Virus record (IMG/VR): IMGVR_UViG_3300032797_000032
Span: 43,097 to 107,096 of that record
Reading direction: 5' to 3' (one strand)
Source of the DNA: a virus
Length of the DNA stretch: 64,000 bases
The translations under genes and the position numbers were made by a program. The notes under the pieces are model-generated. The model did not search any database. It saw nothing but the letters and a program-made list of their open reading frames with translations, and was not told the DNA's origin. Every line of letters starts with the position of its first letter. Position 1 is the first letter of the stretch. Below, piece by piece: positions 1 to 64,000 of this stretch.

Positions 1-851
1 GAGCTGGTAACCTCGTGTCTAACGTGTCGGGTGGTTCTGGTGCGATTACCTCCTACACCAACGGCACAGTAACTGTGACCTACGGTGGCGGTGGAACAGG
101 TGGTGCAGCAAGCTATCGTTACAACTATGAAAAAGCAACCGATGGAGTTCCTTCTGTTGACATCACGTTAACCAATGAGCCGATTTCAGCAATTGACTTC
201 CCGCTTCGTGCTAACTACACGTTGGGGGCTGCGATTGACCTCGAAAAAGCTCACGGGATGAATCTTGAAGATGAGTTGGTGAAATATCTTGGTGGCGAGA
301 TTAAGTTTGAAATTGACCACCTTGGTATTGACTATATTAAGGATGCCGCAGAGTCAGCCCTTGCTGCAGACCCGATTGGAACTTGGAGTGCTTCAATCGC
401 TGGTACGCAGGAATGGGTGTGGAAAAAGTATCACTTCATTGACTACATAGAGAAAGGTAGCAACAACATCTTCTCTAAGACGCTGCGTGCAATGGCTAAC
501 TTTATCATCTGTGGTAACACAGCTGCTAGAGTTATCCGCCAGTTAGAGCCTCATTTCAAGCCGATTGCTGGTCTTGAAAATATCTCTCCGACTGGTCCAA
601 TCGAGTTAGGAACCCTCGATGGTCGTATTGTAATCCAAGACCCGTTCCTTGACCCGAACAAGTATTATCTTGGATATAAAGGCGACAGCTTCTTGATGGC
701 AGGGTTTATCTATGCACCCTACATCCCGCTGTTTGCTACTACAACCTTAATTACTGCAGACCTCAAAGCCCAAAAGGGTTTCTTGAGTGCCGCAGGGTTT
801 AAGGTAATCAATCCTGGTATGTATACATACGGTGTAATTAGCGGTATATAA
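1..851 (+). CDS. Major capsid protein, T4 gp23-like, 5'-truncated
   Basis: This is the C-terminal part of the main shell protein of the phage head. The reading frame is open to the left edge of the window (first full codon at base 3), so the GTG at 15 is probably internal and the true start lies upstream. The segment LRANYTLGAAIDLEKAHGMN with the following EDEL matches the T4 gp23 family block in which a helix precedes an HG-x-x-x-E-x-EL motif. The end (a YxGYKGDSF block, then APYIPLFATTTL, and finally VINPGMYTYGV) resembles the gp23 C-terminus. A Gly/Thr/Ser-rich stretch at about residues 5-40 could be an inserted surface loop. The neighbouring neck and internal-head genes agree with this assignment. 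The family call is from motif memory, not a search. Confidence 0.85.
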   Translation, partial: AGNLVSNVSGGSGAITSYTNGTVTVTYGGGGTGGAASYRYNYEKATDGVPSVDITLTNEPISAIDFPLRANYTLGAAIDLEKAHGMNLEDELVKYLGGEIKFEIDHLGIDYIKDAAESALAADPIGTWSASIAGTQEWVWKKYHFIDYIEKGSNNIFSKTLRAMANFIICGNTAARVIRQLEPHFKPIAGLENISPTGPIELGTLDGRIVIQDPFLDPNKYYLGYKGDSFLMAGFIYAPYIPLFATTTLITADLKAQKGFLSAAGFKVINPGMYTYGVISGI

Positions 852-876
852 ACCGTAGTAACAAACTAGGAGATGA

Positions 877-912
877 CTACCTAGCTAGAGCTGAAAGGCT
901 CTAGCTAGGTAG
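877..912 (+). terminator. Perfect 15-bp stem-loop after the capsid gene
   Basis: Bases 877-891 and 898-912 are perfect reverse complements, with a six-base TGAAAG loop. The hairpin lies 26 bases after the capsid stop codon and before the next gene's ribosome binding site. No run of T follows it, so it may be a 3'-end-stabilising or processing hairpin for the abundant capsid mRNA, not a classical intrinsic terminator. Confidence 0.6.
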
Positions 913-943
913 CCCTTAAAAGATAAGTAGTAGGGGGATATAA

Positions 944-1627
944 ATGACAAAAACAGATATCATAGAGTGGCTACAGCGAGAGTTCAAACCTTTGCAGTTA
1001 GCAACGCCTGATGAGACATTATCCCAAGTTGTTGACAATGCGATAAGGTATTGGAATACTCATTCTGGTTATAAGATTGGGCAGATGTATAATGCTACAG
1101 GAGCTCGTATTCAAATAGACCCTCAATTCAAAATGGTAGTGCAGGTCTTTCCTAATACGGCAGTTGCTCCCTTAATAGTAAATTTCCCTACTACATTGTT
1201 GTTAGGTATGACTATTTTGGATAATGTAACTACAGATATGATATTGATGTCTGAGGCTTACAAGACCTACAAAAACTATATAGGTGGAGATTTCAGATGG
1301 TGGTATAATAAGTCTGATGACCCTGCAGTTGGTGGTTACTTATATATGTCTGGTCTTCCTCAAGGTGTGGATAGGCTCTTTGTAGTAGGCACTAAGCGAG
1401 TTATGCCTAATGAAAATATCAAGCCTGAGTATGTTTTGGATTGGGTTTTGAATTACTCCAAGGCTTTGTTAAAGATGATAGAAGGCAATACGTTGCGTAA
1501 GGCAGATATTATAGGGGTTCGCAATGATGGAGACAGGCTTGTAGATGAGGGATTAGAAGCTCAAAAGACTTTGCAAGACAATCTTGCTAGAGATGGGCGT
1601 TGGGTAGTATTAGCCAGAAGGGCGTAA
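944..1627 (+). CDS. Putative neck / head-completion protein
   Basis: This 227-residue soluble protein is the first gene after the capsid protein. It has an N-terminal helical part (TDIIEWLQREF), mixed alpha/beta sequence and no membrane segment or signal peptide. The position straight after the capsid gene, plus the length, suggests a T4 gp13/gp14-type or head-tail adaptor role, joining the portal to the neck. A GGGGG ribosome binding site precedes the ATG. Its TAA shares a base with the ATG of the next gene (TAATG), so the two are translationally coupled. No catalytic motif is visible, and the neck role is inferred from gene order. Confidence 0.45.
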   Translation: MTKTDIIEWLQREFKPLQLATPDETLSQVVDNAIRYWNTHSGYKIGQMYNATGARIQIDPQFKMVVQVFPNTAVAPLIVNFPTTLLLGMTILDNVTTDMILMSEAYKTYKNYIGGDFRWWYNKSDDPAVGGYLYMSGLPQGVDRLFVVGTKRVMPNENIKPEYVLDWVLNYSKALLKMIEGNTLRKADIIGVRNDGDRLVDEGLEAQKTLQDNLARDGRWVVLARRA

Positions 1628-2424
1628 TGGGATATAACACATTACTAGAATATACGTTTAGCGATACCCTAAGGAAACAGAAAACAATATCTCAACAGTT
1701 TCCAACTTTTGACGATAGGGTAGATGCTGTGAAAGCTGCGGGTGGTGTAAGGCTTCAGAAGATAGAGCCTGACCGCTTAACCTTTAAGGTAGCTTCTGTA
1801 TCTAATCCAGGAGGCTGGTATACCGTAAAGCTAGGTTTTCTTAATCCCATATTTACTTTACAAGATTTGATTGAACGTGATAGAGAGGTTTGGGCATCTG
1901 AGGAAAATGAGGATGCTCTTGACTACAATATACTAGCTCAAAAGTTTCTAGCTAGGGTAGACTTGCTTTGGGATTGCACTTGTCCAGCAGACTTGTATTG
2001 GGGCTACGAGTATATACGAACTGACAAGGGTGCCCAAGCCGACCACGAAGAGAATAGACCTCCTAAGATTAGAAACCCAAGACAATACGGGTTTGGTTGC
2101 AAGCACTTAGACTTAGTATGGAGAGAACTAGCTGGAACTTACTTAGATGATGTTGAGAGGTTCATCAGAAAATACTACGCTAGGTGGATTGATGGTTCAA
2201 TAGAGAAGATGCAGAAAGACCGCAAAGCTATGAAAGCAGGAGCCGAAGAGCTTCGCAAAAAGGAAGATGAACAGGCTATGAAAAAGCAGGCAGAACAAGC
2301 TCAATCTAAGCGTGCAGAAGAGCTTAGGAAAGAGTTTGCTAAGGAAAAGGGCAAAGCTGAAGAGCCTAAGAAAGAGGCAAAGCCTGAAAAGGAAGAGAAG
2401 CCTAAAGAGAAAGAGAAGAAATGA
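1627..2424 (+). CDS. SWIM-like zinc-motif protein with charged C-terminal tail
   Basis: The ATG at 1627 overlaps the preceding stop (TAATG); an upstream in-frame TTG at 1600 is less likely. The 265-residue product has a folded N-terminal half ending in a possible zinc site: a CTC pair at about residue 115 and a CKH about 40 residues later. This is the CxC...CxH layout of SWIM zinc fingers, which bind DNA or protein. The last 70 residues are Lys/Glu/Ala-rich (AEELRKKEDEQAMKKQAEQA) and should form a long charged helix. It sits between neck and internal-head genes, so a virion or head-assembly role is possible. The function is unknown. Confidence 0.5.
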   Translation: MGYNTLLEYTFSDTLRKQKTISQQFPTFDDRVDAVKAAGGVRLQKIEPDRLTFKVASVSNPGGWYTVKLGFLNPIFTLQDLIERDREVWASEENEDALDYNILAQKFLARVDLLWDCTCPADLYWGYEYIRTDKGAQADHEENRPPKIRNPRQYGFGCKHLDLVWRELAGTYLDDVERFIRKYYARWIDGSIEKMQKDRKAMKAGAEELRKKEDEQAMKKQAEQAQSKRAEELRKEFAKEKGKAEEPKKEAKPEKEEKPKEKEKK

Positions 2425-3266
2425 ACGAATTCATAAATAGCATAATACGGGAAACTACAACCTCTTCAGACATATCCTATTTGCCTGGTGGGTTTACAAC
2501 TATGGCAGGATATATGCAAACTCTGTCTAGAATGAAGCCTAGATGGAACGTCAAGGTCTTGGAAGAAACGGATAACTATAGAGTAATGTTTGAAGAGCAT
2601 ATGAACGTAATCGTTCCTAAGACCTCTTGGGATGAGTTTACAGACAAAGTCTTGAAGCTAAAGAGTCCTGCTAAGGCAGACCTTACAGTAGACTTAGGTA
2701 GCTATTTGAAAGAGGCAAAAGCTCAAGACCTAGGCAAGACCGTCAAAGAGCTAGACCACGCCTTGATGAAGGTTGTAGCTGAACCTCCTATATTAGAATC
2801 CGACATCAATATGGCTAGGTGGTCTGAGATATTTGGAGTTGAAAAGTATATTACTGCAGATGTCTTATTAAGGTATGAACAGCTTGAGAACGATATACAG
2901 AAGCTAACCCTCAAGCTCAAAGAGGAATATGCGGTAGCTGTAGGACACTTGCAGATGATAGTTGATGCCTTAGAGGATAAGACTCCTTTGAGCTCTTACG
3001 ATGTCTTTAGCTCTTATGATTACCTTACAGGCTCAATAGCTAGAAGTAACTTTGGGGGAGTTATACTAGTCTTTCAGACCTTTGTAGATTTGAACTTTGA
3101 CCGTTCAGAGAAGATACAGATACTTAATGCCCCAGAGGTTATGGACGAATTATCAACTTTGAAAAATGTTAAGGTAGTAAAAAATGAGGTATACCCTATT
3201 GGGGAAGGTTTTCAGACAAGTTTGTTTTCCAAGCTTGAAGATATTATCAAAGGAGTGAAACTATGA
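2421..3266 (+). CDS. Unknown head-region protein, possible capsid-targeted protein
   Basis: The 281-residue protein starts at an ATGA overlap with the previous gene. Its N-terminus MNEFINSIIRETTTSS has an I-R-E tripeptide at residues 9-11, the type of site cut by T4-family prohead proteases. This makes it a weak member of the capsid-targeted set described in the findings. The middle is helical with an amphipathic stretch (ENDIQKLTLKLKEEYAVAV) and there is no membrane segment. It is not recognised as a known family. Coupling to 1627 and 3263 by overlaps places it in the head operon. Confidence 0.45.
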   Translation: MNEFINSIIRETTTSSDISYLPGGFTTMAGYMQTLSRMKPRWNVKVLEETDNYRVMFEEHMNVIVPKTSWDEFTDKVLKLKSPAKADLTVDLGSYLKEAKAQDLGKTVKELDHALMKVVAEPPILESDINMARWSEIFGVEKYITADVLLRYEQLENDIQKLTLKLKEEYAVAVGHLQMIVDALEDKTPLSSYDVFSSYDYLTGSIARSNFGGVILVFQTFVDLNFDRSEKIQILNAPEVMDELSTLKNVKVVKNEVYPIGEGFQTSLFSKLEDIIKGVKL

Positions 3267-3700
3267 TTGATTTATTAGAGGCTAAGGATTTGTCTTGTTA
3301 CAAGAAGTTGCTAAATGTATTTGGCTCTTATACTGATGCCTTTCCTGCAACTGGGGTTGATAGGCTTTTGAATAAAGCTATTGAGAATGGTATGCGGATA
3401 ATGCCGAAAGACAAAAGGGCGGTTGAAATCTTGAACTATATTTTGTCTATGTCTAAGTCCGCACCTGCGAGAGTTCAAGAGCTTCTTAATGTTAGGTTCT
3501 CTGATTTGCCTATCAATTTCAAGCCGATATTTAAGGTAGGCAATAGGAGAGAGGTTGCCTTCTGGAACGCTGATGATAGGTTAAGCGACAAGGTTGTATC
3601 GTTACTTGACTTTGAAGGAGCAGGCAAGGGAGGCTTTTGGGCGAGTGTAGATAGAAAAAAAGTGGACTTAGTTGATGGCTTTAATGACAAGGAGGAATAA
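3263..3700 (+). CDS. Unknown head-region protein
   Basis: This 145-residue protein is coupled by an ATGA overlap to the gene before it. It begins MIDLLEAKDL, so an L-L-E tripeptide lies at residues 4-6, but the N-terminus does not fit the ten-residue signature of the other candidates. Sequence is mainly helical with basic patches and no transmembrane segment. No family is recognised. A clear GGAGG follows near its end for the next gene. The context suggests an internal or accessory head protein. Confidence 0.4.
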   Translation: MIDLLEAKDLSCYKKLLNVFGSYTDAFPATGVDRLLNKAIENGMRIMPKDKRAVEILNYILSMSKSAPARVQELLNVRFSDLPINFKPIFKVGNRREVAFWNADDRLSDKVVSLLDFEGAGKGGFWASVDRKKVDLVDGFNDKEE

Positions 3701-5035
3701 ATGAGAGAGTTAGTCACGTTTCTAAGAGAGAATACCGCTGAAACTAGCAAAGGTATTAAGGAAGAGGTAAAAGGGTTGTATCCTGGGATTGGTATGCAGG
3801 AAGAGTTTGTTAAGAGTCACGATATACCTGTTCCAGAGGAAGTCAAAGAGGCAGAGAAAGTTGAGAAGGTTAAGGTAGTAGGAGATGCTAAGTCAGGAAC
3901 AGAGCCTATCAAGGAAGATGAAGTAAAGGACGCAGCTAAGGATGCTAAGAAAGAGGGTAGGTTTGAGGTTACTGACGAATTGGTTGATGAGGTTGCAAAA
4001 GACCTAGAGATTGACTTTGCAGTAGTCAATCGTGACCAGTTGAAGAGGGGTATGGAAGTTGAACAGGAACATATCTCGCACTTTGAAGACCCGAAGGATA
4101 TGGCAAACATAGCTCTTGACCATTTGAAAGAAATAGCCGATTACTATACGAGGCTAGATGCTATGGAAGCACAGGCTAAACAAGAGCCTCAAGTTCCTCC
4201 AGCAGGAGAGCCTGCACCTGCAGAGCCTTCAGCTGAACCGCCAGTTGCAGAAGAAAGCAAAAAGAAAGACGAAAAAGAGAAGAAAGAGGAAATTAAGGAT
4301 GCTAAGGTTCCTGATTTGTCTAAGTCTGAAGAAGATATTAAGATGGCGTTGTTAGAGGCTACTGACGATGCAATCTTGAATGAGTTTGCTTTGATGATGA
4401 AGGACGATGCCTTTATGAAAGACCACGTGAATGAGGTTGCTCCTGAAGGTTGGGAACCAACAGTCAAGGCTATGAAGAAACACAAGGATATTACTAATCC
4501 TTGGGCTCTTGCGTATTGGATGAAGAATAAAGGATATAAGAGCCACGAAGCTATGAATGAGCAGGAATATACCGTTTTAGGAACCTTCTCAGATGAACCT
4601 ACAGCTAAGGACTTTTCTGCTAAGAATCCTGGAACGAACGTTTTGACAAACAAGGATGGGAAGTTTGAAGTTGTGAAGATGAAAGAGGCAGTAGCTGAGG
4701 CTAAGAAAGACGAGAAGAATGTCAAAGAGATGGAGAAAGCAGCTAAGTTAGCCAAGGAGAAAGAGGAAAAAGAGGAGAAAGAGAAAAAGGAGAAGAAGGA
4801 GAAAGCTAAAGCCAAGGAATCGAAGCTTACACCCGAACAATTACTCGATATGGCTGAGAGGTATATTGTAGTTGGGCACCTGCTAAGCAAGGTGGTATCG
4901 GAGAAGGCAAAACTCTCTGAAGCCGAGCAGAGCTTCGTTGATACGTTTGATAAGGATAAGAAGGCTCTAGCCACGGAGGATAGTGAGTTGATAATCTCCG
5001 AAGCTAAGAAGATTTTGGTAGGAGAGAAGAAATGA
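3701..5035 (+). CDS. Highly charged internal head / core protein with capsid-targeting-like N-terminus
   Basis: The 444-residue protein begins MRELVTFLRE, the clearest form of the repeated N-terminal signature, with L-R-E at residues 8-10. Most of the rest is Lys/Glu-rich and probably disordered or coiled (for example KEEKEEKEKKEKKEKAKAKE near residue 365), with a Pro/Ala-rich linker at about residues 160-185. A short conserved-looking block, ITNPWALAYWMKNKGYKSHE at about residues 265-285, resembles a motif I know from phage head-associated proteins. Similar charged composition is typical of prohead core and internal proteins. It starts just after GGAGG and ends in an ATGA overlap with the next gene. 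Confidence 0.5.
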   Translation: MRELVTFLRENTAETSKGIKEEVKGLYPGIGMQEEFVKSHDIPVPEEVKEAEKVEKVKVVGDAKSGTEPIKEDEVKDAAKDAKKEGRFEVTDELVDEVAKDLEIDFAVVNRDQLKRGMEVEQEHISHFEDPKDMANIALDHLKEIADYYTRLDAMEAQAKQEPQVPPAGEPAPAEPSAEPPVAEESKKKDEKEKKEEIKDAKVPDLSKSEEDIKMALLEATDDAILNEFALMMKDDAFMKDHVNEVAPEGWEPTVKAMKKHKDITNPWALAYWMKNKGYKSHEAMNEQEYTVLGTFSDEPTAKDFSAKNPGTNVLTNKDGKFEVVKMKEAVAEAKKDEKNVKEMEKAAKLAKEKEEKEEKEKKEKKEKAKAKESKLTPEQLLDMAERYIVVGHLLSKVVSEKAKLSEAEQSFVDTFDKDKKALATEDSELIISEAKKILVGEKK

Positions 5036-5559
5036 GACAACTTCTTGAAAGACTGCTAGAAAAAGAGGTATATGCTGAGCTTGAAGATATGCCGTTGAAA
5101 AAACAGGCTCTTGTAACTCTTCTAGTTGAAATTCAGAAGAAGATGGAAGATTTGAAGGCTCGTATTGAAGAGTATAAAGGAAGGCGTGGTAAGATAGAGC
5201 CTGATATTCTTAAAGCTCTACACAAACTAGAAGCTAATGGAGTAAGATTAGGAAAGGTTCTAGTTTTCATAACACAGGGGCGAGGCTTCGCATCTTTCAA
5301 GGAAGTTATGGAAGTTGTGCAAAAGGAGATAAGCCCTAAAGTTGCGAAGCTTTTGAAAGCTACTTATGATGAGCTCTCCAAAGAGAAAACTAGGGGAGAA
5401 GAGCTTCGTGTAAAGCTAGGACGTGAAAGTCTGTTAGATGAGGATTGGAAAGATGTATGGCAGAACATTGTTAATTTCTTTGCCAAAGTTTTCAATCCGT
5501 TGTTAGATAGCATATCTGGTTCAATTGAAGATGTTGAAAAACTGCTTGGGATAAAATGA
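5032..5559 (+). CDS. Helical protein with capsid-targeting-like N-terminus
   Basis: This 175-residue protein begins MRQLLERLLE, matching the shared ten-residue signature and giving L-L-E at residues 8-10. The remainder is strongly helical and charged (KKQALVTLLVEIQKKMEDLK), ending in a short hydrophobic amphipathic region. It overlaps its neighbours by ATGA on both sides. No enzyme motif is seen. By position and N-terminus it is a candidate internal head protein packaged with the DNA. The function after packaging is unknown. Confidence 0.45.
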   Translation: MRQLLERLLEKEVYAELEDMPLKKQALVTLLVEIQKKMEDLKARIEEYKGRRGKIEPDILKALHKLEANGVRLGKVLVFITQGRGFASFKEVMEVVQKEISPKVAKLLKATYDELSKEKTRGEELRVKLGRESLLDEDWKDVWQNIVNFFAKVFNPLLDSISGSIEDVEKLLGIK

Positions 5560-5969
5560 CGCCATTAACTATTGCTGTTGATTTTGACAATACGTTGTTC
5601 TATATGAACCCCGATAAGGAGATTGTTGGAGAGCCTATAACTCATCACATCAAAGCTCTCCAACAACTCTACGGTATGGGTCACACAATTTACATATTCT
5701 CAGGCAGACCAGCGGAACAGATTTTACCTGTGCTTCAGCAATATAATATACCTGTGCATAGGGTTAATGACGTAGTGCTTGATGCTAGTAAAGAGTTCTA
5801 TGAGTTACCTAATAGCAAAAAGCCTCACTACGACATACTACTTGATGACAAGGCGTTAAACCCTTGGTGGTTTGATACCACAGATGAATTAGTTCAAAAC
5901 GTTCTTAATATGGGTGATATTGTAAAACGCACTAATGGGATTATGGGAGCTTTGAAATGCGGGAGCTAG
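5556..5969 (+). CDS. HAD-like phosphatase
   Basis: This 137-residue protein is a small haloacid-dehalogenase-fold hydrolase. Motif I is DFDNTL at residues 9-14, with the nucleophile Asp and the second Asp. Motif II is the SGRP turn near residue 50. The late acidic motif is LLDDKA near residue 96. It probably removes phosphate from a small molecule or a nucleic acid end. The length fits cap-less phage HAD proteins. It lies between two genes with capsid-targeting-like starts but lacks that signature itself, so it probably acts in the infected cell. It overlaps the nucleotidyltransferase gene by 13 bases. Confidence 0.75.
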   Translation: MTPLTIAVDFDNTLFYMNPDKEIVGEPITHHIKALQQLYGMGHTIYIFSGRPAEQILPVLQQYNIPVHRVNDVVLDASKEFYELPNSKKPHYDILLDDKALNPWWFDTTDELVQNVLNMGDIVKRTNGIMGALKCGS

Positions 5970-6928
5970 TAACTAGATTATGTGAGATGGAGGAATCTTC
6001 TATAGACTTTCCTCAGCCAGAGCTTTGTCCTGCAGTTTGGGATAAACAGGATGGGACATATACTCTGAAGCGTGAGGTTGAAAATAAGATTTACTCTATC
6101 TTGAGGGAATATCCTCATATCAAACTATTAGATTTGGCTGATGAAGTTCATTTGATAGGGTCTATTGGAACGAACCAATATGACGAAGACTCCGACATAG
6201 ATGTGCATCTAGTTATACCTGATAGCAAGATACCTCCTGCAAAGTCTAGAGAAGACTGGCAGAAGGATATCAAAAAGTGGTATAAGGATAATCTTGAGAG
6301 CCTAGATGCTTTTATAGGAAAACATCCTATTGAGGTTTACTATCAGTTGACGCCAGCCCAAGAGATGCTAGCTGATGCCCTTTATGACGTCAAGAATAAG
6401 AAATGGTTGAAAGGACCAAAGATTGTTGAGGTTGACTTCAACCCTTATTCTGTTTACAAGAACATAATTGGAGAGGTAGGTAAGATTGTAGGAGAAACTG
6501 ACGACCTTATAGGAGAGCTTAAAAGAGATGTTATTGACTATGATGTTATCAAAGGCGGTATAGAGAAGGCTCCTTTAGAGGTCAAAGAGAAATTGAAGGC
6601 TATTCTACAATCTAAGCTAGATGAAGTTGAAAAGGATATAGCAGAGCTTATGGCTAATAAGAAAGAGTGGGTAGATATGAGAAAGTATGCCTCTACCCCT
6701 GCTAGTCCAGAACAAGCTCTTGATGATATAGAGTTAATCAAGCGTTGGGAAAATACCAATGCTCTGTTTAAGTTTATCTCAAGGTATCAGTATATCAAGC
6801 TAATCACAGAGCTAGAGAATATGATGGGTAAGGAAATGCAAATAGATGACGATGATGTTAGGCGTATAAAGAAGCTTTTGGGGGTCTTGGCTACTGACGC
6901 AGAGTATACGCCAAAAGAACAACTATGA
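5957..6928 (+). CDS. Nucleotidyltransferase-fold protein with capsid-targeting-like N-terminus
   Basis: The first ten residues, MRELVTRLCE, carry the shared signature with an L-C-E site. A pol-beta-type nucleotidyltransferase core follows: a PxxxPAVWD segment near residue 25, then LIGSIGTNQYDEDSDIDVHL at about residues 66-85, containing the GS motif and the D-I-D metal pair. A third carboxylate is plausible in HPIEVYY near residue 124. The C-terminal 150 residues are helical. This family transfers a nucleotide to protein, RNA or small molecules; the substrate is not visible. If trimmed at the L-C-E site, the enzyme would sit in the capsid and could enter the host with DNA. Confidence 0.7.
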   Translation: MRELVTRLCEMEESSIDFPQPELCPAVWDKQDGTYTLKREVENKIYSILREYPHIKLLDLADEVHLIGSIGTNQYDEDSDIDVHLVIPDSKIPPAKSREDWQKDIKKWYKDNLESLDAFIGKHPIEVYYQLTPAQEMLADALYDVKNKKWLKGPKIVEVDFNPYSVYKNIIGEVGKIVGETDDLIGELKRDVIDYDVIKGGIEKAPLEVKEKLKAILQSKLDEVEKDIAELMANKKEWVDMRKYASTPASPEQALDDIELIKRWENTNALFKFISRYQYIKLITELENMMGKEMQIDDDDVRRIKKLLGVLATDAEYTPKEQL

Positions 6929-7053
6929 CACTTGCATTTACTAGTCAAATAACTCAAAACTTAACTTTTACTTCTGAGCTGACGGTAGTCTTTAACTTTG
7001 ACAGTCAGATTATAACTAGAGCCGATTTTACTTCAGATATAGGGGAGAGGTAG
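6925..7053 (+). CDS. Small 42-residue protein
   Basis: The ATG overlaps the preceding stop (ATGA), and the frame ends one base before the next ATG. The translation has an imperfect internal repeat of the type FTSQIT / FTSELT / FTSDIG with alternating polar and hydrophobic residues, suggestive of beta strands. There is no membrane segment. Tight spacing on both sides supports it as a real gene, but the function is unknown and it could be a remnant of a longer structural protein. Confidence 0.4.
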   Translation: MTLAFTSQITQNLTFTSELTVVFNFDSQIITRADFTSDIGER

Positions 7054-7054
7054 T

Positions 7055-7594
7055 ATGCCAGAAAGTCCTATTTTCAAACAGAAGATATATGTAAATGATG
7101 TAGGAACAGAGTTTCGTGTTGATTGTAAAGTAGATGTTATTTCTGCTATTGAGAAGCATATTAGGGTATTGAAGCCTAGCGGTGCAGAAGCCTCTTGGGC
7201 ATCTACCTTGTTAGGAGCAGTAGGCTCTGTTACAGTCAATTTTGGTGGAACAGGTTATGCAGTTGATGATATATTGACTGTTGTGCAAGTAGGGGCTTCA
7301 GGTTGCCGAGTTAAAGTAACTTCTGTTAATAGCGGAGTTGTTACAGGACTTCAAGTAATTGATAGTGGAATAACTTATGAACCTGCAACTGGGCTCTCTA
7401 CTACGGGTGGCTCTGGGTCAGGCTGTCTTGTTAACATATTTAGTTTAGCAAGCGCAACGATTTTGAAATATGTTACTATGACAGGTGATTTAAGCGAAGC
7501 AGGGATATATACTCTGCAGGCTAGTATACGGCTACCTAACTGGGTTGGGTTAGGGGAATCCGCATACTTTGAGGTCTTTGATAGATTTATGTAA
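7055..7594 (+). CDS. Beta-rich virion accessory protein with inserted repeat domain
   Basis: The 179-residue protein has two layers. Residues 1-50 and 135-179 match, end to end, the 94-residue protein encoded at 46483: both have TEFRVDC/TEIRVDC near the start and a final AYFEVFDRFM/ARFVVYDTFD strand. Between them sits an inserted Gly/Thr/Val-rich segment (GGTGYAVDDILTVVQVG, then TGGSGSGCLVNI) of the kind repeated in phage tail fibres. A role as a small virion or fibre-associated protein is likely, but its location next to neck genes is not typical. Confidence 0.5.
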   Translation: MPESPIFKQKIYVNDVGTEFRVDCKVDVISAIEKHIRVLKPSGAEASWASTLLGAVGSVTVNFGGTGYAVDDILTVVQVGASGCRVKVTSVNSGVVTGLQVIDSGITYEPATGLSTTGGSGSGCLVNIFSLASATILKYVTMTGDLSEAGIYTLQASIRLPNWVGLGESAYFEVFDRFM

Positions 7595-7603
7595 GGAGGG
7601 TAT

Positions 7604-8002
7604 ATGGAGCCATCAGTATTTGGAAAGACAGTAGCAGAGTTTGGAGTAGCGATAGCATTGATTGGTGTAGTAGTGTCATTAATGATATTGTTTATTAAGC
7701 ATATATTGTCGCAGTCCACAAAGTTATCAGATATGATAGCAAAAGCAAATGAAGGTTGGACTAAGGTTATTGGCGACCATACAAATGTAATGACGCAGCA
7801 TAATACAGCTGCGCAACAATTTCACGAACAGGTAACCCAAGCTCATAACTACCAAAGAGATGAGCACAAATGTTTAGGGGATAACCATAAAGATATGACC
7901 AATATTTTAGTCAATGTAGCTAAGACACAAGAAGAGACACTAAAGGTTGCAAGAGAGATTTCTATTACTTTGATAAGTCTAAATGGGAAGAAGAAAAAAT
8001 GA
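7604..8002 (+). CDS. Single-pass membrane protein with helical soluble domain
   Basis: The 132-residue protein has one clear transmembrane segment, FGVAIALIGVVVSLMILFI at about residues 13-31. A polar helical region rich in Gln, His and Asn follows, then a basic tail KKKK. The topology resembles small phage membrane proteins such as BhlA-type holins or inner-membrane spanins. However, it sits among neck genes, far from the lysis-like cassette near 49000. AAGGAGG precedes the ATG and it overlaps the next gene by ATGA. The function is unassigned. Confidence 0.45.
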   Translation: MEPSVFGKTVAEFGVAIALIGVVVSLMILFIKHILSQSTKLSDMIAKANEGWTKVIGDHTNVMTQHNTAAQQFHEQVTQAHNYQRDEHKCLGDNHKDMTNILVNVAKTQEETLKVAREISITLISLNGKKKK

Positions 8003-8442
8003 GTAGGATGATACCACAAGAGTCAATTGATGTATTTCGTCAGTTCAATGACGTTTCCTTAGACAACTACGGTATAGATTGCACTTTACGTATACCTATC
8101 AATTTGACTCAAATGGAAACTAAGGATGCCTACGGACAGCCTTCTGACATTCAATTTAAGGAATACAAGAATCAGAAAGTCTTCATAGAGTGGAAGGCAT
8201 CAGAGAACGTTTTAAGAAAACTAGGAGTCTTTACGGAGGGTGTAGTTCCTATCATAGCTTGGTTTAAGAATTCTCCTATGGTAACTCTACATAGCTACAT
8301 AATTGTGCCTATACAGTATATACCTAAAGAATTGTCTGACACTGATGAATTTGAAATTGTTGATAGGGTTCAAAGAGGTATGCACGATGCTATTCTAATC
8401 AATAGTTTTAAGATAGCACCGAGAAGAGTGAGGAGGGTATAA
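7999..8442 (+). CDS. Putative head-tail connector protein
   Basis: A 147-residue mainly beta protein without membrane or catalytic motifs. It is followed by three small coupled genes and then the sheath, which is where neck and head-closure proteins normally lie. Segments such as QKVFIEWKASENVLRKLGVF and MVTLHSYIIVPIQYIP suggest a beta-barrel. It has ATGA and TAATG overlaps at its two ends. The connector role is inferred from gene order and size only. Confidence 0.4.
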   Translation: MSRMIPQESIDVFRQFNDVSLDNYGIDCTLRIPINLTQMETKDAYGQPSDIQFKEYKNQKVFIEWKASENVLRKLGVFTEGVVPIIAWFKNSPMVTLHSYIIVPIQYIPKELSDTDEFEIVDRVQRGMHDAILINSFKIAPRRVRRV

Positions 8443-8648
8443 TGAAGTGTAGAAAGATTACAAATATTTCTAATGTTCTACTACCTATTAAGCTGAAGGG
8501 CGGTCTTTCGGTATACGTGCCTCCTGGACAGAGCCTAGAGAGTGTTGAGGTAGAGGATTTTGAACAGGTTAAGCCCTTTGTATCAGCTGAAGTAGACTTA
8601 GCGGAGGTAGTGCCTCCTAAAAAAGGAAAACAGAAAATCTATGGATAG
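8442..8648 (+). CDS. Small protein, 68 residues, unknown
   Basis: It is coupled by TAATG to the preceding gene and overlaps the next by eight bases. The sequence contains LSVYVPPGQSLESVEVEDFE and resembles small beta proteins that accompany phage tail or neck genes. No motif allows a function to be named. It is probably a structural or assembly accessory. Confidence 0.45.
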   Translation: MKCRKITNISNVLLPIKLKGGLSVYVPPGQSLESVEVEDFEQVKPFVSAEVDLAEVVPPKKGKQKIYG

Positions 8649-8850
8649 TAGCCAAGGGGCAGTTATACTAGCTAAGCAAAAGGTTTACTCTGACTTTCTA
8701 AAGTTGAGAGAAAGAGGAATAAATCCAGAGCCTGAACAATATTTCGAGCTTTGGTGTAGGGATTATCTACATAATGTGGGAGCAGCTTTTAGGTCAGAGG
8801 TTTGGCGGGGTTTCTTAGATAGTTTATACGAGAATAGGAGAAAAGGGTAA
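8641..8850 (+). CDS. Small helical protein, 69 residues, unknown
   Basis: It begins inside the end of the previous gene and ends at a TAATG junction with the next. The product is helical and charged, with the segment PEPEQYFELWCRDYLHNVG. No family is recognised. The tight packing on both sides and consistent reading direction support it as coding. It is probably an assembly accessory of the neck region. Confidence 0.45.
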   Translation: MDSSQGAVILAKQKVYSDFLKLRERGINPEPEQYFELWCRDYLHNVGAAFRSEVWRGFLDSLYENRRKG

Positions 8851-9530
8851 TGCCTCCAGTTGTTACTACGAGCTTTATTCAGATTGTTGACTTAGGTATG
8901 AAGGCTTTGGTATTCAACAGATTTAAGGATATTATGAACCTTGTTGAAGAAAGCCAAGATTGTGTATTGTATCCTAAGGAGATAGCTCAAAGAAAGATAG
9001 CAGAGAAGAGGGGTGAGGGCACAGTAGAGTTTATCAGTCTTTGGAGAGATGGGACAAAGTTTGCTTGGGAGAGGCAGAGGTCTCCAGTTTCAAGGCACGG
9101 TATGTATATGGAGTTTGAAACTGAGGACAAACACGACATAATTCAAGTTACTGCCGTTCCAGCAGATTTGGAATACAATATTTGGTTCTGGAGTAAGAGC
9201 CTTGAAGTTTTACAACAAGTTGCCGAGAAGTATATGTTTTGGCAACATCGTGACCCAAACCTAGCTTTACTATTTGCCGATAGGTATAATTTGGAGCTTG
9301 ACCTTCACTTTGGTGCTTTGATAGATGAGTCTTCGTTACCTGAGGCATTTGAAAAAGGCGAATACTTTGTATTGAAAGCTCCTATTAAGGTAGATGGTTG
9401 GGTCTTTGAAGCACCTTTTGATGTCAAGACTATTCTAAAGATACACGTAGCGATATTCGACAGCTTAGGACAGGTTCCTGTCTTACTAGCCGAGTGGTGG
9501 GTAAACGAGCACGGGAGAATATATGTTTAG
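8850..9530 (+). CDS. Putative tail terminator / sheath-stabilising protein
   Basis: This 226-residue protein lies two genes before the sheath, the usual place for the protein that caps the tail tube (T4 gp15 type). The part AVPADLEYNIWFWSKSLEVL followed by NLALLFADRYNLELDLHF resembles what I recall of tail-terminator-like proteins of large myoviruses, where a beta sheet is flanked by helices. No catalytic or metal site is seen. It overlaps the next gene by eight bases. The assignment is by position and general resemblance. Confidence 0.45.
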   Translation: MPPVVTTSFIQIVDLGMKALVFNRFKDIMNLVEESQDCVLYPKEIAQRKIAEKRGEGTVEFISLWRDGTKFAWERQRSPVSRHGMYMEFETEDKHDIIQVTAVPADLEYNIWFWSKSLEVLQQVAEKYMFWQHRDPNLALLFADRYNLELDLHFGALIDESSLPEAFEKGEYFVLKAPIKVDGWVFEAPFDVKTILKIHVAIFDSLGQVPVLLAEWWVNEHGRIYV

Positions 9531-9942
9531 AGAAATAGTAGATAAAACTTCAAAAATTGCAAATGGAATAAGGTTAGACGAAAGGCTAACTCCTGAAGAA
9601 TTAGCAAGAGCTAGGGACGAGTTAGCTGTGCCAGACGTTCGACCTTGTGATTTTGATGTCACCTTTGAAGCGTGGTTAGACAGACTAAGCATCTGGGGTA
9701 AGATTAGGATTAAACATACTGACCCTGAGTTTAGGTTCAGAGGCGAAGTTACACAAAAGAAGTTTCTTGATAAGATGGCTAATGACAGCTATATGGTCAA
9801 GGCATTTGGAAAATGGGAATTGGAGAGGACTGCATTGAACAAATGCAGGCTTTGGCGTGATTATGTTGGATTGGATGGGAAGAAATACACAGAAGAGTTT
9901 CTTGTCGAAGTTGAACTGAAACCAGACTGGAAAAAGGGATAA
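9523..9942 (+). CDS. Unknown protein preceding the sheath gene
   Basis: The 139-residue product is soluble and mixed alpha/beta, with an acidic N-terminal helix (LTPEELARARDELA) and the segment VEVELKPDWKKG at its end. It is coupled by overlap to the putative tail terminator, and its stop codon lies inside the leader of the sheath gene. No family is recognised. It may be a tail completion or assembly factor. Confidence 0.4.
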   Translation: MFREIVDKTSKIANGIRLDERLTPEELARARDELAVPDVRPCDFDVTFEAWLDRLSIWGKIRIKHTDPEFRFRGEVTQKKFLDKMANDSYMVKAFGKWELERTALNKCRLWRDYVGLDGKKYTEEFLVEVELKPDWKKG

Positions 9943-9958
9943 AAACAAAAAGGAGGAT
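9938..9958 (+). promoter_or_regulatory. Translation leader motif before the sheath gene
   Basis: The leader reads GATAAAAACAAAAAGGAGGA and the sheath ATG follows at 9962. Nearly the same string precedes the genes at 11633, 12689 and 36171. It joins an A-rich unstructured enhancer to a strong Shine-Dalgarno sequence and probably drives high translation of abundant virion proteins. A late-promoter role for the TAAAAAC part cannot be excluded. Confidence 0.5.
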
Positions 9959-9961
9959 GCT

Positions 9962-11554
9962 ATGGGATTTTATGTTTCCCCAGGTGTATATGTTAGAGAG
10001 AAAGACTTAAGTAATCTTATCCCTAATATATCCACAACGAGTGCAGCACTAGTAGGTTATTCAACAAAGGGTAGCACTGCTCAAATGATGCTGATTACTA
10101 ACTCTCAACAGCTCATTCAGGAGTATGGATACCCTGTGCCAGGCACATTCTTGCATTATACGGGCTTGGCATATCTTGAGAACGGTAATAAGCTCTATTG
10201 CTTGAGAGTTCATAATGGAGCGTTGTTCGGAGGTCTCAAGATAATGAAGTCAGGCTCTGGTCCAAACCTGACTATGGTTACAGGTAAGGCTGCTAATACC
10301 TTCCAATTGGTATCTGGAGAGGATATCTTGTTCTATATCTTTGGTCGTGACCAAGGAACTTGGAACAACAGCACAGGTATTAGAATTACCAACGTGGATG
10401 CGGTAGCCTATACTTTCGATATTGAAGTATATGCTCTAGATGCCGATGGTAATTACCAGAAAGTTGAAACTTGGACAGTTTCCCGTAAACATCAAATAGA
10501 TGGTTATGGAAAACAGCAAAACCTTACTGATGTCATCAATGGCTACTCTGCATACATAACTGTTACAGATAACCTAATCGAAGCCGATACAGTATTACCT
10601 GAAGCCCAGCCTACTACCCTAGCTCTTGGTGGCGGGTCTAATGGTGGTGCTGTTGGGGACTCGGAACTCGTTCTGGGTTGGGATAAGTTCTCAAACCCTG
10701 ACGATGTTGATATCAGGATTCTGTTGAATGGTGGCTATACTACAGTTCCTGTTCAGCAGAAGATTAAAACAATTGCAGAGAGCCGTAAGGACTGTATTGG
10801 TATTTTGGATATGCCTTATGCTCAAGCGATTGGAACGGTTCTTGATATGACAAACTGGAGAACTATAACTCAAAACTTCAATACGAGCTATGTAGCCCTC
10901 TACTCTCCTTGGGTTAAGATGTATGACCCGTATAATGACAAGGTTTTGGATATACCGCCTTCTGGGTATATAGGCTCTCAAATAGCCTACAACGATTTCG
11001 TTGCCGAACCTTGGTATGCCCCTGCAGGTTTCAACAGAGGTATGTTGAACGTGCTAGGTATGGCGGGTAAAATCTTTACACAAGGTGAGAGAGATGTTCT
11101 GTGTGAGAAACAGATTAACCCACTCCAGACCTTTAGGGGTGAGGGTAATGTTATCTGGGGTCAAAAGACAGAACAGGTCAAGGCTTCAGCTCTTGACCGT
11201 GTAAACGTGAGAAGGCTCTTGATTGTTATTGAAAAGGCAATCTCTGCGAGTTTGAAATACTTTGTGTTTGAGCCTAACAGTGACATTACAAGATACCGCA
11301 TTACGAATATGATTGAAGAGTATTTAACCCTCTTAGCAGCACGTGGTGCGTTCCAAACTGAGGGTGGGGACAAAGGCTTTAAGGTGCTTTGCGACCGCAC
11401 AAATAATACTCCTGCGATTATAGACCGTAATGAGCTTCACGTTGATATCTTCTTGAAGCCTTCGAGAGCAGCAGAATTTATCCAGTTGCAGGCTATAATT
11501 ACCCAGACTGGTGCAAGCTTCGAAGAGTTAATTGCAAGAGGAGTAATGTTTTAA
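9962..11554 (+). CDS. Tail sheath protein
   Basis: This is the contractile sheath subunit that surrounds the tail tube and shortens on infection. The N-terminus MGFYVSPGVYVREKDLSNL is the hallmark of the sheath family. The conserved C-terminal domain includes NVRRLLIVIEKAISASLKYF at about residue 420 and, near the end, NELHVDIFLKPSRAAEFIQL. At 530 residues it is of usual length. It is followed directly by a hairpin and then the tube gene, the usual sheath-tube order. A strong AAGGAGG leader fits high expression. Confidence 0.95.
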   Translation: MGFYVSPGVYVREKDLSNLIPNISTTSAALVGYSTKGSTAQMMLITNSQQLIQEYGYPVPGTFLHYTGLAYLENGNKLYCLRVHNGALFGGLKIMKSGSGPNLTMVTGKAANTFQLVSGEDILFYIFGRDQGTWNNSTGIRITNVDAVAYTFDIEVYALDADGNYQKVETWTVSRKHQIDGYGKQQNLTDVINGYSAYITVTDNLIEADTVLPEAQPTTLALGGGSNGGAVGDSELVLGWDKFSNPDDVDIRILLNGGYTTVPVQQKIKTIAESRKDCIGILDMPYAQAIGTVLDMTNWRTITQNFNTSYVALYSPWVKMYDPYNDKVLDIPPSGYIGSQIAYNDFVAEPWYAPAGFNRGMLNVLGMAGKIFTQGERDVLCEKQINPLQTFRGEGNVIWGQKTEQVKASALDRVNVRRLLIVIEKAISASLKYFVFEPNSDITRYRITNMIEEYLTLLAARGAFQTEGGDKGFKVLCDRTNNTPAIIDRNELHVDIFLKPSRAAEFIQLQAIITQTGASFEELIARGVMF

Positions 11555-11570
11555 GTAAGAGAGGAAATGG

Positions 11571-11600
11571 GGTAGCCCTTATTATATTATAAGGGCTACC
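11571..11600 (+). terminator. 12-bp stem-loop between sheath and tube genes
   Basis: Bases 11571-11582 and 11589-11600 pair perfectly around a TATATT loop. The hairpin lies after the sheath stop codon and before the tube leader. There is no T tract behind it, so it is more likely a transcript-stabilising or processing element than an efficient terminator. It lets sheath and tube mRNA levels differ. Confidence 0.55.
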
Positions 11601-11608
11601 TCGAACAA

Positions 11609-11628
11609 GGATAAAAACAAAGGAGGAT
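11609..11628 (+). promoter_or_regulatory. Translation leader motif before the tube gene
   Basis: The leader GGATAAAAACAAAGGAGGAT stands just before the tube ATG at 11633. It repeats the sheath leader almost exactly, including the A-rich stretch and the AAGGAGG core. Confidence 0.5.
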
Positions 11629-11632
11629 TGAG

Positions 11633-12154
11633 ATGGCTCAAATGGGAATTGATTCCTTAAAGGCAAACTTGAGCAACCCAGCAAGGACGTATCTGTGGGA
11701 TGTGATTATACCTACTCCTATAGGAATAGGTTCTGCAGATAATCTTATGCTTCGTTGCCAGTCTTCACAATTGCCTGGACGGTCAACCGAAAAGATTGAC
11801 GTCAACTATAAGCAAACAGGCGGTGTGAGGTTCCACGGCAGATTAAGATTCCCTGGCGATGGAACTTGGGCACTCACCTTTATTGAAGGTGAAGACAGAG
11901 CTATGTTTGACGCTTTCTATAGCTGGTGCCAAAAGCAAGTTGATGCAAGAATTGGAACAGGAGAGGAAGACCCGAATACCAAGACCGATGTATTGTTAAG
12001 CCTTATCACTACTAAGGGCGATGAATGGTTAAGGTTGAAGCTCTTAGGGGCTTGGGTTCAGGATATTGCTAACGTAGACCTAAGCTATGCTGATAGCCGT
12101 GTTATAGAGTTTACGGTTACTATGGCTTATGACTATTGGGAGCAGGTAAGCTAA
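11633..12154 (+). CDS. Tail tube protein, T4 gp19-like
   Basis: The 173-residue protein fits the tail tube subunit of myoviruses, whose hexameric rings form the channel for DNA. The gp19-type pattern is visible: an N-terminal region with NPARTYLWDVIIPTP, then CQSSQLPGRSTEKIDV, a beta stretch FHGRLRFPGDGTWALTFIEG, and a final strand VIEFTVTMAYDYWEQV. Its place right after the sheath, with its own strong leader, confirms the role. It is followed two bases later by a paralogue-like gene. Confidence 0.9.
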   Translation: MAQMGIDSLKANLSNPARTYLWDVIIPTPIGIGSADNLMLRCQSSQLPGRSTEKIDVNYKQTGGVRFHGRLRFPGDGTWALTFIEGEDRAMFDAFYSWCQKQVDARIGTGEEDPNTKTDVLLSLITTKGDEWLRLKLLGAWVQDIANVDLSYADSRVIEFTVTMAYDYWEQVS

Positions 12155-12155
12155 T

Positions 12156-12656
12156 ATGCCTCAGATGGGTGTTGTGATAGATGATATGAGGAATTGGAAA
12201 CTCCAAAGAAACTATCTTTGGGAGTTGAGGCTTCCCGAAGATATAGGAGGAGGGCTTGAAGTCTCCAAGTATTGTCAAGATATTGCGTTTGGGGATTACA
12301 ATATGGAGGAGGTTTCAACTATTCGGTATGGTGCGTTCAAAGCGCACTTTGCGGGCTTTTTGAGTGTAGGCACAATTACTGCTACATTTCTAAAGCCAAT
12401 TCCTGATATTGTCACAACATATTTCTATAGTTGGAGAAGTAAGATTGTGGACGAGCAGGGATTTTACTATCCCAAAAACAGTTACGCAAGAACGATACGT
12501 GTTACTATGATGGGACAAGATGGGAGTGAAACTTGTAACTTTAGATTTGAAAAAGCGTTCCCTACTAAGTTTCCAGCTTATGAGCTTAGTTACAGGGAAG
12601 GCACTTTGACTATGTTGAAAGTTGAATTTTCTGTTGACAGGGTGTTTATTGAATAG
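12156..12656 (+). CDS. Second tail-tube-fold protein
   Basis: This 166-residue protein has the same general plan as the tube protein before it: a short lead-in NYLWELRLPEDIGGG, a C-x-D-I-A-F segment in place of the tube CQSSQLPG loop, and a final beta strand MLKVEFSVDRVFIE. It is probably a tube-like protein that starts or ends the tube, or a tube variant, not a second bulk subunit. T4-like phages use such tube homologues in the baseplate. The role is inferred. Confidence 0.65.
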   Translation: MPQMGVVIDDMRNWKLQRNYLWELRLPEDIGGGLEVSKYCQDIAFGDYNMEEVSTIRYGAFKAHFAGFLSVGTITATFLKPIPDIVTTYFYSWRSKIVDEQGFYYPKNSYARTIRVTMMGQDGSETCNFRFEKAFPTKFPAYELSYREGTLTMLKVEFSVDRVFIE

Positions 12657-12662
12657 AACCTC

Positions 12663-12683
12663 GTATAAAAACAAAAGGAGGAT
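12663..12683 (+). promoter_or_regulatory. Translation leader motif before the chaperone gene
   Basis: The leader TATAAAAACAAAAGGAGGAT is a third near-copy of the sheath and tube leader. The gene start is the ATG at 12689. Confidence 0.45.
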
Positions 12684-12688
12684 GAAAA

Positions 12689-13414
12689 ATGGAAGAGAAC
12701 TACAAACCAATCCAATTACCTTCGAAGTGTCTAGTCTATAAAGACGTAGACCCCACAAAAGTCCAAATCAGGACATTCAAAGGTAAAGATGAAAAACTGA
12801 TAGCTGAAATTACCTACGACAACTTTGAGCGGAAGGCACTCGTAGTTATGCGTAATGTTCTTCAGGGTATTGAACCAGATAAACTTACGGTTGGGGATAG
12901 GCTCTATGTATTAGTATGGGAAGCAATCAACTCCTATACTAAGGATTACGATGTAGAGCATACCTGCAATGATTGCTTCGAGAGAATAACTTCAACTATT
13001 GACCTTTCAACCTTAGAAGTAGTTGAGCTACCTGAAGATTTCAAAGAGCCGTATCCTTTGAAGTTGAGCAATGGGGATATAGTAAACTTGAGGCTTTTCA
13101 GGGTTGAAGATGAAATCAAGATTGCAGATTACGAGAAAGCAGACAAAGCGTCTTGGCTGTATCGTTTTGCTACAGCTATTGTAGATGACTCTAAAGGAAT
13201 ATGGGACAGAGTTGCCTACCTTGAAAATATGGAGAGCAAGGACTTAGCCTCAATACGGGCATTTCATAACAAGTTCGTTCACGGACCAAAGATGGAATCT
13301 CCGTATATCTGCCCTAAGTGCGGAGGTGCTGGGCGAACCCCAGTCCCCTTTCGACTTGAGATGCTTTTTCCGTATGGGAAGACGCTTGAAAGATATTTTG
13401 GAAATGCAGTTTAA
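12689..13414 (+). CDS. Tail/baseplate assembly chaperone, T4 gp26-like with zinc ribbon
   Basis: The 241-residue protein lies between the tube genes and the tape measure, where tail assembly chaperones are found. It carries one C-x-x-C pair in the middle (HTCNDC) and one near the end (YICPKCGGAG), which could form a split zinc ribbon. The segment after the second pair, TPVPFRLEMLFPYG, matches the end of T4 gp26-type baseplate hub proteins as I know them. Its final codons overlap a second frame that encodes a probable partner (13404). Confidence 0.6.
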   Translation: MEENYKPIQLPSKCLVYKDVDPTKVQIRTFKGKDEKLIAEITYDNFERKALVVMRNVLQGIEPDKLTVGDRLYVLVWEAINSYTKDYDVEHTCNDCFERITSTIDLSTLEVVELPEDFKEPYPLKLSNGDIVNLRLFRVEDEIKIADYEKADKASWLYRFATAIVDDSKGIWDRVAYLENMESKDLASIRAFHNKFVHGPKMESPYICPKCGGAGRTPVPFRLEMLFPYGKTLERYFGNAV

Positions 13415-13547
13415 TTTGATGTATCATCTTCATATGTCGAAGTCCGACATAGAAGATGCAGATGTAAAAGAGCTTGATTGGATTTATGGGCGTTTAGTAG
13501 AACAGAAAAAGAAAGAACAACCTAAGACAGGACTAGAAAGAGAATAA
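13404..13547 (+). CDS. Assembly chaperone partner in overlapping frame
   Basis: This frame is +1 relative to the preceding gene and starts at ATG 13404 inside its last codons. The 47-residue product MQFNLMYHLHMSKSDIEDAD... has the LMYHLHMS element found in the C-terminal part of T4 gp26/gp51-type proteins. It could be made by reinitiation, or as an extension of the upstream protein by a +1 or -2 frameshift, as happens with lambda G-GT and Mu chaperones. The open frame extends back to 13326. No strong Shine-Dalgarno precedes the ATG. Confidence 0.55.
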   Translation: MQFNLMYHLHMSKSDIEDADVKELDWIYGRLVEQKKKEQPKTGLERE

Positions 13548-15856
13548 TGACTGATTTTAGTAATGTCAATCTAGGTAAAGAGAAGAAACCTACTACTTCT
13601 AGTGAGTGGGCTAGGGAGAGGCTCGCAGCAGGAGAGTCTCCCTTTACTGACCAGCAGAAGATAAGGTTTGTCAGAATAAAGGACAAATACTCTAGGGAGT
13701 ATTTGCCTTTGTTAACCAATTTGTCTAGAAGGTTGTTAACCAAGACTGGCAGAGCTAGAAAAGGTCAAGCTGAGATTATTGAAGGAATACAAAAGGTTGT
13801 TAAAGCTATTGGTCAAGTTTCACAAGATGCTGAAAATGCAGCAACGAATAAGGTAGCATTTACCTCTATAGAAGAGATAAAGAAATTTACTACTACGTTT
13901 GCTAACAATTTGAAGTCTATTGAAATAAAGGTAATGCAGATTATCAAAGCTGCTAGAGAAAATACTGCCCTTGAAAGAGAGATTAAAAGGGCTCAAGCTG
14001 AGACTGATGTAACTTTAGAAGAAGTTGAGAGAATGAGTCAACTTGCTACTGGGGTTATGCAAAGAACTGCTCCAGAGCTTAAGAAAGAGTTGACTCCCAT
14101 AGAGGCTTTAGGTAAAGGCTTAGCAATAAAGACTGCAGGTGCATTTCTTGGACCATTTGCTGGTATGGCTCAAGCAGCAGTTCAAACTGTTACGGGTCTT
14201 GTTAAACGACAAAGAGAAGAGCATATAGCTAGACAAGAGGCTCAGTTTGCTGGGTTAGCTAGGTATGCTAGGGAAACTCCAGAGTCCTTTGTAGAGCGTA
14301 GAGAAGAGGTATCAAAAGTTGCAGGCACTCGTTTGCGTTCAGGGGTCGAAAAAGAGGGTATACAAAAGCGGACTCCAAAGAAGATATTTGCAGGTGGGCA
14401 AGAAATCAATATGGGGGAACTTCCACCTCAAGTCCAAGAAACTCTTAGGGCTGGTATGGAGGAAGAGCCTGCAACTGCTAAAGAAAGACCTGTTATGCCT
14501 GAAGAGCCTATGGTAGAAGGGCAAGCTACAAGACCCGAAGAGGGCAAACGAGAAAAGGGTAAAGCTGGAGTTGGGGGTTTGTTAGGTAAAGCTACTGCAG
14601 GTTCCTTAGCTGCGGCATTTATAACTTTCTTCAATAAAGATGCTTATATGGCTAAGTGGACTAAGGAGGCTCTGAACTACCTTAGAATTATATCCCTGCA
14701 AAGAGGAGGCAAAGGTGGTGCTCTTGGATTTCTTGATAATCTTTTTGGGGGTGTAGGTGGTAAGCTAGGTAAGGTAGGGTCTGCTATAGGGTTTGGGGCA
14801 AAGACCTTATTTGGGGGCTACGGGGCTTTAGGTGGTGCTGCGGGGCTAGGAGGTATCTTATCAGGACTAGGTAAAGGAGGTCTTTGGGGCGGTCTAGTTA
14901 AGGGCGGTGCTAACCTACTAGGTATGTCCAAGCTAGCTACTGCAATTCCTATGATAGGTAAGTTTGCAGGGGTTCTTGGTAAGTTTGCTGGTCCAATTGG
15001 TTGGGCTCTTACTGCAATACAAGCGGGTATGGGAGCTGTTAAAGGAGTTAAGGCAGCAGGTCAGATATTTGGAACAGAGAAAGCGACACTAGGTCAAAAG
15101 GCTGCGGCAGGGTTTGGTGGGGCTTTAGAGTCCTTAACTTTTGGATTGCTTAAGAAAGAGAACGTTGCTAAGTTTACTTACTCTTTAAGCAAAGCGATAG
15201 GGGATAGCTTTAAGGCTCATCCCTTCAAAATGGCGTTTGCTTCTTTGCTTGGTCCACTTGGTCCAATTGGTATGGGTCTTGCAAAGATGTGGCAAGATAA
15301 GAAAAAGGGAGAGAGCTTAAAGAAAGCCTATGAACAAGAAGAGTTAGCCAAAGTTCAATTTATGAGAGCTGTTCCACAAGAGAAAAAGCTGAAGGCTTGG
15401 GAGAAAGCTGCGGGGCGTGAGTATAAAGCGGTTTCAGGGTTTGAGACCCCAGCAAGCCGTGAGTATAAAGCGGTTTCAGGGTTTGAGACCCCAGCAAGCC
15501 GTGAGTATAAAGCGGTTTCAGGGTTTGAGACCCCAGCAAGCCGTGAGTATAAAGCTATTACAGAAAACGCTCCTACAGCAAGAGCGGAAGACCAGCCTCT
15601 ATCTCCTGTATTGAAAGAAAGTATACGACAAACAGTTCAAACTATACCTGCTACTAATGAGGTAGCAAAGATACCAGAGTCCTTAGGGTCTATGACTTCA
15701 CAACTGAACGGAACTATGAAAGAGTTAGCTTCTACCTTTAAGACCTCGCAAGCTAGGTCTCAATCAATCGTTACTAAGAGAACTGGGGATACCTATGGAA
15801 TAAAAGACCCAATTCTTGATTTACTTAACTCTGGCAATTTAGGAGTAGCGACATAA
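13547..15856 (+). CDS. Tail tape measure protein
   Basis: The 769-residue protein sits after the chaperone pair and before the hub genes, the tape-measure position. Residues 1-230 are helical and charged. The central part (about 345-580) is Gly/Ala-rich and hydrophobic (GGLLGKATAGSLAAAFITFF, FAGPIGWALTAIQAG), as in proteins that pass through the tube and touch the host membrane. Residues 624-670 contain a perfect 14-residue tandem repeat. T4 gp29 is shorter at 590 residues, so the tail may be somewhat longer. It starts and ends at TAATG junctions. Confidence 0.8.
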   Translation: MTDFSNVNLGKEKKPTTSSEWARERLAAGESPFTDQQKIRFVRIKDKYSREYLPLLTNLSRRLLTKTGRARKGQAEIIEGIQKVVKAIGQVSQDAENAATNKVAFTSIEEIKKFTTTFANNLKSIEIKVMQIIKAARENTALEREIKRAQAETDVTLEEVERMSQLATGVMQRTAPELKKELTPIEALGKGLAIKTAGAFLGPFAGMAQAAVQTVTGLVKRQREEHIARQEAQFAGLARYARETPESFVERREEVSKVAGTRLRSGVEKEGIQKRTPKKIFAGGQEINMGELPPQVQETLRAGMEEEPATAKERPVMPEEPMVEGQATRPEEGKREKGKAGVGGLLGKATAGSLAAAFITFFNKDAYMAKWTKEALNYLRIISLQRGGKGGALGFLDNLFGGVGGKLGKVGSAIGFGAKTLFGGYGALGGAAGLGGILSGLGKGGLWGGLVKGGANLLGMSKLATAIPMIGKFAGVLGKFAGPIGWALTAIQAGMGAVKGVKAAGQIFGTEKATLGQKAAAGFGGALESLTFGLLKKENVAKFTYSLSKAIGDSFKAHPFKMAFASLLGPLGPIGMGLAKMWQDKKKGESLKKAYEQEELAKVQFMRAVPQEKKLKAWEKAAGREYKAVSGFETPASREYKAVSGFETPASREYKAVSGFETPASREYKAITENAPTARAEDQPLSPVLKESIRQTVQTIPATNEVAKIPESLGSMTSQLNGTMKELASTFKTSQARSQSIVTKRTGDTYGIKDPILDLLNSGNLGVAT
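15416..15555 (+). repeat. Perfect 42-bp tandem repeat in the tape measure gene
   Basis: Three identical 42-base units lie at 15416-15457, 15458-15499 and 15500-15541, followed by 14 bases of a fourth. Each unit encodes REYKAVSGFETPAS. Perfect DNA identity means the duplication is recent. The unit length is a multiple of three, so the frame is kept. Confidence 0.95.
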
Positions 15857-16722
15857 TGGCTAAATTCAATCCTAATGACATAGACAAAGTTATACATACA
15901 GTAGATAAGTATACTAGGGAAGCTTTGAAGATTATAGGCAAAGACCCTACTGTCCAACCAACTATTAGCCAAACTAGGGATGTTCGCCAAACAACTTCCT
16001 ATAATGTTCCCGCAAATGGTCCAGCAGGAGTTATGGAATCCTTAGGTAGGTTAGGAGGTATGGGTAGTATAGCAACACCAGTGCCCTCAAGCCTTAAGGA
16101 TATTCCAGAAGCTCACTTAGTAACAATACTTGATACGATAGATGATAAAGTCCAAACTCCTATTTACGCAGCACTTCAAGATAAGGTAACCTTTCTAACT
16201 GAATCAAAATGGGAGTCCTTTAATGAGCTAGATGCAGGTAGGGGAGTAGATACGCAGATTATCAATGCAGTAGCTCAAGTCTTTAGACAATCTCTCTCCA
16301 CAAGATTTGCTTCTAGAAGGATGTGGAAATCTACTTCTCCAGTATCAATTACCTTGCAACTTAAATTTGAGTCTGTAGAAAATTCTTGGAGAGATGTAGT
16401 AGAGCCTTGTTTAAGGTTGAATAAGTTAGCTCTACCTACGGATGGAACTTTAGGTATTGGTAGTGTCAAGATACTAAACCCTCCTGGTCCAAGCCCCTTT
16501 ACAGTAGGTAACAATAAGTTTAGGGGAGAGTGGATAGATATACAGGTAGGTAAATATCTGCTTTTCAAAACCGTAGTAGTAGAAACGGTATCAGTTACCT
16601 TCAATAAGAAGTTAGATACGGATGGGTTACCTATTAGTGCAGATGTAGCGATTACATTCCAGACTTACGAAGTTATAACTAAACAAACCCTTGAAGAATT
16701 TTACAAGGTAAAGACTACCTAA
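15856..16722 (+). CDS. Baseplate tube-cap protein, T4 gp48-like
   Basis: The 288-residue protein follows the tape measure. It contains LQDKVTFLTESKWESFNELD at about residue 108, typical of the gp48/gp54 group that starts the tail tube on the baseplate. The C-terminal half is beta-rich and ends in a tube-fold-like strand (DVAITFQTYEVI). It probably forms the ring that links hub and tube. It is coupled to the tape measure by TAATG. Confidence 0.7.
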   Translation: MAKFNPNDIDKVIHTVDKYTREALKIIGKDPTVQPTISQTRDVRQTTSYNVPANGPAGVMESLGRLGGMGSIATPVPSSLKDIPEAHLVTILDTIDDKVQTPIYAALQDKVTFLTESKWESFNELDAGRGVDTQIINAVAQVFRQSLSTRFASRRMWKSTSPVSITLQLKFESVENSWRDVVEPCLRLNKLALPTDGTLGIGSVKILNPPGPSPFTVGNNKFRGEWIDIQVGKYLLFKTVVVETVSVTFNKKLDTDGLPISADVAITFQTYEVITKQTLEEFYKVKTT

Positions 16723-16723
16723 T

Positions 16724-17029
16724 ATGGATAGGACGAAATTTTACGAGGAAGCTTTAGTTTTTGATAAGAAGGAATACGACTTCTTGGTTACTAATATAAC
16801 GAATTTTAAGATGACGTATCCTCCCTTATACTATAGGGTCAATACTACTGATTTGATGCGACCCGATATGATAAGTTTTAACGTATATGGCACAGTTAAG
16901 TATTGGTGGTTGTTAATGTTTGTAAATGGTATCTTTGACCCATTCAATGATTTGTCAGCAGGTCAAAGGTTGACTATTCCTAACATTTTGGATATTTACG
17001 ATTTCTATAAGCGTTATGCAAAGAGGTAA
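16724..17029 (+). CDS. Baseplate wedge protein, T4 gp53-like
   Basis: This 101-residue protein matches gp53-type wedge proteins: a short helical start, YPPLYYRVNTTDLMRPDMIS, then YWWLLMFVNGIFDPFNDLSA and a LysM-like end QRLTIPNILDIYDFYKRYA. It joins wedges in the baseplate. It lies between the gp48-like gene and the homing endonuclease that interrupts the baseplate operon. Confidence 0.75.
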   Translation: MDRTKFYEEALVFDKKEYDFLVTNITNFKMTYPPLYYRVNTTDLMRPDMISFNVYGTVKYWWLLMFVNGIFDPFNDLSAGQRLTIPNILDIYDFYKRYAKR

Positions 17030-17031
17030 TA

Positions 17032-17703
17032 ATGCCTAGTGGAGTTTATGTAAGAACAGAGAAATGGTACGAATCTATGAAAAATCTTGGTCCAATGCAT
17101 TCTAAGAGCAAAACTGAATATTGGAAGATACACAAGAAAGAACGAGAAATTCGTACTTGCGGTTGCGGTTGCGGGTTTGCTAAGAGAGTATATAAAGATT
17201 CTGCTTGGAAGTATAAACAAGGGCATTGGTCAAGATTACCTGAATACAACTTTGTTTTTGAGAAACGAAGTAAATCTATGATTGGTAAGAATAAAGGGAA
17301 ACGTAGCTGGGCAAAGGGTTTGACAGCCAATACTTCTAGTATTGTAGCCGTAGCTTCCCAGAAACGTAAAGCTAAGCAGAATGAAATTACGGCAAAGATT
17401 CTAAAGTCTAATTTAACAAAGCCGAATAAGTTTGAAATTCGAGCTTTGCAGTATTTAGAAAAAATCTATCCAGGGAAGTTTTCGTATTGTGGGGACGGTT
17501 CTCTAGTAATCAATGGGAGAAGTCCTGATGCTATTGATACAAAGACAAAAACTGTTGCGTTGCTTAATGGGTATTATTGGCATTTGAAGAAGCGGGGTTT
17601 AGAAGTAAACGATATTAACAAACGAATAGTAGAGAATATTGAATCAGAACCTTTCGTTTCAGCAGGTTACAAAGTAATCTTTGTTTGGGAAGACGAAATA
17701 TGA
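17032..17703 (+). CDS. Vsr-like (EDxHD-type) homing endonuclease
   Basis: The 223-residue protein is a site-specific nuclease typical of selfish phage elements, not a virion part. It has a Cys-rich RTCGCGCGFAK segment near residue 41, a small DNA-binding motif KGKRSWAKGLT near 85, and a C-terminal PD-(D/E)XK/Vsr-like domain. The domain shows a Glu in KFEIRALQYL, FSYCGDGSL, Asp in SPDAID, His in NGYYWH, and the final GYKVIFVWEDE. Its stop overlaps the start of the next baseplate gene (ATGA), so the insertion did not break the operon. Such enzymes cut related phages lacking the insertion and spread by repair. Confidence 0.75.
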   Translation: MPSGVYVRTEKWYESMKNLGPMHSKSKTEYWKIHKKEREIRTCGCGCGFAKRVYKDSAWKYKQGHWSRLPEYNFVFEKRSKSMIGKNKGKRSWAKGLTANTSSIVAVASQKRKAKQNEITAKILKSNLTKPNKFEIRALQYLEKIYPGKFSYCGDGSLVINGRSPDAIDTKTKTVALLNGYYWHLKKRGLEVNDINKRIVENIESEPFVSAGYKVIFVWEDEI

Positions 17704-18899
17704 GCATAGCCCTACGAGGTAATTATTTCTTGAAGTTGAAATTCGGGGAGACCTTAGTGCCTTTGAATCCTAGCACTATTGACGAGTTTACTATTGTTCA
17801 AGAAATGACAAAGTTTCTTCCCTCATTTAGATTGAAGCTATCAGACCCTTCAGGTGTTTTCTCACATATATTGCCGTTTGATAGGGCTATGAGTAATGTT
17901 TCTATAGAGATAGGAGTAGACGAAACTGAAGAGCCTAAGAACTCATTTGACTTTACAGTATTTAGAAGATTTCCTGTTAGCCAATTTACAACTTCGACAA
18001 CTTATGATATAGAAGGGCTACTTAATACGTCAAATATTCTATTAGCTACAGACCATTGCCGTAGTTGGTATGACAAAACAGTCAAACAAGTTTTAGAAGA
18101 TATTGCTATAGAACTTGGTTGTGATACTAGGGATGTTAGCCCTTCCCTAAACTACAAGAAGTTGATAGTTCAACCGAGATGGTCAACTGCTCAACTTTTG
18201 AATGACTTAGCTAGTAGGTTGATAGGCTCTAATGGCGAGAGCTGTTTCAAATGTTTCATAAGAAAGAAAAACCGTCAAACTGAGTTTATCTTTAGAAGCC
18301 TTGATGAGCTTTGTAAGTATCAGAAACCTTCTGCTAAGTTTGTAATAAATGATGAGCCATTTCTCGATTTTACTCCTGTTTTTGATTATGATATATTTGA
18401 GAATTACAGGATTTTTGGGATATTCGGTTCAAAGAAACAGAGATATCAATACTTTGATTATTACGGCAACTTTTACGCAACTGCACAAGAACAAGCTAGT
18501 GATATGTTTTCGCTAGCTGACTATTTTCTAATTGATGGAAATGACTCTGAAGATAGTGATACTCTTGTTGAATTCGGCAGAAACAATGAATTTACTAGAG
18601 ATTACAAGGGCAATGTGCGGGCAACATACTACAATAGGTTGATAGGTTTAACAAAGATGTGGATGACTACTTGGGGATTATATGATGTCGTTCCTGGTCA
18701 ACTTGTGCAGGTTCTATTTCCTCAAGGCATCTCTTCTGGCAATTTGTATTCTTATCAATATTCTGGATTTTGGTTAGTTGAGAAAGTTGTCCATATGTTT
18801 GGAGATACCCATAGAATGAAGTTGCTTTTAACAAGAAATGGGCTAGATACTGACAATTCTACGACTTTAGTAAAAGCTACCACAAAGAAGACGGCATAG
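17700..18899 (+). CDS. Baseplate hub protein, T4 gp27-like
   Basis: I take ATG 17700 as the start; it overlaps the endonuclease stop, and a TTG at 17685 is less likely. The 399-residue product is beta-rich. It has an LKLSDPSGVFS segment near residue 48, a central PRWSTAQLLNDLASRLIG helix typical of gp27/gpD hubs, and a C-terminal domain with WGLYDVVPGQLVQVLFP. It should form the trimeric hub onto which the spike at 19009 docks. The position before the spike gene supports this. Confidence 0.65.
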   Translation: MSIALRGNYFLKLKFGETLVPLNPSTIDEFTIVQEMTKFLPSFRLKLSDPSGVFSHILPFDRAMSNVSIEIGVDETEEPKNSFDFTVFRRFPVSQFTTSTTYDIEGLLNTSNILLATDHCRSWYDKTVKQVLEDIAIELGCDTRDVSPSLNYKKLIVQPRWSTAQLLNDLASRLIGSNGESCFKCFIRKKNRQTEFIFRSLDELCKYQKPSAKFVINDEPFLDFTPVFDYDIFENYRIFGIFGSKKQRYQYFDYYGNFYATAQEQASDMFSLADYFLIDGNDSEDSDTLVEFGRNNEFTRDYKGNVRATYYNRLIGLTKMWMTTWGLYDVVPGQLVQVLFPQGISSGNLYSYQYSGFWLVEKVVHMFGDTHRMKLLLTRNGLDTDNSTTLVKATTKKTA

Positions 18900-18906
18900 G
18901 TGGTAG

Positions 18907-18941
18907 TCCTAGAAAGTCTGAGTCCCTAGGACGTTCTAGGA
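18907..18941 (+). terminator. Small stem-loop between hub and spike genes
   Basis: Bases 18907-18914 and 18934-18941 pair (8 bp), with a smaller GTCC/GGAC helix at 18922-18932 nested inside. It lies in a 109-base gap without any other coding evidence. No T tract follows, so it may be a processing or weak termination structure. Confidence 0.4.
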
Positions 18942-19008
18942 GGTGTTATTAGATATACGGGGCTAGTTAGATATCAAGGTAGAGTGGGAGAAGGATAGAG
19001 AGGGATAA

Positions 19009-19833
19009 ATGCCTAGGGAGACTTTAGAAAAGAAAGACGTCAAATACTTTGGAATTTACCGAGGCAAAGTCTTGGACAATGTTGACCCCGACAAGTTAGG
19101 TAGGGTAAAAGTCCAAATATATCCCGCTTTTGCCGAGATTATAGACCCTGCTGGTCTACCTTGGGCTGTTCCAGCAACTCCAATAAGTCAAGGGGCTGGA
19201 CAATTCGACCCTAATGACATAACAAAAGAAGGTATTGGAACTTTCATAGTTCCTAGAATAAATACGTATATCTTCTGTTTCTTCGAAGAGGGTGACCCCT
19301 ATCAACCTGTTTACTTCGCGGAGGCTACTACAGCCAAATGGGGTATACCTATTGATAGGAGAACAAATGTTCTAAAGACTATCAAAGATACAGTAGATGA
19401 GCCTTCTGTTCCAATAGCCTTAGATGGCACTTGGGTTGAGGGTTATGATACAGAAGAGCCTAACTATCCTCATAACAAAGTCATAAAGACAATAAGTGGT
19501 ATAGTTGTTGAGGTTGAGGACAAAGTTGAAGACCCTCAAAAAATTAAAGTAAAGATATTCCATCCCTCAAAGAGTTGGTTGGAATGGCATACTGATGGAA
19601 CTTTGAACTTACACTTAGCAGGTAATGAACAGATTGTAGTAAAAGGCGGTAAGAATGAATACGTAAAAGGGACGTTCAACCTTACCGTCAATGGCAACCT
19701 TAATGCTAAGGTAGGTCAAAACTTGAATGTTGAAGTTGGTCAGATTATCAATGTGGTAACAGGTGGAGCTATAACTGTTACCGCTGGTGGAGTTGTTATT
19801 ATACAAGGACCACTTGTTCATATAAATCCGTGA
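19009..19833 (+). CDS. Baseplate central spike, T4 gp5 / P2 gpV-like
   Basis: The 274-residue protein opens with an OB-fold segment (IYRGKVLDNVDPDKLGRVKV at about residues 14-33) typical of gp5/VgrG/gpV spikes. It ends with a beta-helix-type repeat (LTVNGNLNAKVGQNLNVEVG, then GGAITVTAGGVVIIQGP) that forms the trimeric needle. No lysozyme domain lies between them, unlike T4 gp5. The PAAR tip protein is encoded nearby at 20142, as expected. Confidence 0.85.
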   Translation: MPRETLEKKDVKYFGIYRGKVLDNVDPDKLGRVKVQIYPAFAEIIDPAGLPWAVPATPISQGAGQFDPNDITKEGIGTFIVPRINTYIFCFFEEGDPYQPVYFAEATTAKWGIPIDRRTNVLKTIKDTVDEPSVPIALDGTWVEGYDTEEPNYPHNKVIKTISGIVVEVEDKVEDPQKIKVKIFHPSKSWLEWHTDGTLNLHLAGNEQIVVKGGKNEYVKGTFNLTVNGNLNAKVGQNLNVEVGQIINVVTGGAITVTAGGVVIIQGPLVHINP

Positions 19834-19840
19834 GGTTAAA

Positions 19841-20149
19841 ATGAAATTGCAGATTGCTAGAGAGATATTCTTGAATGATTTAAGTATAATGAAAGAGGTT
19901 TTGAGTTTAGCTGAATTCAAACTAGGTAAAGAAACGCAAGATTACATATACTTCAAAAAGAAGATTATGGATAACTTCTACAACGGATTGATACGATTAT
20001 TCCAAAAGCTCGAATATGAGAAGATTGTCCAAAAGTGTGAATGTATGTCTAAGTTGAGACACGGGTATGCCCAATGCGATTCTTGTGGTGGGTCTGGGTA
20101 TAAGAACTATGACCCAAAACCTGCAGAGGTAGCTCAAGCAAATGGCTAA
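19841..20149 (+). CDS. Small zinc-ribbon-like protein in the baseplate operon
   Basis: The 102-residue protein has a helical N-terminal 65 residues and a Cys-rich end: KCECMSKLRHGYAQCDSCGG with GSGYKNYD following. The CxC and CxxCxGxG layout is like half of a DnaJ-type zinc site. It lies between spike and PAAR genes and overlaps the PAAR gene by eight bases. It is perhaps an assembly factor for the spike complex; this is inference. Confidence 0.5.
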   Translation: MKLQIAREIFLNDLSIMKEVLSLAEFKLGKETQDYIYFKKKIMDNFYNGLIRLFQKLEYEKIVQKCECMSKLRHGYAQCDSCGGSGYKNYDPKPAEVAQANG

Positions 20150-20414
20150 AATAACTGCTGTATTAGGAGACCCTAGTGACCACGGTGGAACTTTGATAAC
20201 TACTAATCAAGATGGTAGGTATAAGCTAGCAGGTATAGTTGTTTGTGCCCACGGGTGTTTGCATAGTTGCCCGATACCTGGGCACGGGGTTACTGCGGTT
20301 TCAGCAGTTACAACACATTCTTACGTTAACCAGAAGTTAATCATTACCACTGGAGCGGTAGCGGGATGCGGGGCTAAGATGACCCCACCCTTCAGAGGTC
20401 ATATGGTAGAATAA
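20142..20414 (+). CDS. PAAR-repeat spike tip protein
   Basis: This 90-residue protein forms the sharpened tip of the membrane-piercing spike. It starts with the PAAR-like AVLGDPSDHGGTLIT, has CAHGCLHSCPIPGHGVTAVS in the middle with His and Cys residues able to bind a metal ion, and ends AGCGAKM. The length is normal for PAAR proteins. It lies just before the gp25-like wedge gene in the standard myovirus order. Confidence 0.9.
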   Translation: MAKITAVLGDPSDHGGTLITTNQDGRYKLAGIVVCAHGCLHSCPIPGHGVTAVSAVTTHSYVNQKLIITTGAVAGCGAKMTPPFRGHMVE

Positions 20415-20415
20415 T

Positions 20416-20799
20416 ATGCCAGAAGCTAAATTAGAAGTTTGGTCGGACATTTTTCAAGATATATCAACAGATGGGCAAGGTCGTATTAAGAAGTCTGTTA
20501 ACATAGAGGCGGTCAAAACCTCTATTGACAATATTCTAAGAACCTACCCTGGTGAAAGAGTTATGTTGCCTGAATTTGCTAGTAGGTTGAAAGGGTTAGT
20601 ATTTGAGCCGATTAGTGCGGCATTGGCTACAAGAATAAGTGACGAGGTAAAGAGGGTTATTGAGGCTTGGGATGATAGAGTAACGGTAGCCTCTGTAGAT
20701 TATCAGGCTGACCCCGATAGAAATCAAGTATCAATTACTGTTAGGTTTATTATTCGAGGTTACTCTGAAACCTTTCAGCATACAGTAACGGTTCGATAG
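20416..20799 (+). CDS. Baseplate wedge protein, T4 gp25-like
   Basis: The 127-residue protein belongs to the gp25/GPW family. It shows SVNIEAVKTSIDNILRTYPG and ERVMLPEFASRLKGLVFEPI near residues 28-65, then the AWDDRVTV strand. It starts sheath assembly from the baseplate wedge. It stands one base after the PAAR stop and before the gp6-like gene, as in most contractile tails. Confidence 0.92.
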   Translation: MPEAKLEVWSDIFQDISTDGQGRIKKSVNIEAVKTSIDNILRTYPGERVMLPEFASRLKGLVFEPISAALATRISDEVKRVIEAWDDRVTVASVDYQADPDRNQVSITVRFIIRGYSETFQHTVTVR

Positions 20800-20810
20800 G
20801 AGGACGTTAA

Positions 20811-22502
20811 ATGGCTAATGAGAATCAGAACCTTCTAAATTATGTAGATTATGATTTTATATATTTGATTCAACAGCTCCAAGACAGGGTAAAATTAGCA
20901 GATACTTGGAAAGATACTTACCGCTCTTCTACAGGGCAGATGTTGATAGAGCTTTATGCTTATGTAGCAAACCTTGTATTATACTACGTAGAGCGTAGAG
21001 CTGCTGAGAGTTACTTAGATACAGCTCAATTGAAGTCTAGTATCATTAACATAGTAAAGCTTCTTAACTATCAACCAAAGCGTAGGGTTTCTGCTACAGG
21101 TAAGTTGACCTTCAGTTTGGCTACTATTTCCCTTAACAAGGTATTTATACCTAAGTATACTGAGTGCCAGACAAGTTCTGCTCTTAAATATCTTACAACT
21201 CAAGATGTTGTAATTATGCCTGGTTCTTTGAATGTTACTGTTGGAGGAATTCAAGGTTCTATTGTAGAGGTAACTCAAGTATCTGATGGCTCTTTGAATT
21301 ACGAGTTAAAACTTTTGGATGCAGATATTGAGAATACCAATCTATTCGTCTTTGTAGATGGGGTAGAGTGGACTAAGGTAGATTCCTTTATTGATTCTAC
21401 TAATACCTCAACTCACTATAGAGCTATTCAAGAGATTGACGATACAGTAACGCTTAGGTTTGGCAACAATATCTTTGGTAAGGCTCCTAGTAATGGTCAG
21501 ACAATTCTAGTTAGGTATATCAAGTCAGATGGATTAGCTGGCAATGTCTATGAGCTTGGCAAAGTAACTCAAGTAAATTCTGTAATCTTTGACGATACTA
21601 GCACGGTTGTAGATACTACGGTTATAAACTCTGATGTATTCTTAGGTGGAGATGACGCAGAGAGTGCAGAGGAGATTAGAGCTGAAGCTCCTAGGGTCTT
21701 TAAGACTGGTGATAGGGCAGTCAATAAGGAAGATTACATAGCGTTGTTAGAGAACTATGCAGGAATAGCAACTGCTAACGCTTGGGGAGAGAATGAGGAG
21801 AACCCGCCAAACTATACTATGTTCAATAGGGTCAAGCTTGTAGTTTTGTTAGAGGAATGGGCGTTGCCCTCTGTTACCTTCAAACAACAACTCTCTGACT
21901 ACCTATATACTAAGTCTATGTTGACAGTCAAGTATGAGTATATCAACCCTATCATAATTTATGCTATACCTGTTTTAGATGTTAAGGTAGCAAGAACAGG
22001 GTCTTTGTCTGCAGTTCAATCTAACGTAGAAACCGCTTTGACTAATGAGTTTATCTTAGGGGATACTACTAAACTAGGTATATCAAAGAGGCTCTCAGAC
22101 CTAGTGCATAAGGTAGAGATAGTAGATGGTTTATCTTATCATCATATGTATTTGGAGTTAAGAAAGGTATTACCTGAGCCCTTTGATTCTTTCTATACCT
22201 TTGGGACTTACTTAGATTTGTTGTCCGTATTACCAAGGTCAGTTAAAATCTATGTAGGCACTCAACAGGTAGCTGTTGACGATGGGGCTGGGGCTTTTAT
22301 CAACTTGTTATCTGCATATACGGTAACAGGGCTAGTCAACTATACTACGGGTTACTTAGGGGTTAATATAGCTCCACCTCCTGGTTCTGGTGATGTGGTT
22401 TCAGTTAGGTATCAACAAAATCAGAGTGGAGATTTAGTAATAGGTGCCAACCAAATATTGAGACTTTACGAAGTTGATATCACGAACATATCATTTGTAT
22501 AA
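20811..22502 (+). CDS. Baseplate wedge protein, T4 gp6 / P2 gpJ-like
   Basis: This 563-residue protein is the baseplate J-type wedge subunit. The N-terminus carries the helical segment TGQMLIELYAYVANLVLYYV, followed by the AQLKSSIINIVKLLNYQPKR block typical of the family. The middle has LRFGNNIFGKAPSNG, and further on comes RVFKTGDRAVNKEDYIALLE, a gp6/gpJ hallmark. The end is beta-rich. It forms the ring that dilates during contraction. AGGAGG precedes the ATG. Confidence 0.9.
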   Translation: MANENQNLLNYVDYDFIYLIQQLQDRVKLADTWKDTYRSSTGQMLIELYAYVANLVLYYVERRAAESYLDTAQLKSSIINIVKLLNYQPKRRVSATGKLTFSLATISLNKVFIPKYTECQTSSALKYLTTQDVVIMPGSLNVTVGGIQGSIVEVTQVSDGSLNYELKLLDADIENTNLFVFVDGVEWTKVDSFIDSTNTSTHYRAIQEIDDTVTLRFGNNIFGKAPSNGQTILVRYIKSDGLAGNVYELGKVTQVNSVIFDDTSTVVDTTVINSDVFLGGDDAESAEEIRAEAPRVFKTGDRAVNKEDYIALLENYAGIATANAWGENEENPPNYTMFNRVKLVVLLEEWALPSVTFKQQLSDYLYTKSMLTVKYEYINPIIIYAIPVLDVKVARTGSLSAVQSNVETALTNEFILGDTTKLGISKRLSDLVHKVEIVDGLSYHHMYLELRKVLPEPFDSFYTFGTYLDLLSVLPRSVKIYVGTQQVAVDDGAGAFINLLSAYTVTGLVNYTTGYLGVNIAPPPGSGDVVSVRYQQNQSGDLVIGANQILRLYEVDITNISFV

Positions 22503-22512
22503 GGAGGAACTA

Positions 22513-23007
22513 ATGGCGAAACATAATTTTTGGTTAGGTTTGTGGGAAATAACTCACAAAGATAAGTTTGGAAACATTTTGTTTCAAGAGGAGCTAAGGA
22601 ACGCCTTAGCAGATGAAGGGGAGAACAGTATGCTTGACTCCTATTTTAGGAATCAAAATAACCCTGTTCAATACTACCTTCGTCTTTGTAATGATTCGCT
22701 TGACGAAACCGATACGCTTGCATCAATATTAGGAGAGCCTGCGGGGTCTGGGTATATTCCTCAGCTAATAGAAAGGTCTTCGGTAGGGTTTCCTATTATT
22801 GAACTAGATGCGGGCGATTGGAGAGTAATCTCAAAAGAGACAACCTTTACAGCATTTGGAGGAGATATTGGTCCAGTGGTTACAGCATATCTAGCTACCA
22901 CAATAGATAATACAGGTAAGTTGATAGCCTATGTGCCATTATCAATGACTAGGACTATACTTGATGGGGATAGCTTGATTGCTAAACTAAAAATCAAACT
23001 AAAGTAA
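22513..23007 (+). CDS. Baseplate/tail-fibre accessory protein
   Basis: The start is the ATG at 22513, preceded by AAGGAGG. The 164-residue product has WLGLWEITHKDKFGNILFQE at its start and a beta-rich end (DSLIAKLKIKLK). It resembles in plan, though weakly in sequence, the 169-residue protein at 42864, which has a Trp-Gly-Ile segment and an LNEGINELW block in similar places. It lies between the wedge genes gp6-like and gpI-like and is probably a virion protein. Confidence 0.5.
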   Translation: MAKHNFWLGLWEITHKDKFGNILFQEELRNALADEGENSMLDSYFRNQNNPVQYYLRLCNDSLDETDTLASILGEPAGSGYIPQLIERSSVGFPIIELDAGDWRVISKETTFTAFGGDIGPVVTAYLATTIDNTGKLIAYVPLSMTRTILDGDSLIAKLKIKLK

Positions 23008-23008
23008 A

Positions 23009-24415
23009 ATGGCTGACGAGATTCTAAAACCAGGTATACAATATAATAAGGATAGATACGACAGACAGGAATATAACCGCTGGGGTATTGATGAGACCCT
23101 TACTCTGGATTTTACAGGAGAGGTTGAGTTTCCATTTCCTTTTGGAGAGCGGTATATTTCAAATGAGCGTAATCTGTCTTTCGATATAGATGCTTCAGAT
23201 ATTACAAGCACAGATAGAAACGAAGCCAATGAGCGTAATCTAGGCTTTGATATAGAATGCGAAGTAGATATTGATATTGACTACACTAAATTTCTTGACC
23301 TTCTGCCATTGGTTCCAGAGAAATTTAGGAGTTCAGAGACTTTGCAAGACTACTTAAAGTCTGTTGGTTTATATGTAGGAGCTTGGCTTAGTAAGATAGA
23401 TGAAATCAAGTATTTGATAGACCCGTATAACGTAGACCCTGACTATGTCCAATACCTTGCTGATTTGATAGGGTTGCCTCTTGTGCATAGTGAACCTGCT
23501 CTAGAGGAGCTTAGAAATCAGTTAGCATTAGCTATACCTTGGTATAAAATCAAAGGGAGCTACACCTCCCTGAAGTTTATTGCACACTTATTAAACTTTA
23601 CGGTCAACATATACGATATGTATACGAACAATTACACAACCTTTGTTAAAGAGCCGTGGTTTGTGGGAGAAGAAGGAGAGAACCCGCCAGGACTTGATGC
23701 AACCTACTACAAGTCTCCTCACTTTGGGCTTGAGGTATTGCTCAACATAGTCTATGGTAGCGGTTCAGATATATACCTTTGGAGTGATATTCAGCACGTT
23801 GACATTAGAACGGTTACAGAATATGTTAGACCCGTAAATACTGTTCCGCACTTTTCATTATTATTGAACCCGATTACTAATGAATCTGGGGCAGTTGTTA
23901 CAGCAGATGGATATATTAGGACTTGTATAGATAGAACCAATTGGGAGACAGTCTTCCTCTATTTTGACCAGTGGTGGTTAGGGGGAGACCCAATGGATTG
24001 CACTTGTTATAACAAGCGTCAGTATAATGAGATTCTTGGGGAATACAACGGTCAAGGAACTAATAAAGGTTGGAACTTTGACGATGGGCATAACTTCGAT
24101 TCGTTCAACCAGACTTTCTTAAACAAAATTATCAAATACAAGATAGGCACAGGTAATAAAGGAGTTTCACCAGGCGCACCAGGTTTTGTGATTGCAAGTC
24201 CAGTATTGTTCGGCACTGTTACTGACAAACGCATATTCTCTGATAGAATTGAATTTGAATTTGTGATACCTGAAAATGTAGTCCAGCTTGGACTTAGTGA
24301 ACTTGGTTTGTTTTTTGCTGACAATACCACAATGGTATTAGAAAGCACGTTTCCTGATATTGATAAATTAGAGGGCGATGAATTACGAGTATTGATTCAG
24401 GTTTATAAACAATAA
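23009..24415 (+). CDS. Baseplate wedge / tail protein I-like
   Basis: This 468-residue protein contains the tail protein I (P2 gpI) core at about residues 140-200: DPDYVQYLADLIGLPL followed by ELRNQLALAIPWYKIKGSY and TSLKFIAHLL. Members of this family attach tail fibres to the baseplate. The N-terminal 90 residues include two NERNLxFDI repeats (about 52-60 and 74-82). The C-terminal 150 residues are beta-rich and may bind the fibre. Its position after the gp6-like gene and before a fibre-like gene is standard. Confidence 0.75.
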   Translation: MADEILKPGIQYNKDRYDRQEYNRWGIDETLTLDFTGEVEFPFPFGERYISNERNLSFDIDASDITSTDRNEANERNLGFDIECEVDIDIDYTKFLDLLPLVPEKFRSSETLQDYLKSVGLYVGAWLSKIDEIKYLIDPYNVDPDYVQYLADLIGLPLVHSEPALEELRNQLALAIPWYKIKGSYTSLKFIAHLLNFTVNIYDMYTNNYTTFVKEPWFVGEEGENPPGLDATYYKSPHFGLEVLLNIVYGSGSDIYLWSDIQHVDIRTVTEYVRPVNTVPHFSLLLNPITNESGAVVTADGYIRTCIDRTNWETVFLYFDQWWLGGDPMDCTCYNKRQYNEILGEYNGQGTNKGWNFDDGHNFDSFNQTFLNKIIKYKIGTGNKGVSPGAPGFVIASPVLFGTVTDKRIFSDRIEFEFVIPENVVQLGLSELGLFFADNTTMVLESTFPDIDKLEGDELRVLIQVYKQ

Positions 24416-24426
24416 GGAGGATTGAA

Positions 24427-25626
24427 ATGTCTATTCCAATTTTAACTTTTCCGCCAACTGTTGATACTGATTCTACTCTGTTTCTAGTAGCTAATAACAA
24501 AGTTACGACCCTTGCATCTGGTATAGGGTCTGGAGATACTTCACTAACGGTAGCAGATGCTTCAGGTTTGCCTGCTGATGGGTTTATCTCTATAGGAACA
24601 GAAGTTATTCACTATGTAAGTAAAACTGGTAATGTGCTGAATACGTTGACCAGAGGTGCCGATGGAACTACTAATGTAGCTCATAACTCTGGAGATACTG
24701 TAAGTCTACGTATTATAGCAATTCACCACAACCGCTTAAAGGATGCTATTATAGCCTTACAAACCTATGTGCTTACAATAGGCGGTGCGGGTGGTATGAT
24801 AACGGAGTTCACTCAGAGTGGGCACGGGTTCGCTGTAGGAGACGTTCTAAGACACAATGGAACAATCTGGGTTAAGGCTAAAGCGGATACGGTTGCTAAT
24901 GCAGAGGCTATTGGTATTGTAGTTGAGATTGTAAGCATTAACGTATTCAAACTCCAATGTGGGGGCTACACCGACAAGATTCTAGGTATGACACCAGCTT
25001 CGGTTTATTTCTTGTCTGATGTAACTGCAGGGCTTTTGACCCTTACAGAGCCTACGGCTTTGAATACAGTTTCCAAGCCTTTGTATTTAGCAATGACAGC
25101 AAATACGGGCTATGTCTTCAACTGGAGAGGTTTGGAGAACGCCTACTCGATGTCCTATAATAGGACGTTTACTAATGCAGACCTTGACGGTAGCTACAAT
25201 GTAACGATTACCCACAACCTAGGAGTTAAGTATTGCATAGTTTCAATATACGACAACAACGACCAAGAAATCAAGGCTGACTTAGTTACGCTAGTAGATG
25301 CAAACTCCTTGACTTTGAACCTTACAGAGTTCGCACCGATTACAGGTTCTTGGAGAGTTGTAGTATTAGGTATGGGGACGCCTATTACAGTTCCCACAAC
25401 TCCTAATCGTGGAACATTCCAAAACTCTGATTTGGTAGCTGGAGTTTTGACGATTACTCACAACAAGGGTTTGTCGGCACCGTATACGGTATTGGTTCAG
25501 ATATTTGACAATAATGGCAAGGTTGTAATACCTGACGACATTACAGGGGCTACTAACTCTGTAGCGATTGACTTGACTTCGCAAGCTCCTATTAGTGGAA
25601 CTTGGGGGTATGTATACTTTGCGTAA
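24427..25626 (+). CDS. Tail fibre / baseplate appendage protein
   Basis: The 399-residue protein is beta-rich. Residues 30-85 hold a SGDTSLTVADASGLPADGFI segment known from phage fibres that contact the baseplate. The last 170 residues contain two copies of a beta domain, one beginning RTFTNADLDGSYNVTITHNL and one RGTFQNSDLVAGVLTITHNK, each ending in a G-T/S-W strand. Duplicated C-terminal domains suggest a receptor or carbohydrate-binding tip. AAGGAGG precedes the ATG. Confidence 0.65.
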   Translation: MSIPILTFPPTVDTDSTLFLVANNKVTTLASGIGSGDTSLTVADASGLPADGFISIGTEVIHYVSKTGNVLNTLTRGADGTTNVAHNSGDTVSLRIIAIHHNRLKDAIIALQTYVLTIGGAGGMITEFTQSGHGFAVGDVLRHNGTIWVKAKADTVANAEAIGIVVEIVSINVFKLQCGGYTDKILGMTPASVYFLSDVTAGLLTLTEPTALNTVSKPLYLAMTANTGYVFNWRGLENAYSMSYNRTFTNADLDGSYNVTITHNLGVKYCIVSIYDNNDQEIKADLVTLVDANSLTLNLTEFAPITGSWRVVVLGMGTPITVPTTPNRGTFQNSDLVAGVLTITHNKGLSAPYTVLVQIFDNNGKVVIPDDITGATNSVAIDLTSQAPISGTWGYVYFA

Positions 25627-25876
25627 ACTTCTTGAGCAGTTGCTAGAGAGGTTTGGCTCCTCATTGGAGTTCTATAGTGTCTGGACTAAGCCAGACGACT
25701 ATTGGGAGCAGATGACTTCAAAGGTTAAAGCTAAGAAGGAGTTTGACCGCTTAGTAAAGAGTGGGCGGTTCGATGAAGTTCATTTCGAGCGTTGGGCAGG
25801 TCAGAAGTTAGAGGATGGTACCCTTGATGGGGACTATATGGCAGACATTGAGATTCATAAACGTGGATTACCTTAA
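25619..25876 (+). CDS. Small protein with capsid-targeting-like N-terminus
   Basis: I choose the TTG at 25619 as the start. A GGGGG lies ten bases upstream, whereas the ATG at 25610 would have it one base away. The 85-residue product from the TTG begins MRKLLEQLLERFGSS, almost identical to MRQLLERLLE at 5032, and carries L-L-E at residues 8-10. The body contains WTKPDDYWEQMTSKVKAKKE and ends EIHKRGLP. No family is recognised. It overlaps the preceding fibre gene by eight bases. It is a candidate for packaging into the capsid. Confidence 0.5.
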   Translation: MRKLLEQLLERFGSSLEFYSVWTKPDDYWEQMTSKVKAKKEFDRLVKSGRFDEVHFERWAGQKLEDGTLDGDYMADIEIHKRGLP

Positions 25877-25982
25877 ACCTTTTCACTATCTTTGGTGGGC
25901 TTTGTGGATGGATTTCAGACAACCTAAATGGATGTTGCCGATATTGAAATGGGTAAATAAGAAAAGAGATAAGTTCTTATGA
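25863..25982 (+). CDS. Trp-rich mini-protein (39 residues), GTG start
   Basis: A frame from GTG 25863 to TGA 25980 encodes a Trp-rich basic peptide (PFHYLWWALWMDFRQPKWML). It overlaps the preceding gene by 14 bases and the following mini-frame by ATGA. A shorter version could start at ATG 25908. The chain of exact overlaps supports translation, but no strong ribosome binding site is seen. Confidence 0.35.
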   Translation: MDYLKPFHYLWWALWMDFRQPKWMLPILKWVNKKRDKFL

Positions 25983-26044
25983 AACTTCGAGATAAAATCT
26001 TTTTTACTTTTTCAGCAATTTGGACGAATAAGGTGAATATATGA
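25979..26044 (+). CDS. Mini-ORF (21 residues) coupled on both sides
   Basis: It encodes MKLRDKIFFTFSAIWTNKVN plus one residue and overlaps its neighbours by ATGA at both ends. It may be a real micropeptide or simply a translational bridge between the genes at 25863 and 26041. The short length limits certainty. Confidence 0.25.
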   Translation: MKLRDKIFFTFSAIWTNKVNI

Positions 26045-26241
26045 AGATATTGACATCCAAAAAGATTCTTCAGTTGAAAGAGTATATTGTTGAGGTAGAA
26101 AAAGAATTAGCAACAGATAATTTGAAAGCAATGGGTGGTGAGGATAAGGATAAAGATTTGATGTATGACCAAGGCTGCTATGATACACTAAAAAATGTTT
26201 GTAAATTATTAGGAATTAAATATAGTTTTTGTATTAAATAA
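26041..26241 (+). CDS. Small helical protein, 66 residues
   Basis: The product is helical and charged (KKILQLKEYIVEVEKELATD) with two Cys residues near its end. It starts at an ATGA overlap with the previous mini-frame. The 40-base gap that follows leads to an AAAGGAAAAGGAG ribosome binding site for the first LamG protein. The function is unknown; small genes in this gap may be late additions to the tail-fibre region. Confidence 0.5.
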   Translation: MKILTSKKILQLKEYIVEVEKELATDNLKAMGGEDKDKDLMYDQGCYDTLKNVCKLLGIKYSFCIK

Positions 26242-26281
26242 CAGGTAGCCTTCACTAGCCTTAAAGGAAAAGGAGTTTACT

Positions 26282-28840
26282 ATGCAGACAGGTAGAGAAA
26301 TAAACTATAAGGATAGAGTATATAACAGGGAGATGGCAGAAGCAGGGCTTAGTAGTATTGACAGACAAAGAGCTGCTACCCCTGAAGTTGATGTTCGTTA
26401 TGCAAAAGTAGCAAGAAATTACTGCAATCTTATTTCTGATGGTATAGCGGAGAGTAGTTGTATTTCAAATGCGTTGACTAATGGTATGGCGGTCAGGGGG
26501 GTTGGTGGGGGAGAATTAGGTCTTGCTGCGCCTGTTTTATATAGTAGATTTGATGGAAGTAACGGGCAGGCTTCTTATACAGCAGAGTCAGGTCAGGTAT
26601 TTACTTTTTTTGGAAATGCTCAACTCGATACCAGCACAAAGAAGTTTGGAGCAAGTTCCTTAAAGTTAGATGGAACTACAGATTATGTTACCTTACCGAA
26701 TTCGTCAGATTGGGATTTTGGAACAGGAGATTTTACTATAGACTTCTGGGTAAGATTCAATGTTGCTCCTGCTCCTGGAGTTGCTGTTATGATTTATATG
26801 CAATATCAAGATGGTTCCCATTATGTTAATTTTTATCTGGCTAATGTAGCAGGTCAAATGCAATGGACTTGGGGTATATCATTAGGACAGTATCACGTAA
26901 ATTACACAAGTATAGCTGCTGGAAGGTGGTATCACGTAGCATTAGTTAGGTATAATGCAACTTGGTTCGTTTTTCAAGATGGTCAGTTATTAGAGGCAAC
27001 TACCTATGCTGGAACCTCGTCAACATCGGTTACAGGGACTCTGTATATAGGTGCTGATAACGCTGGAGCAAATGCGCTTAATGGTTGGCTTGATGAGTTC
27101 CGAATTACCAAAGGCTACGCTCGTTGGATTGGACATTATAATGATTTTGGAAGTCACAATAAGGACTTTGCCTACGCTTTACCTATTTCTCAATATGACC
27201 ATTCCAAAGGCTCTTTGATGTCAGATGTATTCAAAGCTCCTACAGATGTTGAGATGGTAGGATTAGCTTTGAGGGTTGACGATAGTGCTAATCTTCTAAT
27301 AAGAGGTGATAATGGAGATGGCTTAGGGTTGATTAGAGATGTTGCTGCTAATAAAGCAGTAACTTTGGTTGGTGGGGTATCTATTGATTCTGCGGTTACT
27401 AAGTTTGGTAAAGGTGCTATGAGGTTTGATGGCACTACAGGATATTTGACCATACCAGATACTGCCGATTTAGAATTAGGGGCAGGTAACTTTACTATAG
27501 ATTGTTGGGTAAAGCTAAATGTATTGCCAGCGGAAGGTATCTATCAAGTAATTGCTTGTCATTGGGATGGTCCAGCGAATCAGCGTTCTTGGATGTTAGG
27601 TTATTATCGAACTGGTGGACTTTATTATTGGATGTTTAGAATAAGCACTAATGGGACATCGTCAAGCGACCAAGGTTGGGCAGATACAGTTTCTGCTGGT
27701 ATTTGGTATCACATAGCTATTGTTAGGATTAGCAATGTTCTATATGGTTTTAGAGATGGAGTAAAGGGTTTGATTGTTGATATGACTGGTAAGACATTTT
27801 TTGATTCGTCAGCTGTTGTTGATATTGGGGCAGTTGTTGATAGTGGAACTCCAAACTCTTTTTGGAATGGTTGGATTGATGAGTTTGTGATAAGTAAAGG
27901 TGTATCAAAATATCTAAATGACTTCGAACCGCCCACAGCACCTTACGGCATCAATCAACTATCAGCTTATATTGCCAAAGACGCAGACCCGTATCGTGTG
28001 TTGTCTTTGCAGTTTGAAGGAGCAGATGCCTCTACTACGATTGTAGATGATTGTAGTCATACGGTTACAGCAGTGAATAGTGCTCAACTTGATACTGCTC
28101 AAAAGAAGTGGGGAGTGAGTAGCTGTTTATTTAACTTGTCTACACTAGATTACCTAACTATTCCTGATTCGGATGAATGGGAATTAGGTAATGTTTGGAC
28201 TATTGACTTCTGGGTAAGGTTCAATTCCTATCCGATATCAGGTTCAACTTTTATGAGTATAGTTGCGCATAGTAGTGTAACTTATGCAGGTTGGTGGATA
28301 GACTTTGCTAATTATAGTGGAACTTATAGATGGAGAATGAATCAAGATGATGCTAACATATTTATGTTTGATTCTCCTGGTATTTCTCTAAATACTTGGT
28401 ATCACATAGCATACGTTAGGGAATCAGAGTCTGTATGGAAAGTTTACCAAGATGGGATATTGATAGGAACTTATACAACAGCAACAGCATTAACAGCTAC
28501 TGCAGAGCCTTTGATTATAGGTAGAAGAGGTAATGCACCTCCTTCTCCTAATCCTGACTATCTTGATGGTTGGCTAGATAACTTAGTAATACGCAAAGGC
28601 GTAGCAAAGTGGACAAGCAACTTTACTCCACCTGATAATCTGAACCACTTTGTAAAAGTGCCTCTCATACAAGAAGACAACTCTCAAAACATATTCCAAG
28701 GCGGTGCAGTTTACCGTTCTTTGGAGATGATAGACTTAGGTGCTAGAGCCGATACACAAAAACGGGATTTAGCATATAGGCTAGACTTAAAGAACGGCTC
28801 TACTATGAAAGTGAAGGGTATCTCAACACATTGGAGATGA
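26282..28840 (+). CDS. Tail fibre / adhesin with three LamG domains
   Basis: The 852-residue protein carries three concanavalin A-like LamG domains at about residues 85-285, 338-555 and 573-785. Each has the sequence elements KFGxxSxxxDGTxDYxTxPxSxDW, FTIDFWVRFN-like, TWYHxAxVR and LDxWLDExxIxKGxAxW. These domains usually bind sugars, so the protein is a likely receptor-binding fibre. The first 35 residues (TGREINYKDRVYNREMAEAG) resemble the starts of the proteins at 29054 and 34376. The last 40, with RSLEMIDLGARADTQKRDLA, resemble their ends. The shared ends probably attach the protein to the virion. Confidence 0.8.
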   Translation: MQTGREINYKDRVYNREMAEAGLSSIDRQRAATPEVDVRYAKVARNYCNLISDGIAESSCISNALTNGMAVRGVGGGELGLAAPVLYSRFDGSNGQASYTAESGQVFTFFGNAQLDTSTKKFGASSLKLDGTTDYVTLPNSSDWDFGTGDFTIDFWVRFNVAPAPGVAVMIYMQYQDGSHYVNFYLANVAGQMQWTWGISLGQYHVNYTSIAAGRWYHVALVRYNATWFVFQDGQLLEATTYAGTSSTSVTGTLYIGADNAGANALNGWLDEFRITKGYARWIGHYNDFGSHNKDFAYALPISQYDHSKGSLMSDVFKAPTDVEMVGLALRVDDSANLLIRGDNGDGLGLIRDVAANKAVTLVGGVSIDSAVTKFGKGAMRFDGTTGYLTIPDTADLELGAGNFTIDCWVKLNVLPAEGIYQVIACHWDGPANQRSWMLGYYRTGGLYYWMFRISTNGTSSSDQGWADTVSAGIWYHIAIVRISNVLYGFRDGVKGLIVDMTGKTFFDSSAVVDIGAVVDSGTPNSFWNGWIDEFVISKGVSKYLNDFEPPTAPYGINQLSAYIAKDADPYRVLSLQFEGADASTTIVDDCSHTVTAVNSAQLDTAQKKWGVSSCLFNLSTLDYLTIPDSDEWELGNVWTIDFWVRFNSYPISGSTFMSIVAHSSVTYAGWWIDFANYSGTYRWRMNQDDANIFMFDSPGISLNTWYHIAYVRESESVWKVYQDGILIGTYTTATALTATAEPLIIGRRGNAPPSPNPDYLDGWLDNLVIRKGVAKWTSNFTPPDNLNHFVKVPLIQEDNSQNIFQGGAVYRSLEMIDLGARADTQKRDLAYRLDLKNGSTMKVKGISTHWR

Positions 28841-29010
28841 CGAGGCAAGAAGCAAACGTATTAGTTCAAGAGATTGTAAAGTTGAGAAACGAAAAGCAGT
28901 TCTTTGAAGCTGATTTACTTAGAAAACAATTAGTTGTAGACAATTGGTTAGTAAGCTACAACAAAGATGGTTCAGTATTTTTGCTTGATAGAACATTTAC
29001 AGGCAGATAA
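28837..29010 (+). CDS. Small protein resembling the C-terminal helix domain of CysRS
   Basis: A 57-residue frame starts at an ATGA overlap with the LamG gene. The product reads as two helices then a short hairpin: LVQEIVKLRNEKQFFEADLL, RKQLVV, then DGSVFLLD. The pattern R-x-x-K-x-F-x-x-AD-x-x-R-x-x-L followed by a D-G turn is the pattern of the small C-terminal domain of cysteinyl-tRNA synthetase. Whether it binds tRNA is unknown. Its location between fibre genes is odd for a tRNA factor. It ends within the repeated leader of the next gene. Confidence 0.5.
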   Translation: MTRQEANVLVQEIVKLRNEKQFFEADLLRKQLVVDNWLVSYNKDGSVFLLDRTFTGR

Positions 29011-29053
29011 TTCGTTACAGCTTAATTAGCGTAAAAGCTGAAAGGAGTATACA
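29008..29053 (+). promoter_or_regulatory. Duplicated leader, copy 1, before the 1532-residue LamG gene
   Basis: Bases 29008-29050 are identical to 34330-34372, and one further base differs before CAATG. In both places the copy begins with the TAA of the preceding gene and ends with an AAAGGAG ribosome binding site. An AGCTT/AAGCT pair can form a small hairpin in it. The exact copy points to duplication of a gene-with-leader cassette. Confidence 0.75.
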
Positions 29054-32000
29054 ATGGCACTCGGAACTAGGACTGGTGAACTTACAAAATACGTAGATAG
29101 AACATTCAACAACGAGATGTCTGCAGTAGCTCTCAAGGAAATGGAAGACTTGAGAATACGCAGGTTGACCTATGCTAAGAAGGGCAACCTCTTTGTGGAC
29201 GGTATGGTGGACGGCAAAGGCGTCATAGGTTCTGGCGATATAGCGGTTAGAAGCAACGATTTGAGCGTAGGGCAAGGTAAGGTAGTTCTTTTAGCACAGT
29301 TTAATGGTAATAACGCTCAAGCTACTTATACTGCAGAGACAGGACAGGTTCTGACTTTTGTAGGAACAGCTCAGTTGAGTAGTGCTCAAAAGAGATACGG
29401 TGCTACTTCTCTTTTACTAGATGGCAATAGTGATTATATAAGTATACCTGATTCCGATGATTGGTGGTTTGATAATCAGGATTTTACAATTGATTTATGG
29501 GTAAGGTTTAATACTTTGCCTACAGATACTTTTCAGTTTTTTAGTCAAACTAATACAGTTATTGGTGCACAATCAGCTCATCAGAGTTTTGGTATTTATG
29601 TATCTGGTGGAAATTACTATTTATGGTATCAAGCAGAAAAATTAGATGTTCCTGTTATAATTATTGTTATGGCGAGGCAGTGGGTAAGTCCGCTAATCAA
29701 TACTTGGTATCACGTAGCAGTGGTTAGGAGTGGCAGTAATTGGTATCTTTTTGTTAATGGAGTGCAGTTAGGCACTTCCGAAACAGTTTCTGAGGCTATT
29801 CCTAATTATGACCAAATTCTAACTTTTGGTGCTCGTAGGCAAGCTGGAGGAGCAGGTGCTAATTATATGGATGGGTATATAGATGAAGTTAGAATTACAA
29901 AAGGATACGCCAGATGGACTGCTAATTTTACTCCACCTGTTCAGGCATATGATATGAACTCTGGAGCATTTGAATCTCAAGTAATCAGAGCCGACCAGAC
30001 CAAGATTGACCCAAGCGTTTTGCTTATGCATTTCAATACTTTGCAGGGAACGAATCAAGTTATTGACGAGAAGGGTCATACAGCAACTTTGAATGGTAGT
30101 GCAGTAATTGACTACAATGTAAAGCGGTTTGGTGCAGGCAGTTATAGAGGTAATGGAATTGATTCCTATATAACTATTCCTGATAGCGATGATTGGTTTG
30201 TTGGAACAGAAGATTTTACTGTAGAGCTATTTGTAAGGTTTAATACTGTAGGAGACCCTTCTCAACATACTTTCATAAATCAATATAATCCTGGGACAGA
30301 AGGGTCATATTGGTTCAAATATGATGGAAGAACAGGTAATGAACGATTAGAATTTGCTTGCTATTCTACTGCTTTAGGATATTTTATAGATATAGTAACA
30401 CCATTTTATCCTGTAGTAAATCAATGGTATCACTTAGCTCTAGTTAGAAGTGGAAATACTTGGTATATCTTTGTCAATGGGGTGAGCCAAGCTCTTACTT
30501 TATTGAATGGAAGTTACTCTGTAGCTCTTCCAAATGTTAGTGCTGTGCTGTATATTGGAAGTTACAATACTACTGAAAACTATGTGGACGGCTGGCTTGA
30601 CGAGCTACGCATTACTAAAGGCTACGCCCGATACACCGCAAACTTCGAATGTCCTATGGCTGCCTTCGCAAACGATGAGCTGGTTACGGTTAGTCCTAAG
30701 AAGTTAGGTATGGTTGTCAAAAGCGAAGTAGTGCCTCAGCCTGTATTGCTACTGCATTGTAATGGAATGAATGCTTCGACTGCTGTCAGGGATGAGATGG
30801 GGCATACAGTAACTTGTAATGGAAATGCACAGATTAGCACAGCACAGTATAAGTTTGGAGGCTCAAGTGCATTGTTTGATGGAACAACCGATTACCTAAC
30901 TACGCCCAGCTCTGCAGAGTGGGCATTTGGCACAGATGATTTTACTATTGACTTTTGGGTAAGGTTTAACTCACTAACGCCATATTATCAATCTTTGATG
31001 GGTACTTGCGGAGATGCTGCAAATAATGCAGGTTGGTATCTTTATGTATTCCGTAATGGAGAGCCGTCAACCTTTGCATTCTATACTTGTCTTGGGTCAG
31101 GTTGGAGTATGTATCAGGAGACTGTTCCAATTACTTTAACTACTGCAACTTGGTATCACCTATCAATAGTAAGAGCATCTGGGACATTAAAAATATATCT
31201 TAATGGAATAAAACAGGCAACAACACAGAATACTTCTTGGTTGGGAAATATAACAAGCACAGGAGTATTGTATATAGGCTCTGATAAGGATTTGGTTGCA
31301 AGTGCTGCGTTAAATGGCTACCTTGACGAAATCCGCATCACTAAAGGATTTGCTCTCTGGACCACGGACTTTAATGTTCCAGATAAGGAAGCACCGAGTG
31401 ATTATAATTCTGTAAATAATACTGAGCCTCAGATTGACTACAATACTAAGCTGTTAATGCACTTTGATGGGTATGACACTTCAACTGATATTCGAGATGA
31501 GTGCAAGCATTTGGTCACGGTAAGCGGTAATGCAAAGATAAAAACTAATCAATATGAGTTTGGTGGAAGCTCTTGTTATTTTGATGGAACAGCAACAGCA
31601 TTCTTAATGGTGCCTGATAGTAATGATTGGAATTTTGGTAATGGAGATTTTACTATTGATTGCTGGATTAGAACAAGTGGTGATGGTTGTGTTGTTCAAT
31701 CTCCATACGGAATTACTGGTGCAAATGGGTATAACACTTGGGTCATTCGTGTGACTTCTGGCTTTGCATCTCTTATGGGAGGATGGAACATTTCAAATTA
31801 TGTATACATAACAAGTGTTACTAGAGTAGACAATGGGGCGTGGCATCATATAGCAGGAGTTAGAAATGGTAACAATTGGTATCTATTTGTGGATGGTAAA
31901 CTTGAGGCTACAGCTTATGGTAGTTTTACTATTGTATATCCACCAAATTATCAATTGCACGTAGGTCAGATTTCAGTATATAGCTCTGACGCTGGTCAAT

Positions 32001-33652
32001 CATACCCGTTTACAGGTTGGATAGATGAACTTCGCATTACTAAAGGTCTAGCCCGATGGACTACTGACTTCACTCCGCCAACAAGTCCATACAGCTTAGT
32101 TGACTCTACTAAGACTATCAATACTACTATTGCTCCAAGAACTGTTGACCCTTATACTAAACTGCTTATGCATTGCAATGGGTATAGCGGTTCAACTGCC
32201 TTTAAGGATGAGTGCGGGAAAGCTATAACTGCAGTAGGAACAGCACAGCATTCTGTAGCTCAAAGCAAGTTTGGTAATAGTTCTTGTTTACTTGATGGTA
32301 ATTCTGATTATCTTGAATTAGCAGATAGCGATGATTGGAATTTGAATACAGTAGATTTTACTATAGATTGTTGGGTTATATGGAATGCCTCATCAGAATG
32401 GGCTATATGCAGAGGAACTAGTGGAACTGATTTATGGATTTGGCGGTATAATGGAACTAATTTTTATTTCTATCAAACTTCAGGAGGCATAGATACTACT
32501 TTTGTTAACTCAACAATTACATTTAATACGGGAGTTTGGTATCATCTTGCAGTAGTTAGGTTTGGTTCTACATTTATGTTATTTGTTAATGGGCAAAAAG
32601 TAGGAACAGGAACAAGTTCAACAACTGTTGCTAACCACGCTGGAACTTTGGAGATAGGTGCAAGAGTAAAAGCAGGTGCTACAAATATCTATCTTAATGG
32701 TTGGACAGATGAAGTTAGAATAAGCAAAGGCATAGCCCGATGGCTTGGAGACTTTACACCACCTACTAGAGAATATGCCTTAACAGAAGCTACAGTAGTT
32801 CCAAGCATTCAGGTAGCCAGAGATGCAGATGTCTATACCAAATTACTACTTCATTGCAATGATTATAATGATGAACTTGGCAAGGTAGTAACTCCTGTTG
32901 GTGGAGTATCACTTGACTACTACACAAAGAAGTTTGGGGATTATGCAGTGAAGTTTGATGGCACTTCAGGATATTTGAGTATACCTGATAGTGCAGATTT
33001 TAGTTTTGGGACAGGAGATTTCACTATTGAGTGTTGGGTAAGTTTTGATAGTTTGCCTGCAAATGGGACTGTTGCGTCAATTTATACACAAACTGATGCA
33101 GGTGCTGTTAATTATATTTCATTTGGATTGTATAATAGCTCTGGTATTTATAAGTGGTTCTTATATGTGGAGAAAGCTGATGCTAATTGGATAGGTTCAA
33201 TACAATTGACTACAACTGTTACTACTGGAGTTTGGTATCACGTAGCACTTGTTCGATATGGCTCCATTTTTAGGATATTCCAAAATGGAGTCCAAGTTGG
33301 TTTTGACTATATAAGTAGCAGAGATATGATTGACCTATCTACTCCTATTGAAATTGGAAGAGTAAATCAATTAGGAGGAGCAGATTGGTTAACAGGTAGG
33401 ATTGATGAGTATAGAGTAAGCAAAGGTATAGCACGATATACCGCAAACTTTACACCACAAGCTACGCCTTTCGTCCTTGCAACCTACAAAGAGGTATCGT
33501 TACTACAAGACAGCGTTGCGAACGGTTACTACAGAACGCAAGACTTAGTAGACTTGCAAGACTTACCAGCAGGGCAGAACTTGAAATATAAAGTAAACTT
33601 GGCAAATGCGAACCAGAGAAAGATTCAGGGAGTAGGATTATACTGGAGATGA
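29054..33652 (+). CDS. Giant tail fibre / adhesin with six LamG domains
   Basis: At 1532 residues this is the largest protein in the window. Six LamG domains begin at about residues 77, 322, 564, 798, 1035 and 1263, at a regular spacing near 235. Each starts with a LLxHxN/D strand and ends with a DExRITKGxARWTxxFxxP tail. The domains differ considerably from each other, so this is old repetition, not recent copying. The N-terminus (TGELTKYVDRTFNNEMSA) and the C-terminus (LVDLQDLPAGQNLKYKVNLA) are shared with the LamG proteins on either side. It probably forms a long side fibre with many sugar-binding sites. Confidence 0.8.
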   Translation: MALGTRTGELTKYVDRTFNNEMSAVALKEMEDLRIRRLTYAKKGNLFVDGMVDGKGVIGSGDIAVRSNDLSVGQGKVVLLAQFNGNNAQATYTAETGQVLTFVGTAQLSSAQKRYGATSLLLDGNSDYISIPDSDDWWFDNQDFTIDLWVRFNTLPTDTFQFFSQTNTVIGAQSAHQSFGIYVSGGNYYLWYQAEKLDVPVIIIVMARQWVSPLINTWYHVAVVRSGSNWYLFVNGVQLGTSETVSEAIPNYDQILTFGARRQAGGAGANYMDGYIDEVRITKGYARWTANFTPPVQAYDMNSGAFESQVIRADQTKIDPSVLLMHFNTLQGTNQVIDEKGHTATLNGSAVIDYNVKRFGAGSYRGNGIDSYITIPDSDDWFVGTEDFTVELFVRFNTVGDPSQHTFINQYNPGTEGSYWFKYDGRTGNERLEFACYSTALGYFIDIVTPFYPVVNQWYHLALVRSGNTWYIFVNGVSQALTLLNGSYSVALPNVSAVLYIGSYNTTENYVDGWLDELRITKGYARYTANFECPMAAFANDELVTVSPKKLGMVVKSEVVPQPVLLLHCNGMNASTAVRDEMGHTVTCNGNAQISTAQYKFGGSSALFDGTTDYLTTPSSAEWAFGTDDFTIDFWVRFNSLTPYYQSLMGTCGDAANNAGWYLYVFRNGEPSTFAFYTCLGSGWSMYQETVPITLTTATWYHLSIVRASGTLKIYLNGIKQATTQNTSWLGNITSTGVLYIGSDKDLVASAALNGYLDEIRITKGFALWTTDFNVPDKEAPSDYNSVNNTEPQIDYNTKLLMHFDGYDTSTDIRDECKHLVTVSGNAKIKTNQYEFGGSSCYFDGTATAFLMVPDSNDWNFGNGDFTIDCWIRTSGDGCVVQSPYGITGANGYNTWVIRVTSGFASLMGGWNISNYVYITSVTRVDNGAWHHIAGVRNGNNWYLFVDGKLEATAYGSFTIVYPPNYQLHVGQISVYSSDAGQSYPFTGWIDELRITKGLARWTTDFTPPTSPYSLVDSTKTINTTIAPRTVDPYTKLLMHCNGYSGSTAFKDECGKAITAVGTAQHSVAQSKFGNSSCLLDGNSDYLELADSDDWNLNTVDFTIDCWVIWNASSEWAICRGTSGTDLWIWRYNGTNFYFYQTSGGIDTTFVNSTITFNTGVWYHLAVVRFGSTFMLFVNGQKVGTGTSSTTVANHAGTLEIGARVKAGATNIYLNGWTDEVRISKGIARWLGDFTPPTREYALTEATVVPSIQVARDADVYTKLLLHCNDYNDELGKVVTPVGGVSLDYYTKKFGDYAVKFDGTSGYLSIPDSADFSFGTGDFTIECWVSFDSLPANGTVASIYTQTDAGAVNYISFGLYNSSGIYKWFLYVEKADANWIGSIQLTTTVTTGVWYHVALVRYGSIFRIFQNGVQVGFDYISSRDMIDLSTPIEIGRVNQLGGADWLTGRIDEYRVSKGIARYTANFTPQATPFVLATYKEVSLLQDSVANGYYRTQDLVDLQDLPAGQNLKYKVNLANANQRKIQGVGLYWR

Positions 33653-34332
33653 GAGAGCTACTAACTAGATTGTTTGAGGCTAGTATGACAAATGAAAAAG
33701 AGCAACATTTCATTGACCGAACCAATTTGCACATTGGACTTGTTCAAAAGGCTATTGATAGGATTATTAACAGAAATCCTGAGTGGAGAGAGTTTAATGA
33801 GACAGAGTTGTTTAATAGAGGTAAGGTTCACGATGCGAGTAAACTAGTAGAGCCTGAAAGAACGCCTTATGTTGATATTACGTGGCGACACAAGCTAGAA
33901 AACGAAAATGGGGGTTATGACCCTATCAATAAGAAAGGCTATCAGACTCCTGGGCAGCTAGATAAGAAAGAGGAAAATGAGGCTACACTTCACCATATTA
34001 CCACAAACTCTCATCATCCTGAATTTCATCTAGTTGATAAATTAGAAGCTAATATCAATTCGCAAGATAGGGATAAATCAGACCAATGCGTTGACGCTTC
34101 GAGAATGCCAAACCTTGATTTGGCTGAAATGGTAGCCGATTGGCAGGCAATGGCAGAAGAGCTAAAGAAGAATACTGCAAGGGAATGGTATGATAAGCAA
34201 AAGGATGTTCGCTGGCACTTCTCAGAGGCTCAAGACAAACTTATAGATAGATTGTTGAAAGTATTCGAAACTAGAGAACCTTTCCATAGTCTTGACCCGC
34301 ACGATGGAATTGGGGAAGATGACGGATGGTAA
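33649..34332 (+). CDS. DUF5662-like protein with capsid-targeting-like N-terminus
   Basis: The 227-residue protein begins MRELLTRLFEASMTNE, the shared signature with an L-F-E site at residues 8-10. After that the body matches DUF5662-type proteins as I know them: HIGLVQKAIDRII, KVHDASKLVEPERTPY at about residue 60, a Trp-rich region, then LHHITTNSHHPEFHL near residue 115. The many His and Asp residues (HD-A-SK, HH, NSHHPE) suggest a metal-dependent hydrolase, but no activity is proven for the family. It overlaps the giant LamG gene by ATGA and is otherwise out of place among fibre genes. Confidence 0.6.
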   Translation: MRELLTRLFEASMTNEKEQHFIDRTNLHIGLVQKAIDRIINRNPEWREFNETELFNRGKVHDASKLVEPERTPYVDITWRHKLENENGGYDPINKKGYQTPGQLDKKEENEATLHHITTNSHHPEFHLVDKLEANINSQDRDKSDQCVDASRMPNLDLAEMVADWQAMAEELKKNTAREWYDKQKDVRWHFSEAQDKLIDRLLKVFETREPFHSLDPHDGIGEDDGW

Positions 34333-34375
34333 TTCGTTACAGCTTAATTAGCGTAAAAGCTGAAAGGAGTATTCA
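34330..34375 (+). promoter_or_regulatory. Duplicated leader, copy 2, before the 592-residue LamG gene
   Basis: This is the second copy of the 43-base identical leader described at 29008. It again starts at the stop codon of the preceding gene and carries the AAAGGAG ribosome binding site for ATG 34376. Confidence 0.75.
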
Positions 34376-36154
34376 ATGAAAACAGGTGCACTAGACAGAT
34401 ATGTAGATAGGTTAGTAAGGAATAAAGCATCAGCTCAATGCTTAGAAACTATTGAAATGCAGAGAGCTGGTAAGTTGGTAATGAAGCAATTTAATCAGGT
34501 AGGAGCAGACCCTATACTCAATGTGGATGGAACTATAGCAGTTGATGAAACTGCTCTTGATGGAAGTCCTAACTTTAGACAGCAATGTGTAATAGATAGC
34601 TACGATAAGCTACTGTTGCATTTAGATAACAATGTTACTGATAGTGCTACTGGTAAGACAGTAACTAATAATAATGTTACTTTTGATGCGAGTATAAAGA
34701 AGTTTGGAACGCACTCTGCTGTATTTAATGGAACGAATTCTTACTTGCAGCTTGCTGATAGTGATGATTGGCGATTAGGGGGAGGATGTTTTACTATAGA
34801 TTTCTGGTATAGAATACCGACTGGTTCTATTGGGAAGTATTTTGAAGTACATCAATATGTCGATGCTAATAATTATTGGGCTTGCTATATATATTTGAAT
34901 GGAGAAGTTGGTTTTAGAGTTTTTTCTGGTGGAGTTTCTATTACTTATTTTATAACATCTGCATATACAATAGCAGCTGACACTTGGTATCATTTTGCAA
35001 TTGTGAGAGATGGAAGTAATGCATATGTTTTTATAAATGGAGTATCCCAAGTTCCTACAGTTACTAATCTGGGTATTGCTCCTGATTTTGCAGCTCCATT
35101 AAGATTGGGAGAGCACGGTAGTGGCTTGGGTTATTGGTTCAATGGCTACATAGACGAACTACGCATAGTCAAAGGAGTAGCTCGTTGGACAAGCAACTTC
35201 ACTCCACCTGCTCAACCTTATCCCTGCATAGGCTCTGTAAACTCTAAAGGCGTAGTAGCTGAAAGAGTGCCTAAGAAAGTTGGAGTAGTTGTTAAGCTAG
35301 ACCAGAACGATGCAACCGTAACTGCTTCAGTTGCTAGAGATGTTGACAATTACACAAAGCTACTTATGCACGGAGAGTGCTTTAAGGATGAGACTGGAAA
35401 GGCGGTTACTTTCTATGGCAATGCTTTGATTGACAGTTCGGTGTATAAGTTTGCTGGTGGGAGTATGAAGTTTGATACTTCGAGTTCATATTTGAGTATT
35501 CCTAATAGTTCAGATTGGTATTTGGGGGTAGGAGATTGGACAATAGATTTTTGGATTAGACTAAATAGTAATCCTCCTTCTGGAAAGGTATGGGGTATAG
35601 TTCAGCAAAGGACAAGCGATAATACTATGATTCATATAGTGTATGGAGTTCCTGCTACTACTGGGGAGATTGGATTAACTATATGGAATAGTGGCGTAGC
35701 AAGCTCAAACTGGACATCTGGGGCGGGTATGGTAATCAACACTTGGTATCACGTAGCTGTTGTTAGATATGGAAGTTACTATATTACATTTATCAATGGA
35801 GTTCAGTATTATAATGCAGTCAATTCTATGGTGTGGGGAGTTTATACTGGTAACTTAACTATAGGATATGCTCGTAATGAAACTCCTGAAGATAGATATT
35901 TAGATGGGTATCTTGATGAAGTTAGAATAAGCAAAGGCATAGCTCGTTGGACAGCCAACTTCACTCCACTAACAGCAAGATACGAGCTAGGCAACTACGT
36001 ATCTGCACCGCTTACACAGATGGGTAGCACAGGCTACTATCGTTCGGATTTAATAGATGTATCTGCACAGCCTAGCGGTCAATGTGCAGGTGCAAAGGTC
36101 AATTTCTACAGTTCAGTTGCAAAGGTTCAAGGCATTGGAGTATACTACAGATAA
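34376..36154 (+). CDS. Tail fibre / adhesin with two LamG domains
   Basis: The 592-residue protein has two LamG domains beginning at about residues 77 and 325. Both contain the KFGxHSAxFNG / KFAGGSMKFD strand, the DFWxRx segment and the YLDEVRISKGIARWT end. The N-terminus TGALDRYVDRLVRNKASAQC and the end RSDLIDVSAQPSGQCAGAKV match the ends of the two other modular LamG proteins. It is the shortest member of the set, with the same attachment parts and fewer repeats. It also shares its leader with the six-domain gene. Confidence 0.8.
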   Translation: MKTGALDRYVDRLVRNKASAQCLETIEMQRAGKLVMKQFNQVGADPILNVDGTIAVDETALDGSPNFRQQCVIDSYDKLLLHLDNNVTDSATGKTVTNNNVTFDASIKKFGTHSAVFNGTNSYLQLADSDDWRLGGGCFTIDFWYRIPTGSIGKYFEVHQYVDANNYWACYIYLNGEVGFRVFSGGVSITYFITSAYTIAADTWYHFAIVRDGSNAYVFINGVSQVPTVTNLGIAPDFAAPLRLGEHGSGLGYWFNGYIDELRIVKGVARWTSNFTPPAQPYPCIGSVNSKGVVAERVPKKVGVVVKLDQNDATVTASVARDVDNYTKLLMHGECFKDETGKAVTFYGNALIDSSVYKFAGGSMKFDTSSSYLSIPNSSDWYLGVGDWTIDFWIRLNSNPPSGKVWGIVQQRTSDNTMIHIVYGVPATTGEIGLTIWNSGVASSNWTSGAGMVINTWYHVAVVRYGSYYITFINGVQYYNAVNSMVWGVYTGNLTIGYARNETPEDRYLDGYLDEVRISKGIARWTANFTPLTARYELGNYVSAPLTQMGSTGYYRSDLIDVSAQPSGQCAGAKVNFYSSVAKVQGIGVYYR

Positions 36155-36165
36155 AAACAAGGAGG
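36151..36165 (+). promoter_or_regulatory. Translation leader motif before 36171
   Basis: The leader ATAAAAACAAGGAGG is the fourth copy of the motif found before sheath, tube and chaperone genes. It overlaps the stop codon of the preceding LamG gene. Confidence 0.45.
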
Positions 36166-36170
36166 CTTAA

Positions 36171-36713
36171 ATGACACAATCAGCAATGAAACAGAGAGTT
36201 GTAAGTCCTGATATGAGTTTGGTTTCTACACTATTGCTAGCGGAGCAGTGTGACAGCCCTAACAATGTGAATTGGAAAGTTGCAGTTGTGGCACCTATTG
36301 TTATGGACGATGCGAATAATGCTATAGCGGTTAGGGGCTTCAACGATTCAACTGAACAAGGTATTGGGTTTATGCTTATGATACCTGATTGGGCAGGTTC
36401 CATTAAGTTGAATTTTACTAGTAGGGCTAAGGTTGCACCAGGAACTGCTAAAAACGTAGTGCCTAAGCTCTATTTCAGAGGCGTTCTAGACAATGGGGCT
36501 ATTGATAGCTGGTCAACAGGATATGACCTCTCCGCTTTGGTTATGCCCACTAATCTATACTTTCAAGTTGACACGCAAACTATAGCGTTTTCAACTCTAG
36601 GTATTACAAGAAATAGAATGCATCAGTTTGAACTGACCCGTAAAGTAGCAGGTGTCTCAGACAATTTACCAAGTGATTGGTATTTGCTTTCGCTTGAAGT
36701 AATGTTTATATAA
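36171..36713 (+). CDS. Beta-rich virion protein between LamG genes
   Basis: The 180-residue soluble protein is probably a jelly-roll or beta-sandwich: strands such as GIGFMLMIPDWAGSIKLNFT and a closing WYLLSLEVMFI are visible. It carries the same strong leader as major tail genes, so it is likely made in large amounts. No family is recognised. It may be a fibre collar or a tip protein partnered with the adjacent LamG proteins. Confidence 0.5.
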   Translation: MTQSAMKQRVVSPDMSLVSTLLLAEQCDSPNNVNWKVAVVAPIVMDDANNAIAVRGFNDSTEQGIGFMLMIPDWAGSIKLNFTSRAKVAPGTAKNVVPKLYFRGVLDNGAIDSWSTGYDLSALVMPTNLYFQVDTQTIAFSTLGITRNRMHQFELTRKVAGVSDNLPSDWYLLSLEVMFI

Positions 36714-36728
36714 TTAAGGGAGGTCAAA

Positions 36729-39455
36729 ATGTCCCTAAGATTTGATAGAACGTTAAGTCAATATATGCAGGTAGGAGATATAACTACCTTCAAATGGATG
36801 CACGGTGCAGAAGACCCTAATACATTCAAATGGAGTTTTAGCTTTTGGTGTAAGGTAGTAGATATGGGCGATGTTCATCCTATACTTGACACAGGTGGAT
36901 GGGTATCGTCAGGTAAAGGTGTATATGTTAGACTAAATACAAATGGGTCAATCGTTTTGGATATAGCAAGAGGTTTTGCCTTTCCTAATGAAGTATGTGA
37001 TTTTTCAAGCAATCCTGGAGACTTTCCTTTAGATGGGGCTTGGCATAATGTTGTTATAACATACGACCAAGAAATAGCTGCGAATAATGCTAAGGTTTAC
37101 GTTGATGGAACACTAGTATTTCAATATAACAAAACAGGGCTAGCTCCTTGGACAGGAGACCCTAATACAATAATGTATTTTGGGGCAAGTGTTCCAGGAA
37201 ATCAGTATGGTAATTGCTATGTAGAAGATTACAGATTCTACAAGGACATTGTCCTATCCGCTGATGAAGTTAAGGTAATTGGTAGAGATAGGGGTCACGA
37301 TGTAATTGTAGGGGAGCAGAGAAGGGGAACTCTATACGGTAATGCACAGATAGACAACTCTGTGTATAAGTTTGGGAGTGGTTCGTTTAAGAATCCTGCT
37401 TCAGGTCTTATGCATTTTACAGATTCAGATGATTGGAGATTTAGTAATGGTAATTGGACAGTTGATTTATGGGCAAGATTTAATTCGTTGCCTATTGATA
37501 CTGCTGCAATGGATTTTGTAAGCTATTATGATTATAATACTAGCAATAGATGCTGGCACGTGAGAATATATAATGATGGAGGAAATATAAAGTTAGACAC
37601 GACTTATTCAACAACAGGGGTAGACGCTAATACCAATTTTGGGTCAGGAGTAAGTTTAAGTCTCAATACTTGGTATCACTTTGCATTTGTGAGAGATGGT
37701 AATGTATTAAGATATTTTCTTAATGGAGTAGCAGTAGGAACTGCTGTTGTAACAGCTACTTTTTATAATGCACAAAGTTGCTTACTTGTCGGTGCTATGG
37801 GAAGTCCAACTGTTAATGCTTATCCTATTGATGGCTATATTGATGAGGTAAGAATATCAAAAGGCATAGCTCGTTGGACTACCAACTTCGCACCGCCTTC
37901 AGCACCTTATCAAACTGACAGCTATACCAAACTACTTTTGCACTTTGACACTACTGAAGCATTTAAGGACGATACGGGTAAGGTATTGACCAAGGTAGGT
38001 GGAGTTATTCAAGATTATACACAAGCAGTATTCTGTGGGGCTAGCTATAGGTTTGATGGAACTACAGATTATATAACTGTTCCAGATAGTGCGGATTGGT
38101 ATTTAGGAGTAGGAGATTTTACCCTAGATATGTGGATAAAGTTGAATTCTATGGTAATCAACTCTCAGGGTATTTGGCTTATAGGACAGTGGGAATCGGG
38201 TATAAAGGATTGGTGCTTTAGATTGATTAGAGATGCTACTAACGATTATCATTTATATTTCGCCAGTGAAGATGGCTTAGGAAACAACATTGAGATAATA
38301 GGAAATTTAATAAGTCCTACACCTGCACTTAATACTTGGCACCATATAGTGCTAACTCGCAGCGGAAATACCTTTCGTTTCTTCTTTGATGGCGTAGCTG
38401 CGGGAAGTGGAACTGATTCGGACGCTATGATAGACTTAGTATCAGTTCTGTATATAGGTGCGGATAATGTAGGGGCACGTTGTTTAGATGGCTGGTTGGA
38501 TGAAATCAGAATATCAAAAGGTATAGCTCGATGGACTTCAGCCTTTACAGTTCCTACTCAACCACACGTCAAAGACGAATATACGGTATTACTACTGCAC
38601 TCGTATAGGGAAGCTCTGGACGACAGCTCTACTCAAAAAGGACTTTGGGCACGCTACAAGTTTGCAGATGGCTATGACGGAGAACCTGCGGGTAAAGACG
38701 TATTGCTTCTACATTGTGATGGCTCTGACGGGGCTAATGACTTTGTAGATAGTGCTACAGGGAAGATAGTTACCGCTGTAGGTAATGCCAAAATGATTCA
38801 AGGTATTAACAAGTTTGGGTTAAGCTCTGCTAAGTTTAATGGTAGTAATGATTATTTAAGTTTAGCAGATAGTGCCGATTGGTATTTTACTGGAGACTTT
38901 ACAATTGACTTATTTGTAAGGTTTAGAGCATTTCCTGCTAACAACTATGATGCTGCGATATTTTGGCAGAAACAAGATAATAGCAATGGTCAATACTTTG
39001 CTTTGTTCAATAATGGAGGAACTCCTAGATGGGATTTTTGGCAGAATGTAGGAGGCGTAGCTGTTATATTTATGCAAATATCTGATGCATCTCTAGCTTT
39101 GAATACTTGGTATCACATAGCATTTGTAAGATACGGAAACATATACCGAGTTTTTAGAGATGGAGTAAAACTAGGGTCAGACTATACTAATGCAACTGCA
39201 TCTGTAGATTTTGTTGGGGGAATTACTATTGGTGGAGATGTTGACCTTACATATCCATTAAGCGGTTACATAGATGAGTATAGAGTTACCAAAGGAGCAG
39301 CAAGGTGGACAGGTAACTTTACTCCACCGCATCAAGCATACTTTACAGAAATAGCAGAGACATCAGGAAGAGGATTAAACACTTTTGTAAGCTCTGCGAG
39401 TGCTCCTAGGTTTAGAAGTGGAGAACTCTCAATGAAAAGAAGATATAGGAGGTAA
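36729..39455 (+). CDS. Tail fibre / adhesin with four LamG-type domains
   Basis: The 908-residue protein starts directly with a LamG-type domain (LRFDRTLSQYMQVGDITTF, then FSFWCKVVDMGDVHPILDTG). Three more domains follow, starting at about residues 199, 400 and 657. It lacks the N-terminal and C-terminal attachment modules that the three other LamG proteins share; its end is basic (RFRSGELSMKRRYRR). It may therefore attach differently or act as a distal segment. AGGGAGG precedes the ATG. Confidence 0.78.
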   Translation: MSLRFDRTLSQYMQVGDITTFKWMHGAEDPNTFKWSFSFWCKVVDMGDVHPILDTGGWVSSGKGVYVRLNTNGSIVLDIARGFAFPNEVCDFSSNPGDFPLDGAWHNVVITYDQEIAANNAKVYVDGTLVFQYNKTGLAPWTGDPNTIMYFGASVPGNQYGNCYVEDYRFYKDIVLSADEVKVIGRDRGHDVIVGEQRRGTLYGNAQIDNSVYKFGSGSFKNPASGLMHFTDSDDWRFSNGNWTVDLWARFNSLPIDTAAMDFVSYYDYNTSNRCWHVRIYNDGGNIKLDTTYSTTGVDANTNFGSGVSLSLNTWYHFAFVRDGNVLRYFLNGVAVGTAVVTATFYNAQSCLLVGAMGSPTVNAYPIDGYIDEVRISKGIARWTTNFAPPSAPYQTDSYTKLLLHFDTTEAFKDDTGKVLTKVGGVIQDYTQAVFCGASYRFDGTTDYITVPDSADWYLGVGDFTLDMWIKLNSMVINSQGIWLIGQWESGIKDWCFRLIRDATNDYHLYFASEDGLGNNIEIIGNLISPTPALNTWHHIVLTRSGNTFRFFFDGVAAGSGTDSDAMIDLVSVLYIGADNVGARCLDGWLDEIRISKGIARWTSAFTVPTQPHVKDEYTVLLLHSYREALDDSSTQKGLWARYKFADGYDGEPAGKDVLLLHCDGSDGANDFVDSATGKIVTAVGNAKMIQGINKFGLSSAKFNGSNDYLSLADSADWYFTGDFTIDLFVRFRAFPANNYDAAIFWQKQDNSNGQYFALFNNGGTPRWDFWQNVGGVAVIFMQISDASLALNTWYHIAFVRYGNIYRVFRDGVKLGSDYTNATASVDFVGGITIGGDVDLTYPLSGYIDEYRVTKGAARWTGNFTPPHQAYFTEIAETSGRGLNTFVSSASAPRFRSGELSMKRRYRR

Positions 39456-39457
39456 TA

Positions 39458-39615
39458 ATGCCTCATAAAGGCAATATACCTTGGATTCTGGTAAGCGAAG
39501 AAATAAACATTTTGCTAAATACGGTTATTCTATGTTAATAGTGAGAGAGAAAGAGTTGAAAGATATTTCTAGTTTGGAGAAAAAGATACTAGAATTCAAT
39601 AAAAAGGAGTCTTAA
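39458..39615 (+). pseudogene. Decayed homing endonuclease remnant
   Basis: Two frames together spell the ends of a Vsr-like homing endonuclease with the middle missing. From ATG 39458 the first frame gives MPHKGNIPWI, like the HKGxIPWNKGK DNA-binding motif. The -1 frame from about 39487 gives SGKRRNKHFAKYGYSMLIVR and then EKELKDISSLEKKILEFNKK, like the final GYxxLxIWExELKD-KIxxF block of such enzymes. The catalytic domain is absent and the frame is broken, so it cannot be active. The intact 17032 enzyme has the same C-terminal element (GYKVIFVWEDE). Confidence 0.6.
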
Positions 39616-39616
39616 T

Positions 39617-40357
39617 ATGGGAAGTATAAATTATGGTTCACAAACCGTGTCGGTAGCTTTTTTTGCCGCAGCTGATGCCAAAGTAGTCAACAAACGGCAT
39701 TTAAGTATTAGGGCTAGAGGTCTTTACTCTGGGGGCTACTTAACAAAGGTCAGCGATGTCTTGGTTACTCTGTCTCCTTTAGTTGTAGAGATTGGGGATG
39801 ACGACCATCAAGTTCGAGTAGCTACAGCTAATCCAATTTCAATAATAGTAGGGGTTGCAACTCCCTATATTGTTCTTCGTTGGGGTTATGCAGAGACACC
39901 TACCAACTATATGGACGTATTGGCTTTAGGAATAGGGTCTATTGTAGCAAACGACATAATTTTGGGTAAGTGCACATTTGCAGGTTCAACTCTAACAAGT
40001 TTTGACTATTTGGAAAGAGCAAACCCTGATGTATTTGACCTCTTTCTAAAAGTTGAACCTACTATTCCAGCCTCTATGTATACTCGTATTAGGGCAGGTA
40101 GAGTAAATTATGGAGTTAGAAACTATGATGTTCAAGACCAATTAAGTCCTGTATTTACTTTGCCTACTGTAGACCCTAGAATAGATGTAGTCTATGTTGA
40201 CTCTGATGGGCTAGTTAAGGTAATGAGTGGGTCTGAGGGTGCTCCTCCTTTAGCTCCTAACTACAATAACAAAAAGGTGTTAGCGGAGATAACGCTTCAG
40301 ACAGCTTCTACAGAGATTACAGCAGCTATGATAAAGGACGTTAGGAGTCCTTTCTAA
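39617..40357 (+). CDS. Tail fibre / baseplate-associated structural protein
   Basis: The 246-residue protein is beta-rich. Its last 80 residues carry DPRIDVVYVDSDGLVKVMSG, then PPLAPNYNNKKVLAEITL and a T-x-I-x-x-x-x-IKDVR end. I know this arrangement from phage structural proteins that connect fibres or decorate baseplates. AAAGGAG precedes the ATG and it is coupled by TAATG to the methyltransferase gene. The exact place in the virion is unknown. Confidence 0.55.
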   Translation: MGSINYGSQTVSVAFFAAADAKVVNKRHLSIRARGLYSGGYLTKVSDVLVTLSPLVVEIGDDDHQVRVATANPISIIVGVATPYIVLRWGYAETPTNYMDVLALGIGSIVANDIILGKCTFAGSTLTSFDYLERANPDVFDLFLKVEPTIPASMYTRIRAGRVNYGVRNYDVQDQLSPVFTLPTVDPRIDVVYVDSDGLVKVMSGSEGAPPLAPNYNNKKVLAEITLQTASTEITAAMIKDVRSPF

Positions 40358-40896
40358 TGCTTATGACTACTGACTATCCTTTATTGATTAAGCTAAAGGC
40401 AGGGCTTCCTAAGGCAGGGGTTTGGTGGCATTGGACTGCTTTGAATCAAGAGCCGATTTTCAGATATTTCTTAGAAAAGGCAAAGCCTAAGATTGCATTA
40501 GAAATAGGAACTTTTCAAGGGCTTACAGCAGCTCTCCTAGCCGAGTATGCTCAAGAGGTTTATACTATAGATGTAGTTCCATATCCAGCTCAAGAGCAAA
40601 TTTGGCAATTCTGTGGTTGTAGGGATAAGGTTAAGAACTTCGTTTGTAAGTCTACTAAGAAAAAGGCAGAGCTTATCAAAAGCATACCTTTTGACTTTGC
40701 CTATATTGATGGTTCGCATCTTATGGAGAATATTAAAGTAGATTATGACTTTACACAACATTGTAAGCATTTGTTGTTTCACGATTATTGGCAGAACTCT
40801 GAGGATTGGCAGGACGTTAAGGAATTCGTAGATGGTTTGAAATTGCCTATTGAGGTAAAAGTTCCTTTTGCCTACTATGATGGGAGAATAAAATGA
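40357..40896 (+). CDS. Class I SAM-dependent methyltransferase
   Basis: This 179-residue protein has a Rossmann-type SAM-binding motif I ALEIGTFQGLTAALLA at about residues 48-63, an acidic end of strand 2 (VYTIDVVPYP), and the IPFDFAYIDGSHLMENIKVD segment of the Methyltransf_24 type near residue 110. That type often acts on sugars or small molecules. It begins a run of coupled enzyme genes (40357, 40893, 41602) that are plausible glycan-modifying enzymes. The substrate is not visible. Confidence 0.75.
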   Translation: MLMTTDYPLLIKLKAGLPKAGVWWHWTALNQEPIFRYFLEKAKPKIALEIGTFQGLTAALLAEYAQEVYTIDVVPYPAQEQIWQFCGCRDKVKNFVCKSTKKKAELIKSIPFDFAYIDGSHLMENIKVDYDFTQHCKHLLFHDYWQNSEDWQDVKEFVDGLKLPIEVKVPFAYYDGRIK

Positions 40897-41618
40897 AATT
40901 TCATATAGTTGTTCCAACTCTCAAACGACCAGCTAAATTAGAAAGATTCTTTAACAGTTTGATAAGTCAACAACTTGACGAAACTTGGTTAGCAGAGAAT
41001 CCCACAACTGTAGGGTTACACGTATACTTTGACAACAATGATAAGGACTCTTACGATTACTTCAAAGACAAGTTTGGTAGCTACTTTCTAACAAAATACA
41101 TTTTATTAGAAGACCAAAACAGGGCATTTGGCATTTGGAACAAATATCTCAAAACAATGGATGTTGACGCTATGTTCTATGTTTGTGATGATATAGAATT
41201 TAAGCCCGATTGCCTTATTACTTGCTTAAAGGAGTTTACTACTAGGTTTCCAGATACTGATGGGTTGATGGGATTAAATCAAGAGAACATATCTTCAGAC
41301 AAAGATGGTTTTTCTAGAAATGCTATGGGTATCATAGGAAGAAAGTTTGCGGAGAGATACCCTGACCGCCAATGTTTCTGTCCTGATTATATCAGCTTTC
41401 ACGCAGATGCAGAACTTGGAAACTTTGCTAGAAGCTTAGGTAAGTTTCATTTTGCTGCAAATGCTAATATAATTCACTATCATCCTGTATATCATAAAGA
41501 CCAATTGGATGAAACTCATAGCGTAGTGCGTCAAATGAAGGATGTAGATAGGGAGATGTGGAACCTGCGTAAAAAACGCAATTTGCTATGGGGGCAGTCC
41601 TTTGATACCGTTAGATAA
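40893..41618 (+). CDS. Glycosyltransferase-like protein (GT-A fold)
   Basis: The 241-residue protein starts with FHIVVPTLKRPAKLERFFNS, the first strand and helix of family 2 type glycosyltransferases. It has a D-D-I-E motif at AMFYVCDDIEFKPDCLI (about residues 86-102), which can bind the metal and sugar nucleotide. It ends with His-rich HYHPVYHKD. It overlaps the methyltransferase by ATGA. It probably adds a sugar to a virion or host surface target. Confidence 0.65.
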   Translation: MKFHIVVPTLKRPAKLERFFNSLISQQLDETWLAENPTTVGLHVYFDNNDKDSYDYFKDKFGSYFLTKYILLEDQNRAFGIWNKYLKTMDVDAMFYVCDDIEFKPDCLITCLKEFTTRFPDTDGLMGLNQENISSDKDGFSRNAMGIIGRKFAERYPDRQCFCPDYISFHADAELGNFARSLGKFHFAANANIIHYHPVYHKDQLDETHSVVRQMKDVDREMWNLRKKRNLLWGQSFDTVR

Positions 41619-42498
41619 TCTTATGGGATACACACTACAAATGGCAAGACAAAATAAATCAACTCTTGACAATCCACCTTTGACTGAAATGGTAATGACC
41701 AAAACTAGGGAGAGGCGTTTGTCTAAGGCTGGAGACAAGTTCCCTGTCAAGTTTATGAATATCAATGCTCCACCTATAGCATACAATGTCTATACTAACT
41801 TAGAGGCTCTGTATAACAATTACTATAGAAAGATTGTGCAGGTTTTACCTAATGGAGCTTGGAAAGGTAAGAGATGCTTCATTCTAGGAGGTGGGGAGAG
41901 CCTTAAAGGATTCAACTTTAATAGATTAGATGGCGAGTTAACCATAGGTATCAATAGAGTATTTGAAGCTTACTACCCTACAGTTTTGTATTCTATGGAT
42001 ATCAGATTTTACTCTTGGGTAGTAGATTATCACTTAGACAAGTTTTCTGGAACAAAAGTAGCAGAACAATACAAAAACTATAGGGGTATAAAGGCTTTTC
42101 TTTGCCCCTTGAATCCTTTTGACTTTAAGGATGATGACGTCTACTTAGTGAGAAGAACCTTGGAAGAATGTGTGAGCTATGACTTGAATGAAGGAGTATA
42201 TGGAGGCAACAATTCGGGATTTGGTGCTCTAATGTTAGCAATTGCACTTAGAGCTAATCCGATTTATTTGTTGGGTTATGATTGTAAGATGATTAAGCAC
42301 TCACATTGGCATAATGGTTATCCTGGTCAAATAGATACTGTTCTTGCCAATAAGCTCAAATCATATAAGGAGCTGTTAGAGAAATTTGCACACTTGATAA
42401 AAGGAGATACGGATATTGTTAATCTTAACCCTGATAGTGCCGTGACTTGTTTTCCATTTGACACAATAGACAACGTGATAACAAAAAAGGAGGTTTAG
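41602..42498 (+). CDS. MptE/DUF115-like glycosyltransferase-type protein
   Basis: The start is uncertain: TTG 41602 has GGGGG seven bases upstream, while ATG 41623 has no clear ribosome binding site. The body has KRCFILGGGESLKGFNF at about residues 88-104, then LTIGINRVFEAYYPTVLYSM, and later YGGNNSGFGALMLAIALRA with PIYLLGYDCK. This is the pattern of DUF115 / 6-hydroxymethylpterin diphosphokinase MptE-like proteins and related sialyltransferase-fold enzymes that occur in phages and glycan clusters. It overlaps the previous gene by 17 bases. Confidence 0.65.
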   Translation: MIPLDNLMGYTLQMARQNKSTLDNPPLTEMVMTKTRERRLSKAGDKFPVKFMNINAPPIAYNVYTNLEALYNNYYRKIVQVLPNGAWKGKRCFILGGGESLKGFNFNRLDGELTIGINRVFEAYYPTVLYSMDIRFYSWVVDYHLDKFSGTKVAEQYKNYRGIKAFLCPLNPFDFKDDDVYLVRRTLEECVSYDLNEGVYGGNNSGFGALMLAIALRANPIYLLGYDCKMIKHSHWHNGYPGQIDTVLANKLKSYKELLEKFAHLIKGDTDIVNLNPDSAVTCFPFDTIDNVITKKEV

Positions 42499-42500
42499 CG

Positions 42501-42740
42501 ATGCCTAGTAATGCTGTTACAATGTATGACCCAGTAGTGGACGCCTTTAGAGAAATTTCAAGGACAAATGCGGAGATATTTATTGCTTCGGCAGCAGATG
42601 TTGAAGCTAAGTTGACTGCAAACCCCAGTCTTCAGATTATTTCTATGTTTGACCCTGCGATTAATGCTTACAGGGAAATAGGACGGGCTAGGGCTTTGCA
42701 GTATGTAAACTCTGCAAAGGATGTGCAAAAACTGCTATGA
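42501..42740 (+). CDS. Small protein with internal duplication
   Basis: The 79-residue product consists of two similar halves of about 34 residues: VTMYDPVVDAFREISRTNAE with a following SAADVEAKL, and ISMFDPAINAYREIGRARAL with a following SAKDVQKLL. Each half carries M-[YF]-DP-x-x-[DN]-A-[FY]-REI. The motif is likely a small beta-helix unit used twice. AAGGAGG precedes the ATG. It may be a connector or decoration in the fibre region. Confidence 0.55.
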   Translation: MPSNAVTMYDPVVDAFREISRTNAEIFIASAADVEAKLTANPSLQIISMFDPAINAYREIGRARALQYVNSAKDVQKLL

Positions 42741-42898
42741 AATTCGAAGAAGGTGTAGAAGTTAAGGTAAAGAAGTCTTTGGGAGAAGCGGGAACTTCCT
42801 TAGACAAAGTAATTGAAAACCCGCTGTTGAGGTTCTTCAGGAAACTACAAAAGGAGGATGTAAATGAAAAGCGTTTTGGAGTGTCTAAAAGAAGGTAG
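42737..42898 (+). CDS. Small basic protein (53 residues)
   Basis: It starts at an ATGA overlap with the preceding gene and runs past the start of the next gene by 35 bases in another frame. The product is charged, MKFEEGVEVKVKKSLGEAGT at the start and RFGVSKRR at the end. The AAAGGAGG of the next gene lies inside it. No family is recognised. Coupling supports it, but the long overlap leaves doubt. Confidence 0.45.
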   Translation: MKFEEGVEVKVKKSLGEAGTSLDKVIENPLLRFFRKLQKEDVNEKRFGVSKRR

Positions 42899-43373
42899 AG
42901 TAGAATGGGGTATTAGGAAGTTTGCTAGCGAAGCAGATTTCAAAGCTGGCAAGGTTTTGGAAGAGTCAAAGTTCGAAGGCAATATTATGTTGAACGAAGG
43001 TATCAATGAGCTGTGGACTTTGGTTTGTTCAGGCTCTGGAACCAAGTTCGACAATAGTAATGCTTATTTAGGTGTTGGTGATGACAGCACAGCAGAGGCA
43101 GCAACCCAAACAGGGTTGAACCCGTCAGGTGCATCTGGTTTGAATGAGCTCTATAAGGCTATGGATGGTAGTTATCCTACCTATGGAACTGCACAGAAAG
43201 CAACTTGGCGAGCAACATTTGCTGCTGGTGATGCAAACTTCGCTTGGCAGGAATTTACGGTTGCTAACGGTTCGAGCGGTGCAGCAAAGAACCTTAACCG
43301 TAAGGTATCTAACCAGGGAACAAAGACAGTAGGTCAGGTATGGGAATTAACGCTTCAGATTACCTTGAGCTAA
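42864..43373 (+). CDS. Tail-fibre-associated structural protein
   Basis: The 169-residue protein has VEWGIRKFASEADFKAG near its start, then EGNIMLNEGINELWTLVCSG, and a beta-rich body ending GQVWELTLQITLS. Proteins with the NxxLNEGI element occur in many phages as minor tail or fibre proteins. Some features parallel the 22513 protein. AAAGGAGG precedes the ATG by seven bases. A hairpin lies just after its stop. Confidence 0.6.
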   Translation: MKSVLECLKEGRVEWGIRKFASEADFKAGKVLEESKFEGNIMLNEGINELWTLVCSGSGTKFDNSNAYLGVGDDSTAEAATQTGLNPSGASGLNELYKAMDGSYPTYGTAQKATWRATFAAGDANFAWQEFTVANGSSGAAKNLNRKVSNQGTKTVGQVWELTLQITLS

Positions 43374-43390
43374 GGTCTATAGGAGGCTTT

Positions 43391-43414
43391 GCGGGTTGAG
43401 CCTTATCAACCCGC
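43391..43414 (+). terminator. Perfect 9-bp hairpin upstream of the repeat-protein gene
   Basis: GCGGGTTGA (43391-43399) pairs with TCAACCCGC (43406-43414) around GCCTTA. It lies just after an AGGAGG and before ATG 43431. It may end transcription from the preceding gene or control access to the repeat gene. No T tract follows. Confidence 0.45.
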
Positions 43415-43430
43415 AACACTTAACAAGGCT

Positions 43431-46400
43431 ATGGCAGACAAATATATACTTCTAGAAGACATAATTAGAACTCTCAATTCAGTTCTGAATGAGCAGAGCT
43501 ACAACAATAACCAATACAACGAAACTGACTCAAGCAGAGCTACGGAAACTATTTCTGCTATACAACACACTTTGAAGGTTGTATCAGATACCAATTCCTC
43601 TGTTTCGGAGACTTTGACTTTAGATATTGTAATTCAAGTTCTCCAATCAATGACTGCGTCCGAGCTTGTAAGCCTTAAAGCCTACCTATCATTAGCAGAT
43701 TCTGGGGCTATGACAGAACTGCTTAGTATCTATGCTAGGTTAGCAGTATCGGATACAGGGGCAGCTGTAGAGTTGATATACTTGTTATTTGCTAAGCTCT
43801 CTATAGGAGATACAGGCTCTGTATCAGAGATTATAAGCCTTGCTGCGGGGTCTAGCTTAACTGACACAGGCTCTATATCCGAATTGATTTCAATTTATGC
43901 AAAGTTGAGTATTCTAGATACTAGCCTAGCCTCTGACTTTGTTCAAATAGTTGCTAAGTTGACTACATCAGATACAGGTTCAGGCTCTGAAATTATTTCT
44001 CAATTGAATGCTAATGTTTCGCAAGCTGACTATGCTTTTAGTGCTGATACTATATCCTTGTTAGTAAGATTAGCTGTATCTGACTCTATAGCTTCAACAG
44101 ATATTCAATACATTGTAGCGTTTCTAAGCCTAGCAGATACAGGAACGATAAGTGAGACCCTTAGCACATTAGTCAACTTCTATGTAGCCGATACGGGTGC
44201 ATTAACAGAGTTGATAAGTATTCTTAGGGGTATACCTATTTCAGATACAGGGGCTTTCAGCGAGTTGATTTCAATTCTAGCAAGGGTCTATGAATACGAT
44301 TCGGCAGTTGCGGCAGATTTAGCACAAGTATTATCCATTAAATTGTCTTTATCCGATACAGGTATAGGCGTTGACGAGATTATCAGAAACAAGGGTTTTA
44401 CTCTGCAAGATTCCGTTTCAGCTATAGATGTAATCAGTCTTTTCATTCAATTGACAGTTTCTGATTCAACTTTAGCAAATGATGCAATTTCAATTGCGGC
44501 AAGATTTACTATTTTGGATAGTTCAATAGCTACTGAATTGATTTCAATATTTAGTAAATTAGCAACTATACAAGATACAAGTTATGCTTCAGATGTAATC
44601 TCTATACTTGTTAAATTTGCGATTTCTGATAGTATTGGAAACACGGAGCTCCTTTCTATAGTGGGCAGACTAGCTATTTTGGACTCAACCTTGGGCTCTG
44701 ATACACTAGCTTTGATTAAAGCCTTCCTGACGTTGGGCGACACCGCATCTGCCCAAGAAACTATATCTCTGCTAGCCAATCTCCAAATAATAGCGGATAC
44801 AAGCCTTTCAAGTGATGTAATCTCCATTCTAGCCAAAATTACTCAATCTGATAGCGGTCTATCCCTAGAAGAGATACTAACTATCAAAGCTAACATAAAC
44901 TTGGTGCAATTGGGAGTAGCCTATGACTTTGTCAATATCGTGACGGGCTTCTTACTAGGAGATGTCTCTACTGGAGTAGATTTTGTTAGCTTAGTAGGGT
45001 CTGGGATTATTCAAGATTCTGGGGCTATGGTAGAGGTCATAAGTGTATTTGCTAAGATAACGCAAGTTGATATAGGGCTATCAGCAGAGTTCTTAGAAAT
45101 AGTAGCTAAACTTGATTTGTCAGATGGTGCTACAGCAACAGAGCTTGTTTCTTATATACGTAAGCTTGACGTTTTGGATACTTCAACTGCGGTAGAATTA
45201 CTTGAACTTCTTGTTAAATTGACTGCAGAAGATTACGGGTCAGCTCTTGACGTAGCTACTCTAATTGCTAGATTGACTATTCTAGAAACTATGTCAGGGA
45301 TTGATATTCTAGAAGCTTCAATAGGGGCAGTAATACCTGATACCTCAATAGGCTCCGACATTATTACTTTATTAGCAAAGCTCAATTTGACGGATTCTGT
45401 TGTGGCAGTAGAGTTTTTGACTTTAGTAGCCCGATTAAGTATAGATGATTCAGGTATAGCCTCTGAATTTATTACCCTGTTGGTAAAACTATCAGAAACT
45501 GATACGGCTTTGGCTTCAGAATTTCTTCACTCTGCAATTGCTGCTTCTGCTCAAGAGAGTGTATCTTCGTTAGAAGAGCTTTCGATTACTAACAGATTGT
45601 CTTTATACGACTTAGTAGCGGGATTAGATGAAATTTCTAGAAATAAGTATTTAACATTAGTAGAGAGCCTAACAGGAACGGATGCCGAAGCAATTATTAA
45701 AGCTTCTCTGGATATTAGCGATTCTGCAAGCTCTGTAGATTTAGCCAATGTGCTAGCACGGCTTGCTTTAGCAGATATTGGAGCTTTCTCTGAAGTCATT
45801 AGCTTACTTAACCGCCTTAACATTACGGATACTACTTTAGCAGTTGAGCTAGTTAGCTTGATTAACAGATTTGAGTTAAGTGATGCGGCAACTGCCTTTG
45901 AATTGGTTTCCAAAGTCTTCATAAAGGTAGTAGATACTGAAGCAGGGTCTGCTAGCGATGTAGTAGATATTCTAGCTAAGGTCTCCGTATTAGACTCCGA
46001 TACTCTAAGTGATTTTATTTCTATAGTATCTAGACTTACAGTTTTGGATTTAGGCTTAGGTAATACTTTAGTCTCAATTCTAAGTATGTTATCTGTCTCC
46101 GATTCTGCAAATGGGGATGAGTTGATAGATATTCTAAGGCGTATATTCGCTTTAGATACAGGTGTAGGTTTAGAAGTTTTGGACATATTCACAAAGTTGA
46201 ATGTCTCGGACTCTGTAGTTGTAAATGAGCTTGTTCAAGTCTTTGCTACGGTCTTTGAATCGGATACCAATATTGGATTTAGCGAATTAGTAGCCCCGAA
46301 ACCCTTAATAGATATACTAGACAATGGTGTAACAGTAGAGCAGATAGTTAATATTCTACAGATTTCAAGGTCATTATTCTTATCTTCTGTAATGTATAAT

Positions 46401-46466
46401 AGAATGGATTTGTCTAGCTCTATACCTAGTAATACAATTACTTTGAACAGCTTCATAGAGATGTAA
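43431..46466 (+). CDS. Giant repeat protein of about fifty 18-residue units
   Basis: I choose ATG 43431. A TTG at 43389 lies two bases after AGGAGG and would put the hairpin at 43391 into coding sequence. After 50 non-repeated residues the protein is an array of about 50 units, most of exactly 18 residues, with consensus D-[ST]-G-x-x-[ST]-[ED]-L-I-S-I-L-A-K-L-x-[IVL]-S. A short non-repeated end (RMDLSSSIPSNTITLNSFIE) follows. The strict period suggests a solenoid fibre. No enzyme motif is seen. The place in the fibre region and the size (1011 residues) suggest an elongated virion appendage. Confidence 0.7.
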   Translation: MADKYILLEDIIRTLNSVLNEQSYNNNQYNETDSSRATETISAIQHTLKVVSDTNSSVSETLTLDIVIQVLQSMTASELVSLKAYLSLADSGAMTELLSIYARLAVSDTGAAVELIYLLFAKLSIGDTGSVSEIISLAAGSSLTDTGSISELISIYAKLSILDTSLASDFVQIVAKLTTSDTGSGSEIISQLNANVSQADYAFSADTISLLVRLAVSDSIASTDIQYIVAFLSLADTGTISETLSTLVNFYVADTGALTELISILRGIPISDTGAFSELISILARVYEYDSAVAADLAQVLSIKLSLSDTGIGVDEIIRNKGFTLQDSVSAIDVISLFIQLTVSDSTLANDAISIAARFTILDSSIATELISIFSKLATIQDTSYASDVISILVKFAISDSIGNTELLSIVGRLAILDSTLGSDTLALIKAFLTLGDTASAQETISLLANLQIIADTSLSSDVISILAKITQSDSGLSLEEILTIKANINLVQLGVAYDFVNIVTGFLLGDVSTGVDFVSLVGSGIIQDSGAMVEVISVFAKITQVDIGLSAEFLEIVAKLDLSDGATATELVSYIRKLDVLDTSTAVELLELLVKLTAEDYGSALDVATLIARLTILETMSGIDILEASIGAVIPDTSIGSDIITLLAKLNLTDSVVAVEFLTLVARLSIDDSGIASEFITLLVKLSETDTALASEFLHSAIAASAQESVSSLEELSITNRLSLYDLVAGLDEISRNKYLTLVESLTGTDAEAIIKASLDISDSASSVDLANVLARLALADIGAFSEVISLLNRLNITDTTLAVELVSLINRFELSDAATAFELVSKVFIKVVDTEAGSASDVVDILAKVSVLDSDTLSDFISIVSRLTVLDLGLGNTLVSILSMLSVSDSANGDELIDILRRIFALDTGVGLEVLDIFTKLNVSDSVVVNELVQVFATVFESDTNIGFSELVAPKPLIDILDNGVTVEQIVNILQISRSLFLSSVMYNRMDLSSSIPSNTITLNSFIEM
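43587..46375 (+). repeat. Degenerate 54-bp tandem repeat array
   Basis: The coding array has about 50 units of 54 bases, some 57. Units are diverged at DNA level but keep the Asp-Ser/Thr start, the acidic residue six or seven positions later and the Leu/Ile ladder. Examples of encoded units are DTGSISELISIYAKLSIL, DTGAFSELISILARVYEY and DSGIASEFITLLVKLSET. The divergence shows an old, selected array, not a recent expansion. Confidence 0.85.
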
Positions 46467-46482
46467 AAATGGAGGATAGCCA

Positions 46483-46767
46483 ATGGCAGAAAAACATTAC
46501 GTTGGTGAAATCAATACCGAGATAAGAGTAGACTGCGGTATAGATGTCTCCCTAGCCTCCACCAGAAAAATCTTCTTTAAGAAACCGAATGGAATTGTAT
46601 TGGAGAAAACGCCTACTGTATATAACAATAGGTATATGCGTTTCTTTACGGTTTTAGGAGATTTGGATATTTCTGGTGAGTATGAGCTCCAAACCTACAT
46701 AGTTCTAAATGGTTGGACAGGTAGAGGGCAGACAGCTAGATTCGTTGTTTATGATACATTTGATTAA
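46483..46767 (+). CDS. Small beta protein, paralogue of the 7055 product
   Basis: The 94-residue protein begins MAEKHYVGEINTEIRVDCGI and ends with GWTGRGQTARFVVYDTFD. Both ends match the outer parts of the 179-residue protein at 7055, which has about 80 extra residues in the middle. It is probably a compact beta-sandwich virion accessory protein. AATGGAGG-type ribosome binding sequence precedes the ATG. It follows the repeat protein and precedes a glycosyltransferase gene. Confidence 0.55.
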   Translation: MAEKHYVGEINTEIRVDCGIDVSLASTRKIFFKKPNGIVLEKTPTVYNNRYMRFFTVLGDLDISGEYELQTYIVLNGWTGRGQTARFVVYDTFD

Positions 46768-47322
46768 ATGAAATTCATAACCATTTCATATTGCACTAAA
46801 GGGGCATATGAGGCTCTTTCGCTACGGTTGAAAGAAAGTCTCGAAAAGTTGAATATTGAGCACGAACTCAAAGTTATTGATACTTTAGGGTCTTGGCAAA
46901 AGAACTGTATGTATAAAGCAATCTTCATTAAAGAAATGATAAGTAAATATAGCAAACCTATATTGTTTGTAGATGCAGATGCTATTTTCTATAGATATCC
47001 TTCTTTAATAGAAACGCTTGATGTTGATTTTGCAGTTCATTACTTTAAGGATAGACAGCTAGCATCAGGAACATTATACTTTAACAATAGTAGTCCAGCT
47101 CTGGATTTGTTAGAGGCTTGGATATCCTATAATAATGAACATCCTAACGAATGGGACCAATCAAACCTACAAAATGTTGTGGAAACTCTAGGTTGGAAGT
47201 ATAAGTTGAAAATGAGCTATTTGCCTCCTGAATACTGTAAGATTTTTGACCTAACAAAAGATGTCCAGAATCCGATAATTGAACATTATCAAGCTTCAAG
47301 GAGATTGAAAAATGCTAGTTGA
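46768..47322 (+). CDS. Nucleotide-diphospho-sugar transferase-like protein
   Basis: The 184-residue protein has KPILFVDADAIFYRYPSLIE at about residues 66-85, with the DxD-type metal/sugar-nucleotide motif. SGTLYFNNSSPALDLLEAW near 112 and EWDQSNLQNVVETLGW near 135 follow, as in the nucleotide-diphospho-sugar transferase family. It should transfer a sugar to a protein or glycan. It directly follows the previous stop codon and overlaps the methyltransferase by 11 bases. It is shorter than most members, so a minimal catalytic domain is likely. Confidence 0.65.
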   Translation: MKFITISYCTKGAYEALSLRLKESLEKLNIEHELKVIDTLGSWQKNCMYKAIFIKEMISKYSKPILFVDADAIFYRYPSLIETLDVDFAVHYFKDRQLASGTLYFNNSSPALDLLEAWISYNNEHPNEWDQSNLQNVVETLGWKYKLKMSYLPPEYCKIFDLTKDVQNPIIEHYQASRRLKNAS

Positions 47323-47854
47323 ACAAGTTGAGAAAGAGAAATACAAGTTTCAATGGGAACATAATTATCTACCTTCAAAATGTGCCCTACCCTTAGTTGA
47401 CTATGTAAAGGATACTGCACAGGCTCAACAAACTCTTCTTGATATAGGTTGCGGTAATGGAATTACTGTTGCCAAGATAAGAGAGTGTGGGTATCGTTGT
47501 GACGGAATAGATATAACGCTTGCAGGTATTCAAGGGGTTTTTAATCCTCCTTTGATTGAGGCAACTTTGTGGAAAATGCCTTTTATGGAAAATGCCTACG
47601 ATTATACATTCTCAACAGATGTGCTAGAGCATATACCATTAGAAATGGTTGAAGATTCTATTAAAGAAATTATTAGAATTACAAAGGTTAAGACATTTCA
47701 TTGTATCGCTTCATTCTCGCATAAACGATATGATGTAGAGCTACATCCAACACTTCAACCTATAGATTGGTGGTATCGAATCTTTGAGAAGTATAATACA
47801 AAAGGTCTTTCAGTTAAAATCCTAGATAGGTGGGATTTCTTGAAATTGAAATAG
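47312..47854 (+). CDS. Class I SAM-dependent methyltransferase (type 11-like)
   Basis: The 180-residue protein has motif I LLDIGCGNGITVAKIRE at about residues 45-61, the acidic end of strand 2 in CDGIDIT, and the STDVLEHIPLEMVEDSIKEI segment (about 105-124) typical of Methyltransf_11. It is coupled to the glycosyltransferase before it. The pair may build or cap a glycan on virion proteins or on the cell surface. The substrate is not visible. Confidence 0.75.
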   Translation: MLVEQVEKEKYKFQWEHNYLPSKCALPLVDYVKDTAQAQQTLLDIGCGNGITVAKIRECGYRCDGIDITLAGIQGVFNPPLIEATLWKMPFMENAYDYTFSTDVLEHIPLEMVEDSIKEIIRITKVKTFHCIASFSHKRYDVELHPTLQPIDWWYRIFEKYNTKGLSVKILDRWDFLKLK

Positions 47855-47863
47855 GGAGGTTAA

Positions 47864-48028
47864 GTGGCGGACGTGAAAATGGATGCTAGAGAGTTTTCTA
47901 AAGAGCTTCATAACTTGAAAACTTGTTGTGGACAAATAATTAAAATTGCTGGAGATATGACTAGAAGAATAACAGAATTATCTTCTATTGTAGAGTTAGA
48001 AGACAAGGAAAACAAAAAGGAGGAATAA
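47864..48028 (+). CDS. Small helical protein with GTG start (54 residues)
   Basis: GTG 47864 stands behind AGGGAGG with good spacing. The product is helical, with KMDAREFSKELHNLKTCCGQ and IIKIAGDMTRRITELSSIVE, and is rich in charged residues at its end. Its stop codon overlaps the leader of the next gene. It may form a coiled coil. No family is recognised. Confidence 0.5.
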   Translation: MADVKMDAREFSKELHNLKTCCGQIIKIAGDMTRRITELSSIVELEDKENKKEE

Positions 48029-48030
48029 AA

Positions 48031-48426
48031 ATGCCGTTATATAAAAACAATGCAACGGAAAGAAAGACCATCAACGGTCAGGCGGTAGAGCCAGGTCAAA
48101 CTATATCTACGGAAGTGTATTTGAGCCCTTTGCCTACAGGTATTACTAAGCTATCAGACAGTCCTTTTTACAATCCTATAGTGCTCTCTGCTAGCTATAC
48201 TTCAACAACTACAGTTGCAATTCCTGCAGGTATCAATAGATTCAACCTACACTTCTATGTTGAATCTGGAAGTTGCACAATTGCATTTAATGATGCAGGT
48301 AATACTCCTGTTCTAAGCCTTTATGCTACGGCTAGATGGAATCAGAGAGTATTTGACAGATGGTGTGATAAAGTAATTATCACAATACCTAGTGGTAAAG
48401 TTTGGTTGATAATTGAAAAAGACTAA
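48031..48426 (+). CDS. Small beta-rich structural protein
   Basis: The 131-residue protein begins with ATERKTINGQAVEPGQTIST and ends with WCDKVIITIPSGKVWLIIEK. It appears to be a beta-sandwich without membrane segments. AAAAGGAGG precedes the ATG. It is the last likely virion gene before the membrane and lysis cassette and may be a fibre accessory. Confidence 0.5.
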   Translation: MPLYKNNATERKTINGQAVEPGQTISTEVYLSPLPTGITKLSDSPFYNPIVLSASYTSTTTVAIPAGINRFNLHFYVESGSCTIAFNDAGNTPVLSLYATARWNQRVFDRWCDKVIITIPSGKVWLIIEKD

Positions 48427-48437
48427 AGGAGGTGGAT

Positions 48438-48887
48438 ATGTTTTGGATACTAGTTGGAATAGCTTGTATCTTATCAGCGATTCTATATCGTGCAGGTGGT
48501 ATGTCTAAGGATGACTCAGCTCAGCCTAGTTGGATACCAAAATGGCTGCGTCAATCGTGGGTAAGAGATTGTGGATGCTCCTTGATATTAGTTGGATTGT
48601 CTGTATTGTTGTATGGAGTAAGTAGTGCTTGGTGGGGATATCTTCTCACGTTTGGGTTATCTTGGGCAGCACTCTCAACGTATTGGGATTTTCTATTTGG
48701 TGAGGATAACTTCTGGTTTTCAGGTTTGATATGTGGAGTAGCAGGAATGCCTTTACTAATGTGCGGTGTGCCTTGGCAGGTTCTTGTCCTACGATTAGCA
48801 ATTGTTACAATTGGTTGGGGTATTTGGAGTGCGATAATGGGCTGGGATGTTGCCGAGGAGATGGGTAGGGGTGGATTATTTGTGTGA
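48438..48887 (+). CDS. Multi-pass membrane protein, holin candidate
   Basis: ATG 48438, with AAAGGAGG seven bases upstream, is the likely start. The 149-residue product is very hydrophobic with about four membrane segments: FWILVGIACILSAILYRAG at the start, LILVGLSVLLYGVSSAWWGY, then LICGVAGMPLLMCGVPWQVL and VLRLAIVTIGWGIWSAIMG. A polar Trp-rich loop (PSWIPKWLRQSWVRDCG) follows the first. It opens the membrane and lysis region. A role as a holin or membrane anchor is possible but unproven. Confidence 0.5.
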   Translation: MFWILVGIACILSAILYRAGGMSKDDSAQPSWIPKWLRQSWVRDCGCSLILVGLSVLLYGVSSAWWGYLLTFGLSWAALSTYWDFLFGEDNFWFSGLICGVAGMPLLMCGVPWQVLVLRLAIVTIGWGIWSAIMGWDVAEEMGRGGLFV

Positions 48888-48894
48888 GGTGAAT

Positions 48895-49245
48895 ATGGAC
48901 GGTAGAATGTTAGATATTATCAATCACTTCAGAGCTTGTCACGGATGTGGAAAAGTTAGGGCTGATGATATTGATGAAAATATGCATTGTTTAGCCCATT
49001 CCAATGCAATGGCGAACGCCAAACAGCTTTATCACGCTGATGCTACTCTTTTGAACGATTGGGGAGAGGCTGTAGCTATGTGCAGTTGTGATGGAGATTG
49101 GGGAGAAATTGAGAATAGGTTGATATTTGATGTGCTTGGAAAGAGTGAACCGCATAGCCGTATCTTACTTGAGGCTTCACAAATAGCCTATGGATTCACT
49201 TTTAAGGATGGGCTTGTGTATTTAACGGTAAGGGGTAAAAAGTGA
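48895..49245 (+). CDS. CAP/SCP-domain-like protein
   Basis: With the start at ATG 48895 (GAGGTG upstream) the product is 116 residues. It has the CAP superfamily layout: an N-terminal helix MLDIINHFRACHG, CLAHSNAMANAKQLYHAD at about residues 33-50 with the first His, WGEAVAMCS with the Glu, and SEPHSRILLEA with the second His. The end FTFKDGLVYLTVRG is the final strand pair. It has no signal peptide, unlike most CAP proteins, so it may stay in the cytoplasm or exit at lysis. The function in phages is not established. Confidence 0.6.
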   Translation: MDGRMLDIINHFRACHGCGKVRADDIDENMHCLAHSNAMANAKQLYHADATLLNDWGEAVAMCSCDGDWGEIENRLIFDVLGKSEPHSRILLEASQIAYGFTFKDGLVYLTVRGKK

Positions 49246-49258
49246 GGAGGTGTGAACT

Positions 49259-49573
49259 ATGACTTGGGCAGAGGTTGGAGGCAAAGTAGCAGAGACAGGG
49301 AAGTTTATTATAGTAAAGCTTCTGTCAGCTAGGTTGTTAGTAACTTTGGGAGTTACTGCTACTTTGTGTTGGTCAGTTGGAAAATCTTTGGATATGGTAA
49401 TGGCAAGTGCAAAGGATGAAAAGACCTTTGCCTTGGTGAAAGATGTAGTAATGTATATGTTAGGGGCATTTACTACGGTTGTGACAATGTCAGTGAATAG
49501 TTACTTCAATCGAAGTGACCGTTGGAAAGAAAACCTGCCAGAAAATGGCGAAAACAGAGGAGGAACAAAATGA
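49259..49573 (+). CDS. Two-pass membrane protein, holin candidate
   Basis: The 104-residue protein has membrane segments SARLLVTLGVTATLCWSVGK (about 23-42) and VVMYMLGAFTTVVTMSVNSY (about 63-82), followed by a hydrophilic charged tail. This fits a class II-type holin, which forms holes in the inner membrane. It is preceded by a GAGGTG ribosome binding site and overlaps the next membrane gene by ATGA. The lysis role is inferred from topology and place. Confidence 0.5.
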   Translation: MTWAEVGGKVAETGKFIIVKLLSARLLVTLGVTATLCWSVGKSLDMVMASAKDEKTFALVKDVVMYMLGAFTTVVTMSVNSYFNRSDRWKENLPENGENRGGTK

Positions 49574-49740
49574 AGACAGGTACGAAATATACGGTATTGA
49601 TAGTTTGTGCAATGTTAATAGGTGGTGTGACTGAAGCAGCTGGGCTATTTCCTAACGCCAAAGAGATACTAGCAGCAGCAAGTGTGTTTATCGGTGCAGT
49701 AATGATTTTTGTAGGTAAGTCAACTACACCTACTGCCTAA
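49570..49740 (+). CDS. Small two-pass membrane protein
   Basis: The ATG at 49570 overlaps the previous stop and has GGAGGAAC upstream. The 56-residue product has two hydrophobic stretches, YTVLIVCAMLIGGVTEAAG and EILAAASVFIGAVMIFVG, with a short tail. It could be a second holin, an antiholin, or a small membrane partner of the preceding protein. Confidence 0.5.
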   Translation: MKTGTKYTVLIVCAMLIGGVTEAAGLFPNAKEILAAASVFIGAVMIFVGKSTTPTA

Positions 49741-49755
49741 TTGAAGGAGTGAAAT

Positions 49756-49956
49756 ATGTGGGAAGCAATTGGGATAATTGCAGGTAAGTTAGCAATTCTA
49801 CTGATACCTGGTAGAAAAGAACAGGTATTCAATGAGTTGAAAAAGTTGGAAGTTGAATATGCTAAGGCTTTGAAAGAGGGAAGGGATACTGACGCAGCTG
49901 TTGCACGCAAGAAAATGTCAACTTTGCGTAAGCAGCTAGGAGTCTCTGACTTATAG
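49756..49956 (+). CDS. Membrane-anchored coiled-coil protein
   Basis: The 66-residue protein starts with a hydrophobic segment (WEAIGIIAGKLAILLIPG) and continues with a charged helix VFNELKKLEVEYAKALKEGR. This N-in, coiled-coil-out plan resembles an inner-membrane spanin subunit, but a full-length single-chain spanin candidate exists downstream. AAGGAG precedes the ATG. The function is unknown. Confidence 0.45.
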   Translation: MWEAIGIIAGKLAILLIPGRKEQVFNELKKLEVEYAKALKEGRDTDAAVARKKMSTLRKQLGVSDL

Positions 49957-49960
49957 AATT

Positions 49961-49974
49961 AAATTGGGGGTTAC
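49961..49974 (+). repeat. Inverted repeat, left copy
   Basis: AAATTGGGGGTTAC here is the exact reverse complement of 50824-50837. The two copies flank the secreted-protein gene at 49997 with about 850 bases between them. Confidence 0.7.
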
Positions 49975-49996
49975 AAGAAACTAAGGAGGAGTAAAG

Positions 49997-50806
49997 ATGC
50001 GTAGGGTTATTGCAGCAATTATAGCAGTGTTTTTAGTATATGGAACAGCGTTTGCATTGCTGGATGATAATAGCCAGAATTCAAATTCTGCTGCGACAGC
50101 AACAGCAACAGGCGGTTCGTCCACAAGTGCAGGTGGCAGTTCATCTGTGGGAAATGGATTGAACAATTTTTCACCTAGCTCTGACGCTAGAGCAACAATT
50201 GAAAGGGGTGCTGTTGATATAGATAACAGCAACCGTAACGAGAATAGCAACCGTAATGAAAACAGAAATACCAATATGCAGGGTCAGCTTCAAGGACAGT
50301 TACAAGGTCAAAAGCAAACTGCGGTTGGTAAAGTAACTACTGATGTTAAGGTTGAAGGCGATACAATCAAGAGCACAGCAATTGCCTTTCCATCAGTATC
50401 GTCAGCGGAAGGAACTTCATCTGGAACGGCAACATACCTATTTGGTAGCTTAGGAAAGTCAAATACTGAGTTATATAAGAAGATAATTCCTCAGATTCAG
50501 ACAATTCTTGCTATTCCTGATGATGTAATGGACAAAGATGCAAAGAAAGAAGTAATTGCTACATTAGTCAAAAAGATGACTGACTCCAACAGAACCCAGA
50601 GATTCTTAGGTATTCTGTGGGAAGATAATAGCAAGAGCTTGCTGAACATTATGGGTCTTTTAACTTGGGATTCATTATGGGCAGAGGGTCAAAGACCTTT
50701 ACAATGCAAGAGTGATATGGAAGCAGAGAAGCTTTCTACAACTCCTGCTGTAGAGCGAACTGAAGACAAAGGCATTACTGGTAATGCTGGAAATGTAAAC
50801 CAATAA
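49997..50806 (+). CDS. Secreted low-complexity Asn/Gln/Ser-rich protein
   Basis: The 269-residue product has a signal peptide (RRVIAAIIAVFLVYGTAFAL). Next comes a Ser/Ala/Thr/Gly stretch and two short repeats: NRNENSNRNENRN and LQGQLQGQKQ. The second half is folded, with KKIIPQIQTILAIPDDVMDK and RFLGILWEDNSKSLLNIMGL. It should reach the periplasm. It stands in the membrane and lysis cassette between membrane proteins and the spanin candidate, and is flanked by inverted repeats. It could be an envelope-active or superinfection factor. No family is recognised. Confidence 0.5.
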   Translation: MRRVIAAIIAVFLVYGTAFALLDDNSQNSNSAATATATGGSSTSAGGSSSVGNGLNNFSPSSDARATIERGAVDIDNSNRNENSNRNENRNTNMQGQLQGQLQGQKQTAVGKVTTDVKVEGDTIKSTAIAFPSVSSAEGTSSGTATYLFGSLGKSNTELYKKIIPQIQTILAIPDDVMDKDAKKEVIATLVKKMTDSNRTQRFLGILWEDNSKSLLNIMGLLTWDSLWAEGQRPLQCKSDMEAEKLSTTPAVERTEDKGITGNAGNVNQ

Positions 50807-50823
50807 TAACAATGAAACTTGCT

Positions 50824-50837
50824 GTAACCCCCAATTT
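50824..50837 (-). repeat. Inverted repeat, right copy
   Basis: GTAACCCCCAATTT, the reverse complement of 49961-49974. It lies 17 bases after the stop of the secreted-protein gene and just before the spanin candidate's leader. Confidence 0.7.
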
Positions 50838-50855
50838 TCTAAATTAGGAGAACAT

Positions 50856-51233
50856 ATGAAAAGAAAACTTGTTTGGTCATTTATTCTTTTGATGCTTGTG
50901 GTAGGTCTAGTAGGTTGCAAGACTATCGTAACCCAAAAGGATGTAGTTTTGCTTCCAGAGGATAGAATTTACACAGTTCCTGCTGGGACAAAAGTGCAAC
51001 TTGTGCTAGATAAGAAATCCCTAGGAGAGCTTGCCTTCCCATATGATATGAAGCTTGTCCACGAATCAATACTGGAGCGCAATGAACAACAACTCAATGA
51101 TTTGGCGTTTGCGAAGGTTAGAGCCGACAAAGAGTCAGCAAAGAGGACGGGCATAGTGGGTGGGATTCTGTCTATTGTAGGTGCTATTGTAGGTATTTGG
51201 GGTAAGGGTGCCTTGACGAAAAAGAAGGCTTAG
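50856..51233 (+). CDS. Putative unimolecular spanin (lipoprotein with C-terminal TM)
   Basis: The 125-residue protein has an N-terminal signal with a lipobox, LVVGLVGC, with the Cys at about residue 21. A periplasmic middle part follows, and a second hydrophobic segment GIVGGILSIVGAIVGIWGKG lies near the end before KKK. A lipoprotein anchored in the outer membrane that also ends in an inner-membrane helix is the plan of u-spanins such as T1 gp11, which fuse the two membranes at lysis. Position in a row of membrane genes agrees. No homology could be checked. Confidence 0.55.
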   Translation: MKRKLVWSFILLMLVVGLVGCKTIVTQKDVVLLPEDRIYTVPAGTKVQLVLDKKSLGELAFPYDMKLVHESILERNEQQLNDLAFAKVRADKESAKRTGIVGGILSIVGAIVGIWGKGALTKKKA

Positions 51234-51256
51234 GTAGGGTTTGTGGTAGGATAAAT

Positions 51257-51290
51257 AGAAGGGCGGTCTGATGTTCTAGACCGCCCTTCT
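51257..51290. terminator. Bidirectional hairpin terminator between convergent operons
   Basis: Bases 51257-51269 and 51278-51290 form a perfect 13-bp GC-rich stem with an eight-base loop. A weak TTxTT tract follows on the + strand and an ATTTAT tract on the - strand. It lies between the last + gene (ending 51233) and the last gene of the leftward operon (ending 51396), as expected for a shared terminator. Confidence 0.75.
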
Positions 51291-51293
51291 TGT

Positions 51294-51379
51294 TAGGGCT
51301 ATTAAGAGCTCCCTTCAGCAGCTGGAAGCAGGAGCACGTCAGCTCTTTTGAATCTTCCCAGCTTTGACGAATAGCCCTA
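51294..51379. ncRNA. Candidate structured RNA with nested pseudoknot
   Basis: No gene is visible here. An outer stem of about 10 bp (51294-51303 with 51370-51379) encloses two helices that cross each other: AAGAGCT at 51304-51310 with AGCTCTT at 51341-51347, and GCTGGAAG at 51321-51328 with CTTCCCAGC at 51354-51362 (one bulge). Crossing helices make a pseudoknot. The strand cannot be decided. It could be a 3'-end element of either operon or an independent small RNA. It does not fit a tRNA. Confidence 0.4.
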
Positions 51380-51395
51380 GCCCGTGGCTGGCAGG

Positions 51396-51665
51396 TTATT
51401 TTCCTTTTGAGGCAACTTTTGCAATGCAGTCAAAGCACAAAAGTTGGTCAGCTTCTTTAGAACAAGCAGAGCATACAGAGGGTTGAGCCGACAATACCTT
51501 TATGGACGTAATGTATTTTATGGGTATGCTATTAGTTACGCCCTCATCAGAATCTGCAGGCACCCTTCTAGCTCTACCTCTTGTAAATTGTAGGTGTTCT
51601 TTTGAGGAGAGTAAGACTTTGTAGATACCTCTCCCTGGTATCTTATAGGACACCACGAGTTTCAT
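51396..51665 (-). CDS. Small protein with C-terminal zinc ribbon
   Basis: The 89-residue product has a basic N-terminal part and a C-x-x-C...C-x-x-C site near its end (SVCSACSKEADQLLCFDCIA). A strong AAAGGAGG precedes the ATG. It is the last gene of the leftward operon and overlaps the previous one by 23 bases. It probably binds zinc. The role is unknown. Confidence 0.55.
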   Translation of the reverse strand: MKLVVSYKIPGRGIYKVLLSSKEHLQFTRGRARRVPADSDEGVTNSIPIKYITSIKVLSAQPSVCSACSKEADQLLCFDCIAKVASKGK

Positions 51666-51855
51666 ACTTGTCCTCCTTTCTCACATCCTCTAGAATATCA
51701 CGTTGTCTCTGTGTATTACAATCTCTAGGGTCTGAATGAATTGACCCTTGGTCTTTGTAGCTATATGCAGTAATCTGAACCTTTGTTCGTTCTATCTTTT
51801 TACCGCATATTTTGCATTTAGCAAGCCCTGTAGCTTGTTTTAAGGTAAACTCCAT
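51643..51855 (-). CDS. Small PARP-type zinc-finger-like protein
   Basis: The 70-residue protein has LAKCKICGKKIERTKVQITA at about residues 11-30, then HSDPRDC. The C-x2-C...H-x4/5-C layout recalls PARP-type zinc fingers that bind broken or nicked DNA. It could act as a small DNA- or RNA-binding factor. It stands in a row with other zinc-ribbon proteins. Confidence 0.55.
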   Translation of the reverse strand: MEFTLKQATGLAKCKICGKKIERTKVQITAYSYKDQGSIHSDPRDCNTQRQRDILEDVRKEDKYETRGVL

Positions 51856-51856
51856 A

Positions 51857-52300
51857 CTAGCCTCCTATCTTAATATCAAACTTGATATTGACAGGCTTTG
51901 ATACAAAGAGCTTTACCCCGCCAAGTATTTGAGATTGTTCAAGAAAGGCTTTAACCTCTGATTCAGATTCAAACCCCATTATATTGCCTGCAACTATTAG
52001 AATAAAGTTGCTTTTAGTAAGGATAGTAACAGGGTTTTTAGACCCTCTGGGCTTAGGTTTGTAATTGGGGTCTTGTTGTCTTTTCTTTTGAGCTGCGTAG
52101 CTATAGATTTCAGGATGAGCTACTGTTCTGAACCAAGTAGTCAAACCCGTAGCTTTTATGTCTTTGTTGAACTTCTTTTTATAAATCTCAACAAACCCAG
52201 CTTTTGTTATAGCTGGGACTCCTAGTTCCCCATTCAACTTTTTGACGCACTTTTTTGCCCAAGCTTTCTCTTCGGGCGTATGTGGTAATCCAGACATCAT
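51857..52300 (-). CDS. Unknown basic protein, 147 residues
   Basis: The product has a helical N-terminal half (TPEEKAWAKKCVKKLNGELG) and a beta C-terminal half ending VNIKFDIKIGG. A middle part is rich in Lys, Arg, Pro and Gln (QKKRQQDPNYKPKPRGSKNP). The N-terminus could be a helix-turn-helix-like DNA-binding unit, but no family is recognised. It starts at a double ATG behind GAGG. Confidence 0.4.
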   Translation of the reverse strand: MMSGLPHTPEEKAWAKKCVKKLNGELGVPAITKAGFVEIYKKKFNKDIKATGLTTWFRTVAHPEIYSYAAQKKRQQDPNYKPKPRGSKNPVTILTKSNFILIVAGNIMGFESESEVKAFLEQSQILGGVKLFVSKPVNIKFDIKIGG

Positions 52301-52304
52301 AACC

Positions 52305-52709
52305 TCACTTTCTTATCAGTTTATCAACCGTCAACATCTTGGGTTTATACGCTATGCTAAGCTGTGTAAACATCTTCGGGGCTAAGAACTTGCAACGCTT
52401 GAAGACATAGACACCGTTTATCAATACTCCATAGCCTTGTTGAAGCCTCATCTTGCTCTCAAAGGCTACATATTCGGGCTTCTCTTCAATAGAGTAGCCT
52501 TGCCCTGTGGTAAAGATATAAGGGGCGTCCGTTTTAGATTCTAGAAACTTCTTACGAACGTTTCTTACAATACGGCTGACCTTGACCTTTTGGACATTAA
52601 GCTCTTTTGCTAGGTCATCGGACGTCCAGACACCACCTTGTTCTAGGGTCTTGACTAGCTCTTGAGCCTTTTGGCTCATTACAAACCTTACTTTGACCTT
52701 TGACGACAT
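52305..52709 (-). CDS. Putative winged helix-turn-helix protein
   Basis: The 134-residue protein has VKTLEQGGVWTSDDLAKELN and VQKVKVSRIVRNVRKKFLES at about residues 18-57, a helix-turn-helix pattern with a following strand (PYIFTTGQGYSIEE) that would be the wing. It probably binds DNA and could regulate transcription of this operon. A basic C-terminal segment follows. GGAGG precedes the ATG. Confidence 0.5.
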   Translation of the reverse strand: MSSKVKVRFVMSQKAQELVKTLEQGGVWTSDDLAKELNVQKVKVSRIVRNVRKKFLESKTDAPYIFTTGQGYSIEEKPEYVAFESKMRLQQGYGVLINGVYVFKRCKFLAPKMFTQLSIAYKPKMLTVDKLIRK

Positions 52710-52720
52710 TAAACACCTCC

Positions 52721-53155
52721 TTACATTTTTACTAACTGCTTGTTAATCCTGCTCATAGCTCCCATAACTGCATCAAACTCCGCTTCTACAACCTTTACAC
52801 CTTGCGGAGTAAGGTTCTTCAACTTCAACTTCTTGGTATATTCTTCAACCCTAGCCAAAAGAGTAAACAGATACAAGGCGTCAGAGTTTTGCTTAAACAT
52901 CTGTTTAGCCATAGTAATCTTCTCAGCGGTCTCTGAAGAGATTGTTGGGCTCTTTCTAGGCTTAGGAGATATTATAGGTAACAGTTTGACCAATATCTCT
53001 GGTCTAGGCAATCCACCAGGTAGATGGCTAAGAACAATAGAAAGGTGTATCTTCTCTTTCTTTAAGAGCTCCCCCATCTCCCTTTTATTACCTAGAATAG
53101 TAGCTTTGGCTGCTTCGACTAGGTTCATTACAACTTGTGGGTATTGTCTTTTCAT
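52721..53155 (-). CDS. Unknown helical protein
   Basis: ATG 53155, preceded by AAAGGAGGTGATACTA, is chosen over an in-frame start 39 bases upstream. The 144-residue product is helical and basic (KRQYPQVVMNLVEAAKATIL), with a Pro-rich middle (HLPGGLPRPEILVKLLPIIS) and a charged C-terminal coil. No family is recognised. Confidence 0.5.
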   Translation of the reverse strand: MKRQYPQVVMNLVEAAKATILGNKREMGELLKKEKIHLSIVLSHLPGGLPRPEILVKLLPIISPKPRKSPTISSETAEKITMAKQMFKQNSDALYLFTLLARVEEYTKKLKLKNLTPQGVKVVEAEFDAVMGAMSRINKQLVKM

Positions 53156-53169
53156 TAGTATCACCTCCT

Positions 53170-53439
53170 TTATAGTTTTTGGAATACGTGCCACATATAT
53201 TGACCATCAAGGGTTTTTACTGTGCCTAAGAAGTGCCAATTATCATCATAGAACTTCATAGGTAGCCCTGTTCCAGCTATATTGATTTCTACCTTTTTAG
53301 TTTCCTTCTCAGGGTCAACTATGCAGTAGATAACAACATCTCCGTTTTGCTCACAAACAGAGATAGGTATAGCAGGAAGAGGAACGTCAATATATTGGTA
53401 GCCTTTAATTACTAGTGGGTATTTGTAAATTGTGTGCAT
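53170..53439 (-). CDS. DUF7352-like small beta protein
   Basis: The 89-residue product begins MHTIYKYPLVIKGYQYIDVP and contains VIYCIVDPEKETKKVEINI and GTGLPM, then ends MWHVFQK. This is the layout of a small phage family I know as DUF7352, whose function is unknown. It is encoded within the leftward operon and overlaps the preceding gene by 28 bases. Confidence 0.6.
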   Translation of the reverse strand: MHTIYKYPLVIKGYQYIDVPLPAIPISVCEQNGDVVIYCIVDPEKETKKVEINIAGTGLPMKFYDDNWHFLGTVKTLDGQYMWHVFQKL

Positions 53440-53606
53440 TTCTTATCCTCCTTGTCGAACTCGTTGAATAAAAGGGTTAGCCTACAAGGGTCGCAATATT
53501 TCTCAGGGTTTGTTTCTCTTATGTGACAACCGCAACGCTTGCACCTTCGTCCAAGACCATAGGTTCTTACAGGTTTGCCTGACATAATCTCTATAGTATG
53601 AACCAT
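53412..53606 (-). CDS. Small zinc-ribbon protein
   Basis: The 64-residue protein has RRCKRCGCHIRETNPEKYCD followed by PC: two C-x-x-C pairs, a typical zinc ribbon. GGGAGG stands ten bases before the ATG. It overlaps the preceding gene's C-terminal coding part by 104 bases in another frame, which is long for this operon. Both frames look coding, so an overlapping arrangement is accepted with caution. Confidence 0.5.
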   Translation of the reverse strand: MVHTIEIMSGKPVRTYGLGRRCKRCGCHIRETNPEKYCDPCRLTLLFNEFDKEDKKCTQFTNTH

Positions 53607-54048
53607 CTAGTATCATCCTCCCTTTCTGTTTAGCTCTATACCAAAACCAATCAAGGTATATGAGTAGAAACTTATCTATACGGTTTTTATAGAGCCTGAT
53701 GGCGTATTTGTGCCCATCTTCGGCTTCTTGTAAGGTTGCGTATCTTTGACAGTAGATTTCGCAACCCCTTGGAGATAGTTTAGGAAAGACCATAGTTTCG
53801 AATATGATAGGTTTATGCTTAGGGTCAGAGTTAAAGCTATGGTCCATACCTAGCCAAACTGTAGATACATCAAGTAACCAGCTTTGGTAAAGACCTACTC
53901 TGCGATATTCATTATCTTCAAACTTTTCGCACCACTCTGCCATAGACATAGGAGTGCCGTCCTTAGCCCAATAGCGAATACCATACTTCTTATCCATTTC
54001 TGCGAATTGTTTTCTTGCCTCTTCTGGGAGTTTGAATTTTTCTTTCAT
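53503..54048 (-). CDS. Conserved phage protein, unknown function
   Basis: I choose ATG 54048, preceded by GGAGGCAAA. The 181-residue product has YWAKDGTPMSMAEWCEKFED near the start and a block VSTVWLGMDHSFN with PIIFETMVFPKLS and RYATLQEAEDGHKYAI. I recall similar blocks in many phages, without a known function. The C-terminal 35 residues are Arg/Lys/Trp-rich and share DNA with the zinc-ribbon gene at 53412. Confidence 0.55.
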   Translation of the reverse strand: MKEKFKLPEEARKQFAEMDKKYGIRYWAKDGTPMSMAEWCEKFEDNEYRRVGLYQSWLLDVSTVWLGMDHSFNSDPKHKPIIFETMVFPKLSPRGCEIYCQRYATLQEAEDGHKYAIRLYKNRIDKFLLIYLDWFWYRAKQKGRMILDGSYYRDYVRQTCKNLWSWTKVQALRLSHKRNKP

Positions 54049-54323
54049 TTTGCCTCCATATGTTTTCTTCGTGTTATCCAACTCTTAATTCCCGTTCCTT
54101 TGCGGGAAGGTTTAGGCTCTAGTATTTTTACTAAGCCTTTAAGATAAACAAGCGGTATCTTGGCTCCCCTTTCCATAATCCACTTGACGTCAGCCTCTTC
54201 GCTTAGTCCTGGAACAGCTCCTACAAGGGCGTCCTTTTCTCCTGTGATTTCGTCCTCAACTGCAACGATACCAATACAACCTACTCCCATAGGGCTGAAC
54301 CAAACTCTGTCTAATACTTTCAT
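54045..54323 (-). CDS. Small unknown protein, 92 residues
   Basis: The product has MKVLDRVWFSPMGVGCIGIV at the start, a beta-rich middle and a basic end RKGTGIKSWITRRKHMEAK. It overlaps neighbours by ATGA on both sides, which supports it as coding. No motif is recognised. Confidence 0.5.
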   Translation of the reverse strand: MKVLDRVWFSPMGVGCIGIVAVEDEITGEKDALVGAVPGLSEEADVKWIMERGAKIPLVYLKGLVKILEPKPSRKGTGIKSWITRRKHMEAK

Positions 54324-54844
54324 TTAGCCTCCTTCTTTACTTGGTTAAAGTTATCAGGTCTTTTCTCCATTTCTTTTCTTACTTGGTCTAAAGAGATAGG
54401 AGAGAACTTCCAACAATCTACTCCCACATCAAAGCTCTTACCCCAAGGCTCTATCATACCGTGCGAGTGCCCATATAAGTGCCAAGAGCCATAATGAGAC
54501 CTTGACCAAACCCGCATAGCATAGTGGCACAAGACTATATTTACATCTTTGAGGTCTATGATAGCTTTTATGTCTTCAAACAAATGAAAATATGGCATAA
54601 CATTAGAATCGTGGCTACCTATAGTAAGATATTTCTTACCATTCAACCTTTCTATAATATACCTAAGCTCCCCAAAGCCAAAGTCTCCTAGGTGGTAGAT
54701 TGTATCAGTAGGTTTGACTTTCTTGTTCCAGTTGTCTATCATAATCTCATTCATCTCAAGGGCGTCCGAGAAAGGGCGGTTGCAGAACTTGATAATGTTG
54801 CCGTGGTTGAAGTGAGTATCAGAAGTAAACCAGATATTGTTCAT
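54320..54844 (-). CDS. Metallophosphoesterase
   Basis: The 174-residue protein has the calcineurin-like phosphoesterase motifs: FTSDTHFNHGNI (D-x-H) near residue 6, YHLGDFGFGE (GD) near residue 49, the GNHD-type motif as IGSHD near residue 76, NIVLCHYAM, and LYGHSH at about residue 123. The Asn of GNHD is replaced by Ser, which also occurs in some active relatives but should be noted. It may cleave phosphodiesters such as cyclic nucleotides. A row of ATGA overlaps ties it to its neighbours. Confidence 0.8.
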   Translation of the reverse strand: MNNIWFTSDTHFNHGNIIKFCNRPFSDALEMNEIMIDNWNKKVKPTDTIYHLGDFGFGELRYIIERLNGKKYLTIGSHDSNVMPYFHLFEDIKAIIDLKDVNIVLCHYAMRVWSRSHYGSWHLYGHSHGMIEPWGKSFDVGVDCWKFSPISLDQVRKEMEKRPDNFNQVKKEAK

Positions 54845-54850
54845 ACATCC

Positions 54851-55012
54851 TCACTTTCTTTTGACTGAATCTGAAATATCTAAAGCTATACAGTATCCTA
54901 CCAACATAGCAAGACCTACTTTGGCGCCAGAAGACATAGGTTGTGCAATCTTCCAATGGTCTGATAACAAAACTAGAAACATAAGCCCTAGAATAAAAAC
55001 AACTAATCTCAT
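54851..55012 (-). CDS. Small membrane protein (53 residues)
   Basis: The frame starts at ATG 55012 behind AAAGGAGGTCAA and overlaps the preceding stop by ATGA. The product has two hydrophobic stretches, LVVFILGLMFLVLLS and AKVGLAMLVGYCIALDIS, and a basic end. It is probably a two-pass inner-membrane protein. No function is visible. Confidence 0.55.
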   Translation of the reverse strand: MRLVVFILGLMFLVLLSDHWKIAQPMSSGAKVGLAMLVGYCIALDISDSVKRK

Positions 55013-55332
55013 TTGACCTCCTTTAGAAGCTTTGAGGTTGCTTCTTTGATAGAGTTAGGATTGTTTCTCTCAAAAAACTCCCATTTATCCACAACCTTCA
55101 TAAGCTTCGGACTAGGCATCATACCTTCAGCTATCAATAGGTATATAGGCTTGTTGAGAGCTATAGCAAGAGTAAGTTGAAGTAGGCATAAGGGAGACTT
55201 CTCGTAGTTCTCTGTAAACAAGCTAACAAAGACTTCAGAAGACTTGATGCCTTTGAGTTGTTTCTCGACAAACTTCTGAAGCTCTTTGCTTGCATCGTGG
55301 ACTCCTCCATCTACATAATTGATATCATCCAT
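55009..55332 (-). CDS. TIR/deoxyribosyltransferase-like protein without the usual Glu
   Basis: The 107-residue protein has SSEVFVSLFTENYEKSPLCL at about residues 31-50, then LQLTLAIALNKPIYLLIAEG. This is the layout of small TIR or nucleoside deoxyribosyltransferase-like folds: an AD-x-F/V strand, a Ser-x-x-C turn and a helix ending in GKPI. In NAD-cleaving TIRs the helix carries a catalytic Glu in S-x-x-C-x-x-E-L; here the position is Gln (SPLCLLQL). So it may bind a nucleotide without cleaving it. The fold call is from pattern only. Confidence 0.45.
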   Translation of the reverse strand: MDDINYVDGGVHDASKELQKFVEKQLKGIKSSEVFVSLFTENYEKSPLCLLQLTLAIALNKPIYLLIAEGMMPSPKLMKVVDKWEFFERNNPNSIKEATSKLLKEVK

Positions 55333-55564
55333 TTCTTCTCCTTTTCCCCATATCCATAGTCCTTCTCCAAACCTCAGCTTTAGCCAATAAATACTTTTTC
55401 TTCCAGACTTTGTTTATTGACCTTAGCCAAAATTGGCTATTCTTTCCATAAGGAGTAAGTATGGAATCATCTGATTTTCCTAACATATCCTTATAGATAC
55501 TTTGGAGAGCCTTATCATTGAGACAAGATAACCTTAACCTTCTTCGAATAGTTCTATATCTCAT
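55325..55564 (-). CDS. Small very basic protein, 79 residues
   Basis: The product is rich in Arg and Lys (MRYRTIRRRLRLSCLNDKAL, ending MDMGKRRRNG), so it should bind nucleic acid. It overlaps the ligase gene by ATGA and its downstream neighbour by eight bases. No family is recognised. Confidence 0.5.
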   Translation of the reverse strand: MRYRTIRRRLRLSCLNDKALQSIYKDMLGKSDDSILTPYGKNSQFWLRSINKVWKKKYLLAKAEVWRRTMDMGKRRRNG

Positions 55565-56775
55565 TTATCCTCCCTCACTCTCTTAAAGACTGGGAAACGC
55601 ATACTACCGTCTTTTGTAATCTCTTGAGCTTTTACTTCAATGATTTTTCCTATCATTGACTTTCTATGCTTCCAAAATTCAACTCTTTGGACATCCTTAT
55701 ACCCGCCCCCAACATCTACTAAAGTGCCATTAGGAAGCTTGCAAACAAAAGCTCCAAGCATTCCAACATACTTGCCCTCCCCTTCTTTGAAATCTACTAT
55801 AGGCAAGTCTTTGGTAATTACGAATTTGAGTTTCAACCAATCCCTAGTCCTGTCGAAAATATACAACGAATTGAGATTTTTGGCTACTGCACCCTCATAA
55901 CCTTCTTTGAGGTAGGCTTTAGCCTTATCCCAAGCCTCAGCTGTATTTCTAACCTTAACATTGGGCACTAGCGATACGGAGGAGGTGTCTTTGGGAAAGA
56001 GCCTTTGTAATATATCCAACCTCTTTTCGAGCGTCCTAGAGCCTTGTTTAGAACGCCACTCCTCTAAAGACAAGAAGTCGAAAACATAGAATTTCAAAGT
56101 CTTGGAAGTCTTGCTAGTCTTTGAGGATTTTACAACAGACAAGGACTCATTCCAGTCCTCTCCATAAATCTCCCCATCAAGGACTCCCTCTTTTACAACC
56201 TTTTGGACTTCTTGACCTATGTGGTCAATGTTGAACATCTCCTTACCGTTTCGGGAGACCGCTCCAAAGAATTGACCGCCTTCGAAGATTAGGACGCACC
56301 TTAGCCCGTCATACTTAGGCTGGATAATCCAATTGGAGTCAAGAATATCTGTTTGGTCAATCTCCTCACAAGCCTCAAGCTCGAAGGTAGGTATCAGTTT
56401 TGGGAAGACTTTGTTAATACTAATCTCTGATACACCTATGCGAAGTTTCTTCTCCCACATTCCTTTTAGCCAGCGGTTTACTAAAGGGTCTTCGGTTGAG
56501 ACCGTCATAGCTACTTCAAGCCTAGCTTTGTCTCCTGTAATCTTTCGGCTGTTGAGCCTCTTCCGTAAATCGAGAAGGGAGTCAAGTCTAGGGATAGGAT
56601 ACTTCTCTGGCAAGGGTTTTACCTTGCCTACTCCATAGGTAAGCATAGGGCTTAATGCGGTCTCAAAATAGAACTTGGCGAACTCATCGTTTTTGAGTTT
56701 ACCTAGAAGCTCTATCTTGAGGTTGGTTCCAGAGGTCTCCGAGATTGCTTCGAGTATTTTAAGGGTTTTGTTCAT
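55561..56775 (-). CDS. ATP-dependent DNA ligase
   Basis: The 404-residue protein seals nicks in DNA during phage replication. The adenylation motif I KYDGLR lies at about residue 154 in WIIQPKYDGLRCVLIF, with the nucleophilic Lys. Motif III is in VFDFLSLEEW, motif IV is EGYEGAVAK near residue 293, and motif V is WLKLKF. A C-terminal OB-like part follows. Residues 1-130 are the helical N-terminal domain typical of T4/T7-type ligases. GGAGGTCAACA precedes the ATG. Confidence 0.92.
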   Translation of the reverse strand: MNKTLKILEAISETSGTNLKIELLGKLKNDEFAKFYFETALSPMLTYGVGKVKPLPEKYPIPRLDSLLDLRKRLNSRKITGDKARLEVAMTVSTEDPLVNRWLKGMWEKKLRIGVSEISINKVFPKLIPTFELEACEEIDQTDILDSNWIIQPKYDGLRCVLIFEGGQFFGAVSRNGKEMFNIDHIGQEVQKVVKEGVLDGEIYGEDWNESLSVVKSSKTSKTSKTLKFYVFDFLSLEEWRSKQGSRTLEKRLDILQRLFPKDTSSVSLVPNVKVRNTAEAWDKAKAYLKEGYEGAVAKNLNSLYIFDRTRDWLKLKFVITKDLPIVDFKEGEGKYVGMLGAFVCKLPNGTLVDVGGGYKDVQRVEFWKHRKSMIGKIIEVKAQEITKDGSMRFPVFKRVREDK

Positions 56776-57196
56776 TGTTGACCTCCTTCTTTATTTGATA
56801 GATAGTAGCTCCTAGACTAGACAAGATTTGGACTAGCAGGGAAACGTTCTCTACGGTAAGCCTCTCCGATTTCTCAGCTAACTGGAGAACCTTACCCATA
56901 AACCACTTAATGATTTCATTGTCTAGCTTTCTATCAAGCAGTTCTTTCAACGAAAGGCTCTCCCAATTACCTTTTTCTTCTTGGGCTCTTATGTATATTC
57001 TACTAAGCAAGTCAGCCTTTTCTTCTGTTGAAGTCATTTGAAAGAGCTTTTGCTGTAGTGTAGCTATAAGTCTGAGGGTTTCCTCTTTGTGTAAGCCTAT
57101 CCAAGCTGTAGGCTTACCGAAGTCTATGACAATGTTGTCGTCTTTGAGAGTTACCGCAATTAGTAACTCTCCTTCGTCATCTTTAAGCTGACTCAT
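56759..57196 (-). CDS. Unknown helical protein before the ligase gene
   Basis: ATG 57196, behind GGAGGAGGGGG, is the likely start; an upstream frame extension is not needed. The 145-residue product starts with a beta part (ELLIAVTLKDDNIVIDFGKP) and continues as helices rich in Lys and Glu (LSRIYIRAQEEKGNWESLSL). It overlaps the ligase start by 17 bases. No family is recognised. Confidence 0.5.
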   Translation of the reverse strand: MSQLKDDEGELLIAVTLKDDNIVIDFGKPTAWIGLHKEETLRLIATLQQKLFQMTSTEEKADLLSRIYIRAQEEKGNWESLSLKELLDRKLDNEIIKWFMGKVLQLAEKSERLTVENVSLLVQILSSLGATIYQIKKEVNNEQNP

Positions 57197-57638
57197 CCCC
57201 CTCCTCCTTTTCCATTTCAACCTCAAACTCTGGTTTGCGAACCCAATCAAACTTGTCTCCCTTTTGCCAGAATTGCACGATTTTGAGGTCATAACAGTTC
57301 ATTGTATCTCCTACACAACCGTGAGCTGGTGGGTCTCCGTAATGGATTGGTGGGTAGTTGCCTTTCTTATCTTTCTCTGAAATCCAATCCTTAACTACTT
57401 TAGAGAAGGCTTCGAAGTGTCTGCCCTTAAAGATTTCTTGCATTCTATCCCAGTTGAACTCTACAAGAAATCTACTACGGCAGTCTTGGCAAGAAATCTG
57501 GACTAAAATAACCTCTTGGGCATATATGTTAGGGCTAAGGCTAGGGTTGAACTCTCCATATCTAGGAGTGCCATTGCAGTCATACCAAGTAGGCTCTTCT
57601 TTGATACGCTCTCGTATATCTGGGTAGTAGCTATGCAT
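57183..57638 (-). CDS. Unknown phage protein with CxxC motif, 151 residues
   Basis: The product has MHSYYPDIRERIKEEPTWYD, a single C-x-x-C in VQISCQDCRSRFLVEF near residue 50, then YPPIHYGDPPAHGCVGDTMN and an acidic end. It may bind zinc. I have seen similar blocks in phage proteins without function. GGGAGG precedes the ATG. Confidence 0.5.
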   Translation of the reverse strand: MHSYYPDIRERIKEEPTWYDCNGTPRYGEFNPSLSPNIYAQEVILVQISCQDCRSRFLVEFNWDRMQEIFKGRHFEAFSKVVKDWISEKDKKGNYPPIHYGDPPAHGCVGDTMNCYDLKIVQFWQKGDKFDWVRKPEFEVEMEKEEGDESA

Positions 57639-57639
57639 T

Positions 57640-57810
57640 CTATCCTCCCTTTCTTATGTTAATTTGAATATCACTAAGGGCACAAACTACAGCAAGAAAT
57701 GTAAAGGCTATAGACTTGAGCCCATCAAAGAATGCGAAGATTAACGCAAGGTTGATTGATACTACGGAGATAACCTTTAGGTAAGCTACAAAGTTTTCGC
57801 TGAGTTTCAT
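57640..57810 (-). CDS. Small membrane protein (56 residues)
   Basis: ATG 57810 lies behind AAAGGAGCATTAA. The product has two hydrophobic stretches, LKVISVVSINLALIFAFF and SIAFTFLAVVCALSDI, and ends NIRKGG. It is probably a two-pass membrane protein. Its stop lies two bases before the next gene's start region. Confidence 0.55.
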   Translation of the reverse strand: MKLSENFVAYLKVISVVSINLALIFAFFDGLKSIAFTFLAVVCALSDIQINIRKGG

Positions 57811-57957
57811 TTAATGCTCCTTTCTTTCTCTAAGCAACCCCTCAACGCCTTCGTGTTTCTCGAAAAGCTCTTTGTATGCTGGGTCTTTCTTACGCTCCTC
57901 GTCAGCAATCTTTACAAGAGCTTCAAGAGTTGATTTGATATCTTCTTCTTTAATCAC
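57811..57957 (-). CDS. Small helical protein with GTG start (48 residues)
   Basis: GTG 57957 has AAAGGAGG at good distance and overlaps the preceding stop (GTGA), so it is preferred over a longer upstream form. The product is charged and helical (EEDIKSTLEALVKIADEERK). The function is unknown. Confidence 0.5.
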   Translation of the reverse strand: MIKEEDIKSTLEALVKIADEERKKDPAYKELFEKHEGVEGLLRERKEH

Positions 57958-58128
57958 TTTCGTCCTCCTTTGGGCGGTTTCCAATGATAGCATTCATCGC
58001 TATGGTTGTAAGACATACCCCACATACGGAACCTTATAGGGCGTCCCTTATATTCCATAGGTTGACCTTGACCCTCTTCTGGCTTCGCATCGTGAACCAC
58101 ACATTGGACAAGATTTTTTATTTTTCAT
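57954..58128 (-). pseudogene. Frameshifted small protein (57 residues if joined)
   Basis: From ATG 58128 (ATGA overlap with the gene before) the frame gives MKNKKSC and stops after 26 residues at 58048. The +1 frame carries a convincing protein, VQCVVHDAKPEEGQGQPMEY followed by RFRMWGMSYNHSDECYHWKP, which has no good start of its own. Removing one A from the AAAAAA run at the fifth codon would join them into one 57-residue frame ending at 57954. It may be a mutated gene, a sequencing error, or slippage on the A run. Confidence 0.5.
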
Positions 58129-58277
58129 AGTAATCTCTTTCGTCTATTACGTTCTCTTTCTGTATAGTCAGTTATTTTATTGCGTTTTATCAACTTTTTT
58201 AATCTTCCATCTTTGACCATATGACATCTACGACAAAGATATTCCCAATCTCTTGATTTCCTCACCTCCTTCCGCAT
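58125..58277 (-). CDS. Small HNH/zinc-like basic protein (50 residues)
   Basis: ATG 58277 follows the previous stop closely, with AGGGAG six bases upstream. The product MRKEVRKSRDWEYLCRRCHM then VKDGRLKKLIKRNK has a C-x-x-C-H pair followed by DGR, as in fragments of HNH nucleases or small zinc proteins. It is very basic. It may be a degenerate HNH unit or a nucleic-acid-binding peptide. Confidence 0.5.
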   Translation of the reverse strand: MRKEVRKSRDWEYLCRRCHMVKDGRLKKLIKRNKITDYTERERNRRKRLL

Positions 58278-58280
58278 AAT

Positions 58281-58781
58281 CTACTCCCTACTAAAGTAGT
58301 TTCCAAAAAGGTTATCAACCATTGAAACCCCTTCCTCATTCAATACAGGCGTTCCAAGAGTAACTTCATTTCCTTCCCTTATAATAGGCATTACCAATCC
58401 CTTAGTTCCTTTTTTATCAGTATAATTCATAATAAAGACTTCTATTCTATCTGGGTGTTGTGAAGGTCGCAAGGTCTCTTCGGTATATAAAGCAGGATGT
58501 TTAATTTTTAAACTCCAAGCCTCTGTCATAAAAATTATAGCTATAACACCCAAATCTTTAAATTTCTTCTTAATAGCATCTGCTAATTTATACTTCTCAT
58601 TATCATCAATCCAATGAAAAGGAACTACAAATCTACCAGTATTAGAAAGACCTATAACCATAGGCATAAATTTACCAGTTTCCCTGTATGTTTCCTTTGC
58701 GAATTCAAGATTTATTTGCATCTCTTTATCTCTATATTCTTTCTCTTCTGGCTTTTTAGAAAGGTTCATTCTATTTTGCAT
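58281..58781 (-). CDS. Phage protein, paralogue of 61484 product
   Basis: The 166-residue protein and the 151-residue protein at 61484-61939 have the same plan: an N-terminal EFAK/IAFAK helix, MPMVIGLSNTGRFVVPFHWI / QPMVIGTKGDRRYVVPFIQR, a FMTEAWSLK / FMSEAWLVR block and an HPDRxE motif, then a closing strand pair. They are old duplicates within one operon. I know the SEAW...HPDRxE pattern from phage proteins without a defined function. AAGGAG precedes the ATG. Confidence 0.6.
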   Translation of the reverse strand: MQNRMNLSKKPEEKEYRDKEMQINLEFAKETYRETGKFMPMVIGLSNTGRFVVPFHWIDDNEKYKLADAIKKKFKDLGVIAIIFMTEAWSLKIKHPALYTEETLRPSQHPDRIEVFIMNYTDKKGTKGLVMPIIREGNEVTLGTPVLNEEGVSMVDNLFGNYFSRE

Positions 58782-58990
58782 CGCACACTCCTTCTTGGGA
58801 TACCTATTTTTACCCTGCTTACATCTTCTGCTATAAGAAAAAGAGCAACTTCTTGTTCGTGAAAAGTTAAATTCCTGTGTTTCTTAGTAAGTATTAGTAA
58901 CTCAAGAAGGTTTTTCTTTGCTCTTAATAGATTTCTTTCCAAGCAAACTACATATCCCATATCTGGTTTATCCTTCTTTTTATAAGTCAT
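58766..58990 (-). CDS. Small unknown protein, 74 residues
   Basis: The product is basic and helical: KKDKPDMGYVVCLERNLLRA then KKNLLELLILTKKHRNLTFH. It overlaps the next gene by 16 bases and the previous by 11. GAGGAG lies before the ATG. No family is recognised. Confidence 0.45.
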   Translation of the reverse strand: MTYKKKDKPDMGYVVCLERNLLRAKKNLLELLILTKKHRNLTFHEQEVALFLIAEDVSRVKIGIPRRSVRCKIE

Positions 58991-59228
58991 TCTTAATCTC
59001 CTCTGTTATATCTATCCTATTGGTAAACTTAATAATCCTATACTTTATTCCTAACCTTTTAGCCATAGCATCTGCCATAGGTATAAGACTTTTAACCCTA
59101 TCCAAATCTGCCCCGACCATCGGCATCCAAGTCTTGTCAGTAGTAAGAAATCCCATAACTCCCTCACCCTTGTCGTAAGGTTGTTTATCTTTTGTTACAA
59201 ACGCAAACATTGCTGTTATCTTTGGCAT
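58980..59228 (-). CDS. Small conserved phage protein, 82 residues
   Basis: The product has MPKITAMFAFVTKDKQPYDK, GEGVMGFLTTDKTWMPMVGA and a final KYRIIKFTNRIDITEEI. The YDKGEGV and W-x-P-M-V-G-A-D blocks recall small phage proteins of unknown function. AGGAG precedes the ATG. Confidence 0.5.
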   Translation of the reverse strand: MPKITAMFAFVTKDKQPYDKGEGVMGFLTTDKTWMPMVGADLDRVKSLIPMADAMAKRLGIKYRIIKFTNRIDITEEIKNDL

Positions 59229-59230
59229 AC

Positions 59231-59608
59231 TTAACTCCTATCTCCCGCATCTTCGTGCAGGTCTGGTTGTTCCTCAATCATCTCCTCTAGTTTGGGAATG
59301 AGTAGCTTTAGCTCTATTTCTTTCATTTGTCCAATATGCCCAGATTTGGTGCTAGCTTTAAGCCAAGTATACATAGCTATGCGATTTTCTCTTACTTTCC
59401 AATCACCCCAAATAGCTGAACAGAGCTTATGGGCTTTAATTCTAAGGGCTTTAACTACACTATCTGCTGCAGTCCCCATAATTCTACCATCAGGATGTTC
59501 TGTGATAGTAATTGTGCACTCTGGGAAGTTTGGACAGCCCCACCAATAGCTCTCAGAGAATTTACTCTTTCTTCGAATCATTTCAACATTACAGTTTGGG
59601 CATATCAT
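59231..59608 (-). CDS. C4 zinc-finger protein (topoisomerase-type finger / DUF3268-like)
   Basis: The 125-residue protein starts with a four-cysteine finger: MICPNCNVEMIRRKSKFSES then YWWGCPNFPECT, the type attached to topoisomerase I and found in DUF3268 proteins. A helical C-terminal domain with LRIKAHKLCSAIWGDWKVRE follows. It probably binds DNA or RNA. It overlaps its downstream neighbour by ATGA. Confidence 0.7.
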   Translation of the reverse strand: MICPNCNVEMIRRKSKFSESYWWGCPNFPECTITITEHPDGRIMGTAADSVVKALRIKAHKLCSAIWGDWKVRENRIAMYTWLKASTKSGHIGQMKEIELKLLIPKLEEMIEEQPDLHEDAGDRS

Positions 59609-59853
59609 AAGTCATCCTTTATGAAGTCCTGATACCGCTTTGTGTCAATCTTACCTTCAGAGCCCATCAGAAATCCTGTTAGAAAAGAGAAGCCTCTAAC
59701 AATATCTGGGTTCTTGAACAAGGTGTGTATTCCATCCCAAGCTCTATCTCCTAGAGGCTGGCGGTAGTTAAGCATAATGACAGCGTATAGCTTTATCAAC
59801 TTAGTGCCGTCATCATATTTTTGGTTAGTCATAATGTTATCTACTGTATCCAT
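59605..59853 (-). CDS. Small unknown protein, 82 residues
   Basis: I choose ATG 59853, behind GAGGTTTG; a TTG one codon upstream is in frame. The product is helical, with KYDDGTKLIKLYAVIMLNYR and PDIVRGFSFLTGFLMGSEGK. It is soluble and has no recognised motif. It overlaps the gene before by 17 bases and the gene after by ATGA. Confidence 0.45.
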   Translation of the reverse strand: MDTVDNIMTNQKYDDGTKLIKLYAVIMLNYRQPLGDRAWDGIHTLFKNPDIVRGFSFLTGFLMGSEGKIDTKRYQDFIKDDL

Positions 59854-60322
59854 CAAACCTCAGTTTGAATCGAGGTCTGGGTTTACTAGGTTTCCAATTT
59901 CTGATATCCATACCTCTCTCTTCCCAATCAAGCCATTCCAAAAGAGAGGGGTCAGCTACATCTGCCCATAATCCACAATGGGCTTCTCTAGGACAAGAGC
60001 TCACTAAGTCTTCGGTATTAACAAAGTTGAGTTTACACTCTTTGGTAATTTTCTCAGCTAATTCTCTATGAAGAGAGTTAGTCATATCAAAGGGTATAGT
60101 CAAAGTCATATCTACGGGGTCTTTCCACCAAAATGTAAGATATGCTGCCCTTAGTTTACCTAATTGGTCAACTCCAGCAGACCATCTACTTTGGACATCA
60201 GATTCTGCAAAGCTAAGTCCAGACTTTGCTAAATTCCAAATACTACTACTGAAGCCTACAACAACTCCAAGGTCGGACTTGCCAAAACGAAACTCACTAG
60301 GCTTGAGAGCTATAGTTCTCAC
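59837..60322 (-). CDS. Unknown protein with GTG start, 161 residues
   Basis: The GTG at 60322 lies behind GGAGGTGGGG. The product is mixed alpha/beta with Trp- and Arg-rich parts (VQSRWSAGVDQLGKLRAAYL, FWWKDPVDMTLTIPFDMTNS) and ends in a basic PRPRFKLRF segment. No family is recognised. It overlaps both neighbours. Confidence 0.5.
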   Translation of the reverse strand: MRTIALKPSEFRFGKSDLGVVVGFSSSIWNLAKSGLSFAESDVQSRWSAGVDQLGKLRAAYLTFWWKDPVDMTLTIPFDMTNSLHRELAEKITKECKLNFVNTEDLVSSCPREAHCGLWADVADPSLLEWLDWEERGMDIRNWKPSKPRPRFKLRFDGYSR

Positions 60323-60717
60323 TCTTTCCCCACCTCCTCTATCATATATTCTGAGCCATCCTCACGCTTTTCAAAGCGATGGATTGTATGGTGTATAATT
60401 ACTCTGTCTCCCGTTTTCAACTTTCCATCGCTATGGTCTAGCCAAGCGAGGGCGTGAGTCTTGTAATTTTCTAATTCTTTGGTCATCGTCCTATCCCTCC
60501 ATTCTCGAAATATACGCCAATCGTGTATAGGCTCTTTGTCTATACGCTTAATGGAGAGCCATATCAGGTCTTCCATAAACTTCTTGATGACCATATACGT
60601 AGAGTTCTTATATACCTCAATCTCTCCACCGCCAAAACAGAGCTTAGAATAGTCTTCAATAGACATCAAGCTCCCATCAGGTTTGACCATAACATTCATC
60701 CTTACGAATTCATCCAT
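60319..60717 (-). CDS. Unknown phage protein, 132 residues
   Basis: ATG 60717, about 11 bases after GGGAGGAG, is chosen; the longer frame lacks a ribosome binding site. The product starts MDEFVRMNVMVKPDGSLMSI and has YMVIKKFMEDLIWLSIKR and a beta end with KTGDRVIIHHTIHRFEKRE. No motif is recognised. It is coupled on both sides by overlaps. Confidence 0.5.
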   Translation of the reverse strand: MDEFVRMNVMVKPDGSLMSIEDYSKLCFGGGEIEVYKNSTYMVIKKFMEDLIWLSIKRIDKEPIHDWRIFREWRDRTMTKELENYKTHALAWLDHSDGKLKTGDRVIIHHTIHRFEKREDGSEYMIEEVGKE

Positions 60718-60922
60718 CGTGTTGGTCTCCTCCCTGCATATCTCTCTGCCAGAGTTCAAAGAAAGACTCAAAACTCATTTCGTCTTCTTGAGAGTAGACA
60801 TCGTGACCTTTGCTACTCTTCTCTTCGTCTTTCATAAAGAGCTTGAAGCCTTTCTTGACAAGGGCAATAGCATAACCGCCCTTCTCGTAGATTACTGTAA
60901 AGTCTTTTAGGTTACTTGCCAT
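60710..60922 (-). CDS. Small unknown protein, 70 residues
   Basis: The product begins MASNLKDFTVIYEKGGYAIA, is charged in the middle and ends QRDMQGGDQHDG. It has no membrane segment. AAGGAGG precedes the ATG. It overlaps the next gene by eight bases. The function is unknown. Confidence 0.45.
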   Translation of the reverse strand: MASNLKDFTVIYEKGGYAIALVKKGFKLFMKDEEKSSKGHDVYSQEDEMSFESFFELWQRDMQGGDQHDG

Positions 60923-61293
60923 TATTTCCTCCTTAGTTTGACTGAAGCAAGTTCCTCTTTTAGGCTATCCCGTTTTTCAATAGCCTTCTTGAGCTCATCC
61001 TTAAGATACACAATCTCCGCTTTAAGCTCTACGTTGGTAGGCTCTTTCTCACTCTTATATAAGAGGTCATAGAACCTAGCCCTAGCTACTTGTAGGTCAT
61101 TGGTAAGTCTATCTACCCTATGCTGGAGTTGTTTAACTAGAGGGTGGTGAGTTGCTAGTTCATTAGCTACGTTAGACAAGGCTAGTTTACCTGCCAAGAC
61201 TTTTAGCTCGTCAACTCCAATAATCCGAGACTTAGCTCCAGAAGATTGTAGCCCTAACTCCGTCAATATGAATTTTTCAAGTTCGTTTACCAT
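60922..61293 (-). CDS. Coiled-coil protein, 123 residues
   Basis: The C-terminal two thirds form a long coiled coil (VKQLQHRVDRLTNDLQVARA and LKAEIVYLKDELKKAIEKRD). The N-terminal 45 residues are a small helical domain. It probably oligomerises and binds partner proteins. It overlaps the zinc-ribbon gene by 17 bases. Confidence 0.55.
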   Translation of the reverse strand: MVNELEKFILTELGLQSSGAKSRIIGVDELKVLAGKLALSNVANELATHHPLVKQLQHRVDRLTNDLQVARARFYDLLYKSEKEPTNVELKAEIVYLKDELKKAIEKRDSLKEELASVKLRRK

Positions 61294-61483
61294 TATGACC
61301 TCCTTTGCAAGTTCCTAGTTTGCACTCTTCACATTCGTTGTCGCCATAGATTGGACCAGATATTTGGATAGCAGAACCTACAGGCTTTTTACATTTGGCA
61401 CAAATGAGCTCATACTTGCCATCCTTATAATGTAAGTCCCAATGTTCTATACAACACCTACTGTGTATAAAGTATTCTGCCAT
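61277..61483 (-). CDS. Small zinc-ribbon protein with several CxxC pairs
   Basis: The 68-residue protein has CC at residues 10-11, LICAKCKKPVG near 27-37, then NECEECKLGTCKGGHNGKRT at the end. Two C-x-x-C pairs and extra Cys/His residues suggest two zinc sites. It is one of several zinc-ribbon proteins in this operon. The function is unknown. Confidence 0.55.
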   Translation of the reverse strand: MAEYFIHSRCCIEHWDLHYKDGKYELICAKCKKPVGSAIQISGPIYGDNECEECKLGTCKGGHNGKRT

Positions 61484-61939
61484 TTATTCCTCCTTAAAGA
61501 TGCTACCAAATAGAAAATCTATTCCTTCTGTTGATATGATAGGTTCATTCAAAAGAACCTCTCCATTGACCCTTACCATAGGATAGCTTACAGAGTAGTT
61601 ACCTTGTTTGCTTGTATAGGCTACTACCAGAGCCTCTTCTCTATCAGGATGCTCTGAAGGGATTATGTCCATAAGAGATTTAGCTGATTTTCTATCAGCT
61701 CTTACAAGCCAAGCTTCAGACATAAAGGTGACTGAAGTAACTTCCAACCTTTTGAAGTGTTGGCATATAGCACTTGCTAAGGCTTTTTTCTCTTCTTGAT
61801 TTCTTTGAATAAAAGGAACTACATATCTTCTATCACCCTTAGTTCCTATTACCATAGGTTGAAGAGAGCCTTTGTCGTTCATTATACTTTTAGCAAAGGC
61901 TATGTTGAAATCAATCTCTTTCTTTATGCATTCTTCCAT
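61484..61939 (-). CDS. Phage protein, paralogue of 58281 product
   Basis: The 151-residue product has SLQPMVIGTKGDRRYVVPFI, FMSEAWLVRADRKSAKSL and IPSEHPDREEALVVAYTSKQ, each with a counterpart in the 58281 protein. It begins MEECIKKEIDFNIAFAKSIM behind GGAGGCTAAGTA, the same leader as that of the gene at 62078. The function is not known. Confidence 0.6.
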   Translation of the reverse strand: MEECIKKEIDFNIAFAKSIMNDKGSLQPMVIGTKGDRRYVVPFIQRNQEEKKALASAICQHFKRLEVTSVTFMSEAWLVRADRKSAKSLMDIIPSEHPDREEALVVAYTSKQGNYSVSYPMVRVNGEVLLNEPIISTEGIDFLFGSIFKEE

Positions 61940-62078
61940 TACTTAGCCTCCCTTTCTTTCCCCATTTGAAAGCTACATACCAAAGGAAATAGATAAAAAA
62001 TGGGATTCGTTTAACCCAAAACCATACCTCTAATACTTCATCCCGAAAACTTTCTCTTAACTGTGCTTTGATTAACAT
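61911..62078 (-). CDS. Small membrane-associated protein (55 residues)
   Basis: ATG 62078 lies behind AAGGAGGCTAAGCA. The product has charged ends and one aromatic hydrophobic segment, RIPFFIYFLWYVAFKWG, so it may be a single-pass membrane protein. It overlaps its neighbours by 29 and 7 bases. The function is unknown. Confidence 0.5.
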   Translation of the reverse strand: MLIKAQLRESFRDEVLEVWFWVKRIPFFIYFLWYVAFKWGKKGRLSNGRMHKERD

Positions 62079-62944
62079 TGCTTAGCCTCCTTGTAGTCCC
62101 ACTCTTTCCAAAATATGTTCCAGTGGTCTACGTTAGTATAGGTTAGAGTATAGGCTCTTGCCATAAAGAGAGCTAAGTCCTTATCAGGCTTTTTGCTTCT
62201 TAGCCAATTAAGATACGCCCACCTAGTGCGTTGAAATCTATAGGCGTGCTGGAACTGCTCTTCATCAAGAGTTACAGCTCCAAAGTTAGGCATCTGGGCG
62301 TCACAAGATAACTGCAATAACATTTGTCCAAGCATAACCTCTTCTTGCCAGCATAAGATATGCTTGATAGGCACTATACCTTTAGACAAAGTCTTGAGCG
62401 GTCTGATGTGGGTAAAGAGAACATCCTCACCAGTTGGAGCCCATATATCGTAATACGCCCAATCGAACTTGTCTTTGGTATATTTAAGGTAATCAAAGAG
62501 GTCAGCCTCAACGATTTCAGCCTTGGTAGTCTTGAGATGCTTCCAGACTAGCTCAATAACCTCCTTAGATTTCTCAATTACCTTAATAGAGGTTACGCTC
62601 TCCTTGAGGTCTAACATCTTTGTTACATAGCCTATACCTAGTCCTCCAATTAGAACAGAGCCTTTACACTTTTTAACTACGTGCTTATGACTCTCTTGTT
62701 CTTGCGGGATATCCGACATCCAAATACCGCCATCTTCTAGTAACTGATGAAACTTTACACTACTTACCAAAAGGGCGGTTGTAGGTCTTTTCCTTTTTTT
62801 GCCCATTACTCGGTTAAAGATTGCCTCCCTGCTAGAGATTACATCAATTGTAGAACCTGCAGGAAAGACCTTGTGCCGTATTTCCCACTTGCCTACCTTA
62901 TTGGGTGGGATATTGATAGGCGTGTCGAATAGATACCTTTTCAT
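62072..62944 (-). CDS. Spermidine-synthase-like methyltransferase-fold protein
   Basis: The 290-residue protein has WMSDIPQEQESHKHVV near residue 75, motif I SVLIGGLGIGYVTKML at about residues 95-110, the strand-2 acidic residue in IKVIEKSKEVIELVWKHL, VEADLFDYLKY, and FDWAYYDIWAPTGEDV near 160. This is the layout of spermidine-synthase-like SAM-binding proteins. A helical C-terminal domain follows, without the aminopropyltransferase signature I would expect, so methyl transfer is as likely as polyamine synthesis. GGAGG precedes the ATG. Confidence 0.65.
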   Translation of the reverse strand: MKRYLFDTPINIPPNKVGKWEIRHKVFPAGSTIDVISSREAIFNRVMGKKRKRPTTALLVSSVKFHQLLEDGGIWMSDIPQEQESHKHVVKKCKGSVLIGGLGIGYVTKMLDLKESVTSIKVIEKSKEVIELVWKHLKTTKAEIVEADLFDYLKYTKDKFDWAYYDIWAPTGEDVLFTHIRPLKTLSKGIVPIKHILCWQEEVMLGQMLLQLSCDAQMPNFGAVTLDEEQFQHAYRFQRTRWAYLNWLRSKKPDKDLALFMARAYTLTYTNVDHWNIFWKEWDYKEAKQC

Positions 62945-63333
62945 TCATCCTCCTTGCAATCTTTACAATCTCCATCACAACCGTGACCTTTTTCGTGCAA
63001 AGATTTGATAATCTTCAACAACTCTGAAGGAGTGTCCGCATCTTTGATTGCCTCCATAACCTCTTCTGGAACATCTCCTATGACAATTGCACCCTTTCTC
63101 TTTTTACGCTTCATTTCTTTGAGGCGTCCTAAAGAAAAGAGTGCGTATATCTTCTCACAAGAGTTAAGGTCATCAGAGTTTACAATCTTTTGTATCATTT
63201 GAGAAGTCTTGTCATACTTTTTGTCTAGGTTTTGCACCAAGTCCGAAAGCTTATCAAGGTCTGGCTCTGGGATACCTAAAGCCTCCGACAAAGCCTTCTT
63301 GCTATGGTCAAACTTGAATATGTCTCGAAACAT
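62941..63333 (-). CDS. Acidic/helical protein with Cys-rich C-terminus, VWA partner
   Basis: The 130-residue product is helical, with KKALSEALGIPEPDLDKLSD at the start and PEEVMEAIKDADTPSELLKI near residue 90. It ends in HGCDGDCKDCKEDE, a likely metal-binding tail. It lies eight bases after the VWA gene and probably works with it. No family is recognised. AGGAGG precedes the ATG. Confidence 0.5.
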   Translation of the reverse strand: MFRDIFKFDHSKKALSEALGIPEPDLDKLSDLVQNLDKKYDKTSQMIQKIVNSDDLNSCEKIYALFSLGRLKEMKRKKRKGAIVIGDVPEEVMEAIKDADTPSELLKIIKSLHEKGHGCDGDCKDCKEDE

Positions 63334-63341
63334 ATGTCCTC

Positions 63342-64000
63342 CTATTTGCTAAATATGTTAGCTATCTCCACAACATCTGAATGTTCGTCACACTTAGACA
63401 TCAAGAAGTTTTTGGAGATTTGGATTAGCTTGCTCTGATATTGGTCATTCTTGTCATACTTATTGCGGGTTATCAGAACTGTGTGCATATCTATGTTCTC
63501 CAAAGTCTTGTTAGAGCTTTCAACTTCAACGTCCGCTAGACCATCGCTTACTAATAGAATATCAGCAAGGTCAATCTTTGCAAGCTCCTTCTTTTTGATA
63601 TCCTTAGCAGCAACCTCTATAGCGTGCTGTATATTAGTGCCACCGTCAGCGTGTTGACCAAAGACTAGCCTAGGAAGAAAAGACATAGCGTCCTCTTTTG
63701 TCCTTATGGTATGAAGGTCTGATACACCATCAGTAAACCACCTAAAGAAAAAGAGGTCTTCGTGACTAATCATTTTCTTCATAAGGGCTATCGTGACGGC
63801 TTTGCTTACGTCAATTTTGGTAAGCCCATCTCCTACACCTTCGTCCATACTCCCAGAGCTATCAACTATCATATAGAGTATCTGACGCTTCTCTTGTCTT
63901 TGCATATACCTCTTTTTAAGGAGTTCCTTGCTTACAAGCTTCTTCATAAACAAAATCTCATCTAAGGCTAGCTGGGAAGGCAAGAGCTTAGTAACGTCCC
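63342..64000 (-). CDS. VWA-domain (CobT-like) protein, truncated by window edge
   Basis: The frame is open to the right edge, so the N-terminus is missing; 218 residues are visible. The von Willebrand A domain has a complete MIDAS start YMIVDSSGSMDEGVGDG, a Thr in GQHADGGTNIQHAIEVA and the ADILLVSDGLADVEV Asp. In large phages such proteins (CobT-like) often accompany a MoxR/CobS-type AAA+ ATPase, whose gene would lie beyond the window. The complex remodels other proteins; the target is unknown. Confidence 0.75.
   Translation of the reverse strand, partial: DVTKLLPSQLALDEILFMKKLVSKELLKKRYMQRQEKRQILYMIVDSSGSMDEGVGDGLTKIDVSKAVTIALMKKMISHEDLFFFRWFTDGVSDLHTIRTKEDAMSFLPRLVFGQHADGGTNIQHAIEVAAKDIKKKELAKIDLADILLVSDGLADVEVESSNKTLENIDMHTVLITRNKYDKNDQYQSKLIQISKNFLMSKCDEHSDVVEIANIFSK

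What the first reader, a model, noticed from the sequence alone, without database searches (positions are those of the whole stretch)
43431..46466. 1011-residue protein of about fifty 18-residue repeats
Counting by eye gives about 50 units, nearly all of exactly 18 residues, starting with Asp-Ser/Thr and holding an acidic residue six to seven positions later and a Leu/Ile ladder. The precise period with diverged sequence indicates a selected solenoid. If each unit is one coil of about 4.8 A, the rod would be roughly 24 nm long. Its function is not known to me.
Basis: partly seen in the sequence, partly recalled or inferred. Interest (0 to 1): 0.68.

Follow-up and report, generated by a model that had tools for sequence, protein, structure and literature searches.

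The report
Repeat-built stalk protein of phage tail
The gene encodes a 1011-residue protein made almost wholly of about 51 diverged copies of an 18-residue unit, belonging to a phage-specific repeat family that sits beside tail genes and is fused to known tail-fibre and lectin-like domains, so it is most likely a length-variable stalk of the virus's host-attachment apparatus; its fold is not settled.

Summary
In detail: ORF 43431-46466 (1011 aa) has a sharp 18-residue period with 51-53 units, 39 of 50 spacings exactly 18; shuffles do not reproduce it. Units share no DNA-level repeat and average 24% identity. Acidic residues at unit positions 1 (49/52) and 7 (50/52) are the most conserved. The gene lies in the tail/adhesin module of a contractile-tail phage (107-kb IMG/VR record). 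A DNA pattern plus an HMM from this protein found the repeat in 61 of 120 IMG/VR loci but in 1 of 115 bacterial/archaeal genome loci matched by the same pattern, and in annotated Rhodococcus and Mycobacterium phage tail genes. The upstream gene family (phrog_23653-like) accompanies it in 34 of 61 loci (0 of 28 control loci). Relatives fuse the repeats to LamG, Gly-rich minor-tail and tail-fibre domains. A close relative (sheath 65% identical) keeps the gene order but has ~24 units. Best explanation: a virion tail stalk. AlphaFold gives one long strand per unit in two alignments (pLDDT 54-60, low); Foldseek lists mostly parallel beta-solenoids, none significant; hydrophobic moments in this subgroup favour a helix. 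So 'solenoid' is plausible but unproven. No Pfam model covers the repeat.

The parts
43431..46466 (+). 1011-aa repeat protein (whole gene, with stop)
   Evidence: Translation; period statistics
43431..43526 (+). Non-repeat N-terminal segment, aa 1-32, Asn-rich (possible cap)
   Evidence: Unit parsing; poor unit scores
43527..46373 (+). Array of about 51-52 units of 18 aa, aa 33-981; pattern D1-[ST]2-G/A3-x-[AG]5-x-[DE]7-L-I-S-[IL]-L-A-[KR]14-L-S/T-[ILV]17-x
46374..46463 (+). C-terminal tail, aa 982-1011 (LFLSSVMYNRMDLSSSIPSNTITLNSFIEM), loosely similar to the tail of the close relative in L193
   Evidence: read by eye
42864..43373 (+). Upstream partner gene, 169 aa, phrog_23653 family (E 1e-51); relatives annotated 'minor tail protein' in Rhodococcus phages; co-occurs with the repeat in many phages
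46483..46767 (+). Downstream 94-aa gene, strong GGAGG site; same position and 36% identity in the close relative L193; beta-sandwich-like by eye, no Pfam or PHROG match
42501..42740 (+). 79-aa gene with internal duplication (YDPxxxAxREI), upstream of the partner gene; a similar small gene lies in L194
26282..39455 (+). Context: LamG/concanavalin-like proteins at 26282-28840, 29054-33652, 34376-36154 and 36729-39455, resembling baseplate/virion structural families
9962..11554 (+). Context: tail sheath; with the baseplate wedge gene at 20811-22502 it shows a contractile tail

Best explanation
The protein is a phage tail (baseplate/fibre) structural protein whose 18-residue units stack into an elongated stalk that spaces or carries the host-binding parts of the tail. 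Each unit most likely contributes one beta-rich coil (a strand from Glu/Asp7 to Asp1 of the next unit, bent near the small residue at 13, and a five-residue turn [ST]-G-x-[AG]-x), stacked in parallel so that unit number sets length: about 51 units x 0.48 nm, or 25 nm. The two near-invariant carboxylates per unit would line up as acidic ladders beside the turn, stabilised by turn backbone groups or bound cations. In relatives the stalk is fused to adhesin domains in one chain; here the lectin-like (LamG) domains are on separate upstream proteins. Shown: the repeat, its spread among phages, gene neighbourhood, domain fusions, change of unit number. Inferred: virion location, stalk function, fold, cation binding.
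For: Tail context: sheath, baseplate wedge and LamG virion-like proteins upstream in the same direction. The window-built HMM finds the repeat in 61 of 120 IMG/VR pattern loci but 1 of 115 genome-collection pattern loci, a Tsukamurella contig, and in Rhodococcus phages REQ1 and Madraxi; tblastn from relatives L036 and L113 reaches Mycobacterium phage minor tail proteins (Omnicron 28, FF47_25, prophi91-4 73, IdentityCrisis 21) lying after the other tail genes, of which the two scanned match phrog_416 'minor tail protein'. Partner family in 34/61 repeat loci, always same strand and mostly upstream, against 8/59 pattern loci without the repeat (Fisher 1e-6) and 0/28 sheath loci. Fusions: LamG (L123, L062), Gly-rich domain (phrog_416 proteins), DUF2793 and tail-fibre families (L195), phrog_2804 virion structural (L006, L062). 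Close relative G007: sheath 65%, partner 70% identical, repeat protein with ~24 units and no fixed unit-to-unit register. Beta fold: two AF2 runs; Thr-rich relatives with beta-type moments and Pro at position 16 in 11% of units.
Against: No proteomics or imaging could be done or found, so virion presence is untested. AF2 confidence is low (pLDDT 54-60, pTM 0.45-0.51) and no Foldseek hit is significant. The hydrophobic moment of this protein's units is larger at 100 degrees (0.30) than at 170 (0.17), as for an amphipathic helix. The window protein has no recognised adhesin domain of its own and no PHROG match. Not every locus with the partner gene shows a detectable repeat. The 28 control loci have shorter reach around a different gene, so they are a rough baseline.
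Confidence: 0.62

Rival explanations
1. Same tail stalk, but the units form an alpha/beta solenoid: an amphipathic helix (positions ~4-15) and a short strand (15-18) per 18-residue coil, as in short leucine-rich-repeat-like solenoids.
For: Hydrophobic positions 8, 9, 11, 12, 15 lie on one helical face; moment at 100 degrees exceeds 170 degrees in the window protein and in L026, L003, L028, L113; Glu7 and Lys/Arg14 are placed as at helix ends. Weak Pfam hits of L026, L028 and L029 are to helical repeats, below cut-off.
Against: AF2 predicted no helix in either segment even though most rows of the first alignment were of this subgroup. Mean Chou-Fasman propensity over 8-17 is higher for strand than helix (1.19 vs 1.07). 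Thr-rich family members cannot easily be helical there.
Confidence: 0.18
2. Same stalk, but the chains form an antiparallel beta-meander sheet or an intertwined homotrimer (triple beta-helix or beta-spiral shaft) rather than a single-chain solenoid.
For: DSSP shows 13-residue strands with only 5-residue loops, which would suit hairpins; phage shafts are commonly trimers (established knowledge; e.g. the T4 gp5 spike, abstract of PMC4576200).
Against: Foldseek neighbours are parallel solenoids rather than antiparallel sheets, though none is significant; only monomers could be predicted; model coordinates could not be inspected.
Confidence: 0.15
3. A cytoplasmic or assembly factor (tape-measure-like ruler, chaperone or scaffold) that is encoded among tail genes but is not in the mature virion.
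For: No adhesin domain in this chain; located between accessory glycosyl- and methyltransferase genes.
Against: Relatives are annotated minor tail proteins and are fused to surface-type domains. Fusion to LamG, DUF2793 and Gly-rich domains would be unusual for an assembly factor.
Confidence: 0.08
4. A low-complexity chain without stable structure, its period being a by-product of repeat expansion.
For: Low pLDDT; unit number differs between relatives.
Against: Pro is 5 of 1011 residues and I+L+V+F is 37%, unlike disordered chains. No DNA tandem repeat: the period persists at 24% identity, so expansion is not recent. Strict 18-residue frame across many phages.
Confidence: 0.06

Closest known systems
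Mycobacterium phage minor tail protein family phrog_416 (Omnicron gp28, FF47_25)
   Same: N-terminal run of D-x-G-x-G-x-D units about 16-19 aa apart, in the tail gene cluster; reached by tblastn from close relatives of the window repeat
   Different: Only about 7-8 units, followed by a Gly-rich domain; window protein has ~51 units, no Gly-rich domain and no PHROG match
Rhodococcus phage REQ1 Orf64 / Madraxi gp8
   Same: Repeats D-T-G-x-G-x-[DE] about every 18 aa, and the same phrog_23653 partner gene a few genes upstream
   Different: Thr/Pro-rich units, N-terminal Gly-rich or LamG-like domain, non-contractile phage; unit pattern favours strand
PHROG 1696 ('major tail protein', 2079 positions) and PHROG 23524
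   Same: C-terminal part of 1696 matches the repeats of L026, L036, L011 and L028
   Different: The window protein itself does not match it
RTX beta-roll (GGxGxDxUx, 18 residues per coil)
   Same: 18-residue coil length; turn [ST]-G-x-[GA]-x-[DE]-x-[IVL] recalls G-G-x-G-x-D-x-U in Gly-rich relatives (by eye, from general knowledge)
   Different: Only one such turn per 18 residues, Glu more often than Asp at position 7 in the window protein, Gly not conserved there; no Pfam match
Functional amyloids CsgA/FapC
   Same: Stacked in-register repeat; among the top (non-significant) fold neighbours
   Different: No sequence match, different repeat motif, E-value not significant

Membership tests
Phage D[ST]GxGx[DE] 18-aa repeat family (defined here) | Tandem units of 18 (+0-1) residues with D1, [ST]2, [DE]7 and alternating hydrophobics | tested here: met
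Phage D[ST]GxGx[DE] 18-aa repeat family (defined here) | phrog_23653-like partner gene nearby on the same strand (frequent, not universal) | tested here: met
   42864-43373, phrog_23653 E 1e-51; 34/61 repeat loci
phrog_416 minor tail protein | Match to the PHROG profile | tested here: not met
   P0001: 0 PHROG families
phrog_416 minor tail protein | C-terminal Gly-rich domain | tested here: not met
   No such domain in P0001
RTX (HemolysinCabind) beta-roll | GGxGxDxUx nonapeptides, two per coil / Pfam match | tested here: not met
   No Pfam match at E 0.1; Gly/Ala at position 5 in 32/52, position 3 in 28/52
RTX (HemolysinCabind) beta-roll | Calcium-dependent folding | not testable with these tools
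   Needs purified protein
Beta-solenoid proteins | Stack of beta coils, one repeat per coil | tested here: inconclusive
   AF2 all-beta, pLDDT 54-60; Foldseek hits mostly solenoids but none E<0.001; helix-type moment
Phage tail fibre/virion protein | Present in the virion | not testable with these tools
   No proteomics at hand
Phage tail fibre/virion protein | Encoded in the tail module and related to annotated tail proteins | tested here: met
Curli/Fap amyloid repeats | Sequence repeat match (Pfam) | tested here: not met
   No match

The most novel reading that the evidence does not exclude
A phage-specific, uncatalogued 18-residue repeat that folds as a cation-stabilised (acidic-ladder) beta-roll and is traded between contractile and non-contractile tailed phages, often together with the same partner gene, as an adjustable-length stalk for host-binding domains.
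Probability: 0.2. Interest if true: 0.62.

Novelty: new variant of a known kind. Interest (0 to 1): 0.46.

Why it matters
Attachment parts of environmental phages are mostly unannotated. A repeat with no Pfam model, found in many phages with a recurrent partner gene (phrog_23653-like) and joined to several adhesin types, gives a way to recognise tail stalks by sequence alone. Because length seems to be set by unit number, it makes the relation between stalk length and host surface testable, and it raises a clear structural question (two chemically different flavours of one 18-residue unit).

Tried and rejected
P0001 as a single query found no relatives in IMG/VR and alignment A1 was too diverged for that tool; a composed consensus and a three-unit DNA pattern worked. 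The PDB match 9e5c_0q (LIM zinc-binding domain protein; E 2.8e-18 with A3) was rejected: a Glu/Ala/Thr-rich low-complexity stretch with large bias terms, best single domain only i-E 2.5e-4. The weak Pfam hit T3SS_CopN_3rd was below cut-off. The giant SP-15 protein SP15_064 (tblastn E 3e-12 from L036) and LIS04_86 were not accepted as members: their unit scores (88 and 60) do not exceed shuffled-protein levels. Nearly all of the 115 genome-collection pattern hits fail the repeat HMM; those inspected include collagen-like GPTGDTG arrays. Glycosylation of the repeated Ser/Thr by the flanking transferases was considered: no such genes were noticed in the fetched surroundings of the relatives L193 and L194 (read by eye), so it stays a side idea. 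The SP-15 genome paper (PMC5977210) had no passage on these proteins; the Rhodococcus phage paper (PMC13313380) places REQ1, Jflix2 and Shagrat in Cluster CF but the passages found do not discuss the repeat; paper searches found nothing on an 18-residue phage repeat.

Full report
Observation. ORF 43431-46466 encodes 1011 aa. Identity at lag 18 is 0.234, about twice or more that of neighbouring lags, and the substitution-matrix score at lag 18 (+0.64) is far above anything in 200 shuffles (best -0.24). Profile parsing gives 51-53 units; shuffled versions score at most 118 against 835. Spacing is 18 in 39 of 50 gaps and 19 in nine, the extra residue lying just before the Asp. Acidic residues at 1 (49/52) and 7 (50/52) are the best conserved positions, more so than Gly at 3 or 5. 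Tandem Repeats Finder sees no DNA repeat and mean pairwise unit identity is 24%, with only a slight excess between neighbours (0.263 vs 0.240, permutation p 0.03). So the protein pattern is kept while the sequence has diverged.

Genome context. The window is part of a 107-kb IMG/VR record. Genes for a tail sheath (9962-11554), a baseplate wedge protein (20811-22502) and several LamG proteins (26282-39455) lie upstream in the same direction. Methyl- and glycosyltransferase-like genes flank the repeat gene at 40357-42498 and near 46768. Upstream is a 169-aa phrog_23653 gene, downstream a 94-aa gene without family match.

Family. tblastn of P0001 found only Rhodococcus phage REQ1; the partner gene found Bacillus SP-15, Listeria LIS04 and Rhodococcus phages REQ1, Madraxi, Shagrat and Jflix2, in the last three of which it is annotated minor tail protein. 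REQ1, Madraxi, Shagrat and Jflix2 carry D[ST]GxGx[DE]-type or related repeats in genes close downstream; the window HMM accepts those of REQ1 and Madraxi. An IMG/VR relative, L003, is 612 aa with a 24-unit run behind an N-terminal domain, next to genes that look like head-tail connectors and a tape measure (by eye). The repeat is thus essentially a phage feature, within the limits of two truncated scans.

Partner gene. An HMM of the partner family hits 34 of the 61 repeat loci, always on the same strand and upstream in 30 by the script's tally (a few of these overlap or abut), but 8 of 59 pattern loci without the repeat (Fisher 1.2e-6) and none of 28 loci fetched by the tail sheath (Fisher 4.6e-8). 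Some loci are near duplicates, and contig ends limit the reach, so the numbers are approximate. The partner also occurs without a detectable repeat: most of the 17 loci fetched with it show none within the held flanks.

Domain fusions and relatives. Repeats are fused to LamG domains (L123, L062), Gly-rich domains in Mycobacterium phage minor tail proteins (phrog_416), DUF2793 and tail-fibre families (L195), and phrog_2804 virion structural proteins (L006, L062). A close relative of this phage (G007; sheath 65%, partner 70% identical) has the same order partner - repeat - small downstream gene (36% identical), but its repeat protein (590-aa ORF) has about 24 units and aligns to the window protein about equally well at several offsets. 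Unit number therefore changes while the frame stays.

Fold. Confidence is low (mean pLDDT 53.8 and 60.4). Foldseek finds nothing with E<0.001; the PDB lists are mostly parallel beta-solenoids and functional amyloids (SufB/SufD, FapC, CsgA, CAP1, ice-binding proteins, pectate lyases) with TM-scores mostly below 0.3. Against this, the hydrophobic moment of unit positions 7-18 is larger at a helical angle for the window protein and its nearest relatives (0.30-0.45 vs 0.14-0.26), while Thr-rich relatives favour a strand; simple propensities over positions 8-17 favour strand in all. I put a beta stack at roughly three in four, with a parallel single-chain solenoid the largest share. Model coordinates could not be read, so parallel versus antiparallel is inferred from fold neighbours and loop length only.

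Mechanism. The most economical reading is a stalk of the tail's attachment apparatus whose length is set by unit number; about 51 units at 0.48 nm give roughly 25 nm. Acidic ladders next to the turn suggest, but do not show, cation binding. Here the lectin-like domains are on separate proteins, so the stalk would have to be joined to them or to the baseplate through its ends or the partner gene product; this is inference.

Novelty. Phage shafts made of short repeats are a known kind. This repeat has no Pfam model, is only partly captured by PHROGs (416, 1696, 23524) and, as far as the searched literature shows, has not been described. I file it as a new variant of a known kind, of moderate interest.

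Noticed in passing
window 40357-42498 and 46768-47854: Methyltransferase, GT2, sialyltransferase/MptE-like and nucleotide-sugar transferase genes flank the repeat gene inside the tail module; might modify the Ser/Thr-rich repeat or other virion proteins.
   Followed up: partly
window 26282-39455: Several very large LamG (concanavalin-like) proteins, one of 1532 aa with six matched stretches, resembling baseplate/virion structural families.
   Followed up: no
window 42501-42740: 79-aa protein with an internal duplication (YDPxxxAxREI); a similar small gene lies upstream of the partner gene in L194.
   Followed up: partly
L004/L005 and L129/L130 (Bacillus phage SP-15, Listeria phage LIS04): Both carry the partner gene after baseplate genes and, a few genes on, a giant 'pectate lyase' protein (4402 and 3568 aa) with many Asp-rich pseudo-repeats; membership in the 18-aa family not established.
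   Followed up: partly
L036 4472-7501 versus L122, L118, L026: One repeat family shows two flavours: Leu/Ile-rich with helix-type periodicity and Thr-rich with strand-type periodicity, at the same 18-residue length.
   Followed up: partly
L122, L029, L113, L096, L028 C-termini: Many relatives end in short arrays of a second repeat (NRTYVVPAQ, or KTSPYSRK-like), perhaps a shared terminal motif.
   Followed up: no
L221, L241 (Marasmitruncus, Clostridium sp. E02): Collagen-like GPTGDTG arrays behind an N-terminal domain matched the DNA pattern through their own periodicity.
   Followed up: no
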